Positions 1 through 41,642 of a stretch of DNA of 41,642 bases are shown piece after piece; positions within the stretch are counted from its first letter, which is position 1; each line of letters opens with the position of its first letter. Location of the stretch: the NCBI GenBank assembly GCA_903907995.1, contig CAIVQH010000029.1:1-41642 (forward strand), in the 5' to 3' direction. The notes under the pieces were generated by a model. The model saw only the letters and a list, made by a program, of their open reading frames with translations. It made no database searches and was not told where the DNA came from. A program made the position numbers and the translations under genes. The DNA is from an uncultured Verrucomicrobiota bacterium (GTDB lineage Bacteria; Verrucomicrobiota; Verrucomicrobiia; Limisphaerales; UBA9464).

Positions 1-47
1 GGCTCGCTCCGCTCGCCTCCGCTTCAGCGCGCCGCCCCACGGCGTCC

Positions 48-92
48 AAGTGTCACCCATGCGGTGAGCACAAAGTGTTACCCATGCGGTGA
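48..92. repeat. Two direct copies of a 20-bp motif at the left edge
   Basis: Positions 48-67 and 73-92 are the same 20-bp motif (AAGTGTYACCCATGCGGTGA) with a single C/T difference, starting 25 bp apart. Paired motifs of the TGTYACCCATG type resemble the repeated transposase-binding sites at ends of IS21-type elements, so this may be the end of, or a scar from, such an element lying to the left. That is inference: no transposase gene is inside the window. Confidence 0.5.
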
Positions 93-93
93 T

Positions 94-128
94 CGAGCGC
101 CGGACGCTCGCCCCACCGGGGTTTCTTT
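94..128 (+). terminator. Two small hairpins followed by TTTCTTT
   Basis: A 6-bp stem (CGAGCG 94-99 with CGCTCG 105-110) is followed by a CCCC/GGGG stem (111-114 with 118-121) and then TTTCTTT at 122-128. This could be a weak terminator for a gene to the left, or part of the edge repeat. No gene is supported between 1 and 340. Confidence 0.3.
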
Positions 129-179
129 GGTCACGAGGATGGGCCTTGCCCACCTCAAATGAGGGCCTTTTGGTCTCGG

Positions 180-208
180 TTGGCACTGTGAAGAGCCGGG
201 CATACAAG
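180..208 (+). promoter_or_regulatory. Candidate sigma-70 promoter for the ThuA/DUF1080 gene
   Basis: TTGGCA at 180-185 and TACAAG at 203-208 are separated by 17 bp, which gives 5/6 and 4/6 matches to the consensus hexamers. Transcription would begin near 215 and leave a leader of about 125 nt before the ATG at 341. This rests on sequence match only. Confidence 0.35.
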
Positions 209-340
209 CTCCCGACCACGAACTCGCCGCTTGCGGGGCTTCCTCCGGATACGGCTAAATGAATGCGTTCCCGCGCCGGCCCGTCCGCCTGTGCCATCAC
301 GTTTCCAGCACCACGCATCACGCTCCACGATCCACATTCC

Positions 341-1711
341 ATGAAACTTCCGCTGCTCACCGCCTCGCTCCTCGCGCTCGGCCTGATTTCCGCCGAGGCC
401 GCGCCCAAGAAGGTCATCGTCGTCACCGCGACGAAGGGCTTCCACCACAGCTCGACCGTCATCGCCGCGAACGTCCTCACCACCCTGGGCGAGACCACCG
501 GCGAGTTCACCGTGGTGGACCTGGTGGACGGTGGCGGCGAGGCCAAGAAGGGTGCCGACGACACCGACGTGATGGAGAAGCTGACCATGGCCAAGCTGAA
601 CCAGGTGGACGCCGTCATCTTCGCCAACACCACCGGCAGCCTCGCCATTCCCGACAAGGACGGCTTCATCAAGTGGGTTGAAAACGGCCACGCGCTCATC
701 GGCATGCATTCGGCCAGCGACACCTTCGACGGCGCGAACCGTTACCAGCCGTACATCGACCTGATCGGGGCCGAGTTCAAGACGCACGGCGCGCAGGTGC
801 AGGTGGAGGCCTACAACCAGGACCCGATGCATCCGGCCACCCGGGGGATTGGTGCGAGCTACGTCGTCTACGACGAGATTTACGAGTTCCTGCCACAGAG
901 CTGGCATCGCGAGCGGGTGCATGGCCTGCTGACGATGGACAAGCACCCGCAGACGCTGGCACCCGGTGACTACCCGGTGTCGTGGTGCAAGGAAGTCGGC
1001 CACGGCGGCAAGGTCTTCTACACCTCGCTCGGTCACCGGGAAGACGTCTGGAGCAGCGAAGCCTACCAGCGGCACATCCTCGGCGGCATCGAATGGGCGC
1101 TCGGCCTGGCCAAGGGCGACGGCAAACCCACCGACACGGCCAACAAGCTCTCCGCCGCCGAAAAGGCGGAAGGATTCAAGCTGCTCTTTGACGGCAAGAC
1201 GCTCAACGGCTGGAAGTACCGCCGCGATGACGGCAACAAGTCCTGGAGCGTGCAGAATGGCATGCTGGTGAACACCTTAGCCAAGGGCGATCACGGCACG
1301 GACATTTACACCGAGGAGAAATTCCGGGACTTCATCGTCCGCTACGAATACCAGGTTCCCCCGGGCTCCAACTCCGGCTTTTACCTCCGCGGCCGTTACG
1401 AATTGCAGATTTTCGACAACCTCAACAAGGACGGCCACGACAAGGGCCTCAATGGCGATCTCTACAATGTTGCATCCTGCACCATCCCGGCCACCCGGAA
1501 GGCCGGCCAGTGGCAGCAGGGAGAAGCCAAGATCGTCGGCAACAAGGTCACCTTTATCCTTAACGGAGTGAAAGTTCATGATGGAGTGACCGTGGAGCAT
1601 GGCACCGGCAGCCAGCTCGACGACAACGATGACCAGCCCGGCCCGATCCTGCTGCAGGGTGATCACGGCGCGGTCGGCTTCCGCAACATCCGCATCAAGC
1701 GGTTGAACTGA
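341..1711 (+). CDS. Secreted ThuA-domain / DUF1080 (3-keto-disaccharide hydrolase fold) protein
   Basis: A 456-residue protein. I chose the ATG at 341 over an in-frame upstream start because it opens directly onto a signal peptide (positive MK, hydrophobic core, cleavage near A20-A21). Residues about 22-270 are ThuA-like (trehalose-utilisation, glutamine-amidotransferase-like fold), with KVIVVTATKGFHH at the start, GMHSASDTF, and a GHGGKVFYTSLGHRED stretch. From about residue 277 (LLFDGKTLNGW) to the end it is a DUF1080 domain, ending in the RNIRIKRL strand typical of that jelly-roll. DUF1080 members include 3-keto-disaccharide hydrolases, and ThuA proteins are linked to trehalose/sucrose use, so a periplasmic role in oligosaccharide breakdown is likely. 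The substrate cannot be read from the sequence. It appears monocistronic and is followed by a clear terminator. Confidence 0.9.
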   Translation: MKLPLLTASLLALGLISAEAAPKKVIVVTATKGFHHSSTVIAANVLTTLGETTGEFTVVDLVDGGGEAKKGADDTDVMEKLTMAKLNQVDAVIFANTTGSLAIPDKDGFIKWVENGHALIGMHSASDTFDGANRYQPYIDLIGAEFKTHGAQVQVEAYNQDPMHPATRGIGASYVVYDEIYEFLPQSWHRERVHGLLTMDKHPQTLAPGDYPVSWCKEVGHGGKVFYTSLGHREDVWSSEAYQRHILGGIEWALGLAKGDGKPTDTANKLSAAEKAEGFKLLFDGKTLNGWKYRRDDGNKSWSVQNGMLVNTLAKGDHGTDIYTEEKFRDFIVRYEYQVPPGSNSGFYLRGRYELQIFDNLNKDGHDKGLNGDLYNVASCTIPATRKAGQWQQGEAKIVGNKVTFILNGVKVHDGVTVEHGTGSQLDDNDDQPGPILLQGDHGAVGFRNIRIKRLN

Positions 1712-1737
1712 ACGGATGTCATCCCAAAGAACATCAG

Positions 1738-1767
1738 CGCCCGGCTTCGGCCGGGCGTTTGTGTTTT
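1738..1767 (+). terminator. Rho-independent terminator after the ThuA/DUF1080 gene
   Basis: A perfect 8-bp GC stem (CGCCCGGC 1738-1745, GCCGGGCG 1750-1757) closes a TTCG tetraloop and is followed by TTTGTGTTTT. It begins 26 bp after the stop codon. Confidence 0.85.
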
Positions 1768-1896
1768 CAGGCCCGCCCGGCTTGGCTGCGGTACGGCTGA
1801 ACGAACAGGTGAGCGAGCTCCGGGCGGGCATTGGCATGGAAAAATCGTGATCTGGCTGCAACCAAGAAGCCCAATTTGCGTCATGCAACGGGTATT

Positions 1897-1916
1897 CGGT
1901 CTCAAATCTGAGACCG
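1897..1916. promoter_or_regulatory. Perfect 8-bp inverted repeat in the gap before the first EPS module
   Basis: CGGTCTCA (1897-1904) and TGAGACCG (1909-1916) flank AATC. There is no T-run on either side, so an operator or a transcript hairpin is more likely than a terminator. The rest of 1768-2179 shows no convincing gene; the small open frames there have no recognisable protein character. Confidence 0.4.
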
Positions 1917-2179
1917 GCAAGCCCGACGGAAGCTCATGGCCAGCCGGTTGTTCGCGCATGAAGTTTTGGTGAACACGAAGGTTCGTTCTTGCCTCGTTGC
2001 CGGGGAAATACAAGGTGCTGACGGTCATTGCCGGGTGTGGCGACGAGGAACGGTGTTGGACGGATCGCCGACAATTCGGCAAGCTGGTGCGTCAGTTGCT
2101 TCGGTGGCTGGCTTCGCAGGCGAACCTGCCGGGCATTTTCTCTGGTTTGTCGGTAAAAATGGCATTTCGGAAACGTGAA

Positions 2180-2233
2180 CTGTCGCAAATTGAACATTTG
2201 CGGATTCAATCTGTCGCAAAAAGTCGCTATGCT
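2180..2233 (+). promoter_or_regulatory. Direct repeat CTGTCGCAAA and weak promoter upstream of the barrel gene
   Basis: CTGTCGCAAA occurs at 2180-2189 and again at 2211-2220, exactly 31 bp apart (about three helical turns), which suits a regulator binding one DNA face. The second copy lies between a poor -35 (TTCAAT 2205-2210) and a fair -10 (TATGCT 2228-2233) with 17-bp spacing. A site in that position would suit repression or activation of the barrel-wza-wzc genes. All of this is inferred from sequence. Confidence 0.35.
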
Positions 2234-2295
2234 CCGTTTGCCGGGGGCAGTGGCTGCCGCCCGTTGCAACCTCGGTCAAACGCATTAAAAACTGC

Positions 2296-3801
2296 ATGCT
2301 TGAGCCTGAAAACATTCGCCGACTGGGGCTGACCCTTTCCGGCCTCGTGGTCGCCGCCCTGCCCGTCGCGGCCCTGGATGCCGATGAGGTGCTGAATTAC
2401 CAGTGGGGAAAATTGACGCTGAAACCCCAACTGGACATCACCAGCGTGTTCACGGACAACGTGTTCTACGGGAACAATTCCATCCTGTCGGCCTTTCCCG
2501 TGACGGGGAGGCAGATCGCGGCCACGAATTATACGCTAGTGCCCAACGGGACCAACTTTACCGTCATCCTCCCGGCAACGCCCAGCGGTCCGACCCTTCA
2601 AGAACGGACGACTACGGTGGCCCGGCCGGCCCAGCAGGAGCGCCTGATGTACTTCAGTCCCGGAGTCCGGTTTGCCTATGGCTACACGGATGCGAACCAC
2701 CTCTCCCTCGAATACACGTTCGACAAGATTTTTTACACGGAGCATCCGCAGTACGACACGGATCAGCAGACCTTCCTCTTCGATACCAGTCTGGCCAGAG
2801 GTCGGTGGACCCTGAAGGGTTCGGATCAGATGCGTTTCCTGTCGAGCTTCCTGGGGGGCGGCTTTTTCACCACGACCGGCCAGCAGATCAACCGCCGCGA
2901 ATGGAACGACGATTACCGGCTCAACTGCGACATCAGCCCAAAAACCTACGCCTATGCGGAAGGGAGCCACAACAATCAGGACTACGACAAGGGGCTGAAC
3001 ATCTACGACTCCGACACCCTGCGGGGTGCTTTGGGCGCAGGGTACAACCTGTCCGATCTGATTTCCGTCTTTGTCGAGGGATACTATGGCCAGACGGCGG
3101 TCGCGCCGAACCTCGATTCCCAGCAGAAAGGGCCGCACTCGGCGGTTTTGGGCGGCTACATTGGCGTCAAAGGTGATTTCACCGCCCGCATCACGGGCTC
3201 GGTCAAGGTCGGCTATGAAAACCGGATGTTTCCGGACAGCGTTGCCGGGGCCTCCTCCAGCGCCTCGTCGCCGGCGGTGGAGGCAAAGCTGACGTATGCC
3301 CCCAGCCTGAAAACCCAGTTCACCCTGGGTTACACCCGGCGGACGGATGTTTCGCAGCAGTTTGTCCGGCAGGCGATCACTGTGGACAATGTTACCCTCT
3401 CCGGGATGCAAAGCATCGGGACGAGCGGCAAATGGTTTGTGCAGCTCTCCGCCAACTACGCCGTCGCCGACACCGGTGATCTGCAGAGCCAGTTTGCCGC
3501 CCCCGGCGTTGATCCGGCCGGAAACCTGGTCAACTCGGTGTATCAAGGCTTCGACCCTCTCCGTGGTGCCATTTATCTTGAGAGTCCCAGGCTCGTGAAC
3601 GGCAACATCGGCCGTACCGACACCCAGATCTCGCTCGGGCCCACGCTGGTGTACCAGCCCCGGACCTGGTTGCAGGCCTCGCTGGGCTACCAGTTCACGC
3701 ATTTCTCGTCGAGCTACCGCGATGCGCTGTATGCCTCGACCCATCCGCTGATCCCTTACGACGCCAACGAAGTCACCTTCCGAGTCTCCATCGGATTTTA
3801 A
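2296..3801 (+). CDS. Outer-membrane beta-barrel protein of polysaccharide module 1
   Basis: A 501-residue protein with an N-terminal hydrophobic stretch (about residues 12-27, LTLSGLVVAALPVAAL) that fits a signal peptide. After it come alternating, aromatic-rich strands (e.g. FTDNVFYGNN, RFAYGYTDANHLSLEYTF, VKVGYENRMF, LGYQFTHFSSSYRD) ending in FRVSIGF. A C-terminal aromatic residue is the usual signal for barrel insertion. There are no enzyme motifs. It lies 2 bp before a Wza-like gene and shares that context with the barrel at 37196-38401, so an export or surface-anchoring role for exopolysaccharide is the best inference. Codon use matches its neighbours. The exact family is not recognised. 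Confidence 0.8.
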   Translation: MLEPENIRRLGLTLSGLVVAALPVAALDADEVLNYQWGKLTLKPQLDITSVFTDNVFYGNNSILSAFPVTGRQIAATNYTLVPNGTNFTVILPATPSGPTLQERTTTVARPAQQERLMYFSPGVRFAYGYTDANHLSLEYTFDKIFYTEHPQYDTDQQTFLFDTSLARGRWTLKGSDQMRFLSSFLGGGFFTTTGQQINRREWNDDYRLNCDISPKTYAYAEGSHNNQDYDKGLNIYDSDTLRGALGAGYNLSDLISVFVEGYYGQTAVAPNLDSQQKGPHSAVLGGYIGVKGDFTARITGSVKVGYENRMFPDSVAGASSSASSPAVEAKLTYAPSLKTQFTLGYTRRTDVSQQFVRQAITVDNVTLSGMQSIGTSGKWFVQLSANYAVADTGDLQSQFAAPGVDPAGNLVNSVYQGFDPLRGAIYLESPRLVNGNIGRTDTQISLGPTLVYQPRTWLQASLGYQFTHFSSSYRDALYASTHPLIPYDANEVTFRVSIGF

Positions 3802-3803
3802 TT

Positions 3804-4394
3804 ATGAAAACTGGACTCCTGAAACTGACGCTAAAAGCGCTGACCCTCGGCATCCTTCTCCTGGCCGGAGCCGGGAACGCCGCCCACGCCGCCGATGCCG
3901 CCCGGAAAATCGCGGCCAACGACCTGCTGCTGATCCGGGTGCTGAACGAGCCGGACATGCAGGCGGAGAGAAAGGTCAGCACCGACGGCAAAATCTCGTA
4001 TTTCCTGGTGGGCGAGATCGCGGTGGGCGGGAAGTCACCGTCCGAGGTGGAAAAGCTCATCACCGAGATTCTGGACCGGGATTACATCATCAATCCCCAG
4101 GTCAGCGTCGAGGTGAAGCAGTACGACGCCCAGTACGTCACCGTGGCCGGTCAGGTCGGCCGGCCGGGCCGGATCGAGATCCCTGCCGACCACCAGATCG
4201 ACGTCATCGAGGCGATCGGGGCCGCCGGGGATTTCACCCGGCTGGCCAACAAGAAACAGATTGATCTCCGTCGCAATCGCAACGGGGAAACAACCAGATA
4301 CACCTATGACCAGCTGCAGAAGTTGGCGCAGGCCGGGAACCGGGTCATGCTCGAGCCGGGTGATGTGGTAACGGTGGCTGAAGGCATATTCTGA
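3804..4394 (+). CDS. Polysaccharide export protein, Wza/SLBB family (module 1)
   Basis: A 196-residue protein with a signal peptide (MKTGLLKL.. to NAAHAAD, cleavage near residue 29). A Poly_export domain follows (about 33-118: NDLLLIRVLNEPDMQAERKV, then the GEIAVGGKSPSEVEKLI helix), then one SLBB domain (about 120-196: VTVAGQVGRPGRIEIP). It is much shorter than E. coli Wza (about 380 residues) and lacks a lipobox cysteine, so it is a minimal periplasmic/outer-membrane export subunit. It sits between the barrel gene (2-bp gap) and the kinase (12-bp gap), clearly in one operon. The barrel could supply the outer-membrane channel that a short Wza cannot; that part is inference. Confidence 0.9.
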   Translation: MKTGLLKLTLKALTLGILLLAGAGNAAHAADAARKIAANDLLLIRVLNEPDMQAERKVSTDGKISYFLVGEIAVGGKSPSEVEKLITEILDRDYIINPQVSVEVKQYDAQYVTVAGQVGRPGRIEIPADHQIDVIEAIGAAGDFTRLANKKQIDLRRNRNGETTRYTYDQLQKLAQAGNRVMLEPGDVVTVAEGIF

Positions 4395-4406
4395 CATTTA
4401 CGAGTT

Positions 4407-6569
4407 ATGGAAGACAACAATACGACCAAGCCGCAGGCGTCGAATGACGAGGCGAACAAACTGCGCGAATACTGGAATGTCATCCTCGAACGGCGCTGGC
4501 TGATCATCGCCGTGTGGACGGTGTTTGTGGTGCTGGGCACCGTCTGGGCCTTCCGGGCCACGCCCATCTATCAGGCCGTGGCGCGCCTCCAGATCGATCC
4601 CGAGACGGGCGGGGTGCTGAGCATCCGCGACGCGATCTCGGTCGGCAACAAGGACCAGGACTACCTGCAGACCCAGTACAAGAACCTGATGGGCCGCAGC
4701 CTGATCGATGCCGTCATCACCAAGCTGAACCTGGGCGAGAATGACCGCTACAAGAAGGCGGTGGACAGGGTCGAGGCCGTGTCGGCGGACATTGACATCG
4801 TCCCGATCCGTCTGACCCGCCTGGTCGAGGTTTTCGCCAAGCATCCGGACCCGAACCTGGCGGAAAAGATGGCCAACACGTTGCTGGAGATCTTTCTGCA
4901 GCAGAACCAGGACCACAAGACCTCCAAGGCGATGGCCGGCTATCGCATGCTCAAGCAGGAGGCCGCCGCCCAGGAATCCGAACTGACCCTGGCAATGGAA
5001 AGCCTGCAAAAGTACCGGCGGGACAAGGGCATGGTTTCACTGGTGGATGACACGAAGCAGGTCGGTGAAAACATGGATGTCCTCGCCATGCGGCAGGCCC
5101 GTGAAGACCTCGGCGCCCAGGCCACCCGCTCATCGGATGCGCAGAAAAAGCGCGAGGAGGCCGACCGCTGGATCAGGGAGGGCCGGGAAATCACCGAACT
5201 CGGCGTGATCAACGAAGATCCGATCGTGCGCGAGGCGAAGCGCAAGCTGAACGATGATGAGGCCGTCCTGAAGGGGCTGCGCACCCGCTATCGCGACAAG
5301 CATCCCAAGGTCATAGAAATCCTGAGCGTGATCGGCCAGGAAAAGGAAAAGCTGAAGGAGGAGTCGCAGCGCGCGTTCGACACCATCATCTCGCAGGCCA
5401 ACATCGAGAAGGAGAAGGAAGCGGGCGCACAGGCGCGCTTCAAGGCCGCCGAAAGCCGGGTCACCGAGCTCAACGAGGCCAAGACCGGCTACGACATCCT
5501 CAACCGCAAGCGCGAGCGGGCGGAGACCATGTACCAGATGGTCCTGTCGAAGACCAAGGAGTACGACCTCAACTCGAAGGACACCCTGCAGAACATGGTC
5601 GTGATTGACCGGGCCACCGTCCCCCTGAAGCCGGTCAAGCCGAACAAACCCCTGATCCTCGCGGGCAGCGTGTTTGGCGGCATCGCGGTCGCCCTGGGCT
5701 TGGCCTTCTTCATCAACATCCTCGATGACTCCATCAAGAGCCAGGAGGATGTGGAGAACTATCTGCGGCTGCCGTTCCTCGGCTACATCCCGAACATCAA
5801 GTCGGCGAGCGTCGTCGAGCGCGACCTGCAGGCGCACCTGCATCCCACCTCCAGCGCGGCGGAAGGCTTCCGGACGTTGCGGGCGGCGGTGTCGCTGGCG
5901 CGCAACGCCGAGAAGCTGCGCAACATCGCCGTCACCAGCACCATCCCCTCCGAGGGCAAGTCGCTCGTGGCGTCCAACTTCGCGATTGTCACCGCGCAGA
6001 CCGGCCTGAAAACGCTGCTGGTGGACGCCGACTTGCGCCGTCCTTCCGTGCACAAGGCCTTCCAGCTGCAGAGCCCGATCGGTCTCTCCGCGTATCTGGC
6101 CGACCGCGTGCGCAGCATCGACGAGATCGCCCACACCACCGACGTGCCGAACCTGGACGTCGTCTGCTGCGGGGCGACCCCGAGCAACCCCTCCGAGCTG
6201 ATCAGCTCCAAGCGCATGCTGCAGTTCCTCGAGGAGGCCGCGACCCGCTACGACCGCGTGGTGCTGGACTGCCCGCCCGTGTCCGCCGTGGCCGATCCGC
6301 TGGTGGTCGGCGCCATGTGCGACGGCATCATGTTCGTGACCAAGTTCAACAAGATCCGCCGCGAACACGCCCTGCGCTCCGTCCAGCGCATCCAGGAAGC
6401 CGGCATCTACCTCATCGGTATCATGCTGAACGACATCGATTTCGAGGGCAAGGACAGCTACTACTACAGCTACCACTACTACCAGAACCGGTACTACGCC
6501 TCGCATTACAAGGGCAAGGCCGCCCCGACCGCGGCGACCCCGGCCAAGGAAACTGCGAAGAAAGCCTGA
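4407..6569 (+). CDS. Wzz/Wzc-type co-polymerase with BY-kinase domain (module 1)
   Basis: A 720-residue inner-membrane polysaccharide co-polymerase fused to a bacterial tyrosine kinase. The Wzz domain has a first membrane segment at about 32-52 (LIIAVWTVFVVLGTVWAF), a long charged coiled-coil periplasmic region (about 180-390) and a second membrane segment at about 414-436, preceded by the proline-rich KPVKPNKP motif. The cytoplasmic kinase has Walker A (PSEGKS, about 512), Walker A' (LLVDADLRRPS, about 536) and Walker B (VVLDCPPV, about 617). A C-terminal tyrosine cluster (about 684-702, nine Tyr) is the autophosphorylation tail. Kinase cycling would control chain length and export. It is last in the operon and is followed by a strong terminator. 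Confidence 0.94.
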   Translation: MEDNNTTKPQASNDEANKLREYWNVILERRWLIIAVWTVFVVLGTVWAFRATPIYQAVARLQIDPETGGVLSIRDAISVGNKDQDYLQTQYKNLMGRSLIDAVITKLNLGENDRYKKAVDRVEAVSADIDIVPIRLTRLVEVFAKHPDPNLAEKMANTLLEIFLQQNQDHKTSKAMAGYRMLKQEAAAQESELTLAMESLQKYRRDKGMVSLVDDTKQVGENMDVLAMRQAREDLGAQATRSSDAQKKREEADRWIREGREITELGVINEDPIVREAKRKLNDDEAVLKGLRTRYRDKHPKVIEILSVIGQEKEKLKEESQRAFDTIISQANIEKEKEAGAQARFKAAESRVTELNEAKTGYDILNRKRERAETMYQMVLSKTKEYDLNSKDTLQNMVVIDRATVPLKPVKPNKPLILAGSVFGGIAVALGLAFFINILDDSIKSQEDVENYLRLPFLGYIPNIKSASVVERDLQAHLHPTSSAAEGFRTLRAAVSLARNAEKLRNIAVTSTIPSEGKSLVASNFAIVTAQTGLKTLLVDADLRRPSVHKAFQLQSPIGLSAYLADRVRSIDEIAHTTDVPNLDVVCCGATPSNPSELISSKRMLQFLEEAATRYDRVVLDCPPVSAVADPLVVGAMCDGIMFVTKFNKIRREHALRSVQRIQEAGIYLIGIMLNDIDFEGKDSYYYSYHYYQNRYYASHYKGKAAPTAATPAKETAKKA

Positions 6570-6588
6570 ACCGGCCTACCCCAAGCAA

Positions 6589-6620
6589 ACGGCGCGGACC
6601 TTGGTCCGCGCCGTTTTTTT
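6589..6620 (+). terminator. Strong rho-independent terminator of EPS module 1
   Basis: An 11-bp perfect stem (6589-6599 with 6604-6614; CGGCGCGGAC with GTCCGCGCCG) and a CTTG loop are followed by seven T residues. It starts 20 bp after the kinase stop codon. Confidence 0.93.
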
Positions 6621-6647
6621 GTGCCCGGAATGAACTGCCTTCATTGC

Positions 6648-6714
6648 GTAGCAGCCGACGTGAGGAGGCTCCATTTTCCGTTCTCGGTCAGAGCCTCCTC
6701 ACATCGGCGGCTAC
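6648..6714. repeat. 24-bp inverted repeat element (hairpin, 22/24 match)
   Basis: The left arm 6648-6671 (starts GTAGCAGCCGACGTGAGGAG) pairs with the right arm 6691-6714 at 22 of 24 positions around a 19-nt loop. It lies between convergent genes (EPS kinase and MTA phosphorylase). The long stem, the two mismatches and the intergenic location fit a dispersed extragenic palindromic element. It could also act as the terminator for the minus-strand phosphorylase gene. Confidence 0.6.
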
Positions 6715-6773
6715 GAGTTGGGAAGGGTTTCTACAGAGCGAGTGCAACTCGGCTTCACGGGCCGCGTGGCCGT

Positions 6774-7637
6774 TCAGAGATACTTGCCGATGATCGGCTT
6801 CAGGGCGCGCTTGGTGGCGGCCGGCCAGAGGCTCTTTTCCGTCATGATGGAATTCTTCAAGGCCTGGTGGCAGGGCCAGTCGGCCTGCGCCGGCAGCTGC
6901 GGGATGACGTGGCTGATGATGGCCTTGGCGGTCGCGGCGTTGCGCTTCAGGTTTTCGATCACCATTTCCACGGTGACGTGGGCCTCATCCACCTTCCAGC
7001 AGTCGTAGTCGGTCACCATGGCCATCGTGGCGTAGGCGATTTCCGCCTCGCGGGCGCACTTGGCCTCGCCGAGGTTGGTCATGCCGACCACGTCAAAGCC
7101 GGCCTGGTGGTTGAAGACGGATTCGGCGCGGGTGCTGAAGGCCGGTCCTTCCATGTTCACGTAGGTGCCGCCGTTATGGACGCGCGCCTTGCACGCCTTG
7201 GCGGATTTCAGCAGGAGCAGTCGCAGTTCCTCGCAAACGGGGTCGGCAAAGGCGATGTGGGCCACGATGCCCTTGCCAAAAAAAGTGTGTTCGAGGTCGC
7301 GCTTCGTGCGGTCAAAAAACTGGTCCACCAGCACGAAGTCGCACGGTTTGTATTTCGCCTGCAGCGAACCCACCGCGCTGGCGCTGATGATCCAGGCCAC
7401 CCCGAGCTGTTTCATCGCCCAGATATTGGCGCGGTGATTCAGCTCCGTCGGCAAAATGCGGTGGCCGCGGCCGTGGCGGGGCAGGAAGACGACCTCCCGG
7501 CCACTGAGTTCCCCGGTGAGGAAATCATCCGAAGGGGCGCCAAAGGGCGTCTTCACCTTCACCCATTTCTGCCGGGTGAAACCTTCGATGTGGTACAGGC
7601 CGCTGCCGCCGATGATGCCGATCCGTGGAGAGCTCAT
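6774..7637 (-). CDS. mtnP: S-methyl-5'-thioadenosine phosphorylase (MTAP)
   Basis: A 287-residue trimeric-type purine nucleoside phosphorylase. It splits methylthioadenosine into adenine and methylthioribose-1-phosphate for methionine salvage. I chose the ATG at 7637 because the protein then opens with SPRIGIIGGSGLY, the family N-terminus; the 49 in-frame codons upstream have no family character. Motifs seen are phosphate-site GGSGLY, LPRHGRGH and NHRANIWAMK, substrate-site MEGPAFSTRAES and MTNLGEAKCAREAE, and TDYDCW. TDYDCW distinguishes MTA phosphorylase from inosine/guanosine-specific relatives. The adenine released could in principle feed the adenine deaminase at 32615-34435. A separate transcript is likely. 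Confidence 0.93.
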   Translation of the reverse strand: MSSPRIGIIGGSGLYHIEGFTRQKWVKVKTPFGAPSDDFLTGELSGREVVFLPRHGRGHRILPTELNHRANIWAMKQLGVAWIISASAVGSLQAKYKPCDFVLVDQFFDRTKRDLEHTFFGKGIVAHIAFADPVCEELRLLLLKSAKACKARVHNGGTYVNMEGPAFSTRAESVFNHQAGFDVVGMTNLGEAKCAREAEIAYATMAMVTDYDCWKVDEAHVTVEMVIENLKRNAATAKAIISHVIPQLPAQADWPCHQALKNSIMTEKSLWPAATKRALKPIIGKYL

Positions 7638-7758
7638 TTGATGAAAACCGGCGCGCAGTGAACGCGACCGGTTCCCCACGGGCAAGCGCGGAGCGGCTGC
7701 CGGCTGAGAGCGGGGGAGCAGGGGAGAAAGGGAGTCAGTGAACCAGTGATCAGTAATC

Positions 7759-7824
7759 AGTGAACAGCCAGAAGAGCTGCCCAATGTCCGGCTCGCGCTG
7801 TTCGCTGTTCGCTGTTCGCTGTTT
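7759..7824. repeat. Tandem GCTGTTC repeat with a facing near-complement
   Basis: Four copies of the 7-mer GCTGTTC run from 7797 to 7824, the last with one change. Upstream, CAGTGAACAGC (7759-7769) is nearly complementary to GCTGTTCGCTG (7797-7807), so the RNA could fold into a hairpin. It lies in the gap between the universal stress protein and MTA phosphorylase genes. No gene is supported here. Confidence 0.5.
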
Positions 7825-7832
7825 CCTGCGGT

Positions 7833-8393
7833 TCAGAGGAAATCGTGTTCCTCGGTCCGCACCACGAGCGCGGGGCAGGGAGCGTGCCGCACGACCTTTT
7901 CCGCCACGCTGCCCAGCAATGCGTGCTTCAGGCCCGTGTAACCGTGCGTCGCCACGATGACGAGGTCGGAGTTCTGCGCCTTGGCAAAATCCACGATCTC
8001 CTTCCAGGCGCGACCGACGCGCACGACGGATTTTACGGGCACAGTGGCACCCAGCTCGGTGCCCAGCTGTTTGAGCCGCGCCAGCAGCTCACTCTGGCGG
8101 GTTTCCTCCGCCTCCAGCGGGGCGATGGGCGCATAGCCGTATTCGATCGGGTAGTTGATCGGCTCCATGACGTGCAGCAGCGTGAGGCTGGCCCCAAACT
8201 GCTCCGCAAAGGGCCGGGCGTAGCGGAGCGCCTTTTGCGAAGGCTCGGAGAAGTCGATGGGCACCAGGATCTTCTGGAGGTGGAATCGCACCTGGGCCAG
8301 CTCAATCACGGAGGCTTCCGGCTTGCGTTTGCCGGCCCCGGCCGGCTTTGCCGGCTGGCCGGCCACATTGGCGGCGGTTTTGGTAGTTTTCAT
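7833..8393 (-). CDS. Universal stress protein, UspA family
   Basis: A 186-residue single-domain Usp. The first about 38 residues are a low-complexity Lys/Ala/Pro-rich leader. The Usp fold then begins at KILVPIDFSEPSQKALRYA and continues through ASLTLLHVMEP to VIVATHGYTGLKHALLGSVAEKVVRHAPCPALVVR. The ATP-binding loop consensus G-2x-G-9x-G-S is present except that its first glycine is Ala (A-TH-G-9x-GS), a common variation. Usp proteins are small cytoplasmic ATP-binding or signalling proteins induced by starvation and respiratory stress. No fused partner domain is present. The ATG at 8393 is the only start that leaves the fold intact, although a start nearer the fold cannot be excluded. Confidence 0.9.
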   Translation of the reverse strand: MKTTKTAANVAGQPAKPAGAGKRKPEASVIELAQVRFHLQKILVPIDFSEPSQKALRYARPFAEQFGASLTLLHVMEPINYPIEYGYAPIAPLEAEETRQSELLARLKQLGTELGATVPVKSVVRVGRAWKEIVDFAKAQNSDLVIVATHGYTGLKHALLGSVAEKVVRHAPCPALVVRTEEHDFL

Positions 8394-8478
8394 GGTACTG
8401 CTGGGGTCGGGGCCTGTCTTGGGTGGGATCGAGCGTCAGTATTTTCCCGGCCATCAAAACTCCAGGGCTGAAAACCGA

Positions 8479-8605
8479 CCGCCAAAGGGTTCAGGACCGG
8501 CGCTTGCTGTCAGGGTACTATGACTGATTGCTTCCGACTTCTCCACCCCGTTCGCGGGCTGGCGGGTCGACGGGTGGTGCGCGCCGGTCCTGAACCGTTC
8601 GGCGG
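8479..8605. repeat. 25-bp inverted repeat with 77-bp spacer
   Basis: Arms 8479-8503 and 8581-8605 are complementary at 23 of 25 positions. Their shared core, GGTTCAGGACCGGCGC on the plus strand, is uninterrupted. The element fills the divergent gap between the Usp gene (minus) and the cNMP-fold gene (plus), 8394-8791, in which I see no gene. It may be a small non-autonomous mobile element, a twin regulator site or a long-loop hairpin; the sequence alone does not decide. Confidence 0.55.
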
Positions 8606-8791
8606 GGGCGGTGACCGTGGACATGGGGGACTGGGCTTTCATGCTCACTTACTTGACCCTCTCACCGTGGCAGGGCCGCGGTCAGGGTGCTTGCCGTCGA
8701 TTGGCGAAGCGCACCCGTCTTTTGCCAAAAGTCGCTTCGTCCAAGTCCGCCTAGGCAGGGCGGCCCTGGCTTGGCATGCTGCGGATAGGAC

Positions 8792-9310
8792 ATGAAGCAA
8801 CCCGTCGCACCGACCGCCGCCAGCCTGGGACATCAGCCCTTCTTCCGGGGAGTGCCCTGGACCCATCTGGAGGCCCTGGCGGCGGTGGCCGCCTGCGCGA
8901 AATTTGGGCCGGATGAGGTGATTTTCCAGGAAGGCGAGGAGGCGAACCGTTTCTATCTGGTGCTGAGTGGCACGGTGGCCCTGGAGGCCGCGGCGGGAAG
9001 CCGTGACGTGCCGTTGCAGACCGTGGAGACGGGCGACGGGTTGGGCTGGTCCTGGTTTTTCCCGCCCTATCGCTGGCAGTTTACCGCCCGCACGGTGACG
9101 CCGGTGGAGGCGTTTTTCTTTCATGCGCCCACCCTGCGTCAGCGCATGGAGGATGACCCGGCGCTGGGCTACGCGGTCATGAAACGCATGGCGGCGGTGC
9201 TGTTTGAGCGCCTGCTGTCCACGCGCGACCGGCTGGTGCTCCTGGAGCAGGCGACTGCGGGTCGCCCCCTTCCGTTCGCACCGCTTGCCGCCGAGGGTGG
9301 CACCGCCTAG
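8792..9310 (+). CDS. Stand-alone cyclic-nucleotide-binding-fold protein
   Basis: A 172-residue protein whose body (about residues 17-140) is a CRP-like beta-roll: FGPDEVIFQEGEEANRFYLVLSGTVALE, then a modified cassette GDGLGWSWFFPPYRWQFTART, then a C-helix. No DNA-binding helix-turn-helix follows, so it is not a CRP-type transcription factor. The phosphate-binding cassette lacks the usual FGE...RTA signature; the Glu position is occupied by the GWSWF stretch. Classical cAMP binding is therefore doubtful and another ligand or a partner protein is possible. The start at 8792 is preceded by GGATAGGA. The PocR/AraC regulator starts 10 bp after its stop, which suggests co-transcription and perhaps joint signalling. 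Confidence 0.85.
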   Translation: MKQPVAPTAASLGHQPFFRGVPWTHLEALAAVAACAKFGPDEVIFQEGEEANRFYLVLSGTVALEAAAGSRDVPLQTVETGDGLGWSWFFPPYRWQFTARTVTPVEAFFFHAPTLRQRMEDDPALGYAVMKRMAAVLFERLLSTRDRLVLLEQATAGRPLPFAPLAAEGGTA

Positions 9311-9320
9311 CGTTCCGCCT

Positions 9321-10208
9321 ATGGCTGATCACCACGCGAGTCCGTTGCTGGAGCAGCTCTCCCGTTCGCAAATCTTTGCCGACTACCAGAAGGCCTTCGG
9401 TCAGGCGACCGGGATGCCCCTGTCGTTGCGGCCGGTGGAGGCCTGGCAACCGGTGCACCAGGGGAGCCCGCACGAAAACCCCTTCTGCACGCTCATGGCG
9501 AAGACCAGCCGGTCCTGCGCCGCGTGCCTGGACGTGCAGGAAAAGATCGCCGAAAACCCCGGTTCCGGAGCGCGCACCGTGATGTGCTTCGCCGGGTTGA
9601 ACGACACGGCCATCCCGCTGCGGTTCGGGCATGAGCTGGTGGGCTTCCTCCAGACCGGCCAGGTGTTTCTCGGCCAGCCGACCCAGGAGAAATTTGCGAA
9701 GACGGCCAAGCAGCTCCTCGACTGGGGGCTGAAGGTGGACCTGACCAAGGCCGAGGATGCGTGGTTCCATTCACGGGTGCTCACGCCGGAGCAGTATCAG
9801 GCGACCGTGCGCCTGCTGGGCATCTTCGCGCAGCACCTGGCCATCGTCGGCAACCAGATCCTGGTGCAGCAGCAGCATGCCGAGCCGCCGGTCATCACCC
9901 GCGCGAAGGAGTTCATCGCGGCGCATCAGGACGAGGCGCTGTCCCTTGGCGCCGTGGCCAAGTCGGTGAACACGAGCACGTTTTACTTCTGCAAGCTCTT
10001 CAAGAAGGCGACCGGCCTCAATTTCACCGACTACGTCTCCCGGGTGCGGATCGAGAAGGCGAAAAACCTCCTGCTGAACCCCAACACCCGCATCAGCGAG
10101 GTGGCCTATGAGGTCGGCTTCCAGTCGCTGACGCATTTCAACCGCGTCTTCCGCAAGGTCGTGGGCCAGTCGCCGACCGAGTTTCGCGAACGGCTCCCCG
10201 CGAATTGA
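9321..10208 (+). CDS. PocR sensory domain - AraC-family transcriptional regulator
   Basis: A 295-residue regulator. I chose the ATG at 9321 because it lies just after the upstream gene and opens the PocR domain; the 39 in-frame codons before it overlap the neighbour and look unstructured. Residues about 8-185 form a PocR ligand-binding domain with its cysteine cluster (NPFCTLMAKTSRSCAACLDVQ) and GHELVGFLQTGQVF. Residues about 195-295 form a double helix-turn-helix AraC domain (LSLGAVAKSVNTSTFYFCKLF, then ISEVAYEVGFQSLTHFNRVFRKVVGQSPTEFR). The clustered cysteines might bind metal or sense redox. The metal ATPase starts 1 bp after the stop codon, so the ATPase is the most likely target, with autoregulation. 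This targeting is inferred from context. Confidence 0.9.
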   Translation: MADHHASPLLEQLSRSQIFADYQKAFGQATGMPLSLRPVEAWQPVHQGSPHENPFCTLMAKTSRSCAACLDVQEKIAENPGSGARTVMCFAGLNDTAIPLRFGHELVGFLQTGQVFLGQPTQEKFAKTAKQLLDWGLKVDLTKAEDAWFHSRVLTPEQYQATVRLLGIFAQHLAIVGNQILVQQQHAEPPVITRAKEFIAAHQDEALSLGAVAKSVNTSTFYFCKLFKKATGLNFTDYVSRVRIEKAKNLLLNPNTRISEVAYEVGFQSLTHFNRVFRKVVGQSPTEFRERLPAN

Positions 10209-10209
10209 C

Positions 10210-12132
10210 ATGGGGCACGAGCACGCCAGCGCGGCGGTTGCCCCATGGAAACCGATGATGTTCCGGGCGGGTGTCTGCACCGTGGCGGCGGTCACGGGGT
10301 GGCTGTTGCACCCGTCGTACAACGCCCCCGCCCATGTCGCCTTCACCCTCGCCTATGTCAGCGGCGCCTGGGACCTGGCCCTGGCCGTCTGGGAAGATTT
10401 CCGCAAACTGCGCTTCAACACGCAGTTCCTCATGCTGCTTGTGGCCGTGGGTGCGGCGTCCATTGGGGCCTGGGGCGAGGGCGCGCTGCTGCTCATCCTC
10501 TTTTCCTGGTCGGCCGCGATGGAAACCTTTGCCGCCGGCCGCACCCAGCGCGAGATCAGCGCTCTGCTGAAGGGAGCGCCGAAGACCGCCCGCCTGCTCG
10601 ACGGCGACAAGGAACGCGAAGTCATCGTCGAATCCCTCCGGCAGGGCGACGTCATCCGGGTCACCGCCGGCGAACAGGCGCCGGTGGATTTCGAAATCAC
10701 GCAGGGCCGGAGCGCCTGCGACGAGTCCACCCTGACCGGTGAGGCCGAACCAATTTCCAAGGCGGCAGGCGACACTGCCCTGGCGGGCACGCTGAACCTG
10801 TGGGGTGTGTTGGAGGGCCGGGTGCTGCGGGCCGCCGGCGACAGCGCGCTCCAGCGGATCATCCGCCTCATCCACGAAGCGCAACAGCAGAAGGCGCCGA
10901 TCCAGCGCTTCACCGACCGCTTTGGCACCGGATATACGGCGACCGTCATTGCCGCCTGCGTGGCACTCTTTCTGGTGACCTGGCTAGGCTTCGGCGCACC
11001 GCCGCTGGTTTCAGCGGAGGGCCACGTCAGCGCCATTTACCGCGCGATGACGCTGCTGGTCGTGCTTTCGCCCTGTGCGCTCGTGCTGTCCGTGCCGTCG
11101 GCGATCCTGTCCGCCATCGCCTGCGGGGCGCGGCACGGCGTGCTGTTCCGGGGCGGCAGCGCGGTGGAGATGCTGGCGGAGGTCCGCGTGGTGGCCATGG
11201 ACAAGACCGGCACGCTCACTGAGGGCGCGATGCACCTAGTCGGGCTCGAAGTGCTCCGGGGCAGTGAGGCCGATGTGCTGGCCGCCGCCGGCAGCCTGGC
11301 AAAAATCTCGAACCACCCCGTCTCCCGCGCCATCGCCCGCGAAGCGAGCCAGCGGGGGGCACGTCTCGACCCGGTCGAAGCCACCGAAACCATCGCGGGC
11401 AAGGGTGTCTCCGGTCATTGGCGTGGACAGGCCATCGCGCTTGGCAACCGGGAACTGATGGTGGATCGGGGCGTGGCCACAGCCGAACTGGCCTCGCTTG
11501 CTGCGGTCGTGGATGCCAATGAGACTTGGCTGGCCGGCGACGGACTGCTGGGCCGGCTGCAACTGCGTGACACGCTCCGGCCCGAGTCCCGCGCGCTGGT
11601 GACGCGGCTGCAGGCCGACGGCCTGCGGATCGTGATGCTCACCGGCGACCGGGCCAATGCGGCCGAGCGGATGGCGGCGGAAGCCGGAGTCGCCGAGGTG
11701 CGCAGCCAGCTGAAGCCGGAGCACAAGGTCGCGGCCGTGCAGGAACTCAAGGCGGGCGGCACACTGCGCGTCGCGATGATCGGCGACGGCGTGAACGACG
11801 CGCCCGTGCTGGCCGCCGCCGACGTCGGCGTGGCGATGGGCGCGCGCGGTTCCGATGCCGCGCTGGAACAGGCCGACGTGGTGCTGATGAACGACCGGCT
11901 GGAGAATTTCGTGTTCGCCCGCGACCTCAGCCGGCGCGCCCGGAGCATCATCCGGGAGAATCTGGTGCTCTCGCTCGGCACGATGACGGTGATGGCCACG
12001 CTGTCGCTGGTTTCGGCCAAAATCCCGCTGTCTCTCGGCGTGGCTGCTCATGAAGGCAGCACGGTGATTGTGGTGCTGAACAGCCTGCGCCTGCTCTTCC
12101 CGCCCCGGAAACAGACGACCACGGCGGCGTGA
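10210..12132 (+). CDS. P1B-type metal-transporting ATPase, P1B-4-like (Co/Fe/Zn class)
   Basis: A 640-residue heavy-metal pump without an N-terminal HMA domain; the N-terminus is only a short HEH-containing tail. Catalytic hallmarks are TGE in the actuator domain (STLTGEAEPISK), phosphorylation motif DKTGTLTEG (about 331), the SNHPVS nucleotide-site motif, and GDGVNDAPVLAAADVG (about 525). Metal specificity is indicated by SPC (about 287) rather than CPC, and HEGST (about 614) in the last membrane region. SPC plus HEGxT is the signature of the P1B-4 group (CoaT, CtpD, PfeT, CzcP), which exports Co, Fe or Zn. It therefore differs from the copper ATPase at 18248-20761. Translationally coupled to the PocR/AraC regulator. 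The exact metal is not determinable from sequence. Confidence 0.92.
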   Translation: MGHEHASAAVAPWKPMMFRAGVCTVAAVTGWLLHPSYNAPAHVAFTLAYVSGAWDLALAVWEDFRKLRFNTQFLMLLVAVGAASIGAWGEGALLLILFSWSAAMETFAAGRTQREISALLKGAPKTARLLDGDKEREVIVESLRQGDVIRVTAGEQAPVDFEITQGRSACDESTLTGEAEPISKAAGDTALAGTLNLWGVLEGRVLRAAGDSALQRIIRLIHEAQQQKAPIQRFTDRFGTGYTATVIAACVALFLVTWLGFGAPPLVSAEGHVSAIYRAMTLLVVLSPCALVLSVPSAILSAIACGARHGVLFRGGSAVEMLAEVRVVAMDKTGTLTEGAMHLVGLEVLRGSEADVLAAAGSLAKISNHPVSRAIAREASQRGARLDPVEATETIAGKGVSGHWRGQAIALGNRELMVDRGVATAELASLAAVVDANETWLAGDGLLGRLQLRDTLRPESRALVTRLQADGLRIVMLTGDRANAAERMAAEAGVAEVRSQLKPEHKVAAVQELKAGGTLRVAMIGDGVNDAPVLAAADVGVAMGARGSDAALEQADVVLMNDRLENFVFARDLSRRARSIIRENLVLSLGTMTVMATLSLVSAKIPLSLGVAAHEGSTVIVVLNSLRLLFPPRKQTTTAA

Positions 12133-12241
12133 ACGCCGGCGTTGCTGCCGTCCGCCAGGGCTTGTTGCGTCCGGCAATTTCTGGCGAGCACTGGGCAACC
12201 TGAGTTGGGCCTCCGGGAGCGGGAACGGGTCCACTGACGCC

Positions 12242-12457
12242 GTGGAAAATCTTGGAACTGCCCTCCCCGCTTCCGTTGGTCGGGGATTCGACTCTGCTGT
12301 GATTGCGACGGTGCCGTTGACCGCCGAGCCATCACGCGGTGTCAACGCCAACGCGGTGCCGGAAGCGGCGGATCATGAGCATGAGCATGAGCAGGAAGAA
12401 GCCGGCTGTGTCTGCCTCAATTGCTCGGGCAAGGGGGCCTGCGGACGGCCGCGCTGA
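12242..12457 (+). CDS. Possible small His/Cys-rich protein with one CxxCxGxG motif
   Basis: An open frame of up to 71 codons lies between the metal ATPase and the convergent TauE/SafE-like gene. Its C-terminal third is distinctive: an HEHEHEQEE stretch followed by CVCLNCSGKGAC, which contains one exact copy of the CxxCxGxG zinc-binding motif of DnaJ-type fingers. The N-terminal half has no protein character and weak codon bias, so the real start may be further in (for example an in-frame GTG or TTG near 12310). Location downstream of a metal pump fits a metal-binding peptide. It may also be chance; the gap 12133-12469 holds nothing else I can support. Confidence 0.35.
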   Translation: MENLGTALPASVGRGFDSAVIATVPLTAEPSRGVNANAVPEAADHEHEHEQEEAGCVCLNCSGKGACGRPR

Positions 12458-12469
12458 GGGCGCTGCCGC

Positions 12470-13150
12470 TCAGTGGCAGTGGGCGCAGATGCCGGCGGCG
12501 AGGTCGGGGCTCAGGTAGGGAATCCCGAGGGCCAGTCCGCGCAGGATGAGCAGCCCGCCCACGACGCCGAGCGTCACGGGCACGAGCTGTTGCAGCTGGA
12601 AGCGCAATTTCACCGGCAGCGCCTGGCCGGAAAGCCCGATCCCGAGCATCAGCGGCACCGTGCCCAGGCCGAAGAGCGCCATGTAGCCGGCGCCCAGAGC
12701 TAGGCTGCCCGTGGCGGCGGCCCCGACACAGGCGGCATAGGCGAGGCCGCAGGGCAGCAGGCCGTTGAGCAGGCCCATCAGGCCCAGCGAAGTCAGCGTA
12801 CGCCGCCGCAGCAGCGCGCCGAAACCGGATTTCAACCAGCCCACCGTCTTCACCATCGGCGTGCCGAGGAACGCCCGGCGGCTGAGCAGCAATCCGAGGA
12901 GGATCACTGTGCCCGCGCCGATGGAGAGCCAGCGCTGGATGCCGATGAGCGAGAGCGATTTTCCCAACAGGCCAAAGACCACCCCGAGCAGCGAATAGGT
13001 CACGATGCGGCCCAGATTGTAGGCGAGCCGGCCGGAGACATAGCCGACCGTGCCCGAGCCCGTCGCGGGCAGCGCCAGCGCCAGCGGCCCGCACATGCCG
13101 GCGCAATGCAGGCTGCCGGCGAGGCCGAGGAGGAAGGCGGTCCAGAGCAT
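12470..13150 (-). CDS. TauE/SafE-like (DsbD_2-type) membrane protein of the cbb3 cluster
   Basis: A 226-residue polytopic membrane protein with about six helices. It opens with LLGLAGSLHCAGMCGPLALALP, the signature of the family annotated as sulfite exporter TauE/SafE or UreH-like/DsbD_2. Members sit in many cco clusters and are thought to help copper handling or oxidase maturation. The HCAGMCGP Cys/His pair could bind Cu(I). It ends in LAAGICAHCH, a CxxCH string at the extreme C-terminus that is probably a metal-binding tail and not a haem site, because nothing folded follows. It is the last gene of the cco operon, 12 bp after ccoH. The role in copper delivery is inference. Confidence 0.85.
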   Translation of the reverse strand: MLWTAFLLGLAGSLHCAGMCGPLALALPATGSGTVGYVSGRLAYNLGRIVTYSLLGVVFGLLGKSLSLIGIQRWLSIGAGTVILLGLLLSRRAFLGTPMVKTVGWLKSGFGALLRRRTLTSLGLMGLLNGLLPCGLAYAACVGAAATGSLALGAGYMALFGLGTVPLMLGIGLSGQALPVKLRFQLQQLVPVTLGVVGGLLILRGLALGIPYLSPDLAAGICAHCH

Positions 13151-13162
13151 GACGGAGTGCGG

Positions 13163-13648
13163 TCAGCGGCCGGTGGCCGGGATGATGAGGTTTTCGTCGT
13201 GGAAGAAATCCTCGCCGCCGACGGTCCAGGTCACGCGGGCGTTCCAAAGACCGGGGAGCAGGCCCGCCGCGCCGACCTGCTGGATGCCGTCCGCGTTGAC
13301 GGCCAGTTTCACCTCGCGGTCGAGCTTCGCATCGCTCGGACGGTAGAGGCGGATGGTCCCGGTGGCATGCTGGGCCGCATGGGTGGCGGGGATGCTCACC
13401 CGGATCTGATCCGCCGCGTAGGCGATGGCGACCTGGCCGCCGAAGGCCTGGGCGCGCTTCGTCGAGTCGATGCGCTGCTGGAAGCGCATCTCCTGGTCGT
13501 AATAGTCCGAGCCGACCAGATCGACATCCTGCCGCATGGACCAGGTGACCATGCTCACGATCAGCGTGATGAGGATGGCGAAGAACGCCATCAGCGAGTA
13601 CGGCCAGGGATTGAAGGCGGGCTTGGGCAGGGCGGCGGCGGTGTTCAT
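13163..13648 (-). CDS. ccoH: FixH/CcoH family cbb3 oxidase assembly protein
   Basis: A 161-residue protein with one membrane helix (about 17-38, PYSLMAFFAILITLIVSMVTW) followed by the family motif DLVGSDYYDQEMRFQQRIDSTKRAQA and a periplasmic beta-domain ending WTVGGEDFFHDENLIIPA. CcoH stabilises cbb3 oxidase and is needed for its assembly. It lies 4 bp downstream of ccoG and 12 bp upstream of the TauE/SafE-like gene, the standard ccoGH(S) order. Confidence 0.93.
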   Translation of the reverse strand: MNTAAALPKPAFNPWPYSLMAFFAILITLIVSMVTWSMRQDVDLVGSDYYDQEMRFQQRIDSTKRAQAFGGQVAIAYAADQIRVSIPATHAAQHATGTIRLYRPSDAKLDREVKLAVNADGIQQVGAAGLLPGLWNARVTWTVGGEDFFHDENLIIPATGR

Positions 13649-13652
13649 AAGT

Positions 13653-15113
13653 TCAGTGTCCGGGGCCGATGAAGGCGGTCTTCACGGTCTCGATATGTTT
13701 GTTGTTGGCGTAAACGCCGATGGAAAGCGGGGTGGTGGCGCGGGGAAGCAGTTTTGGGTCGATCTCCACCAGCACGGACGTCTGGGCGAGCTTGTCGCCT
13801 GGCACGATGAAGTCCTGGGCCCCGAGCGTGACGACCTTGCCTTCAATCCCTTCCAGCCGGAACTGAATCGGCAGGGTGCCGTGGGTCTTGTTGATGATCT
13901 TGACCGTGTAGAGGTTGCTGATGCGGCCTTCGGCGGCCTGCTGGAAGAGCGCGCCGGGCGCCCGCAGGAAGATCGCCTGCACGTCCGCGCGCGTCAGCAC
14001 AAGGAAGGCGAACAGCGTGATCAGACCCGAGAGGATGACCGTGTAGAGCTTCATCCGGTTCGTGTAGCGCAGGGGCTGGCCGTGCTCGATGCCGTTGAGC
14101 GAGGCGTAGCGGATGAGGCCGCGCGGGCGGCCGATCTTGTCCATCACGCTGTCGCAGGCGTCGATGCAGGCGGTGCAGTTCACGCACTCCATCTGGACGC
14201 CGTTGCGGATGTCGATGCCGGTCGGGCAGACGCTCACGCACTGGTGGCAGTCCACGCAGTCGCCCTTCGCCTCGGCGAGGCGCAGTTCGAGACGCTGGTC
14301 GCGCTTCCACGGGGCGCGCTTTTCGCCGCGCTTGTGATCGTAGGCGACCACCATGGTGTTCTCGTCGAGCAGGGCCGACTGGAACCGGCCGTAGGGGCAG
14401 ATGAAGGTGCAGGCCTGCTCGCGGAAGCGCGCGAAAATCGCGTAGAACACCAGCGTGAACAGCACCATGAACCCGAGGCCCGTCAGGTGGTTCAGCGGGT
14501 CGTCGCGGATGATGTGCAGGAGCTGGTCACTGCCGATGATGTAGCTGAGCAGCGTGTTGCCGATGAGGAACGACAGCGCGAAGAACACCGCGTGCTTGAA
14601 GAGCTTCCGCGCCGCCTTCTGAAGCGTCCACGGCGCGGCGGCGAGGGCGCGCTGCTGATGGGCGTCACCCTCGATGAGGTATTCCAGCTTCCGGAAGACC
14701 ATCTCCATCATGATCGTCTGCGGACACGTCCAGCCGCACCACAAGCGGCCAAACGCGGAGGTGAACACCATGATGCCGGCGAAGAACGTCAGCATCGCCA
14801 CCGCGAAGATGATGCCATCCTCCGGCCAGAAGATGTGGCCGAGGATGGAGAACCGCCGCTCCACGATGTTGAACATCAGGAGCGGGTTGCCGTTGATCCG
14901 CACAAAAGGCCCCGTGAACATCGTCCCGATGAGCACCCAGCTCATCCAGGTCCGCCAGCGATACCACTGGCCGGCGGGCTGCTTCGCGTAGATCCAGCGG
15001 CGGCTGCCATCCTTGTCGGCCGTCGCCAGATGTTCGCGAAAGTCCCGCCAGTCCACCTCGCGGGAGGCGAGGTGCTGGGTCTCCGGATCGTGCTGTTCGA
15101 CGGGCGCGCTCAC
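13653..15113 (-). CDS. ccoG: CcoG/FixG/RdxA iron-sulfur assembly protein for cbb3 oxidase
   Basis: A 486-residue membrane protein. CcoG is a cupric reductase that supplies Cu(I) for cbb3 oxidase. Motifs in order are an early membrane segment (WMSWVLIGTMFTGPFVRING), WCGWTCPQTIMMEMVF, ACTFICPYGRFQ, and two ferredoxin-type clusters, CVDCHQCVSVCPTG and CVNCTACIDACD. Further membrane segments and a C-terminal Ig-like FixG_C domain (KTHGTLPIQFRLEG onward) follow. The start codon is GTG, overlapping the ccoP stop by 4 bp (15110-15113), which is the evidence for that start and for translational coupling. Confidence 0.95.
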   Translation of the reverse strand: MSAPVEQHDPETQHLASREVDWRDFREHLATADKDGSRRWIYAKQPAGQWYRWRTWMSWVLIGTMFTGPFVRINGNPLLMFNIVERRFSILGHIFWPEDGIIFAVAMLTFFAGIMVFTSAFGRLWCGWTCPQTIMMEMVFRKLEYLIEGDAHQQRALAAAPWTLQKAARKLFKHAVFFALSFLIGNTLLSYIIGSDQLLHIIRDDPLNHLTGLGFMVLFTLVFYAIFARFREQACTFICPYGRFQSALLDENTMVVAYDHKRGEKRAPWKRDQRLELRLAEAKGDCVDCHQCVSVCPTGIDIRNGVQMECVNCTACIDACDSVMDKIGRPRGLIRYASLNGIEHGQPLRYTNRMKLYTVILSGLITLFAFLVLTRADVQAIFLRAPGALFQQAAEGRISNLYTVKIINKTHGTLPIQFRLEGIEGKVVTLGAQDFIVPGDKLAQTSVLVEIDPKLLPRATTPLSIGVYANNKHIETVKTAFIGPGH

Positions 15114-15700
15114 TCGTAGATGATGGTCGAGGCCGGCGCCTGATCCTCACGAATCTTGGGGTTCGGCGGATGGGTGCCCCGCAGGGTGTAGATGTAGCTC
15201 GCCACGCTGTGGATATCGGACGGCGTCAGCACGCCCTTCCAGGTGAGCATGCCCTTTTCGGGCACGCCGTTGATGATGGTCTTGAGGTTGTCGCTGAACT
15301 TGTCGCCGTGGATCCAGTAGTCGTCGCAGAGGTTCGGCCCGACCAGCCCGCCGCCATCCGCGCGGTGGCAGGGGGCGCAGTAGGTGCCGAAGATCTGGTG
15401 GCCCTTGGCGAGGATCACCTGGTCCTTGGAGGGTTCCAGCGTCGCGAGAGAGGCCTCGAACTGGGCCTGTGCGGCGTCCTTGATGGCGTTGCCGAGGGCC
15501 ATCTCCTTGTCGTAGGCGGCAACCTGGAGGTCGCCCTTGCCCAGGACATGGTAGTAACCCATGTAAAACACGGCAAAGAGCGTGCAGAGGTTGAAGAGCC
15601 ACACCCACCATCGGGGCAGGTTGTTGTCGAGTTCCTGGATGCCGTCGTACTCGTGGTCGAGCAGCAGCGGATCTTTCTTCGGGTCTTTCGGGTCATTCAT
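15110..15700 (-). CDS. ccoP: cbb3 oxidase subunit CcoP, single-haem form
   Basis: A 196-residue membrane-anchored cytochrome c. The start at 15700 gives MNDPKDPKKDPLLLDHEYDGI and has AAGGAG about 9 bp upstream; an in-frame start 11 codons earlier is less likely. The FixP N-terminal domain (DHEYDGIQELDNNLPRWWVWLF, helix about 31-52) is followed by one cytochrome c domain with C108-x-x-C111-H112 and a probable axial M151 (GMLTWKG). Canonical CcoP is diheme at about 300 residues; here the second domain is absent and the next gene follows directly, so this is a natural single-haem form and not a truncation. It overlaps ccoQ by 8 bp. Confidence 0.93.
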   Translation of the reverse strand: MNDPKDPKKDPLLLDHEYDGIQELDNNLPRWWVWLFNLCTLFAVFYMGYYHVLGKGDLQVAAYDKEMALGNAIKDAAQAQFEASLATLEPSKDQVILAKGHQIFGTYCAPCHRADGGGLVGPNLCDDYWIHGDKFSDNLKTIINGVPEKGMLTWKGVLTPSDIHSVASYIYTLRGTHPPNPKIREDQAPASTIIYE

Positions 15701-15890
15701 GGCGGGAATCTCCTTCCTGGGCGGGCGTTTCATCGTCGGCGAGCGGCAGGAGCTCCATGGTGTTCATGAGGGACTTCCGCTGGGCGAAGGTCCAGATGAG
15801 GGCCCCGGTGAAGAAGGCGAAGAAGATGCAGATCGAGATGACGCCGTAGAGGCCGACGCCACCCAGATCGCTAAGCACGTTTTTGATCAT
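15693..15890 (-). CDS. ccoQ: cbb3 oxidase small subunit CcoQ
   Basis: A 65-residue protein with one membrane helix (about 13-36, GLYGVISICIFFAFFTGALIWTF) and a short charged tail. The ATG at 15890 is in the correct position between ccoNO (7 bp upstream) and ccoP (8-bp overlap). CcoQ helps stabilise the oxidase complex. It is recognised by size, topology and position, because CcoQ sequences are poorly conserved. Confidence 0.85.
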   Translation of the reverse strand: MIKNVLSDLGGVGLYGVISICIFFAFFTGALIWTFAQRKSLMNTMELLPLADDETPAQEGDSRHE

Positions 15891-15897
15891 GATCGGT

Positions 15898-18060
15898 TCA
15901 GGATTTGGGGCTGGGGTTGGAGGAGAGGGCCGGGGCCGCCGCCTTTGGCGCGGACTTGATGTCGGTGCCGAGGCGCTGCAGGTAGGCGATGAGGCCGATG
16001 ATCTCGGAATCGGGCGGCGCGTTGCTGACCGAGCCGATGCGGAGGTTCGCGACCACCTTGGCCGCCTGGGCGGCGAGGTCGGCCTGCGCCGGACCGTTCT
16101 CAAAACCGGCCGGATAGGGCACCCCGATCTTGCGGAGGGCCGACAGCCGGGCCGGCAGGGCGTTGGTGTCCAGCTTCTGCGTCAGCAGCCACGTGTATTG
16201 CGGCATGATGGAGCCGGGCGAGGTGGAGCGCGGATCCTCCATGTGCTTGTAATGCCAGGCGTCGGGATACTTGCCACCCACGCGGTGCAGGTCGGGCCCG
16301 GTGCGCTTGGAACCCCAGAGGAACGGGTGGTCGAACACGAACTCACCGGCCTTGGAGTATTCGCCGTAGCGCTCGGTCTCGGAGCGGAGCGGCCGGATCA
16401 TCTGCGAGTGGCAGCCCACGCAGCCTTCGCGGATGTAGAGGTCGCGGCCGAGGACCTCCAGCGGCGTGTAGGGCTTCACACTGGAGATGGTCGGGACGTT
16501 GTTCTTGATGAGGAACATCGGGACCATCTCGACCACGCCGCCAATGGCGATCGCCACCACGGCGAGCACGGTGAGGAGGATCGGCTTGGACTCGAGCCAA
16601 CGGTGGCCCTTTTCCTTCGGGGCGCCGGCGTCATCCGCGATCGCGGCGGCCTGGGCCTCCGTATCGGGCTCGAACGAGCCGCCCTTGGCGGTGCGGTACA
16701 GGTTGTAGGCGCACATGATCGTGCCGAGGATGTAGAGCGAGCCGCCGATGGCGCGCAGGCGGTAGAGCGGGACGATCTGGAGCACCGTCTCCAGGAAGTT
16801 CGGGTACTGGAGGAAGCCGTCCTTGGTGAACTGCTTCCACATCAGGCCCTGCGTCAGGCCGGAGCAGTACATCGGGATCACGTAGAACATGATGCCCAGC
16901 AGCCCGAGCCAGAAGTGCCAGTTGGCAAGCTTCACCGAGTAGAGCTGCGTGCGGTACAGGCGCGGGAAGAGGTAGTAGAGCATCGAGAACGTCAGGAAGC
17001 CGTTCCAGCCGAGCGCGCCGGTGTGGACGTGGGCGATGGTCCAGTCGGTGTAGTGAGAGAGCGAGTTCACCGACTTGATGGCGAGCATCGGGCCCTCGAG
17101 GGTGGCCATGCCGTAGGCCGTGACGGCCACGACCATGAACTTGAGCATGGGGTCCTGGCGGACCTTGTCCCACGCGCCGCGGAGGGTGAGCAGGCCGTTC
17201 AGCATGCCGCCCCAGGAGGGGGCGATGAGCATGAGGCTGAACACCATGCCGAGCGACTGCGCCCAGTCGGGCAGGGCGGTGTAGAGCAGATGGTGCGGCC
17301 CGGCCCAGATGTAGATGAAGATCAGCGCCCAGAAGTGGATGATCGAAAGCCGGTAGCTGAACACCGGGCGGTTCGCGGCCTTGGGCAGGAAGTAGTACAT
17401 CAGGCCCAGGTAGGGCGTGGTGAGGAAGAACGCGACGGCGTTGTGCCCGTACCACCACTGCACCAGCGCGTCCTGCACGCCGGCATACATCGAGTAGCTC
17501 TTGAACGGCCCGGCGGGCATCTCCATCGAGTTCACGATGTGCAGCACGGCGACCGTGAGCGCCGTGGCGATGTAGAACCAGATCGCGACGTACAGGTGCT
17601 TCTCCCGGCGGCGGATGATCGTGCCGAGCAGGTTCACCGTGAACGCCACCCAGATCAGCGCGATGGCGATGTCAATCGGCCACTCCAGCTCCGCGTACTC
17701 CTTGCTGGTGGTGAGGCCGAGCGGGAGCGTGATGGCCGCCGCGACGATGATCGCGTTCCAGCCCCAGAAATTGATCCAGCTCAGCTTGTCGCTGAACATG
17801 CGCGCCTTGCACAGCCGCTGCAGCGAATAGTAGATGCCCATGAACATGCCGTTGCCCACGAACGCGAAAATCACGGCGTTGGTGTGCAGCGGTCGCAGCC
17901 GGCCGAACGACACGAACTGCAGGTTCAGGTTGGCCGCGGGCCAGAACAGCTGGACGGCGGCGAGCAGGCCGGCGCACATGCCGACCAGGCCCCAGATGAT
18001 CGTGGCGATGGCAAAGGCCCGCACGATCCGGTTGTCGTATTTGAATGTTTCTATCTTCAT
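15898..18060 (-). CDS. ccoNO: cbb3 cytochrome oxidase CcoN-CcoO fusion (catalytic subunit plus cytochrome c)
   Basis: A 720-residue fusion. Residues 1 to about 455 are CcoN: low-spin haem ligand H59 (RLRPLHTNA), CuB ligands H206 (WYGHNAV) and H256-H257 (WAGPHHLL), Tyr250 at the position of the cross-linked tyrosine, and H344/H346 (IAHVHTGALGW) for haems b3 and b. A linker with a new membrane helix (about 490-510) leads to CcoO, with C547-x-x-C550-H551 (EGCVGCHSQ) and axial M619 (GSIMPQYTW). All ligands are intact, so this should be the active high-affinity terminal oxidase. Fused CcoNO proteins are known in several phyla. It serves as the internal reference for the degenerate CcoN-like protein at 29536. 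Confidence 0.96.
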   Translation of the reverse strand: MKIETFKYDNRIVRAFAIATIIWGLVGMCAGLLAAVQLFWPAANLNLQFVSFGRLRPLHTNAVIFAFVGNGMFMGIYYSLQRLCKARMFSDKLSWINFWGWNAIIVAAAITLPLGLTTSKEYAELEWPIDIAIALIWVAFTVNLLGTIIRRREKHLYVAIWFYIATALTVAVLHIVNSMEMPAGPFKSYSMYAGVQDALVQWWYGHNAVAFFLTTPYLGLMYYFLPKAANRPVFSYRLSIIHFWALIFIYIWAGPHHLLYTALPDWAQSLGMVFSLMLIAPSWGGMLNGLLTLRGAWDKVRQDPMLKFMVVAVTAYGMATLEGPMLAIKSVNSLSHYTDWTIAHVHTGALGWNGFLTFSMLYYLFPRLYRTQLYSVKLANWHFWLGLLGIMFYVIPMYCSGLTQGLMWKQFTKDGFLQYPNFLETVLQIVPLYRLRAIGGSLYILGTIMCAYNLYRTAKGGSFEPDTEAQAAAIADDAGAPKEKGHRWLESKPILLTVLAVVAIAIGGVVEMVPMFLIKNNVPTISSVKPYTPLEVLGRDLYIREGCVGCHSQMIRPLRSETERYGEYSKAGEFVFDHPFLWGSKRTGPDLHRVGGKYPDAWHYKHMEDPRSTSPGSIMPQYTWLLTQKLDTNALPARLSALRKIGVPYPAGFENGPAQADLAAQAAKVVANLRIGSVSNAPPDSEIIGLIAYLQRLGTDIKSAPKAAAPALSSNPSPKS

Positions 18061-18062
18061 CT

Positions 18063-18251
18063 TCAGTTCTCTTGGTTGGTCACGGGGAAAGGGAGTTTGG
18101 CGGCCGGGGTCGGGTCGTCCTCGCCCAAAATGCGCAGCGGCGGTGTGCCGGTATCCTCGAACTGGCCCGCCCGCACGGCCCAGATGAAGCCGCCCAGGAA
18201 GAGCGCCGCGACGACGAGACTCGCCAGCATGAGGAAAAGGATGATGTTCAT
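18063..18251 (-). CDS. ccoS: cbb3 oxidase assembly protein CcoS
   Basis: A 62-residue protein with one membrane helix (about 2-25) followed by the family motif FIWAVRAGQFEDTGTPPLRIL. CcoS is needed for cofactor insertion into cbb3 oxidase. The start at 18251 overlaps the ccoI stop by 4 bp, which fixes the start and couples translation. ccoNO begins 2 bp after its stop. Confidence 0.92.
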   Translation of the reverse strand: MNIILFLMLASLVVAALFLGGFIWAVRAGQFEDTGTPPLRILGEDDPTPAAKLPFPVTNQEN

Positions 18252-20761
18252 GGCGTGGCGGGTTCGGGGTGGGGGACCGGAGCCGTCAGGCCGGTCCGGT
18301 GCGCGGCCCAGCGGGTCGCACCGCACGCAAACAGCACGACTGAGACGGAGCTCAGCGGCATCAGCACGGCGCAGACGATGGGCGACAGCAGGCCGGTGGC
18401 GGCGATGCCGATGCCCACGAGATTGTAGAGGCCGGAGAGGATGAACCCGGCGCGGATGATCCGCACCGCGAGACGGGAGAATTCCAGCATCCGCGCAAGC
18501 TGCGGCAGCTGGGCCGCATCGAGGATGACATCGCTTGCCGGCGAAAAGGCGCCCACCCGCTCGACCACGGCCACACCCACGTCGCTCTGCTTCAGCGCGC
18601 CGGCATCGTTCAGGCCGTCACCGACCATCATCACCTTGCGACCGGCCTGCTGGAGGTCACGGACGAAGCCGAGCTTGTCGAGCGGGCTCTGGTTGAACCG
18701 CAGCGTGGCGCGCTCGCCGAACAGCGTGCGGAAGCGCGCTTCTTCGCGCGCGTTGTCACCACTGAGCAGGGCCAGCTGGTAGCGGTCGCCGAGGTGGCGC
18801 ACCAGCGCCTCCACCTCGGGGCGGAGCGGGCTGGTGAGGTGGAAGGAGCCCCGGAAACAGCCGTCAAAGGCTACGCCCACCGAGTTGGCGGTCGGAACCA
18901 CACCCGTGGGAATCTTAACGCCGCAGCGCGCCAGCCAGGCCAGCGAACCCAGCCGGACCTGATGCCCGTTGGCCACGCCGGTGAGGCCGCAGCCGTGGGT
19001 TTCGCTGAACCCGGTCACCACCGACGTCGTCGCTCCGGCGGCCAGCGCCTGCGCGAGCCGCCGCGAGTGCGGATGCACCGAATGCCGGGCGATCACGAGC
19101 ACCAGTTCCTTATCCGCCGCGTCCAGCGGGACTCCGGTGAAGCTCACGCCGCTGGCGTCGTTGCCGGTGAGGGTGCCCGTCTTGTCGAGCACGATGGTGT
19201 CCACCTCGGCCAGGCGTTCGAGCACCAGCGCGTGCTTGAGGAAGATGTGGGCGCGACCGAAGACCCGCTGGGCGGTGCCCAAAGTGAGCGGGGCCGCCAG
19301 CGCCAGCGCGCACGGGCAGGCGACAATGAGCACGGAGACAAACGCCTTCAGGGCGATCGCCGGGTTCACCACGAGCCAGACTGCCGCCGCCGCCAGCGCC
19401 ACGCTCAGCACCACCCAGGTGAAGCGGCGGCTATAGCGGTTGGTGATGGTGTCGAGGGAGACTCCGCTGTCCTTGCGGAAGATCTCGTTGCTCCAAAGGG
19501 AGGTCAGGTAGCTCTGCGAAACGGGCTTCACCGTGACGGCCTCGATCAGGCCGCCGGTCTGCCGCCCGCCGGCATAGAGGTGCGTGCCCGGTTCGCAGGT
19601 GACAGGTTCCGATTCGCCAGTGACGAAGCTGTAGTCGAGACACGCCGTGCCCGCGACCAGGGTCGCATCGGCGGGCAGCAGTTCGCCGCCCCGCAGGATG
19701 AGACGGTCGCCGACTTCCAGGCGCGAGATGGCCACCGTCTCCTCGCCGTCCGTCGTCCGCCGGACCACGGAAAGGGGGAAGAAACCCTTGTAATCGCGGT
19801 CAAACGCGAGGCGCTGGTGGGTCTTCTGCTGGAACAGCCGCCCGCATAGCAGGAAAAAAATGAGCCCGGTCAGCGAGTCGAGATAGCCCTCGCCGTGCCG
19901 CCAGAGGATGTCGTAAACGCTCTGGCCATAGATGGCCGCGAGGCCGAGCGCGATGGGGATGTCCAAGGTCACCACGCGCTGCCGCAGGCTCAGCCACGCG
20001 GTGCGCCAGTAATCCGCCGCGCTGTAGAGCAGCGAGGGCAGGGCCATCGCCAGGCCCAGCCAGCCGAAGACCGTGCGAAACATCGGACCGCTGAAGCTGT
20101 CCAGGCCGAGATAGCCCGGAATGGCGAGCAGCATGATGTTGCCAAAGCAGAAGCCGGCGATTCCCAGCTGCAGTTGCTGCCGCTTCAGCGGCGAGGCGGC
20201 TTGGGGCCGGTCCAGTTCGCCGAATGAGAGCGCGGGCTCGTAGCCGATGGAGGTCAGCAGGGCGACCAGTTCACTCAGTTTGATCTCGGCGGGGGCGAAC
20301 CCGATGGCCGCTTCGCGTCGGCCAAAATCCACCGTCGAGCGACCGATGCCCGGGTGCAGCCGGAAGAGATTTTCCAGCAGCCACACGCACGCGACGCAAT
20401 GGATCTGCGGCAGATGCAACGTGATCTTCGCCTGCCTTTCATTGGCAAAATCGAGCAGTTTCGCCTGCAACGCCGCATCGTCCAGATAGCCCCAGCGCTC
20501 GTGACCGGCCCGGCCGCCGATGGTTTTCCCCGGGGTCTCGCCCAGCTGATAATACTGGGCCAGGCCATTCTCCGTTAACAGGGCGTGAACGGTCTGGCAG
20601 CCCAGGCAGCAGAAGGAATGGTTGTGCGCAGCAAAGGCCTCGTGGGCGCACGGCTGGCCGCAGTGAAAACAGCGCGCATCTGCCACCGGGAGAATGTCCC
20701 TGCGGGCCTCCAGGTCGGGTCGGACACCGACAGGATTAATTTGGTTGATGCGTACCGTCAT
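18248..20761 (-). CDS. ccoI: Copper-transporting P-type ATPase CcoI/FixI
   Basis: An 837-residue P1B Cu(I) ATPase for supply of copper to cbb3 oxidase. The N-terminus carries a cysteine-rich metal-binding domain (CFHCGQPC about residue 34, then FCCLGCQTVHALL), followed by an HMA-like domain with CVACVWLLENLF (about 122). The catalytic core has CPCALALAAP (about 480; CPC is the copper signature), TGES in the actuator, DKTGTLTG (about 523) and GDGLNDAGALKQSDVG. The N-terminal domain plus HMA is typical of CcoI rather than housekeeping CopA. It is the first gene of the cco operon, and its start codon lies inside a perfect hairpin (20751-20770). Confidence 0.94.
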   Translation of the reverse strand: MTVRINQINPVGVRPDLEARRDILPVADARCFHCGQPCAHEAFAAHNHSFCCLGCQTVHALLTENGLAQYYQLGETPGKTIGGRAGHERWGYLDDAALQAKLLDFANERQAKITLHLPQIHCVACVWLLENLFRLHPGIGRSTVDFGRREAAIGFAPAEIKLSELVALLTSIGYEPALSFGELDRPQAASPLKRQQLQLGIAGFCFGNIMLLAIPGYLGLDSFSGPMFRTVFGWLGLAMALPSLLYSAADYWRTAWLSLRQRVVTLDIPIALGLAAIYGQSVYDILWRHGEGYLDSLTGLIFFLLCGRLFQQKTHQRLAFDRDYKGFFPLSVVRRTTDGEETVAISRLEVGDRLILRGGELLPADATLVAGTACLDYSFVTGESEPVTCEPGTHLYAGGRQTGGLIEAVTVKPVSQSYLTSLWSNEIFRKDSGVSLDTITNRYSRRFTWVVLSVALAAAAVWLVVNPAIALKAFVSVLIVACPCALALAAPLTLGTAQRVFGRAHIFLKHALVLERLAEVDTIVLDKTGTLTGNDASGVSFTGVPLDAADKELVLVIARHSVHPHSRRLAQALAAGATTSVVTGFSETHGCGLTGVANGHQVRLGSLAWLARCGVKIPTGVVPTANSVGVAFDGCFRGSFHLTSPLRPEVEALVRHLGDRYQLALLSGDNAREEARFRTLFGERATLRFNQSPLDKLGFVRDLQQAGRKVMMVGDGLNDAGALKQSDVGVAVVERVGAFSPASDVILDAAQLPQLARMLEFSRLAVRIIRAGFILSGLYNLVGIGIAATGLLSPIVCAVLMPLSSVSVVLFACGATRWAAHRTGLTAPVPHPEPATP

Positions 20762-20770
20762 TGCGGTACG
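20751..20770 (-). promoter_or_regulatory. Hairpin holding the ccoI start codon in its loop
   Basis: CGTACCG (20751-20757) and CGGTACG (20764-20770) form a perfect 7-bp stem. The 6-nt loop, read on the minus strand, is CAATGA and contains the ccoI ATG. A start codon displayed in, or locked by, such a hairpin could tune translation of the first gene of the operon. The second arm overlaps codons 2-4, so part of the symmetry could be accidental. Confidence 0.45.
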
Positions 20771-20793
20771 GACGATTAGTGAGTTGCCGACTG

Positions 20794-20880
20794 GTGGCTA
20801 ACCACGCCTTGCACAGGAGTAGGCCGATTCTGTCATTAGTTTGGGCGATGGGTTGAAAATTTCTGGCTAACACAGCCAGA
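20794..20880. promoter_or_regulatory. Repeated TGGCTAAC palindromes upstream of ccoI
   Basis: TGGCTAAC occurs at 20795-20802 inside GTGG-CTAA-CCAC (20794-20805) and at 20864-20871 inside TCTGGCT-AACAC-AGCCAGA (20862-20880), 69 bp apart. The second is a perfect 7-bp stem followed on the plus strand by TTTTTT, so it might also act as a terminator for plus-strand read-through. Two similar palindromes upstream of one gene suggest operators for the cco operon. No regulator is assigned. Confidence 0.35.
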
Positions 20881-20912
20881 TTTTTGGACCTTTTATGCGG
20901 GTTTTTGCCCAC

Positions 20913-20941
20913 TTGACTGTCGTTTGATTGCCCTTTGCTAA
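20913..20941 (+). promoter_or_regulatory. Candidate promoter towards the act operon
   Basis: TTGACT (20913-20918) and TGCTAA (20936-20941) are 17 bp apart. The first is 5/6 to consensus and the second is weak. Transcription would start near 20948 and leave a leader of about 280 nt before actA. A start nearer actA cannot be excluded. The region is AT-richer than its surroundings. Confidence 0.3.
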
Positions 20942-20965
20942 TGAACACTTGCGCTCCCCCACTCG

Positions 20966-20985
20966 CTTGTGATTTTTTTCACGAG
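20966..20985. promoter_or_regulatory. CRP/FNR-like palindrome in the cco-act divergent region
   Basis: CTTGTGA (20966-20972) and TCACGAG (20979-20985) are complementary at 6 of 7 positions around six T residues. The inner TGTGA-N6-TCAC matches the half-site spacing of CRP/FNR-family regulators. It lies about 45 bp from the candidate promoter and between the two respiratory operons, so it could co-regulate both. The 15-bp stretch 21034-21052 (GCTAAT-N7-ATTAGC) and the GC palindrome 21095-21108 (CCCGCCCGGGCGGG) lie in the same gap. No gene is supported in 20762-21230. Confidence 0.45.
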
Positions 20986-21230
20986 TGTTCGGTGCGTTGG
21001 TGTCCGGCGGCCTTCCGAAAGGTGCCGTTGGCCGCTAATCTCCGGAATTAGCCGCGGAAAAATAATTTTCCCGGCCAAAAAACGGATTGCGGGTCCCGCC
21101 CGGGCGGGTCACAAAGCCGCTGCCTGAACAAGCGACGCTAATTTTTAGGGCCTGATTGGATTAGAGTAACGAACAAGCCGGTGGGTGCGGATGTGCCGCG
21201 TCCCGCTGGCTGGATGACAAGAACCGAGCG

Positions 21231-21866
21231 ATGTCCTTCCTTTTCCCAAAGTGGGTGAACACGCTGCCGCTGAAGGTGGCGGTGGGTGCCGTGATGGTCG
21301 CAACTGCGGCCACTGCGGGCATCACCTATTACATGACGCCGAAGTGGACGCGCGTGGGCTACACGCCCAAGCAGCCGATCGCGTTTTCGCACAAGATCCA
21401 CAACGAGCAGCTCGGCATCGACTGCCGCTACTGCCATTCGGCGGTGGAGCGGTCTTGGTTCTCGAACATCCCGGCCAGCTCGACCTGCATGAACTGCCAC
21501 AGCCTCGTCCTGAAGGACGACCCGAAGCTGGAGCTCGTGCGGAACTCCTACAAGTCCGGCCAGCCCATCCCGTGGGTGCAGGTCCACAAGGTGCCGGACT
21601 ACGTCTATTTCAACCACTCGGTCCATGTGAACCGTGGCATCAGTTGCGTCCACTGCCACGGCCAGATCAACCACATGGACGAGGTGCAGCACGCCAAGCC
21701 GCTGTCCATGGGCTTCTGCCTGGATTGCCATCGCGCCCCCGAGGAAAAGATTCGCCCCGTTGAGCTGGTCACGCAGCTCGATTGGAAAGGCGTCGTGGAC
21801 GGCAAAAAGCTGGTGCATGACTGGAACGTGAAGCCCGGCCAGAGCTGCTCGACCTGCCACCGATGA
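21231..21866 (+). CDS. actA: Alternative complex III subunit ActA, pentahaem cytochrome c
   Basis: A 211-residue membrane-anchored multihaem cytochrome c. One N-terminal helix (about 15-34, VAVGAVMVATAATAGITYY) is followed by five CxxCH sites: CRYCH, CMNCH, CVHCH, CLDCH and CSTCH. The last site is six residues from the C-terminus region (CSTCHR). ActA carries electrons from the iron-sulfur subunit towards cytochrome c or the oxidase. First gene of a ten-gene operon; its stop overlaps the actB start by 4 bp (21863-21866). The ATG at 21231 is the only start upstream of the membrane anchor. Confidence 0.95.
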   Translation: MSFLFPKWVNTLPLKVAVGAVMVATAATAGITYYMTPKWTRVGYTPKQPIAFSHKIHNEQLGIDCRYCHSAVERSWFSNIPASSTCMNCHSLVLKDDPKLELVRNSYKSGQPIPWVQVHKVPDYVYFNHSVHVNRGISCVHCHGQINHMDEVQHAKPLSMGFCLDCHRAPEEKIRPVELVTQLDWKGVVDGKKLVHDWNVKPGQSCSTCHR

Positions 21867-24800
21867 AGACCATTCCCCCTGTTTGTCCCGAGCCGGAAGT
21901 CGGCCCGAAATACTGGCGTTCCCTCGACCAGCTCGCCGAACGTCCCGAATTCCGCCAGTGGCTCGACCAGGAGTTCCCCTCCGGTGCCAGCATCGCCCCC
22001 GAGGGCGAATCCCGCCGGAACTGGATGAAGCTGATGTCCGCCAGCTTCCTGCTGGCCGGCCTCGGTGGCTTCGCCGCCGGCTGCCGCCGCCCGGAATCCA
22101 CGCTGACCCCCTTCGCCAAGCAGCCCGAGAACTACGTTCACGGCGGCTGGCAGTACTTCGCGACCAGCTTCCCGAGCCGCGGCAGCGCCCAGGCGCTCGT
22201 GGTGAAGTCGAGCGACGGCCGGCCCACCAAGATCGAGGGCAATCCGCTGCACCCGGACAGCAACGGATCGACCGACATCACCGCGCAGGGCACCCTGCTG
22301 AACCTGTACGATCCCGACCGCGCCTACCGTCACACCTTTCAGGGCAGCGACGTGAAGGCCGAAAAGGTCGTGGATTTCCTCGCCACGACCGCCAAGAAGT
22401 TCGCCGCCAACGGCGGTGAAGGCCTCGCGATCCTCGCCGAGCGCAACTCCTCGCCCTCCCGGGCGGCCTTTGAGGCCAAGTTCGCCGACAAGCTGCCGAA
22501 GGCGAAGTGGTTCCTCTACGAGCCGGTGGATTTCGCCATTGCCAGCCAGGCGGCCACCCTGGCGTTCGGCGCGAGCGTCACCCCGCACGTCCATTTCGAG
22601 AAGGCCAAGCGCATCCTGTCGCTGGACTGCGATTTCCTGAGCACCGACGCCGACACGGCGCACCACATCCGTGGTTTCGCCAAGGGCCGCAAGCCCGGCG
22701 ACGGCATGAACCGCCTCTACATGGTGGAGTCGCTCCAGTCGCTGACCGGCGGCAGTGCCGATCACCGCCTGCGGGTGCGTCCGACCGACTTGGTCAAGGT
22801 GGCCGCCCACATCGGCAGCTTCCTGGCGGACGGCGAACTCGGAGTTTCGCTCAAGGCGCTCGCCAAGGGCTCCCCGGCCTCCGCCAAATGGGCCGAGGAA
22901 TGCGCCAAGGATCTCGCCGCGCACAAGGGCGAGGCCGTGGTGGTGGCGGGCTATGGCCAGCCGCTCGCGGTCCACCTGATCGCCAATGCGCTCAACTCCC
23001 TGCTCGGGGCGGTCGGACCGGTGGTCCAGCTGCTGCCGAACCCGGAAAAGAGCGACGGCGGCATTGCCGAGGCGGTCGCCGCCTTGAACGGCGGGCTCGA
23101 CACGCTGGTCATCCTGGGTGGCAACCCGGCGTACAACGCCCCGGCCGACCTCGATTTCACCGCCGCCGCCAAGAAAGCCAAGATGGTCGTCCGCCTCGGT
23201 TACTACGAGGACGAAACCGCTCTCCTTTCGACCTGGCATCTGGCCGGTGCGCACTTCCTCGAATCGTGGGGCGACGCCCGCACGAGCGACGGCACGGTGG
23301 TGCCCGTGCAGCCGCTCATTGAGCCGCTGTTTGGCGGTCTGACCGAACTGGAAGTGCTGGCCCGCCTGCTGGGTGAGGCCAAGACCAGCCCCTACGAGAT
23401 CGTCCGCGCAAACTTCACGGGCGACGACCAGGCCTGGAAGCAGTTCCTGCACGACGGTTTCCTCAAGGACAGCGCCTACCAGCCCGTTTCGCCCTCGCTT
23501 GACGGCGGTGCGGTCGCCCAGGCGCTCGCCGGCTTCAAGCCCCTCGCCGCGTCCGGCTACGACGTCGTGCTCTATCGCGACGCCAAGGTCGATGACGGCC
23601 GCTACGCGAACAACGGCTGGCTGCAGGAAGTGCCGGACCCCGTGACCAAGCTGGTCTGGGGCAACGCGGTCATCGTTTCGCCCGCGACGGGCAAGAAACT
23701 GGGCATCTCCGAGCAGACCGGTGACGGTCGCAAGGACACGAGCGATAACGCGCACGCGCACGACGGCCAGTTCAAGAACCAGGTGATCAAGGTCACGATC
23801 GGTGGACGCTCGGTCGAGGGGATCGCCTGGGTCCAGCCGGGTTTTGCAGACAATACCGTCGGCCTCGCCCTCGGTTACGGCCGCAGCAAGGTCGGCCGCG
23901 TCGGCACGGGTTGCGGCTTCGATGCCTACGCCTTCTACGGCACCGCCGGCGGCCACATCGCGACCGGCGCGAAACTCGAGCCGGTCTTCAAGAAGGATTA
24001 CCTGGCAACCACCCAGGAGCACGGCCTCATGGAAGGCCGTCCGGTCATTCGCGAGGCCAATCTCGACCAGTTCAAGACGAAGCCCGACTTCGTCAACTAC
24101 ATGGACCTGGATGCGCATCTGCCGCATTACGTCCCGTACAACGAGGACGGTTCGATCAAGAACATCTACACGCATCCCTACAAGAGCCACCCGGAGACGA
24201 AGTCCGAGGTTCATCAGTGGGGCATGACGGTGGATCTGGCCTCCTGCGTCGGCTGTGCGGCCTGCGTGATCGCCTGCCAGGCGGAGAACAACATCCCCAT
24301 CGTCGGCAAGGACCAGGTCATGCGCGGCCGGGAGATGCACTGGATCCGCATCGACCGCTACTACAGCCACGACGAGGCCCTGGAGATCACCAAGGAGCAC
24401 GCGGCGGCCGACCCGCAGATGGCGGTGCAGCCGATGTTCTGCCAGCACTGCGAAAGCGCACCGTGCGAGAGCGTCTGCCCGGTCAACGCCACCGTCCACG
24501 ACGAGGAGGGCCTCAATGTGATGGCCTACAACCGCTGCATCGGCACGCGGTACTGCGCCAACAACTGCCCGTTCAAGGTCCGGCGGTTCAACTTCTTCGA
24601 CTTCAACAAGCGCGAGAGCGAGTATGCCAAGGTCCAGGGCCAGTTCTTCCTGAACACCGGCAACTTCTACAAGGGACCGGCGGCCGAGAACCGCAACGAG
24701 GCCCCGAACTGGGAAATCATCAAGCTGGTGAAGAACCCCGACGTCTCGGTCCGCATGCGCGGCGTGATGGAGAAGTGCACGTTCTGCGTGCAGCGCATCG

Positions 24801-25189
24801 AGCAGGCGAAGATCGCCCAAAAGGGCATTGCCCGCGACAGCGCGAACGTCCGTGTGCCCGAGGGCGGCATCAAGACCGCCTGCCAGCAGGCCTGCCCGGC
24901 CGAGGCGATCACCTTCGGCAACCTGCTCGATCCCGAGAGCGCGGTGTCGAAGCTGAAGAAGGACCCGCGCAACTACACGGTGCTCGGCTTCCTCGACATC
25001 AAGCCGCGCGTCACCTACCTGGCGCGCATCCGCAACCCGAACCCGGCCATGCCCGACGCGAAGACCACGCCGGATTCGATCCGCGACTACGAGAAGTTCC
25101 GTCACGAGAACCCCTTTACCGATGAATCCGGCCACGGCCACGAAGGCCAACACGCGGCGGTTCCCGTCGCGCCGAAAGGAGCAGCATAA
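21863..25189 (+). CDS. actB: Alternative complex III subunit ActB, molybdopterin-oxidoreductase-like iron-sulfur protein
   Basis: A 1108-residue protein. The N-terminus has a variant twin-arginine signal set about 50 residues in ([26 protein letters not shown]), with a possible lipobox Cys. This layout is typical of the TAT-variant-translocated molybdopterin-like subunits. The middle (about 80-700) is molybdopterin-oxidoreductase-like; in this family the cofactor is generally not bound. The last third carries ferredoxin-type clusters from C795: [42 protein letters not shown] and CTFCVQRI with CQQACPAEA (about 1006). This is the usual set of three [4Fe-4S] and one [3Fe-4S] clusters. It overlaps actC by 1 bp. 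Confidence 0.95.
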
Positions 25190-26673
25190 TGGGTAACGCC
25201 GCCTCCATACCCGCTTCCGCCGTCGCTGGCAAAAAGCACGACCACGATCACTCGGCCCCGCCGAAGATCGTCGCGGTGGACTGCCCCAAGGAGCTCGAGC
25301 GCGAGCCGCTCGTCCTGAACGGGCGTTCGCTCCACTGGATCACCGACCGGATCGCCAATGTCTGCGAGGACGACATGCCGGCCTGGTGGTGGCCTGCGTT
25401 CATCATCAGCGCGGGCGTGATGGGGATGATGTTCTCCCTGCTGGCCTACCTCGTCTCCACGGGCGTGGGTGTGTGGGGCCTGAACAATCCCGCCGCCTGG
25501 GCGTGGGACATCACGAACTTCGTCTTCTGGATCGGCATCGGCCACGCCGGCACGCTGATCTCGGCCGTGCTCTTCCTGCTCCGGCAGAAGTGGCGGACCT
25601 CGATCAACCGCTCGGCCGAGGCCATGACCCTCTTCGCCGTGGCCTGCGCCGGCATCTTCCCCGTGTTCCACACCGGCCGTGTGTGGTTCGCGCTCATGCC
25701 GGGCTACCTGATCCCGATGCCGAACTTCAACTACATCTGGCCGCAGTTCCGCTCGCCGCTGCTGTGGGACGTGTTCGCCGTGTCGACGTACGGCACCGTC
25801 TCGCTGATCTTCTGGTACGTCGGCCTGATTCCCGACCTGGCGACCCTGCGCGACCGCGCCCGGAACAAGGTCCGCGGCTTCTTCTACGGCCTGTTCTCGC
25901 TCGGCTGGACCGGTTCCAACCGGCACTGGAGCAACTATGAGAAGGCGTACATGATCTTCGCCGGCATCAGCACGCCGCTGGTGCTCTCCGTGCACTCGAT
26001 CGTGTCGTTCGACTTCGCCGTGTCCAACGTCCCCGGCTGGCACACGACCATCTTCCCGCCCTACTTCGTCGCCGGCGCGATCTTCTCCGGCTTCGGCATG
26101 GTGCTCACGCTCCTGGTGCCGATGCGCACGCTGTTCAAGCTGGAGGACATCGTCACCGTCCGGCACATCGAGCTGATGTGCAAGGTGATCCTCGCGACGG
26201 GTTCCATCGTTGGCTACGCCTACGGCATGGAGTTCTTCATCGCGTGGTATGGCGGCAGCCCCTACGAGCTGTACGCCTTCAAGAACCGCGCGTTTGGCCC
26301 CTATTGGTGGGCCTACTGGAGCATGATCACCTGCAACGTGATCAGCCCGCACTTCTTCTGGTTCAAGTGGTGCCGCTCCAACATGGTGTTCGTCTTCCTC
26401 GCCTCCATTGTCGTGAACATCGGCATGTGGTTCGAGCGGTTCGTCATCATCGTGACGTCGCTGCACCGCGACTACCTGCCGGCGAGCTGGGGTTACTTCA
26501 CGCCCACCTGGGTGGATGCCTTCACCTTCATTGGCAGCTTCGGCCTCTTCATGACGCTGTTCCTGCTGTTCATCCGCTACCTGCCGGCCATCGCCATGTC
26601 GGAAGTGAAGGGCGTGACGCCGCAGGCTGATCCGCACCACCCGCTGGGTGGCGCGAAAGGAGGGCACCACTGA
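25189..26673 (+). CDS. actC: Alternative complex III subunit ActC, NrfD/PsrC family
   Basis: A 494-residue polytopic quinol-interacting membrane subunit with about ten helices, opening after a hydrophilic His-rich stretch (KKHDHDHS). Seen in the sequence are [47 protein letters not shown] (the conserved quinol-site GHAGT motif), and [25 protein letters not shown]. The ATG shares its A with the actB stop codon (TAATG at 25187), and the stop shares its last base with the actD start. NrfD-type subunits oxidise quinol without bound haem. Confidence 0.95.
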
Positions 26674-27206
26674 TGAGCGCCACCGCCAAAACCTACGGGC
26701 TCCTGGCCCAGTTTGACACGGCTGCCGGAATTTTCGAGGCCGCCCTCAAGGTCCGCGACGCGGGCTACAAGAAATGGGACGTGTTCACGCCGTTCCCGAT
26801 CCACGGGATGGACGAGGCCATGGGGCTGAAGAGCTCCAAGGTCGGCTATTTCACCATCTGCGGCGGTGTCACCGGCTTTTTCACGGGCATGACCATGATC
26901 TGGTTCATGAACATGTTCGACTACGGCCTGGTGGTCGGCGGCAAGCCGCTCTTCACGCCGCTGTTCGCCTTCCCGGTGAGCTACGAGCTGACGATCCTGC
27001 TCAGCGCGTTTGCGACGCTCTTCGGCATGCTGGTGCTGAACCGGCTGCCCAAGCTTTACAACCCGCTCTTCAAGGTGGCGCGCTTCAAGGCGGCCACGGA
27101 CGACAAGTTTTTCATCTGCATCGAGGCCGCCGATCCGAAGTTCGCCGAGGCCAAGGCGGTGCTCGAAAACGCCGGTGCCACGGCCATTGAAATCGTGGAG
27201 GACTGA
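26673..27206 (+). CDS. actD: Alternative complex III subunit ActD (DUF3341)
   Basis: A 177-residue protein beginning with a soluble alpha/beta stretch (YGLLAQFDTAAGIFEAALKVRDAGYKKWDVFTPFPIHGMDEAMGLK), the DUF3341 signature. Two membrane helices follow (about 56-80 and 100-122) and then a charged tail. ActD is a small accessory membrane subunit of alternative complex III. It overlaps actC by 1 bp and ends 1 bp before actE. Confidence 0.95.
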   Translation: MSATAKTYGLLAQFDTAAGIFEAALKVRDAGYKKWDVFTPFPIHGMDEAMGLKSSKVGYFTICGGVTGFFTGMTMIWFMNMFDYGLVVGGKPLFTPLFAFPVSYELTILLSAFATLFGMLVLNRLPKLYNPLFKVARFKAATDDKFFICIEAADPKFAEAKAVLENAGATAIEIVED

Positions 27207-27207
27207 A

Positions 27208-27852
27208 ATGCGCTACTTCCTCGCCCTCTTTGCCCTCGCCGTTCTCGGTGTGATCGGCGTGCTCGGTTTCCGTGGAGACACCTCACGGCAGTCGCCCCGC
27301 ATGGCCGAGTTTTATCCCGACATGTTGACGCAGCCGAAGCTGCGGCCGCAGACCACGACCAAGTTCGCCGGTTTCGCGGACGGTGCCTCGTCCCGCCTGT
27401 TTCCGGCCGGCACGGTCGCCCAGACCGTCGGCTTCCGGGACAACACGACCTACAAGGACGACCCCTACAACACCGGCAAGGTGGGCACGGGCACGAACTT
27501 CGTCGAGGTAAACCCGGTGCCGGTCACCGCGGAGCTCGTCCGGCGCGGCCAGGACCGTTTCAACATCTATTGCCAGCCCTGCCACGGGGCCCAGGCCGAC
27601 GCGGTGGGCGGCATCGTCAAGAAGCTGGGGGCGACCACGGTCGCGAACCTGCAGGATGCCCGCATCGTCAAGATGCCCGACGGTGAAATCTTCAACACCA
27701 TCAGCAACGGCAAGAACACGATGATGCCCTATGCCGGGAACGTTCCCGTGGCCGACCGCTGGGCCATCGTGGCCTACGTCCGCGCCCTCCAGCTCAGCCG
27801 GCTGGGCGCCAAGGACGACGTGCCCGCACCCGTGCTCGAAAAGCTGAAATAA
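27208..27852 (+). CDS. actE: Alternative complex III subunit ActE, monohaem cytochrome c
   Basis: A 214-residue lipid- or helix-anchored cytochrome c. The start at 27208 opens directly onto a membrane anchor (MRYFLALFALAVLGVIGVLGF); an upstream in-frame start would overlap actD by 11 codons. Haem site C122-x-x-C125-H126 (YCQPCHG) and probable axial Met 173 in NTMMPYAG. ActE receives electrons from ActA and passes them to the oxidase or soluble cytochrome c. Confidence 0.93.
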   Translation: MRYFLALFALAVLGVIGVLGFRGDTSRQSPRMAEFYPDMLTQPKLRPQTTTKFAGFADGASSRLFPAGTVAQTVGFRDNTTYKDDPYNTGKVGTGTNFVEVNPVPVTAELVRRGQDRFNIYCQPCHGAQADAVGGIVKKLGATTVANLQDARIVKMPDGEIFNTISNGKNTMMPYAGNVPVADRWAIVAYVRALQLSRLGAKDDVPAPVLEKLK

Positions 27853-27862
27853 GGCGATACCC

Positions 27863-29155
27863 ATGAACTTCCCACTGATTTTCAAACGCCTGCTCGCGCT
27901 CTTCGCGTGCGCCGGCCTGCTGGCCTTCGCGTCAGCCCGCCTGCTCGCCGCCGAGGCGGAGCACGAGGCCCCTGCCGCCGGTGCCGCCGCCGACGCACAC
28001 ATGGAGGGCGCAGCCATCCACCACACGGTCGTCAGCGCCGAGGCCAAGAATCCGACCTATTTCGAGCAGTTCCTCTACAGCTACCTCACGGCCTTCATGT
28101 TCTGCCTAAGCATCGTGATGGGCGGCATGTTCTTGGTGATTGTGCACTATCTGTTCGATGCCGGCTGGAGCGTGCCGATCCGCCGCATCAACGAGCAGAT
28201 TGCCGCCCTGATTCCGTGGATGTGGGGGTTTTCCGCGCCGATCCTGCTTTTTGCCCCGGAAGTCTATCCTTGGTGGAACATTGATCCAGCCACCGACCAC
28301 GCGCTGAACGTTAAGAAAATCCTGTTCAACCCGATCTCGTTCCGGGTGCTGCTGATGGCCATTTTCGGCCTCTGGACCTTCATGGCGTTCCGCTTCCGCA
28401 AGTGGTCCATCGCCCAGGACAAGGACGGGGCGGCGATCTGGTCGCGGAAGTGCCGCTTCCAGGCGGCCTGGGGCATCTACGCCTTTGCCTTCTCGCTGAC
28501 GGTGGTGGTCTTCCTCCTCATGAAGTCGCTGATGCACCAGTTCTTCAGCACGATGTACGGTGTGTATTATTTCGCCGGCAGCGTCTGGACGACCCTGGCG
28601 ACGGTGTACGGCATCATGCGCTTCCTCGAAAAGCGCGAGCTGAAGGGCGTGATCTTCAAGAACACGGTCCACTTCCTCGGCACGCTGTTCTTCGCCTTTA
28701 CGGTGTTCTACGCGTACATCCACTTCTCGCAGTACTTCCTGATCTGGAACGCGGCCATCCCGGAGGAAACCTTCTGGTACGTGAAGCGTGAGGCCGGCAG
28801 CTGGTGGGGCGTGGGCATGCTGATCCTGTTCGGGCATTTCTTCTTCCCGTTCCTGGTCCTGCTGCGCATCGACACCAAGATGAGCATGGTAACGATGGGA
28901 CCCATGATCGTGTGGGCCTGGCTGATGCACTACGCGGACATGACCTTCAACGTCATGCCGGTGCTCTATCCCAACGGCCTGCATCTGACGCTGTGGGATC
29001 CGATCTGCTGGTTCGGTCTGGCGGGTTTCTTGGCCTGGCGTTTCTGGCGCAACTACAAGTCGGCGGCTCCTTATCCGCTGAAAGATCCGCGCCTGAAGGA
29101 AGCCCTTAACCATCACGAAGTCCCGGCACCCGGTGCCGCGGCTGCCCATCACTGA
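27863..29155 (+). CDS. actF: Alternative complex III subunit ActF, polytopic membrane protein
   Basis: A 430-residue membrane protein with a leader helix (about 8-28, LALFACAGLLAFASARLLAA) then a HEA-rich loop. About ten hydrophobic segments follow, including FLYSYLTAFMFCLSIVMGGMFLV, FRVLLMAIFGLWTFMAFRF and GVGMLILFGHFFFPFLVLL. ActF is the second NrfD-like subunit of alternative complex III and lies across from ActC in known structures. It follows actE by 10 bp, and the small membrane protein gene starts 8 bp after it. Confidence 0.92.
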   Translation: MNFPLIFKRLLALFACAGLLAFASARLLAAEAEHEAPAAGAAADAHMEGAAIHHTVVSAEAKNPTYFEQFLYSYLTAFMFCLSIVMGGMFLVIVHYLFDAGWSVPIRRINEQIAALIPWMWGFSAPILLFAPEVYPWWNIDPATDHALNVKKILFNPISFRVLLMAIFGLWTFMAFRFRKWSIAQDKDGAAIWSRKCRFQAAWGIYAFAFSLTVVVFLLMKSLMHQFFSTMYGVYYFAGSVWTTLATVYGIMRFLEKRELKGVIFKNTVHFLGTLFFAFTVFYAYIHFSQYFLIWNAAIPEETFWYVKREAGSWWGVGMLILFGHFFFPFLVLLRIDTKMSMVTMGPMIVWAWLMHYADMTFNVMPVLYPNGLHLTLWDPICWFGLAGFLAWRFWRNYKSAAPYPLKDPRLKEALNHHEVPAPGAAAAHH

Positions 29156-29163
29156 TTGCTGCC

Positions 29164-29520
29164 ATGAGCGAATCATCCTGCAGTTCCTGGAAAAAGTCCG
29201 TCGCGACGGTGGTCGGCGTGGCCGGCACACTAGCCGTGTTCGGCGTGCTCACGGTCTATCTTGTCCGCGCCAACAAGCCAGCCCCCGTCGGGGTCGCGCG
29301 GGGCGAGGAGCGCAAGAAGCTCTGGACTGAGCTTCAGAACGCCAACACGGACGTGCTGAACAACTATGGGGTGGTCCGGGCTGACAACGGCACCTACCGC
29401 CTGCCGGTTTCGAAGGCGATGGAAGTGCTGGTGACGGAATGGAAGGACGGCAATGCCGCCGGCCGCGCCAAGCTGCTGCAGCGCCTCGAGAATTCGCAGA
29501 AGGCCGTGAGCTACGAGTAA
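29164..29520 (+). CDS. Small single-helix membrane protein of the act operon, unknown function
   Basis: A 118-residue protein with one N-terminal membrane helix (about 12-35, SVATVVGVAGTLAVFGVLTVYLV) and a hydrophilic domain with a patterned core, NNYGVVRADNGTYRLPVSKAMEVLVTEW. It has no cofactor motif. It is 8 bp after actF and 15 bp before the CcoN-like gene, so it is co-transcribed with both. Similar small Y/IP-type proteins occur beside respiratory membrane complexes, so it may be an accessory subunit bridging the Act complex and the CcoN-like protein. That role is inference; no function is established. Confidence 0.8.
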   Translation: MSESSCSSWKKSVATVVGVAGTLAVFGVLTVYLVRANKPAPVGVARGEERKKLWTELQNANTDVLNNYGVVRADNGTYRLPVSKAMEVLVTEWKDGNAAGRAKLLQRLENSQKAVSYE

Positions 29521-29535
29521 GATCGCCGCCCGCGC

Positions 29536-30960
29536 ATGAGCCAATCCTGCTGCAACACCTCCACCGAAGTTCCGGCCGAAGTTTCGGGCCGGGAGCCGGT
29601 GCTTTTCCTGTTTGGCAGCGCCATCCTGTGGCTGCTGGCGGGGCTGGCCCTGTCGCTGCTCGCCTCCGCGAAGCTGAACCTGCCCAGCCTGCTGGCCGGC
29701 TGCGAATGGTTCACCTATGGCCGGGTGGAAGCCGCCGCGCGGACCGCGCTGGTGTTTGGCTTCGCCTCGCAACTGGGTTTCGGCGTCGCCCTCTGGCTGC
29801 TGACGAAGACTGGTGCCGCCCGGCTGTCTGGCCCCGGAGTGGCCGTGATCGCGACTATTTTCTGGAACCTCGCCCTGACGCTGGGCGTGGTGGGCATTCT
29901 CGCTCTGGGCAGCAACGGTCTGCCCGGCTTGGAACTGCCCAAACAGCTGGCCCCGACGCTCGGCCTCGCCATCGGCGTGCTGTCTCTCATCGGTTTCGCC
30001 ACCTTCGCCAAGCGCGAGCCGGGCACTTCCTCCCCCACGCAATGGTATCTGATGGCCGCGCTGCTCGCGTTTCCGCTGCTGTACCTGACGGCGCAAGTGA
30101 CGCTCCTGTTCTTCCCCTCGCGCGGTGTGGTGCAAGCCATCGCCGCCGGCTGGTTTGGTCAGGGCGTGCTGTTCCTCTGGCTCGCGCCGCTGGCGCTGGC
30201 TTCGCTGTACCATTTCATTCCTGCCTCCACCGGCGGCACGGTGCGTTCACCGGCGCTGGCCCCGCTCGGTTTCTGGTCCTGGCTGATTTTTGCAAGCTGG
30301 ACCGGTGCTTCCAGCCTGGTGGGTGGTCCGGTGCCCGCTTGGGTGATTACGGTCAGCGTTGCCGCCGGCGTGCTGCTGCTGATCCCGGTGACCCTGATCA
30401 GCCTGAACCTCTCCATCTGCGGGCCGGCCAAGTGCACGACAACGAAATACTTCGCCCTGTTGGCGCTGGCCGCGTTCACGCTCGGCGGATTCGCCTTCGC
30501 GCTGACTTCGCCGCGCTGCGCACAGGCGGTGCTGCACTTCACCCAGTTCAACGTCGCGCTGCGTGAGCTGTTCCTGTTCGGCTTCGTCGCGCCCGCGCTC
30601 TTCGCGGCCTTCTACGCCATCGTGCCGCAACTGGCCGGTCGCGAGTTTCCCTGCCGCCTCTCCCCGAAGGGGCACTTTGGCTTCACGGTTCTGGGTCTCG
30701 GCTTGCTGCTCCTCGCCTCGGGCGTGGGCGGCTGGAAGCAGGGCTGGCTGCTGGCCGATCCGAAGGCCGATTTCGCCGCCGTTTCCGCCGGTCTCAAACC
30801 ATGGCTCTGGCTGCACACGCTGGCCCTGGCCATCTACGCCTTTGGCCAGCTGGCGATTGTCGCCAATTCCGTGTGGCTCATCTTCGAATGCGTAAAGCCC
30901 CTGCGGCAGCCCGTGCTGGCGCTGTTCACCGAAACCCGGACGGCCGTGGCCGGCAAATGA
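29536..30960 (+). CDS. CcoN-like membrane protein lacking all haem and copper ligands
   Basis: A 474-residue polytopic protein with about 12 helices and clear homology to cbb3 subunit I. When aligned with the intact CcoNO in this window, FGRLRPLHTNA matches YGRVEAAARTA (H59 to A68), and WYGHNAV matches WFGQGVL (H206 to Q209). WAGPHHLL matches WTGASSLV (H256/H257 to S259/S260). SHYTDWTIAHVHTG matches LHFTQFNVALRELF (H344/H346 to L342/E344), and the cross-linking Tyr250 becomes A253. Neighbouring residues, including the His of SHYTD/LHFTQ, are conserved, which supports the alignment. It therefore cannot bind haem b, b3 or CuB in the usual way. It lies in the act operon, before a CcoO-like cytochrome. 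A structural, assembly or electron-wiring role is inferred. The reading frame is intact, so it is not a pseudogene. Confidence 0.85.
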   Translation: MSQSCCNTSTEVPAEVSGREPVLFLFGSAILWLLAGLALSLLASAKLNLPSLLAGCEWFTYGRVEAAARTALVFGFASQLGFGVALWLLTKTGAARLSGPGVAVIATIFWNLALTLGVVGILALGSNGLPGLELPKQLAPTLGLAIGVLSLIGFATFAKREPGTSSPTQWYLMAALLAFPLLYLTAQVTLLFFPSRGVVQAIAAGWFGQGVLFLWLAPLALASLYHFIPASTGGTVRSPALAPLGFWSWLIFASWTGASSLVGGPVPAWVITVSVAAGVLLLIPVTLISLNLSICGPAKCTTTKYFALLALAAFTLGGFAFALTSPRCAQAVLHFTQFNVALRELFLFGFVAPALFAAFYAIVPQLAGREFPCRLSPKGHFGFTVLGLGLLLLASGVGGWKQGWLLADPKADFAAVSAGLKPWLWLHTLALAIYAFGQLAIVANSVWLIFECVKPLRQPVLALFTETRTAVAGK

Positions 30961-30964
30961 ACCG

Positions 30965-31621
30965 ATGAACTCCGGCCCGCTCCTCTATTTCGGTCTGGTG
31001 GCGACGCTCGCGGCGTCCTGGTTCGGCTTTGTCGTCGTGCCCCACCAGCAGCTCGGCGCCCTCCAGCCCGAGACGGGTGCCAATGCCGCCGGCACGGAAG
31101 TCATCTATCCGGCCGCCCGCAGCGGCGAGGCCGCGCAGGGCCGGGCCGTTTACCAGTCGCTCGGCTGCGTGTCCTGCCACAGCCAGCAGGTGCGCTCGGA
31201 AAACAACGGCAGTGACCTCGCCCGGGGTTGGGGCCACCGCCGGACCGTGGCGCGGGACTATCTTTTCGACCCGACGCCGCTGCTCGGTGTCAGCCGTCTC
31301 GGCCCCGATCTCGCCAACTACGGTGAACGTCTCGGCACGAATTCCTTTCCGATTACCCGTCTGTACCGTCCGACCCTGGTCGTGACCAATTCTACCTGTG
31401 CGGCGGTTCCCTTCCTTTTCGAAGAGCGGCCCATCCGCCGCAACGGTCCTTCCCCGGAAGCCCTGGCTTTGAAGGGTGACGACGCTCCGGCTGCCGGCAA
31501 GGAAGTCATTCCCACGCTGCGCGCCCGTCAGCTCGCCGCCTACCTGCACAGCCTCGGCACCAGCGCCGATCTCCCTGAAGCCCCGCTGCCGCCCGCGGAA
31601 GACGCCAACGCCCCGAAATGA
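30965..31621 (+). CDS. CcoO-like cytochrome c with axial Met replaced by Cys
   Basis: A 218-residue protein with one N-terminal membrane helix (about 5-25) and a CcoO/FixO fold: QSLGCVSCHSQQVRSE (C68, C71, H72), WGHRRTVARDYLFDPTPLLG and RLGPDLANYG. In intact CcoO the second ligand is Met in GSIMPQYTW; the matching stretch here is STCAAVPFL, which puts C145 at that place. The only methionine in the whole protein is the initiator, so no Met ligand is possible. His/Cys coordination would give a low-potential haem; a five-coordinate haem is the alternative. It starts 4 bp after the CcoN-like gene and overlaps the next cytochrome gene by 4 bp. Confidence 0.85.
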   Translation: MNSGPLLYFGLVATLAASWFGFVVVPHQQLGALQPETGANAAGTEVIYPAARSGEAAQGRAVYQSLGCVSCHSQQVRSENNGSDLARGWGHRRTVARDYLFDPTPLLGVSRLGPDLANYGERLGTNSFPITRLYRPTLVVTNSTCAAVPFLFEERPIRRNGPSPEALALKGDDAPAAGKEVIPTLRARQLAAYLHSLGTSADLPEAPLPPAEDANAPK

Positions 31622-32358
31622 GAGCCGAAGCGAACCCACTTTTTTCTGTCCGGTCCCGCCGCGGTCAACGCGGTTTCGGGCTGCTGAATTCCTTCCTCCT
31701 GTCGGGCGCGGCGGCCCTGCTCGTGTGGGGTGGGCTCTACGTCGGCAAGTACGGGGGCCGTTTCGATGGCGACGAGTTCGATGAGGCTCCCCATGGTCGG
31801 CCGGCCAAAGTGGTTGCGGGGGCCGAAGATCCGAATGCCAAGGTGCTCAAGCGTGGCGCGATCATTTTTCAGCAGTGCGCCTTGTGTCATCAGGCCGATG
31901 GCAGTGGTGATCCCACCAAGAACGTCCCGCCGCTCGCGGGTTCGGAGTGGGTGCTGGCGGAATCCCCAAACCGCGTCATCCGCATTCTCCTGAGCGGGCT
32001 CACCGGGCCGGTGACCGTCAAAGGGAACGTCTGGAATGGCGGCATCATGGCCTCCTGGCGCAAGACGGCCGACAATCCGAGCGCCCTGACGGACGAGGAA
32101 ATCGCGGCGGTGCTCAGCTACGCGCGCAACAGCTGGGGCAACAAGGCCCCCATGATCACGCCTGAGCAGGTCAGCGCCATCGCGAAAGAGGAAAAGCGCC
32201 CCCCTACGGTTTCCTGGTCGGCCGAAGAGCTGTTGAAAGTCCCCCTGACCGGCGCCCCCGCCGCGTCCGCCGCGCTTACGCCCGACCAGTTGAAGGCCGC
32301 GTTGCAGGCACTGCCCGCCGCCGACCTTGAGGCCCTCCTCAAGGACGTGAAGAAGTAG
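31618..32358 (+). CDS. Membrane-anchored monohaem cytochrome c ending the act operon
   Basis: A 246-residue protein with one N-terminal helix (about 22-42, [21 protein letters not shown]) and a cytochrome c domain with C87-x-x-C90-H91 ([13 protein letters not shown]) and axial Met 144 (WNGGIMASW), so the haem site is complete. The C-terminal about 70 residues are Ala/Pro/Glu-rich with the low-complexity [22 protein letters not shown]. It resembles oxidase-associated CcoP-like or caa3-type cytochrome domains. The start overlaps the CcoO-like stop by 4 bp. It would be the exit cytochrome for the act-linked module. Confidence 0.85.
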
Positions 32359-32362
32359 GCTG

Positions 32363-32563
32363 GCTATAAGAAGCGTCCGGTGCCCGATGGTAGGGATGGC
32401 GCGCTGCGCCGCTCCCCGTCGCCGAGCGCAGCCTCAGGCGACGGAACGAACACCCAAGGCATCCGCACCATTCTTCCGCCTCTTCAGGGCGGGGCCGGCG
32501 CAGAGCGCCGGCCTTACCGGGTCCGACTTTCCATCCCGCGAACATTGTCGCGGGCGGGCTTTT
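32363..32563 (+). terminator. Terminator and repeat region after the act operon
   Basis: A 9-bp perfect stem with a 3-nt loop (GGCCGGCGC 32493-32501, GCGCCGGCC 32505-32513) has no T-run. A second hairpin, CCCGCGA (32535-32541) with TCGCGGG (32548-32554), is followed by CGGGCTTTT, so together they could end the ten-gene transcript. The preceding stretch 32380-32480, with GCGCGCTGCGCC and a CGTCGCCGAGCG/GCGACGG pairing, looks like an extragenic repeat. No gene is supported here. Confidence 0.5.
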
Positions 32564-32614
32564 GGTGAAGGCTTAGGCCGCACCGGGCGACCAGCCCCCC
32601 AACCAGCCACCGCC

Positions 32615-34435
32615 ATGTCCTCGCTCAACCGCTTTTCCGTTGCGCCGCTTTACACCGTCACCCGCCGGCTGGCCGCCGTGGCCATGGGCAGCGAGGCGCC
32701 GGAACTCGTGCTCACCGGGGCGCGCGTGCTTTCGACCTACACCGAGCGCATCCATGAGGGCAAGGAGGTATGGCTCGCCGCCGGCCGCATTGCGGCGGTG
32801 AAACCGGCGGGCGAGTCCAAGCGGTTGGGACATACCGCGCCCACCTACGACTGCGCCGGGGGCATCCTTGCGCCGGGCCTCGTGGACCCGCACATCCACA
32901 TCGAGTCGTCGATGATCACCGCGTGCGCCTACGCCGAGGCGGCGCTGCTCAACGGCACCACGACCATTTTCTGCGATTCGCACGAGATCGGGAACGTGTG
33001 CGATGTCGCCGGGGTCGAATGGATGCTCGAAGACGCGCGGCAGGCCCCGCTGAACATTTTCCTCACGCTGCCGAGCACGATTCCGGCAACGAATGCCACG
33101 CTCGAAACCGCCGGCGGCGACTTCACACCCGAAAAGGTGGCGGGCGTGTTTGACCGCTGGCCCGAAGCCGTGGCGCTCGGCGAGAAAATGGATTTCGTGC
33201 CCGTGGCGCTCGGCGATCCGCGCAGCCATGGCGTCATCGCCGAGGCCCTGAAGCGTGGGCGGCCGGTCTGCGGTCACATCTACGGACGTGAATTCGTCGC
33301 GGCCTGCGCCGCGAGCGGTGTGACCGACACGCACGAATCCATCGACCGCGAGATTGCCAATGACTTCCTCGAGGCCGGCCTCTGGATCTTCCTCCGGGGC
33401 GGCAACCCCAAGACGCCATGGCATTCGCTGCCGCTCGCCATCAAGGCCGTCACCGAACTCGGCGCGAACCCGAAACGCGTGTGCGTCTGCACCGATGACC
33501 GCGATGCGGACGACCTGTTCCTCTTCGGACAGGACTGGGTGGTGCGCGAGGCTGTACGGGCGGGCCTGAAACCCGTCACCGCGTGGAGCATGGGCTCGCT
33601 GCATCCCGCGACGCGCTACGCGATGGATGGCGAGATCGGCGCGCTCGGCCATTCACGCCGGGCGGACATCGTGCTGCTGAACGACGCGCTGGAGCCGCAG
33701 TGCACCTGGTACGGAGGCGAATTGGTCGTGGAGCACCGCCGGGTCACACCGCGCCTCGAGGCCGCGCTGGCCAAACCCTATCGCTATCCTGCCGCCGCCT
33801 ACCGCACCGTCCATTTTGCCGACGACGTGAAGCTCGTGCCCGACCTGCCGAAGTCGCCGGTCACGGCCAACGTCCTGCGGGTGGCGCTGCCTGGCATCAT
33901 CACTTTCCACGACCGGGTGCCCTTCACTCCAGTGACCGGGCCCACCGCTGAATCGGCCTGGGCAGCCACACTGGCGGCGCACGGCGATCTCTGCTTCCTC
34001 ACCGTCATCGAGCGCCACGGCAAGAACGGCGGCGTGGGTCACGGCCTGCTGAAGGATTTCGGGCTCAAGGCCGGCGCGGTGGCGAGCACCGTGGGGCACG
34101 ACGCCCACAATCTGCTGGTCGCGGGCACCAACGTGGCGGACATGCGGGTCGCGGTGAACGCCTTGAAAAAATCGCAGGGCGGGGTCTGCGTGGTGCGCGA
34201 TGGGAAGATTCTCGCGCTCGTCGAGCTGCCGATTGCCGGCCTGCTTTCGGACCGGCGGGCCACCGTGGTCGCGCGGGAGTCGGAAAAGCTTAAACAGGTC
34301 TGGGTGGAGGCCGGCTGCGTGCTGCCTTACATGGGCTTCAACCTCCTGCCGCTCTCGGTCATCCCGGAAATCCGGCTGACGGACAAGGGCCTGGTCCTGG
34401 TGCCCTCGATGACGCTCGTGCCGCTGTTTGAGTGA
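32615..34435 (+). CDS. ade: Adenine deaminase (amidohydrolase superfamily)
   Basis: A 606-residue cytoplasmic metal-dependent amidohydrolase that converts adenine to hypoxanthine and ammonia. The ATG at 32615 fits the family length (about 570-600); the in-frame extension to 32387 runs through the repeat region and is rejected. Seen are metal site [42 protein letters not shown] and the C-terminal family block [37 protein letters not shown]. It could use adenine released by the MTA phosphorylase at 6774-7637; the genes are far apart, so that link is metabolic inference only. It stands alone between the act terminator and the mutL repeat. Confidence 0.93.
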
Positions 34436-34444
34436 AAAGGAAGC

Positions 34445-34568
34445 AAGCACCAAAGCCCAAACTCCAAGCACCAGAGAAGCTTCAACCTCCAAACTTCTAT
34501 TGCGCACAAAGCCTTTGAGCTTTGACCTTGGTGTTTCTTTGGAGCTTGGAGCTTGGCTTTTGGTGCTT
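34445..34568. repeat. Long imperfect inverted repeat between ade and mutL
   Basis: Arms 34445-34472 (starting AAGCACCAAAGCCCAAACTC) and 34541-34568 (ending TTGGCTTTTGGTGCTT) are complementary at most of 28 positions. The 68-bp middle, 34473-34540, also contains facing A/C-rich and T/G-rich stretches, so the whole 124 bp could fold into one long hairpin. Its composition (AAGCACC/CCAAGCACC motifs) is unlike the coding DNA on either side. It reaches the last base before the mutL stop and lies between convergent genes, so it may end both transcripts. It looks like an extragenic element. Confidence 0.6.
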
Positions 34569-36593
34569 TCACCCCGTCCGCCCAAACTTCTTCTCCAGTT
34601 CCCGCCAGTTCATCTCGATCAGCGTGGGGCGGCCATGGGGGCACGTGTAGGGCATGGTGCAGCGGCGGAGGTCGTTGACCAGGTTCTCCAGCTCAGGGCC
34701 GCGCAACGGGTCATTCGCCTTCACTGCGTGGCGGCAGACGGTCTTGGCGATGACATCCTCGCCGAGCCGGGCGCTGTTCACGCCCGCACCGGCGCCCTTG
34801 AGCGCGTCAATCAGCTCGAAGGCGAACTGCTTCGGGTTCCCTGCCTTCACAAAGGGCGGCAGCGCATCCAGCAGGAAGGTGCGCTCGCCAAATTCACTCA
34901 GGCCCACGCCGAGGCGCGTGAGCGTCTCGAGGTTCTGGCGCACGAAGTCAGCGTCACGCGGGGTCAGCTCGACCGTCTCGGGCAGCAGCAGGCGTTGCGA
35001 AGGGGCGAGCTGGGCGCTCTCGATGCGTGCCAGCATCTGCTCGAACAGGACGCGCTCATGCGCCGCGTGCTGGTCGAGCAGGACGAGGCCCCGGTCGGAC
35101 TCGAGGACCACGTACAACCGGCGCACGACGCCGACGAGCCGCAAGGGCACGTGCAGCAGCGGCACGGCGGCTTGTGGACGGGCCGAGGCGAGGGGAGCGG
35201 CGGGGCCGGCATCCGTCGGTGCCGATGGTATGAGGTGCCGCGAGAAATCAGCCTCAATCAATGGGCTGGCTCCTGATGCCACGACCGACGCAGGTGACGG
35301 TGTGGTCGCAGGCCGGAGCGAAAGCGGCAGCGAGCCCTGCGCCGGTGCGGCCACGGGCGTTGGCGGGCTGAGGTGGAAGTCCGCCTCGGTTCCGTGGCCG
35401 CCCACCGTTGAAGGGGAGGCGGCTGGTGCCGCCGGAGCGTTGGCTGACGCGGCGGGGTGTTCCCCTGGCGACGCATTTCCATGGAAAACCAGCAGGGTAT
35501 CCCGCACCGCCTTCGCCACGAGGCGCCGCACGGCCTGTTCCTCGCGGAACTTCACCTCGCGCTTCTGCGGATGGACGTTCACGTCCACGGCGGCGGGGTC
35601 GAGTTCGAGAAAGAGACAGCAGACCGGGTAACGGCCCCGCATCAGGGCCGTGTGGTAGCCCTCGAGCAGGGCGAAGTTCAGGCCTCGATTCTCCACCGGG
35701 CGCTGATTGACGAACAGGTGCTGCTCGTCCCGCGTGCTGCGCGACACACCGGGCGCGCCAATGAAGCCCCACAGGCGAAATCGCGCGGTCCGCGGTTTCA
35801 GCAAGGAGTCGCCGGCGGCCAGTGTGTGACCCAGGACCCCGGACTCGGGACCCGGGACTTCCTCCGGCGCCTCCTCAATCTCCGTGGCGAACTCAACCGG
35901 CAACAAAGGCACATCCGCCCCGTGCAACTGCCGCAGCCGCTCACGCAGGGCGCCGAAGCGTTCGGCGGCGGTGGCCCACTTCACGGGCGGGAGCTGCCAG
36001 AGGGTGCGCCCATCGCTGCTGCACGTGAAACCGACCTGCGGGCACGCCAGCGCGACGAGCGTGAGGTAGTGCGCGATGTGGGCGCGTTCGGTTTCCTCGC
36101 TGCGGAGAAACTTACGGCGCGCGGGGAGGTTGAAGAACAGCTGGCGAACCTCGACCGACGTGCCGGTGGGGGACGCCGCCGCCTTCACCTCGAGAATCTT
36201 CCCGCCGTGGATCACGATCTGGGTGGCTTCACCCGAGGTCTCATCCCGTTCCCGCGTGGTGAGCGTGAAGCGGCTCACGCTGGCGATGCTGGGGATGGCC
36301 TCGCCCCGAAATCCCATGGTGGCGATGGCGGCCAGATCCTCGGCGCGCCGGATCTTGGAGGTGGCGTGGCGTTCGAGGCAGAGCAGAGCGTCGTCCCGGC
36401 TCATGCCCAGGCCGTCGTCCGTCACGCGGATGAGGCTGCGCCCGCCCGCCCCGATCTCGACCGAGATCCGCGTGGCCCCGGCGTCCAGCGAGTTTTCCAC
36501 CAGCTCCTTCACCACGCTGGCGGGCCGTTCCACGACCTCGCCCGCCGCGATCTGGTTCGCGACGTGTTCCGGGAGCAGGCGGATGCGGTTCAC
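34569..36593 (-). CDS. mutL: DNA mismatch repair protein MutL, endonuclease type
   Basis: A 674-residue protein starting with GTG at 36593 (MNRIRLLPEHVANQIAAGEVVERPASVVKEL, the canonical MutL N-terminus). GHKL ATPase motifs are ENSLDAGATRI, DDGLGMSRDD and TMGFRGEAIPSI. A long Pro/Ala-rich linker (about 370-470) leads to the C-terminal dimerisation domain. That domain carries LLDQHAAHERVLFE (about 502), which fits the DQHA-2x-E-4x-E endonuclease motif, plus CRHAVK and YTCPHGRPT (about 647) supplying metal ligands. This is therefore an incising MutL, as in bacteria without MutH. Convergent with ade. Confidence 0.96.
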   Translation of the reverse strand: MNRIRLLPEHVANQIAAGEVVERPASVVKELVENSLDAGATRISVEIGAGGRSLIRVTDDGLGMSRDDALLCLERHATSKIRRAEDLAAIATMGFRGEAIPSIASVSRFTLTTRERDETSGEATQIVIHGGKILEVKAAASPTGTSVEVRQLFFNLPARRKFLRSEETERAHIAHYLTLVALACPQVGFTCSSDGRTLWQLPPVKWATAAERFGALRERLRQLHGADVPLLPVEFATEIEEAPEEVPGPESGVLGHTLAAGDSLLKPRTARFRLWGFIGAPGVSRSTRDEQHLFVNQRPVENRGLNFALLEGYHTALMRGRYPVCCLFLELDPAAVDVNVHPQKREVKFREEQAVRRLVAKAVRDTLLVFHGNASPGEHPAASANAPAAPAASPSTVGGHGTEADFHLSPPTPVAAPAQGSLPLSLRPATTPSPASVVASGASPLIEADFSRHLIPSAPTDAGPAAPLASARPQAAVPLLHVPLRLVGVVRRLYVVLESDRGLVLLDQHAAHERVLFEQMLARIESAQLAPSQRLLLPETVELTPRDADFVRQNLETLTRLGVGLSEFGERTFLLDALPPFVKAGNPKQFAFELIDALKGAGAGVNSARLGEDVIAKTVCRHAVKANDPLRGPELENLVNDLRRCTMPYTCPHGRPTLIEMNWRELEKKFGRTG

Positions 36594-36615
36594 GGCAAGA
36601 AGCTCACGGCGGAAC

Positions 36616-36639
36616 GTTCAAAGTTCAAAGTTCAAAGTT
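36616..36639. repeat. Tandem 7-bp repeat (GTTCAAA) upstream of mutL
   Basis: Just over three copies of GTTCAAA run head to tail from 36616 to 36639, starting 23 bp upstream of the mutL GTG. It may be a slippage-prone microsatellite in the mutL leader or part of a promoter. Nothing further can be claimed. Confidence 0.6.
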
Positions 36640-36717
36640 GGGGTGAGGTGGGGAGTTCCGGGAACGGAGTGTGGTTGAAGGGCGACACCATCGTTGGGGT
36701 TAGGGAGCCCTTCTCTG

Positions 36718-36745
36718 AGCGCCCGAGGAACCGGCATCGGGCGCT
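36718..36745. terminator. 9-bp perfect stem-loop in the mutL-barrel gap
   Basis: AGCGCCCGA (36718-36726) and TCGGGCGCT (36737-36745) form a perfect stem around a 10-nt loop, with no T-run. It may be a transcript hairpin or an operator in the divergent gap 36594-37195. The gap has no supported gene. Confidence 0.4.
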
Positions 36746-36828
36746 GGGAATCGAATGGGCGGGCTGCCGACCGCTCCTGACCGCCAAGCCGAGCCCGGTG
36801 CCTGATTTTCAGCGAAACGCGGTTTCGA

Positions 36829-36898
36829 CAGGTCATCGGAGTTCCGCCGGAGGGCGGTTTCGTTGCTTGTCGCGAGCCGGCATAGGGAGGCGGTTTCG
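36829..36898. promoter_or_regulatory. Three direct copies of GCGGTTTCG upstream of EPS module 2
   Basis: GCGGTTTCG occurs at 36829-36837, 36854-36862 and 36890-36898, with start-to-start spacings of 25 and 36 bp. The first copy is also half of a small hairpin (CGAAAC 36823-36828 with GTTTCG 36832-36837). The cluster sits about 210-280 bp upstream of the module 2 promoter and is a candidate for a regulator-binding array. Confidence 0.35.
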
Positions 36899-37108
36899 CG
36901 CTCAAACGTGAACTTTTGTACCATTCCGCGGATGCAATCCGCATTCCGATTGGACCCGTCAGGGCGTTGGGAATTGCTTGCGGGCCAAGTGGAAGGACTT
37001 TTTCGGTTGCGGTGACCGATTTCCGCGCGTAGATGCACCGGGTGAAAACGTTCAAAAAAATCTGGCGAAAAATCTTGCCGAAGAGCCAAGCAATAAAGGA
37101 TTTGTGTG

Positions 37109-37137
37109 TTGACAGCTCGCTTCAAGATTCCTAAAAG
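37109..37137 (+). promoter_or_regulatory. Sigma-70-like promoter of EPS module 2
   Basis: A perfect TTGACA (37109-37114) and TAAAAG (37132-37137) are 17 bp apart. Transcription from about 37144 would give a leader of about 50 nt before the barrel ATG at 37196. It is the best -35 match in the window. Confidence 0.55.
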
Positions 37138-37195
37138 AAGCGCGCATTTTAGCTCGACAAATATCCGGCGTAAGAGTGTAACCTGTTTTCCTCGT

Positions 37196-38401
37196 ATGAA
37201 TAAGCTTATCCGTGCTGCCGGCATGCTGTCCCTTGGGACGGCCAGCCTCGCGGTCCAAACCTTTGTCTGCGCTGCCGACGATGGCAAGTCGTGGAACATT
37301 TCGGCTGCGCTGAGGGGTTTCTACGACGACAACATCTACACCCGGCCCAACGGCCCGGACAAGCTCGACAGCTTCGGGTTCGAGATCAGCCCTTCGATCA
37401 AGTACCGCATCGCCACCGACGACACCACGGTAAGGTTCTCGTACACCTATTCGGCGAAGTATTATGACGGCCGGCCGCAAGGCACGGACAAGTGGGACCA
37501 GAGCCATATCATCGATGCGGCCCTGAAGCATTCGTTCAGCCCCCGCGTGTCGTTGGATCTGAGTGATCGCTTTGCGGTTGCCCAGGAGCCGGAGCAGCTC
37601 GGCCTGGGTGGCACTGAATTCCGGGCCAACGGCAACAACAAGAGCAATCGTGCCAACATCGCCGGGACGATCGGGTTGACGTCGCAGTTCGGGCTGGTGA
37701 TCGGCTACGGCAACAACTTCTACGATTACGACGACATTAGGTACGCGAGCTCGCTGAACCGCATGGAGCACAATCCATCGGTTGACCTGACCTACCAGCT
37801 CAAGCCAGCCACGGTGCTGGTTGCCGGCTACGCCTACAGCATTGTCGATTTCGACACGGTGACTCCGAACCGTGACAATCAGTCGCATTTTATCCGGGCC
37901 GGTGTTGATCAGAAATTTTCCGACCAATTGACGGCCTCCGCCCGCGTCGGCGCCCAGATCGTGAATTACGAGCTTCCGGGCCAGAAGGACATCACGTCGC
38001 CCTATGCGGACCTGAGCCTCAAGTATGCGTTCACGCCAGATGCGAGCCTGTCGGTGGGGGTTTCGCACAAGCACAACGCGACGGACGTGATTCAGGCCGA
38101 GGATCAGGAAAGCACGGCCGTTTACGGGGTGTTTGCCTACAAGTTCACGGCCAACCTGAGCGGCAAGCTCATCGCCCAGTACCAGAATTCGGAGTTCATC
38201 TCCTCGGACCCGAATCTCAACGGCAGGACGGAGGATTATTACTCGTTCGGCCTCAATCTGGCCTACATGATCAACAGCAACATCTCCCTGGATGCCAGCT
38301 ACTACTACGACAAGCTCGAGAGTGACAACAGCGTCGCCCTGCTTGCTCCGCGCAGTTTCTCGCGCAACCGGGTGTTCCTCGGGGTCCGTTTCTCGTACTG
38401 A
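37196..38401 (+). CDS. Outer-membrane beta-barrel protein of polysaccharide module 2
   Basis: A 401-residue protein. The ATG at 37196 is chosen because it opens onto a signal peptide (MNKLIRAAGMLSLGTASLAVQTFVCAAD) and lies about 50 nt after the promoter; the upstream in-frame start at 37106 lies before the predicted transcription start. The mature protein is a run of amphipathic strands (ISAALRGFYDDNIYTRP, VRFSYTYSAKYYDGRP, TVLVAGYAYSIVDFD, ISLDASYYYDKLESD) ending in FLGVRFSY, with a C-terminal aromatic for barrel assembly. Similar in kind to the barrel at 2296-3801, although I cannot measure the identity. A role in exopolysaccharide secretion is inferred from the neighbours. Confidence 0.85.
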   Translation: MNKLIRAAGMLSLGTASLAVQTFVCAADDGKSWNISAALRGFYDDNIYTRPNGPDKLDSFGFEISPSIKYRIATDDTTVRFSYTYSAKYYDGRPQGTDKWDQSHIIDAALKHSFSPRVSLDLSDRFAVAQEPEQLGLGGTEFRANGNNKSNRANIAGTIGLTSQFGLVIGYGNNFYDYDDIRYASSLNRMEHNPSVDLTYQLKPATVLVAGYAYSIVDFDTVTPNRDNQSHFIRAGVDQKFSDQLTASARVGAQIVNYELPGQKDITSPYADLSLKYAFTPDASLSVGVSHKHNATDVIQAEDQESTAVYGVFAYKFTANLSGKLIAQYQNSEFISSDPNLNGRTEDYYSFGLNLAYMINSNISLDASYYYDKLESDNSVALLAPRSFSRNRVFLGVRFSY

Positions 38402-38423
38402 ATTCAATTTCGATGTTATTCAT

Positions 38424-38456
38424 GGAGGCTGGATAATATCCTAGCCTCCTTTTTTT
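38424..38456 (+). terminator. Terminator/attenuator abutting the module 2 kinase start codon
   Basis: A 7-bp stem (GGAGGCT 38424-38430, AGCCTCC 38443-38449) with a 12-nt loop is followed by seven T residues, 38450-38456. The kinase ATG begins on the very next base. The GGAGG that could serve as a Shine-Dalgarno is inside the left arm. An in-frame TAG at 38442 forbids any earlier start. Confidence 0.75.
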
Positions 38457-40628
38457 ATGGACTTACAAAAGACCCCGTCGTCAACGGAAGGGAAGCTGCA
38501 TTTTCTGGATTATTGGCGCATCATCCGCATCCGGAAAGTGATCATCCTGGCGGTTTTCCTGCTGGTCGTGATCACCACCACGGCGGTGACCTTCGTGCTG
38601 CCGCCCTCCTATTCCAGCACGGCACGCATCCGCGTCGAGCGTGACACGCCCGACATCACGCTGTTTGGCATGCCCTCGGCCTCGGCCTCGTACGATCTGT
38701 ACTACCTGATGACCGAGTTCGAGGTGCTGAAATCCCGCAAGATCCTCGACCCGGTCATCGATCAGCTGAATCTCAACAAGAAATATGCGGAGAAGTACAA
38801 GTCCACCCGCGATTATACGACGCAGGAATCTTATGACATCCTGAGCCGAGAGCTGGAGGTGAAGCAGTTCCGGAACACCAGCATCATCGAGATCAGCGCC
38901 CTCTCCTCCGAGAAGCAGCTGGCGGCGGACATCGCCAATGCGGTGGCCCGGGGCTATGAAAAATACCGTGACGAACTCCGCACCGGCAAGGAGGACCGCG
39001 GCTACAAGGCCCTGACCAACAAGCTGGCCGCCCTGGCCATTGAGCTGAAAAAGAAGGGGGCGACCGTCGACAAGATGAAGATCGACGGGCAGATCCCCGA
39101 CATCGTTGACAGCGGGCAGGAATTCCAGTCCCTGTCGACCGATGAAATCCGCCGGCTGGGCATGCTGAAGACGGACACGGAGACGCGTCTGAGCCAGGCG
39201 GAAACGATCCTGAAGGGCCTGAAGGCGATCCAGGGCGATGCCCTGCGCAATGCCATCAACGTGGCCCATCCCACCCCCCAGCTCACCCAGCTGATGCAGG
39301 ACCTCAGCCTCACCGAGGTGAAGAAGGCCTCGCTTCTGCCCGACTACGGACCCGCGCATCCGGAGGTCAAAAAGGTGAATGATGTGCTGGCCACGATCAA
39401 CGCACAGATTGAGGAGGCGGTGGCGGGGATCATGAACACCATGGACATGCAGGTCCAGGCGGACCGCCAGATCCTGAAAAACGTCCAGGACAAGTTCACC
39501 TCCGCCAAGCAGGAGGACGCGCAGAAGCGCTCGGATTATGCGCCCTACCGGAATGAAAAGCGCGAGTTCGACACCATGCGCAAGATGTATGACTCGCTCT
39601 ACGCCCAGGTGACCCAGGAAGAGGTCAACAGCAGCATCTCCAAGAAGGCCAGTGTGGAATTCATCGATCAGGCGCTGCCCGGCATCCGCCCGGTGAAGCC
39701 CAGCAAGATTCTGAACATCAGCCTGGGCTGTGTGGCGGGTCTGCTGCTGGGTGTCGGTCTGGCGTTCTTCATCGAATACCTCGACACGAGCGTCAAGACC
39801 ATCGACGACGTCGAGCAGGCGTTGCAGGCGCCGGTTCTCGGCGTCATTCCCCAAAACGTCGGGGCGCTCATCCACGAGGGGCCCGAGAGCCCGCACGCCG
39901 AAGCCTACCGCGTGCTGCGTACCAACGTCCTGTTCTCCCGCAAGGATGCGAACCTCCGGACCCTGACCGTGGTCAGCGGTGGTGCCGGCGAAGGCAAATC
40001 GACCACGATCTTCAACCTCGCGACCATCTTTGCGCAGCAGGGCAGCCGCGTGCTGATCGTGGATTCCGACCTGCGCCGTCCCAGCCTGCACAAGCTGCTG
40101 AACGTCTCGAACAACCTGGGCCTGACCAACTACCTGCTGAAGCAGAACAAGCTGGAGGAGGTCGTGCAGACCACCCCGCAGCCCGGCATGGACTTCCTGC
40201 CCAGCGGCAAGCTGCCCAGCAGCTCGATGGGCATCCTCAATTCGGCGGCGATGCGGGCCTTCATCGAGGAGACCAAGAGCCGCTACGACTTCGTCTTCTT
40301 CGATTCCCCGCCAATCATGGGTGTCAGCGACGCTTCCATCTTGGCGAGCGAGGTCGATATGGCCATTCTCGTCGTGCAGTACCGCAAGTACCCGCAGCAG
40401 ATGACGCTCCGCGCCAAGCAGATGGTGGAGAAGGTCGGCGGCAAGCTCCTGGGTGTCGTGCTGAACAACATCAACATCTCGCAGGACAGCTACTACTACT
40501 ACTACAGCGGCTACTACTACGATTACTATTCGAAGAGCGATGACAGCAAGCCGAGCTCCGAGAAGGGGGCTGCCGGGTCCAAATCGGGATCGGGCAAGGC
40601 GGGCCTGGACATCAAGCAGAAGTACTGA
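38457..40628 (+). CDS. Wzz/Wzc-type co-polymerase with BY-kinase domain (module 2)
   Basis: A 723-residue inner-membrane co-polymerase/tyrosine kinase. The Wzz domain opens with LDYWRIIRIRKVIILAVFLLVVITTTAVTFVL (first helix about 25-48), continues through a coiled-coil periplasmic region (about 170-390) and returns by a second helix at about 418-440 after the KPSK motif. The kinase has Walker A (GGAGEGKSTT, about 508), Walker A' (LIVDSDLRRPS, about 533) and Walker B (VFFDSPPIMG, about 612). A tail of ten tyrosines (about 675-692, YYYYYSGYYYDYY) follows. It is a paralogue of the kinase at 4407-6569. No Shine-Dalgarno is seen next to the ATG; the preceding terminator suggests controlled read-through. 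Confidence 0.94.
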   Translation: MDLQKTPSSTEGKLHFLDYWRIIRIRKVIILAVFLLVVITTTAVTFVLPPSYSSTARIRVERDTPDITLFGMPSASASYDLYYLMTEFEVLKSRKILDPVIDQLNLNKKYAEKYKSTRDYTTQESYDILSRELEVKQFRNTSIIEISALSSEKQLAADIANAVARGYEKYRDELRTGKEDRGYKALTNKLAALAIELKKKGATVDKMKIDGQIPDIVDSGQEFQSLSTDEIRRLGMLKTDTETRLSQAETILKGLKAIQGDALRNAINVAHPTPQLTQLMQDLSLTEVKKASLLPDYGPAHPEVKKVNDVLATINAQIEEAVAGIMNTMDMQVQADRQILKNVQDKFTSAKQEDAQKRSDYAPYRNEKREFDTMRKMYDSLYAQVTQEEVNSSISKKASVEFIDQALPGIRPVKPSKILNISLGCVAGLLLGVGLAFFIEYLDTSVKTIDDVEQALQAPVLGVIPQNVGALIHEGPESPHAEAYRVLRTNVLFSRKDANLRTLTVVSGGAGEGKSTTIFNLATIFAQQGSRVLIVDSDLRRPSLHKLLNVSNNLGLTNYLLKQNKLEEVVQTTPQPGMDFLPSGKLPSSSMGILNSAAMRAFIEETKSRYDFVFFDSPPIMGVSDASILASEVDMAILVVQYRKYPQQMTLRAKQMVEKVGGKLLGVVLNNINISQDSYYYYYSGYYYDYYSKSDDSKPSSEKGAAGSKSGSGKAGLDIKQKY

Positions 40629-40656
40629 GGCGGTTAATTGCGGTAGATTCGTGAAA

Positions 40657-41280
40657 ATGACAATGAATTGGTCCCTTGCCAAATGCCCGCGCGCCCTGTG
40701 GGCGCTGCTCAGCCTTGCCGCCTGCCTGCTTTTCAGCGGCTGCGAGACGGGAGGCAAAAATACTGCCGGCACCACCACGACGCAGGCGCCTCCTCAGGAT
40801 CTGCTCCGGGCCGGTGAACGCATCAAGATTGTCTATCAGGACATTCCCGATGCTCCGCCCACGACGGAACAGCAGATTCCTGAAAATGGAAAACTGGAGC
40901 TGCCCAAAGGCGTCGAAGTCGTGTTCGCCAACCGGTTGAAGACGGAGGTGGAAAAAGAGATTCAGGACATCTACGTCAATCAGAAGCACCTCTATCCGCG
41001 GATGACGGTGAACATCGAGCGGCAGGGGCTGGCCGTCTCGGTCGGCGGCGAAGTGCACACGCCGGGCATGGTGGTGCATCTGGGGCAGATGACCGTCACC
41101 CGGGCCATCAACGCGGCCGGTGGGTTTAACGAGTTTGCCGACCGCAAGGACGTCATTGTCACCCGGGCGATCACCAAGGAGCAGATTCATGTGAATGTGA
41201 AGCAGGCGTTCGACAATCCGGCCTTGGATCTGCCGGTTTATCCCGGCGATTCCATCCTGGTGACCCGCCGGATTCTCTAA
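40657..41280 (+). CDS. Polysaccharide export lipoprotein, Wza/SLBB family (module 2)
   Basis: A 207-residue lipoprotein. The ATG at 40657 (a second in-frame ATG is at 40663) precedes a signal sequence with lipobox LLFSGC (Cys about residue 28). After a Gly/Thr-rich linker comes a Poly_export domain (LRAGERIKIVYQDIPDAPPTTEQQI, LPKGVEVVFANRLKTEVEKEI) and one SLBB domain (AVSVGGEVHTPGMVVHLGQMTVTRAINAAGGF). It differs from the module 1 partner by having the lipid anchor. It lies 28 bp after the kinase gene and would form the periplasm/outer-membrane export path with the barrel. Confidence 0.92.
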   Translation: MTMNWSLAKCPRALWALLSLAACLLFSGCETGGKNTAGTTTTQAPPQDLLRAGERIKIVYQDIPDAPPTTEQQIPENGKLELPKGVEVVFANRLKTEVEKEIQDIYVNQKHLYPRMTVNIERQGLAVSVGGEVHTPGMVVHLGQMTVTRAINAAGGFNEFADRKDVIVTRAITKEQIHVNVKQAFDNPALDLPVYPGDSILVTRRIL

Positions 41281-41346
41281 GGCGGCGAACAAACGCCGTT
41301 GACCTGAACAATCCGGATTGGGCCGGTGTCATGGGTTTGCCGATGG

Positions 41347-41376
41347 GGCCGACCGGTGCACCGGCCTCTTCTTTTC
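41347..41376 (+). terminator. Probable terminator of EPS module 2
   Basis: The 12-bp palindrome CCGGTGCACCGG (41353-41364) lies inside a wider GGCC/GGCC pairing (41347-41350 with 41363-41366) and is followed by TCTTCTTTT. It starts 66 bp after the last stop codon. Confidence 0.45.
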
Positions 41377-41380
41377 CATC

Positions 41381-41612
41381 ATGGCTGGTGAGGGCTTCAG
41401 CCCATCGGCCGGGCGCATCTTTTTACCATAGTCGGCTACGGGCAAAGGGAGTGCGGGCGGAGTCGGGTGGCCGTTCCCCCTCACCCCGGCCCTCTCCCGC
41501 CGGGAGAGATTCCACGTCCCAAAAGGGGCGAATTGTGCCCCTGAACCTCGTTGGCTCCACGCCGAGACATCCGTTCGTCAGTTGCAGGCATATCGGCCGG
41601 GCTGAAAGCCCG
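41381..41612. repeat. Non-coding tail with extragenic palindromes
   Basis: The last about 260 bp hold no convincing gene but several short hairpins: CTCTCCC (41492-41498) with GGGAGAG (41502-41508), CGGGCT (41598-41603) with AGCCCG (41607-41612), and GGGCTTCAGCCC (41393-41404). The stretch around 41480-41508 has the CCTCACCCCGGCCCTCTCCC composition common to dispersed bacterial extragenic repeats. Confidence 0.45.
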
Positions 41613-41642
41613 TCCGAATAATGCCTGGGGTGAAGCGAGCCA

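Follow-up and report, generated by a model that had tools for sequence, protein, structure and literature searches.

An alternative complex III-linked CcoN homologue without haem and copper ligands, probably a scaffold for a cytochrome relay in Verrucomicrobiota

A homologue of CcoN, the catalytic subunit of cbb3-type oxidases, is encoded just behind an alternative complex III (ACIII) operon in an uncultured Verrucomicrobiota bacterium, and it has the predicted fold of CcoN while all six histidine ligands of haem and copper and the cross-linking tyrosine are replaced. This pseudo-oxidase is probably now a scaffold for a cytochrome relay at ACIII, a role that would have followed ligand loss in several lineages. 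The gene was studied within a window, by which the whole analysed stretch of 41,642 nucleotides is meant, and was compared with its counterparts across the phylum.

The window contains actABCDEF, all present and in order (Table 1). Directly after them and one small gene, the CcoN-like gene opens a module of three genes, here called N-O-P after its CcoN-, CcoO- and CcoP-like products. The first-pass annotation of this DNA had placed the CcoN-like gene within an ACIII operon, and the act genes, the small gene and the CcoN-like gene do follow one another here; its description of the operon stopped short of the CcoO-like and CcoP-like genes downstream, which it did not mention. In 40 loci fetched from relatives, actA is present at this place in 30, and several of the remaining 10 are cut short. 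Besides the CcoN-like protein, the genome encodes two members of the COX1 family, namely the fused CcoNO of the window and a protein on another contig that is taken for an aa3 type, and no oxidase gene lies directly downstream of the N-O-P module. In many operons the small gene separates actF from the CcoN-like gene, and its product shows one apparent membrane segment near the N-terminus when read from the sequence; in some Verrucomicrobiota loci this gene is absent, or a cytochrome c gene stands in its place. At both ends of the window (2296-6569 and 37106-40628), an outer-membrane barrel-like gene is followed by a polysaccharide chain-length/tyrosine-kinase gene, and the respiratory genes thus sit between two similar exopolysaccharide gene pairs.

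Table 1. Respiratory genes of the window, with positions, strands and the basis of each assignment.
Feature	Position	Strand	Basis
actA, multihaem cytochrome c subunit of ACIII	21231..21866	+	Pfam Cytochrome_C7 4e-14
actB, molybdopterin-like and iron-sulfur subunit	21863..25189	+	TAT-variant molybdopterin oxidoreductase and QrcC/DsrO-like Fe-S domains
actC, NrfD-like membrane subunit	25189..26673	+	Pfam NrfD 3e-22
actD	26673..27206	+	Pfam ActD 4e-62
actE, monohaem cytochrome c	27175..27852	+	Pfam Cytochrome_CBB3 2e-12
actF	27863..29155	+	Position and conservation; no Pfam match
Small membrane-protein gene, 118 aa	29164..29520	+	No Pfam or NCBIfam family
CcoN-like pseudo-oxidase, 474 aa	29536..30960	+	Predicted CcoN fold; six haem/CuB His and cross-link Tyr replaced
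CcoO-like monohaem cytochrome c	30965..31621	+	Pfam FixO 2.5e-12
CcoP-like membrane-anchored cytochrome c	31618..32358	+	Pfam Cytochrom_C 1.3e-9
Fused CcoNO, ligand-complete, same genome	15898..18060	-	Sequence alignment
CcoP-like gene beside the fused CcoNO	15110..15733	-	FixP_N and cytochrome c

The reading frame of the CcoN-like gene starts with ATG and has no internal stop. Its product is recognised by Pfam COX1 (6e-31) and scores 84 bits with the NCBIfam ccoN model TIGR00780, whose cut-off is 583; three ACIII-linked relatives that keep every ligand reach 220-254 bits, likewise below the cut-off. The ligand columns were read against the intact CcoN half of the fused CcoNO, with about 70 related ORFs aligned. 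In cbb3 CcoN, H59 and H346 are the established ligands of low-spin haem b, H344 is the proximal ligand of haem b3, and H206, H256 and H257 bind CuB. In the window protein, the low-spin haem b pair is missing (A68, E344), as are the haem b3 histidine (L342) and the three CuB histidines (Q209, S259, S260), and the cross-linked helix VII tyrosine that characterises a cbb3 catalytic subunit (column 250) is A253. Columns H59, H206, Y250, H256, H257, H344 and H346 therefore read AQASSLE, which agrees with the claim of the first-pass annotation that every haem and copper ligand is gone; the six histidine substitutions that it listed are identical in the present alignment.

Comparison with solved structures leads to the same result. 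A profile of 28 relatives that have lost most or all of these residues matched P. stutzeri CcoN (3mk7) among PDB sequences with E 4e-53 and carries degenerate letters at the positions of the 3mk7 ligands. An AlphaFold2 model of the window protein, built from 31 sequences and carrying no cofactors, has a pLDDT of 90.1 and a pTM of 0.89. Its best fold match in the PDB is again 3mk7 CcoN (3mk7_D; Z 52, rmsd 1.7 Å over 439 residues, TM 0.87), and the nearest solved folds are CcoN chains. The fold thus appears conserved, as had been proposed, and the window protein is predicted to be a CcoN fold from which the ligands are absent. A misalignment, or histidines located elsewhere, was considered and is ruled out by the profile, PDB and fold comparisons, which put no histidine at a ligand position, together with the existence of ligand-complete relatives in the same gene order. 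The ORF of genome G003, 97% identical to that of the window, also lacks the ligands, and so do the rest of the window's genus and genera g8, g2, g4 and g6 (39-63% identity); other relatives with the same gene order retain all seven residues.

Two states can accordingly be distinguished: in state F all seven residues (six His and the Tyr) are kept, and in state D most or all of them are lost, with none to three histidines left. A search through 116 genomes from the taxonomic order of the window gave matches in 106, the weak ones including ordinary CcoNO. Among loci whose N sequence was fetched, which were found by similarity to the family and are not a random sample, 155 genomes were scored: D in 103, F in 49, both states in 1, and in 2 no ligands other than the low-spin haem b pair. 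The 31 records with organism names among the matches listed divide into 21 D, 7 F and 3 with the haem b pair, some organisms being counted in both sets. Ten loci with other CcoN types or with truncated or split genes (L002, L037, L039, L050, L140, L155, L277 and L283-L285) were left out before counting, and six loci read differently between alignments, none of them as F. In 156 D loci, no histidine is left in 76, one in 70, two in 7 and three in 3. Ligand loss is thus widespread among relatives, and the two-state picture enlarges the first-pass annotation, since the same operon elsewhere in Verrucomicrobiota carries a ligand-complete version. Cultured D carriers with names are Cephaloticoccus capnophilus CV41 and C. 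primus CAG34 (L134, L143), and among the matches listed the ligands are gone in 7 of the 8 scored loci titled Opitutaceae, Opitutus or Cephaloticoccus. Five loci (L127, L131, L132, L224 and L225) retain H59 and H346 and have lost the CuB and b3 ligands, with N, S, Q, R and Y at the CuB, Tyr and b3 columns (HNSQRYH), plausibly an intermediate in which only low-spin haem b could remain. Both states occur in genome G087, which has a dead module in the ACIII operon (L111, G087:C174) and an F module (L110, G087:C548) with no Act genes within 1.2 kb upstream; a small ORF upstream of the latter is presumably CcoS-like.

The number of losses was approached through phylum-wide trees. Because state F recurs in this operon position on several branches of the ACIII tree, it is counted as ancestral. 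This tree needs 9 F/D changes, or 6-7 by its starred branches, and the starred branches of the O+P tree force at least 5. In the O+P tree, a single clade holding the large D group is rejected (AU p 1.2e-8); twelve long, redundant or outlying rows had been dropped beforehand, and every row retained has both O and P. The phylum-wide N tree, with the ligand columns excluded, needs 2 changes; it alone unites most D proteins in one clade and supports fewer losses than the other two, a conflict that long branches or exchange of the N-O-P cassette could explain. A single ancient loss, suggested by an order-level N tree with one D clade, was considered and rejected, as the phylum-wide ACIII and O+P trees disagree with it and the phylum-wide N tree itself needs two changes. 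In AU tests on N, holding the D proteins of genus g8 with the F proteins of g9 was rejected (p 5e-41), whereas neither holding family f1 together (p 0.063) nor holding F and D of Opitutaceae together (p 0.195) was; cassette exchange within f1, alongside repeated loss between orders, is therefore likely. The ligands were thus probably lost more than once, the alternative being that lineages repeatedly exchanged the N gene or the module. Two Opitutaceae records, L129 and L130, have ActC proteins that are 99% identical (dS 0.09) and N, O and P proteins that are 67-72% identical (dS at least 1.5 or saturated); such close relatives have apparently come by different N-O-P cassettes through exchange.

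The order act-sml-N-O-P, in which sml is the small gene, is common to both states. Act genes accompany N in 37 of the 40 loci fetched around N-like matches, the exceptions being L103 (another CcoN type), L095 (a contig end) and L110 (the F module of G087). Most synteny loci were chosen for having an N gene; one scan of named genomes began from ActC and covered the best 80 of 584 relatives, a choice that leans to ACIII near that of the window. Among the matches listed in that scan, N is present in 32 of the 32 Verrucomicrobiota-titled loci that reach beyond actF and the small gene, 31 of them scorable, and ACIII loci titled Planctomycetes, Myxococcota, Acidobacteria, Bacteroidota and others have no N after the act genes. 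An ordinary CcoN with all its ligands does occur at another place in one of these loci (L140). In every D locus listed that has enough room, ActF is upstream of the D gene (77/77) and P downstream of it (75/75); O is downstream in 70/75 by the distance rule applied. On this synteny, the N-O-P module may be a physical part of ACIII. The arrangement is not universal in the phylum: in the accessible text on Verruconatronum (PMC13274419), ActABCDEF is followed directly by caa3 genes and cbb3 has a separate locus, and genome G123, to which we return below, is without an N-like gene.

The haem c motifs of the neighbouring subunits have been retained. CcoO keeps CxxCH in 110 of 110 D rows, in which several genomes are counted twice, and in 51 of 51 F-state rows, four of them from other kinds of CcoN locus (L277, L283-L285); CcoP keeps CxxCH in 108 of 109 D rows and has Met in the axial column in 107 of 109. 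The CcoP-like protein of the window likewise keeps CALCH and its Met column, and the CcoO-like protein keeps CVSCH at residues 68-72 and has Cys145 in the axial Met column. This CcoO column is Met in 51/51 F-state rows versus 69/110 D rows; it is replaced in the other 41 D rows, by Cys in 26 of them and in 0/51 F-state rows. The Cys rows comprise all of family f1 (10/10, window included), all of family f63 (14/14) and L116 and L159, and 10 of the 14 f63 rows have exactly three Cys, two in CxxCH and the one in the axial column. Low-potential His/Cys haems occur in other c-type cytochromes, and the Cys may be a new axial ligand of CcoO, giving His/Cys ligation. A CcoO with its axial Met replaced may no longer be a good relay.

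The explanation proposed here begins with an ancestral CcoN that would have been the catalytic subunit of a cbb3-type oxidase, its N, O and P genes following the ACIII operon in Verrucomicrobiota. In several lineages, the window's included, the CuB/haem b3 and low-spin haem b sites would have been lost while the rest of the module stayed, and the dead CcoN would serve as a membrane scaffold or dock holding the haem c subunits CcoO and CcoP against ACIII. Quinol electrons would then pass from ActA/ActE through O/P to another oxidase, an aa3 encoded directly downstream in some families and a separate CcoNO or aa3 in the window genome. The relay through O/P, and the absence of haem from D-type N proteins, are what the sequences suggest. 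A structural, proton-path or assembly role had been put forward in the first-pass annotation and is plausible; the conservation of the whole N-O-P module, with its two c-type cytochromes, points to an electron-relay scaffold rather than to a proton path. A bolder reading, to which we give slightly less than even chances, is that a haem-copper oxidase core has been turned, several times independently inside this one phylum, into a cofactor-free subunit of an enlarged ACIII (+N-O-P), in which quinol oxidation would be wired to a different oxidase via re-tuned cytochromes (His/Cys CcoO in at least two families).

Four other explanations were weighed, all of them less likely than a scaffold on present evidence. 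One is that N is only an assembly or biogenesis factor that inserts, matures or stores CcoO/CcoP or the ACIII cytochromes. That the N, O and P genes remain together would suit such a factor, but a gene that shares an operon with those of its partners better fits a structural subunit, and we consider this role unlikely. About as improbable is an ion-conducting coupling unit, that is, a 12-helix CcoN fold with a kept or gained proton path driven by ACIII and no redox centres of its own. The predicted intact membrane fold speaks for this idea; against it, no clear acidic/His chain is conserved across D proteins, in which polar conservation is chiefly of Arg, Tyr and Lys, and Thr and Tyr positions that are invariant in F are kept in just 29-54% of D cells.

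Over the two alignments from which these values come, the loss falls selectively on histidine: D cells retain F-invariant His at 16% and 22%, against 73-78% for Pro and Trp and 59-66% for Gly. New ligands could in principle stand in for the lost ones, so that D proteins would bind haem or another metal in an unconventional way, for example through Gln/Glu at 206 and 346 in the window's clade, where rows of the window genus, g2, g4 and g8 do have Gln at 206 and Glu or Gln at 346. The replacements nevertheless vary by lineage (A/Q/S/F/T and others at 59; Q/N/G/S/E and others at 206), and the sole His conserved across D (window H380, 82-84%) is not one of the seven scored columns, and F proteins have it without exception; of the four explanations, this is the least credible.

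Selection on the N gene was estimated from pairwise dN/dS (NG86). Among D genes, the comparison of the window with G003 gives 0.075, and five other pairs range over 0.13-0.23. One pair of genes that retain the haem b histidines gives 0.09. Two F pairs yielded ratios, 0.03 and 0.10; for three others, as for one additional D pair, dS had reached saturation. These values indicate that D genes are constrained by purifying selection, mostly less than F genes, and the low ratios of the D pairs are in line with the earlier view that the dead subunit is kept under selection. A decaying, functionless relic held by operon position alone would account for the longer branches of D than of F proteins, for a dN/dS mostly higher in D (0.075-0.23) than in F (0.03-0.10), and for some copies that look broken. 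In Chthoniobacter flavus Ellin428 (L155:14565-16062) and in L121:6138-7633, the ccoN-like gene runs over two overlapping frames, which are either draft-sequence errors or real breakage; the N gene of G094 has an in-frame stop, and single in-frame stops occur in other N matches of both states. Set against this, open frames are long in nearly all D loci despite deep divergence, dN/dS is far under 1, the Trp/Pro/Gly framework is kept, N is present in every Verrucomicrobiota-titled locus with room among the matches listed, and O and P keep their haem c motifs, so that a mere vestige is very unlikely.

A scaffold that relays electrons would call for another oxidase, and a COX1 profile census of 80 genomes (51 D, 27 F and 2 with the haem b pair) bears on this. 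All 51 D genomes have another COX1 match, with E 1.1e-125 or better, and in two F genomes, G083 (93% complete) and G116 (99% complete), there is no COX1-family match apart from the ACIII-linked F protein. The census fits F proteins being working oxidases, with 2/27 versus 0/51 a weak contrast that concerns the COX1 family only, not bd types. In six loci picked because the census showed a neighbouring COX1 match (L298-L301, L305 and L306), a D module is followed by CoxA of an aa3 oxidase, with the His motifs in 6/6, and in L297 an F module is followed by CoxA.

Methanotrophs provide a further case. A search of 387 genomes of the phylum for pmoC (AmoC profile) marked six (G123, G157, G169, G187, G267 and G380), which are presumably verrucomicrobial methanotrophs. 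Five of them carry a D-state ACIII-linked N with the columns SESSHFV or ADAAHQT; no N-like gene was found in the sixth, G123, which fits the exception named in the accessible text of PMC8498564. In G157 and G380 the N-O-P module is followed by a same-strand CoxA with its His motifs present, the arrangement seen also in L298, L299, L305 and L306, and in G157 genes of the COX3 and COX2 families also lie downstream of the module. A second, working CcoN in the methanotroph genomes was sought and rejected: the best match to TIGR00780 in the six reaches 34 bits, against a cut-off of 583 and the 220-254 bits of ACIII-linked F proteins, and the other weak matches have lengths like those of A/B-type oxidases. 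In their accessible parts, four accounts list a cbb3 oxidase for verrucomicrobial methanotrophs (PMC6688271, PMC8498564, PMC10205796, PMC11102522); three of these place it beside ACIII, and one ties it to high oxygen affinity. The ACIII-side "cbb3" protein of methanotrophs is apparently without the ligands of a haem-copper oxidase.

In relation to known systems, the window protein resembles CcoN of C-family cbb3 oxidases (PDB 3mk7, 8smr, 9g6b) in its predicted 12-helix fold, its framework residues and the CcoO- and CcoP-like haem c subunits encoded downstream, and differs from it in lacking all six His ligands and the cross-link Tyr. The window operon belongs, by locus and order, to the ACIII-linked cbb3 cluster reported in methanotrophs and Opitutaceae (PMC8498564, PMC6688271); the accessible text of those accounts treats the cluster as a cbb3 oxidase, whereas here the ligands are gone. 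Supercomplexes of ACIII with caa3/aa3 oxidases are described from Rhodothermus marinus and Flavobacterium johnsoniae, and direct electron transfer without a soluble cytochrome has been proposed for them (PMC5928083, PMC8552683). They share with the present case a link, here one of gene order, between ACIII and an oxidase, but their oxidases are A-type and active, and the accessible parts of these papers describe no dead C-type module. The ActB1 domain of ACIII resembles molybdopterin enzymes and holds no prosthetic group, according to the accessible text of PMC5928083; as a periplasmic domain and not a membrane oxidase core, it is unrelated to the CcoN-like protein and serves as a precedent only for this type of change. 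A search of openly accessible journal papers returned no title or abstract opening that reports ligand loss in an ACIII-linked CcoN. What appears to be new is the pseudo-oxidase form of the ACIII-linked cbb3 module, the cluster itself being already known as a cbb3 oxidase.

Counts of haem-copper oxidases in genomes serve to infer aerobic or microaerobic respiration, with a cbb3 match often taken as a sign of high oxygen affinity. In the majority of the genomes scored here (103 of 155), the ACIII-linked "cbb3" gene lacks the oxidase ligands. Should the bolder reading above be true, the cbb3 listed for verrucomicrobial methanotrophs would not reduce oxygen, and their high oxygen affinity would need another explanation. 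The natural series of proteins with all ligands, with the low-spin haem b pair only and with none makes the change from enzyme to scaffold testable, and with it what the N-O-P module does for ACIII. The middle members of this series, the HNSQRYH loci, may possibly encode a haem-b-only membrane cytochrome.
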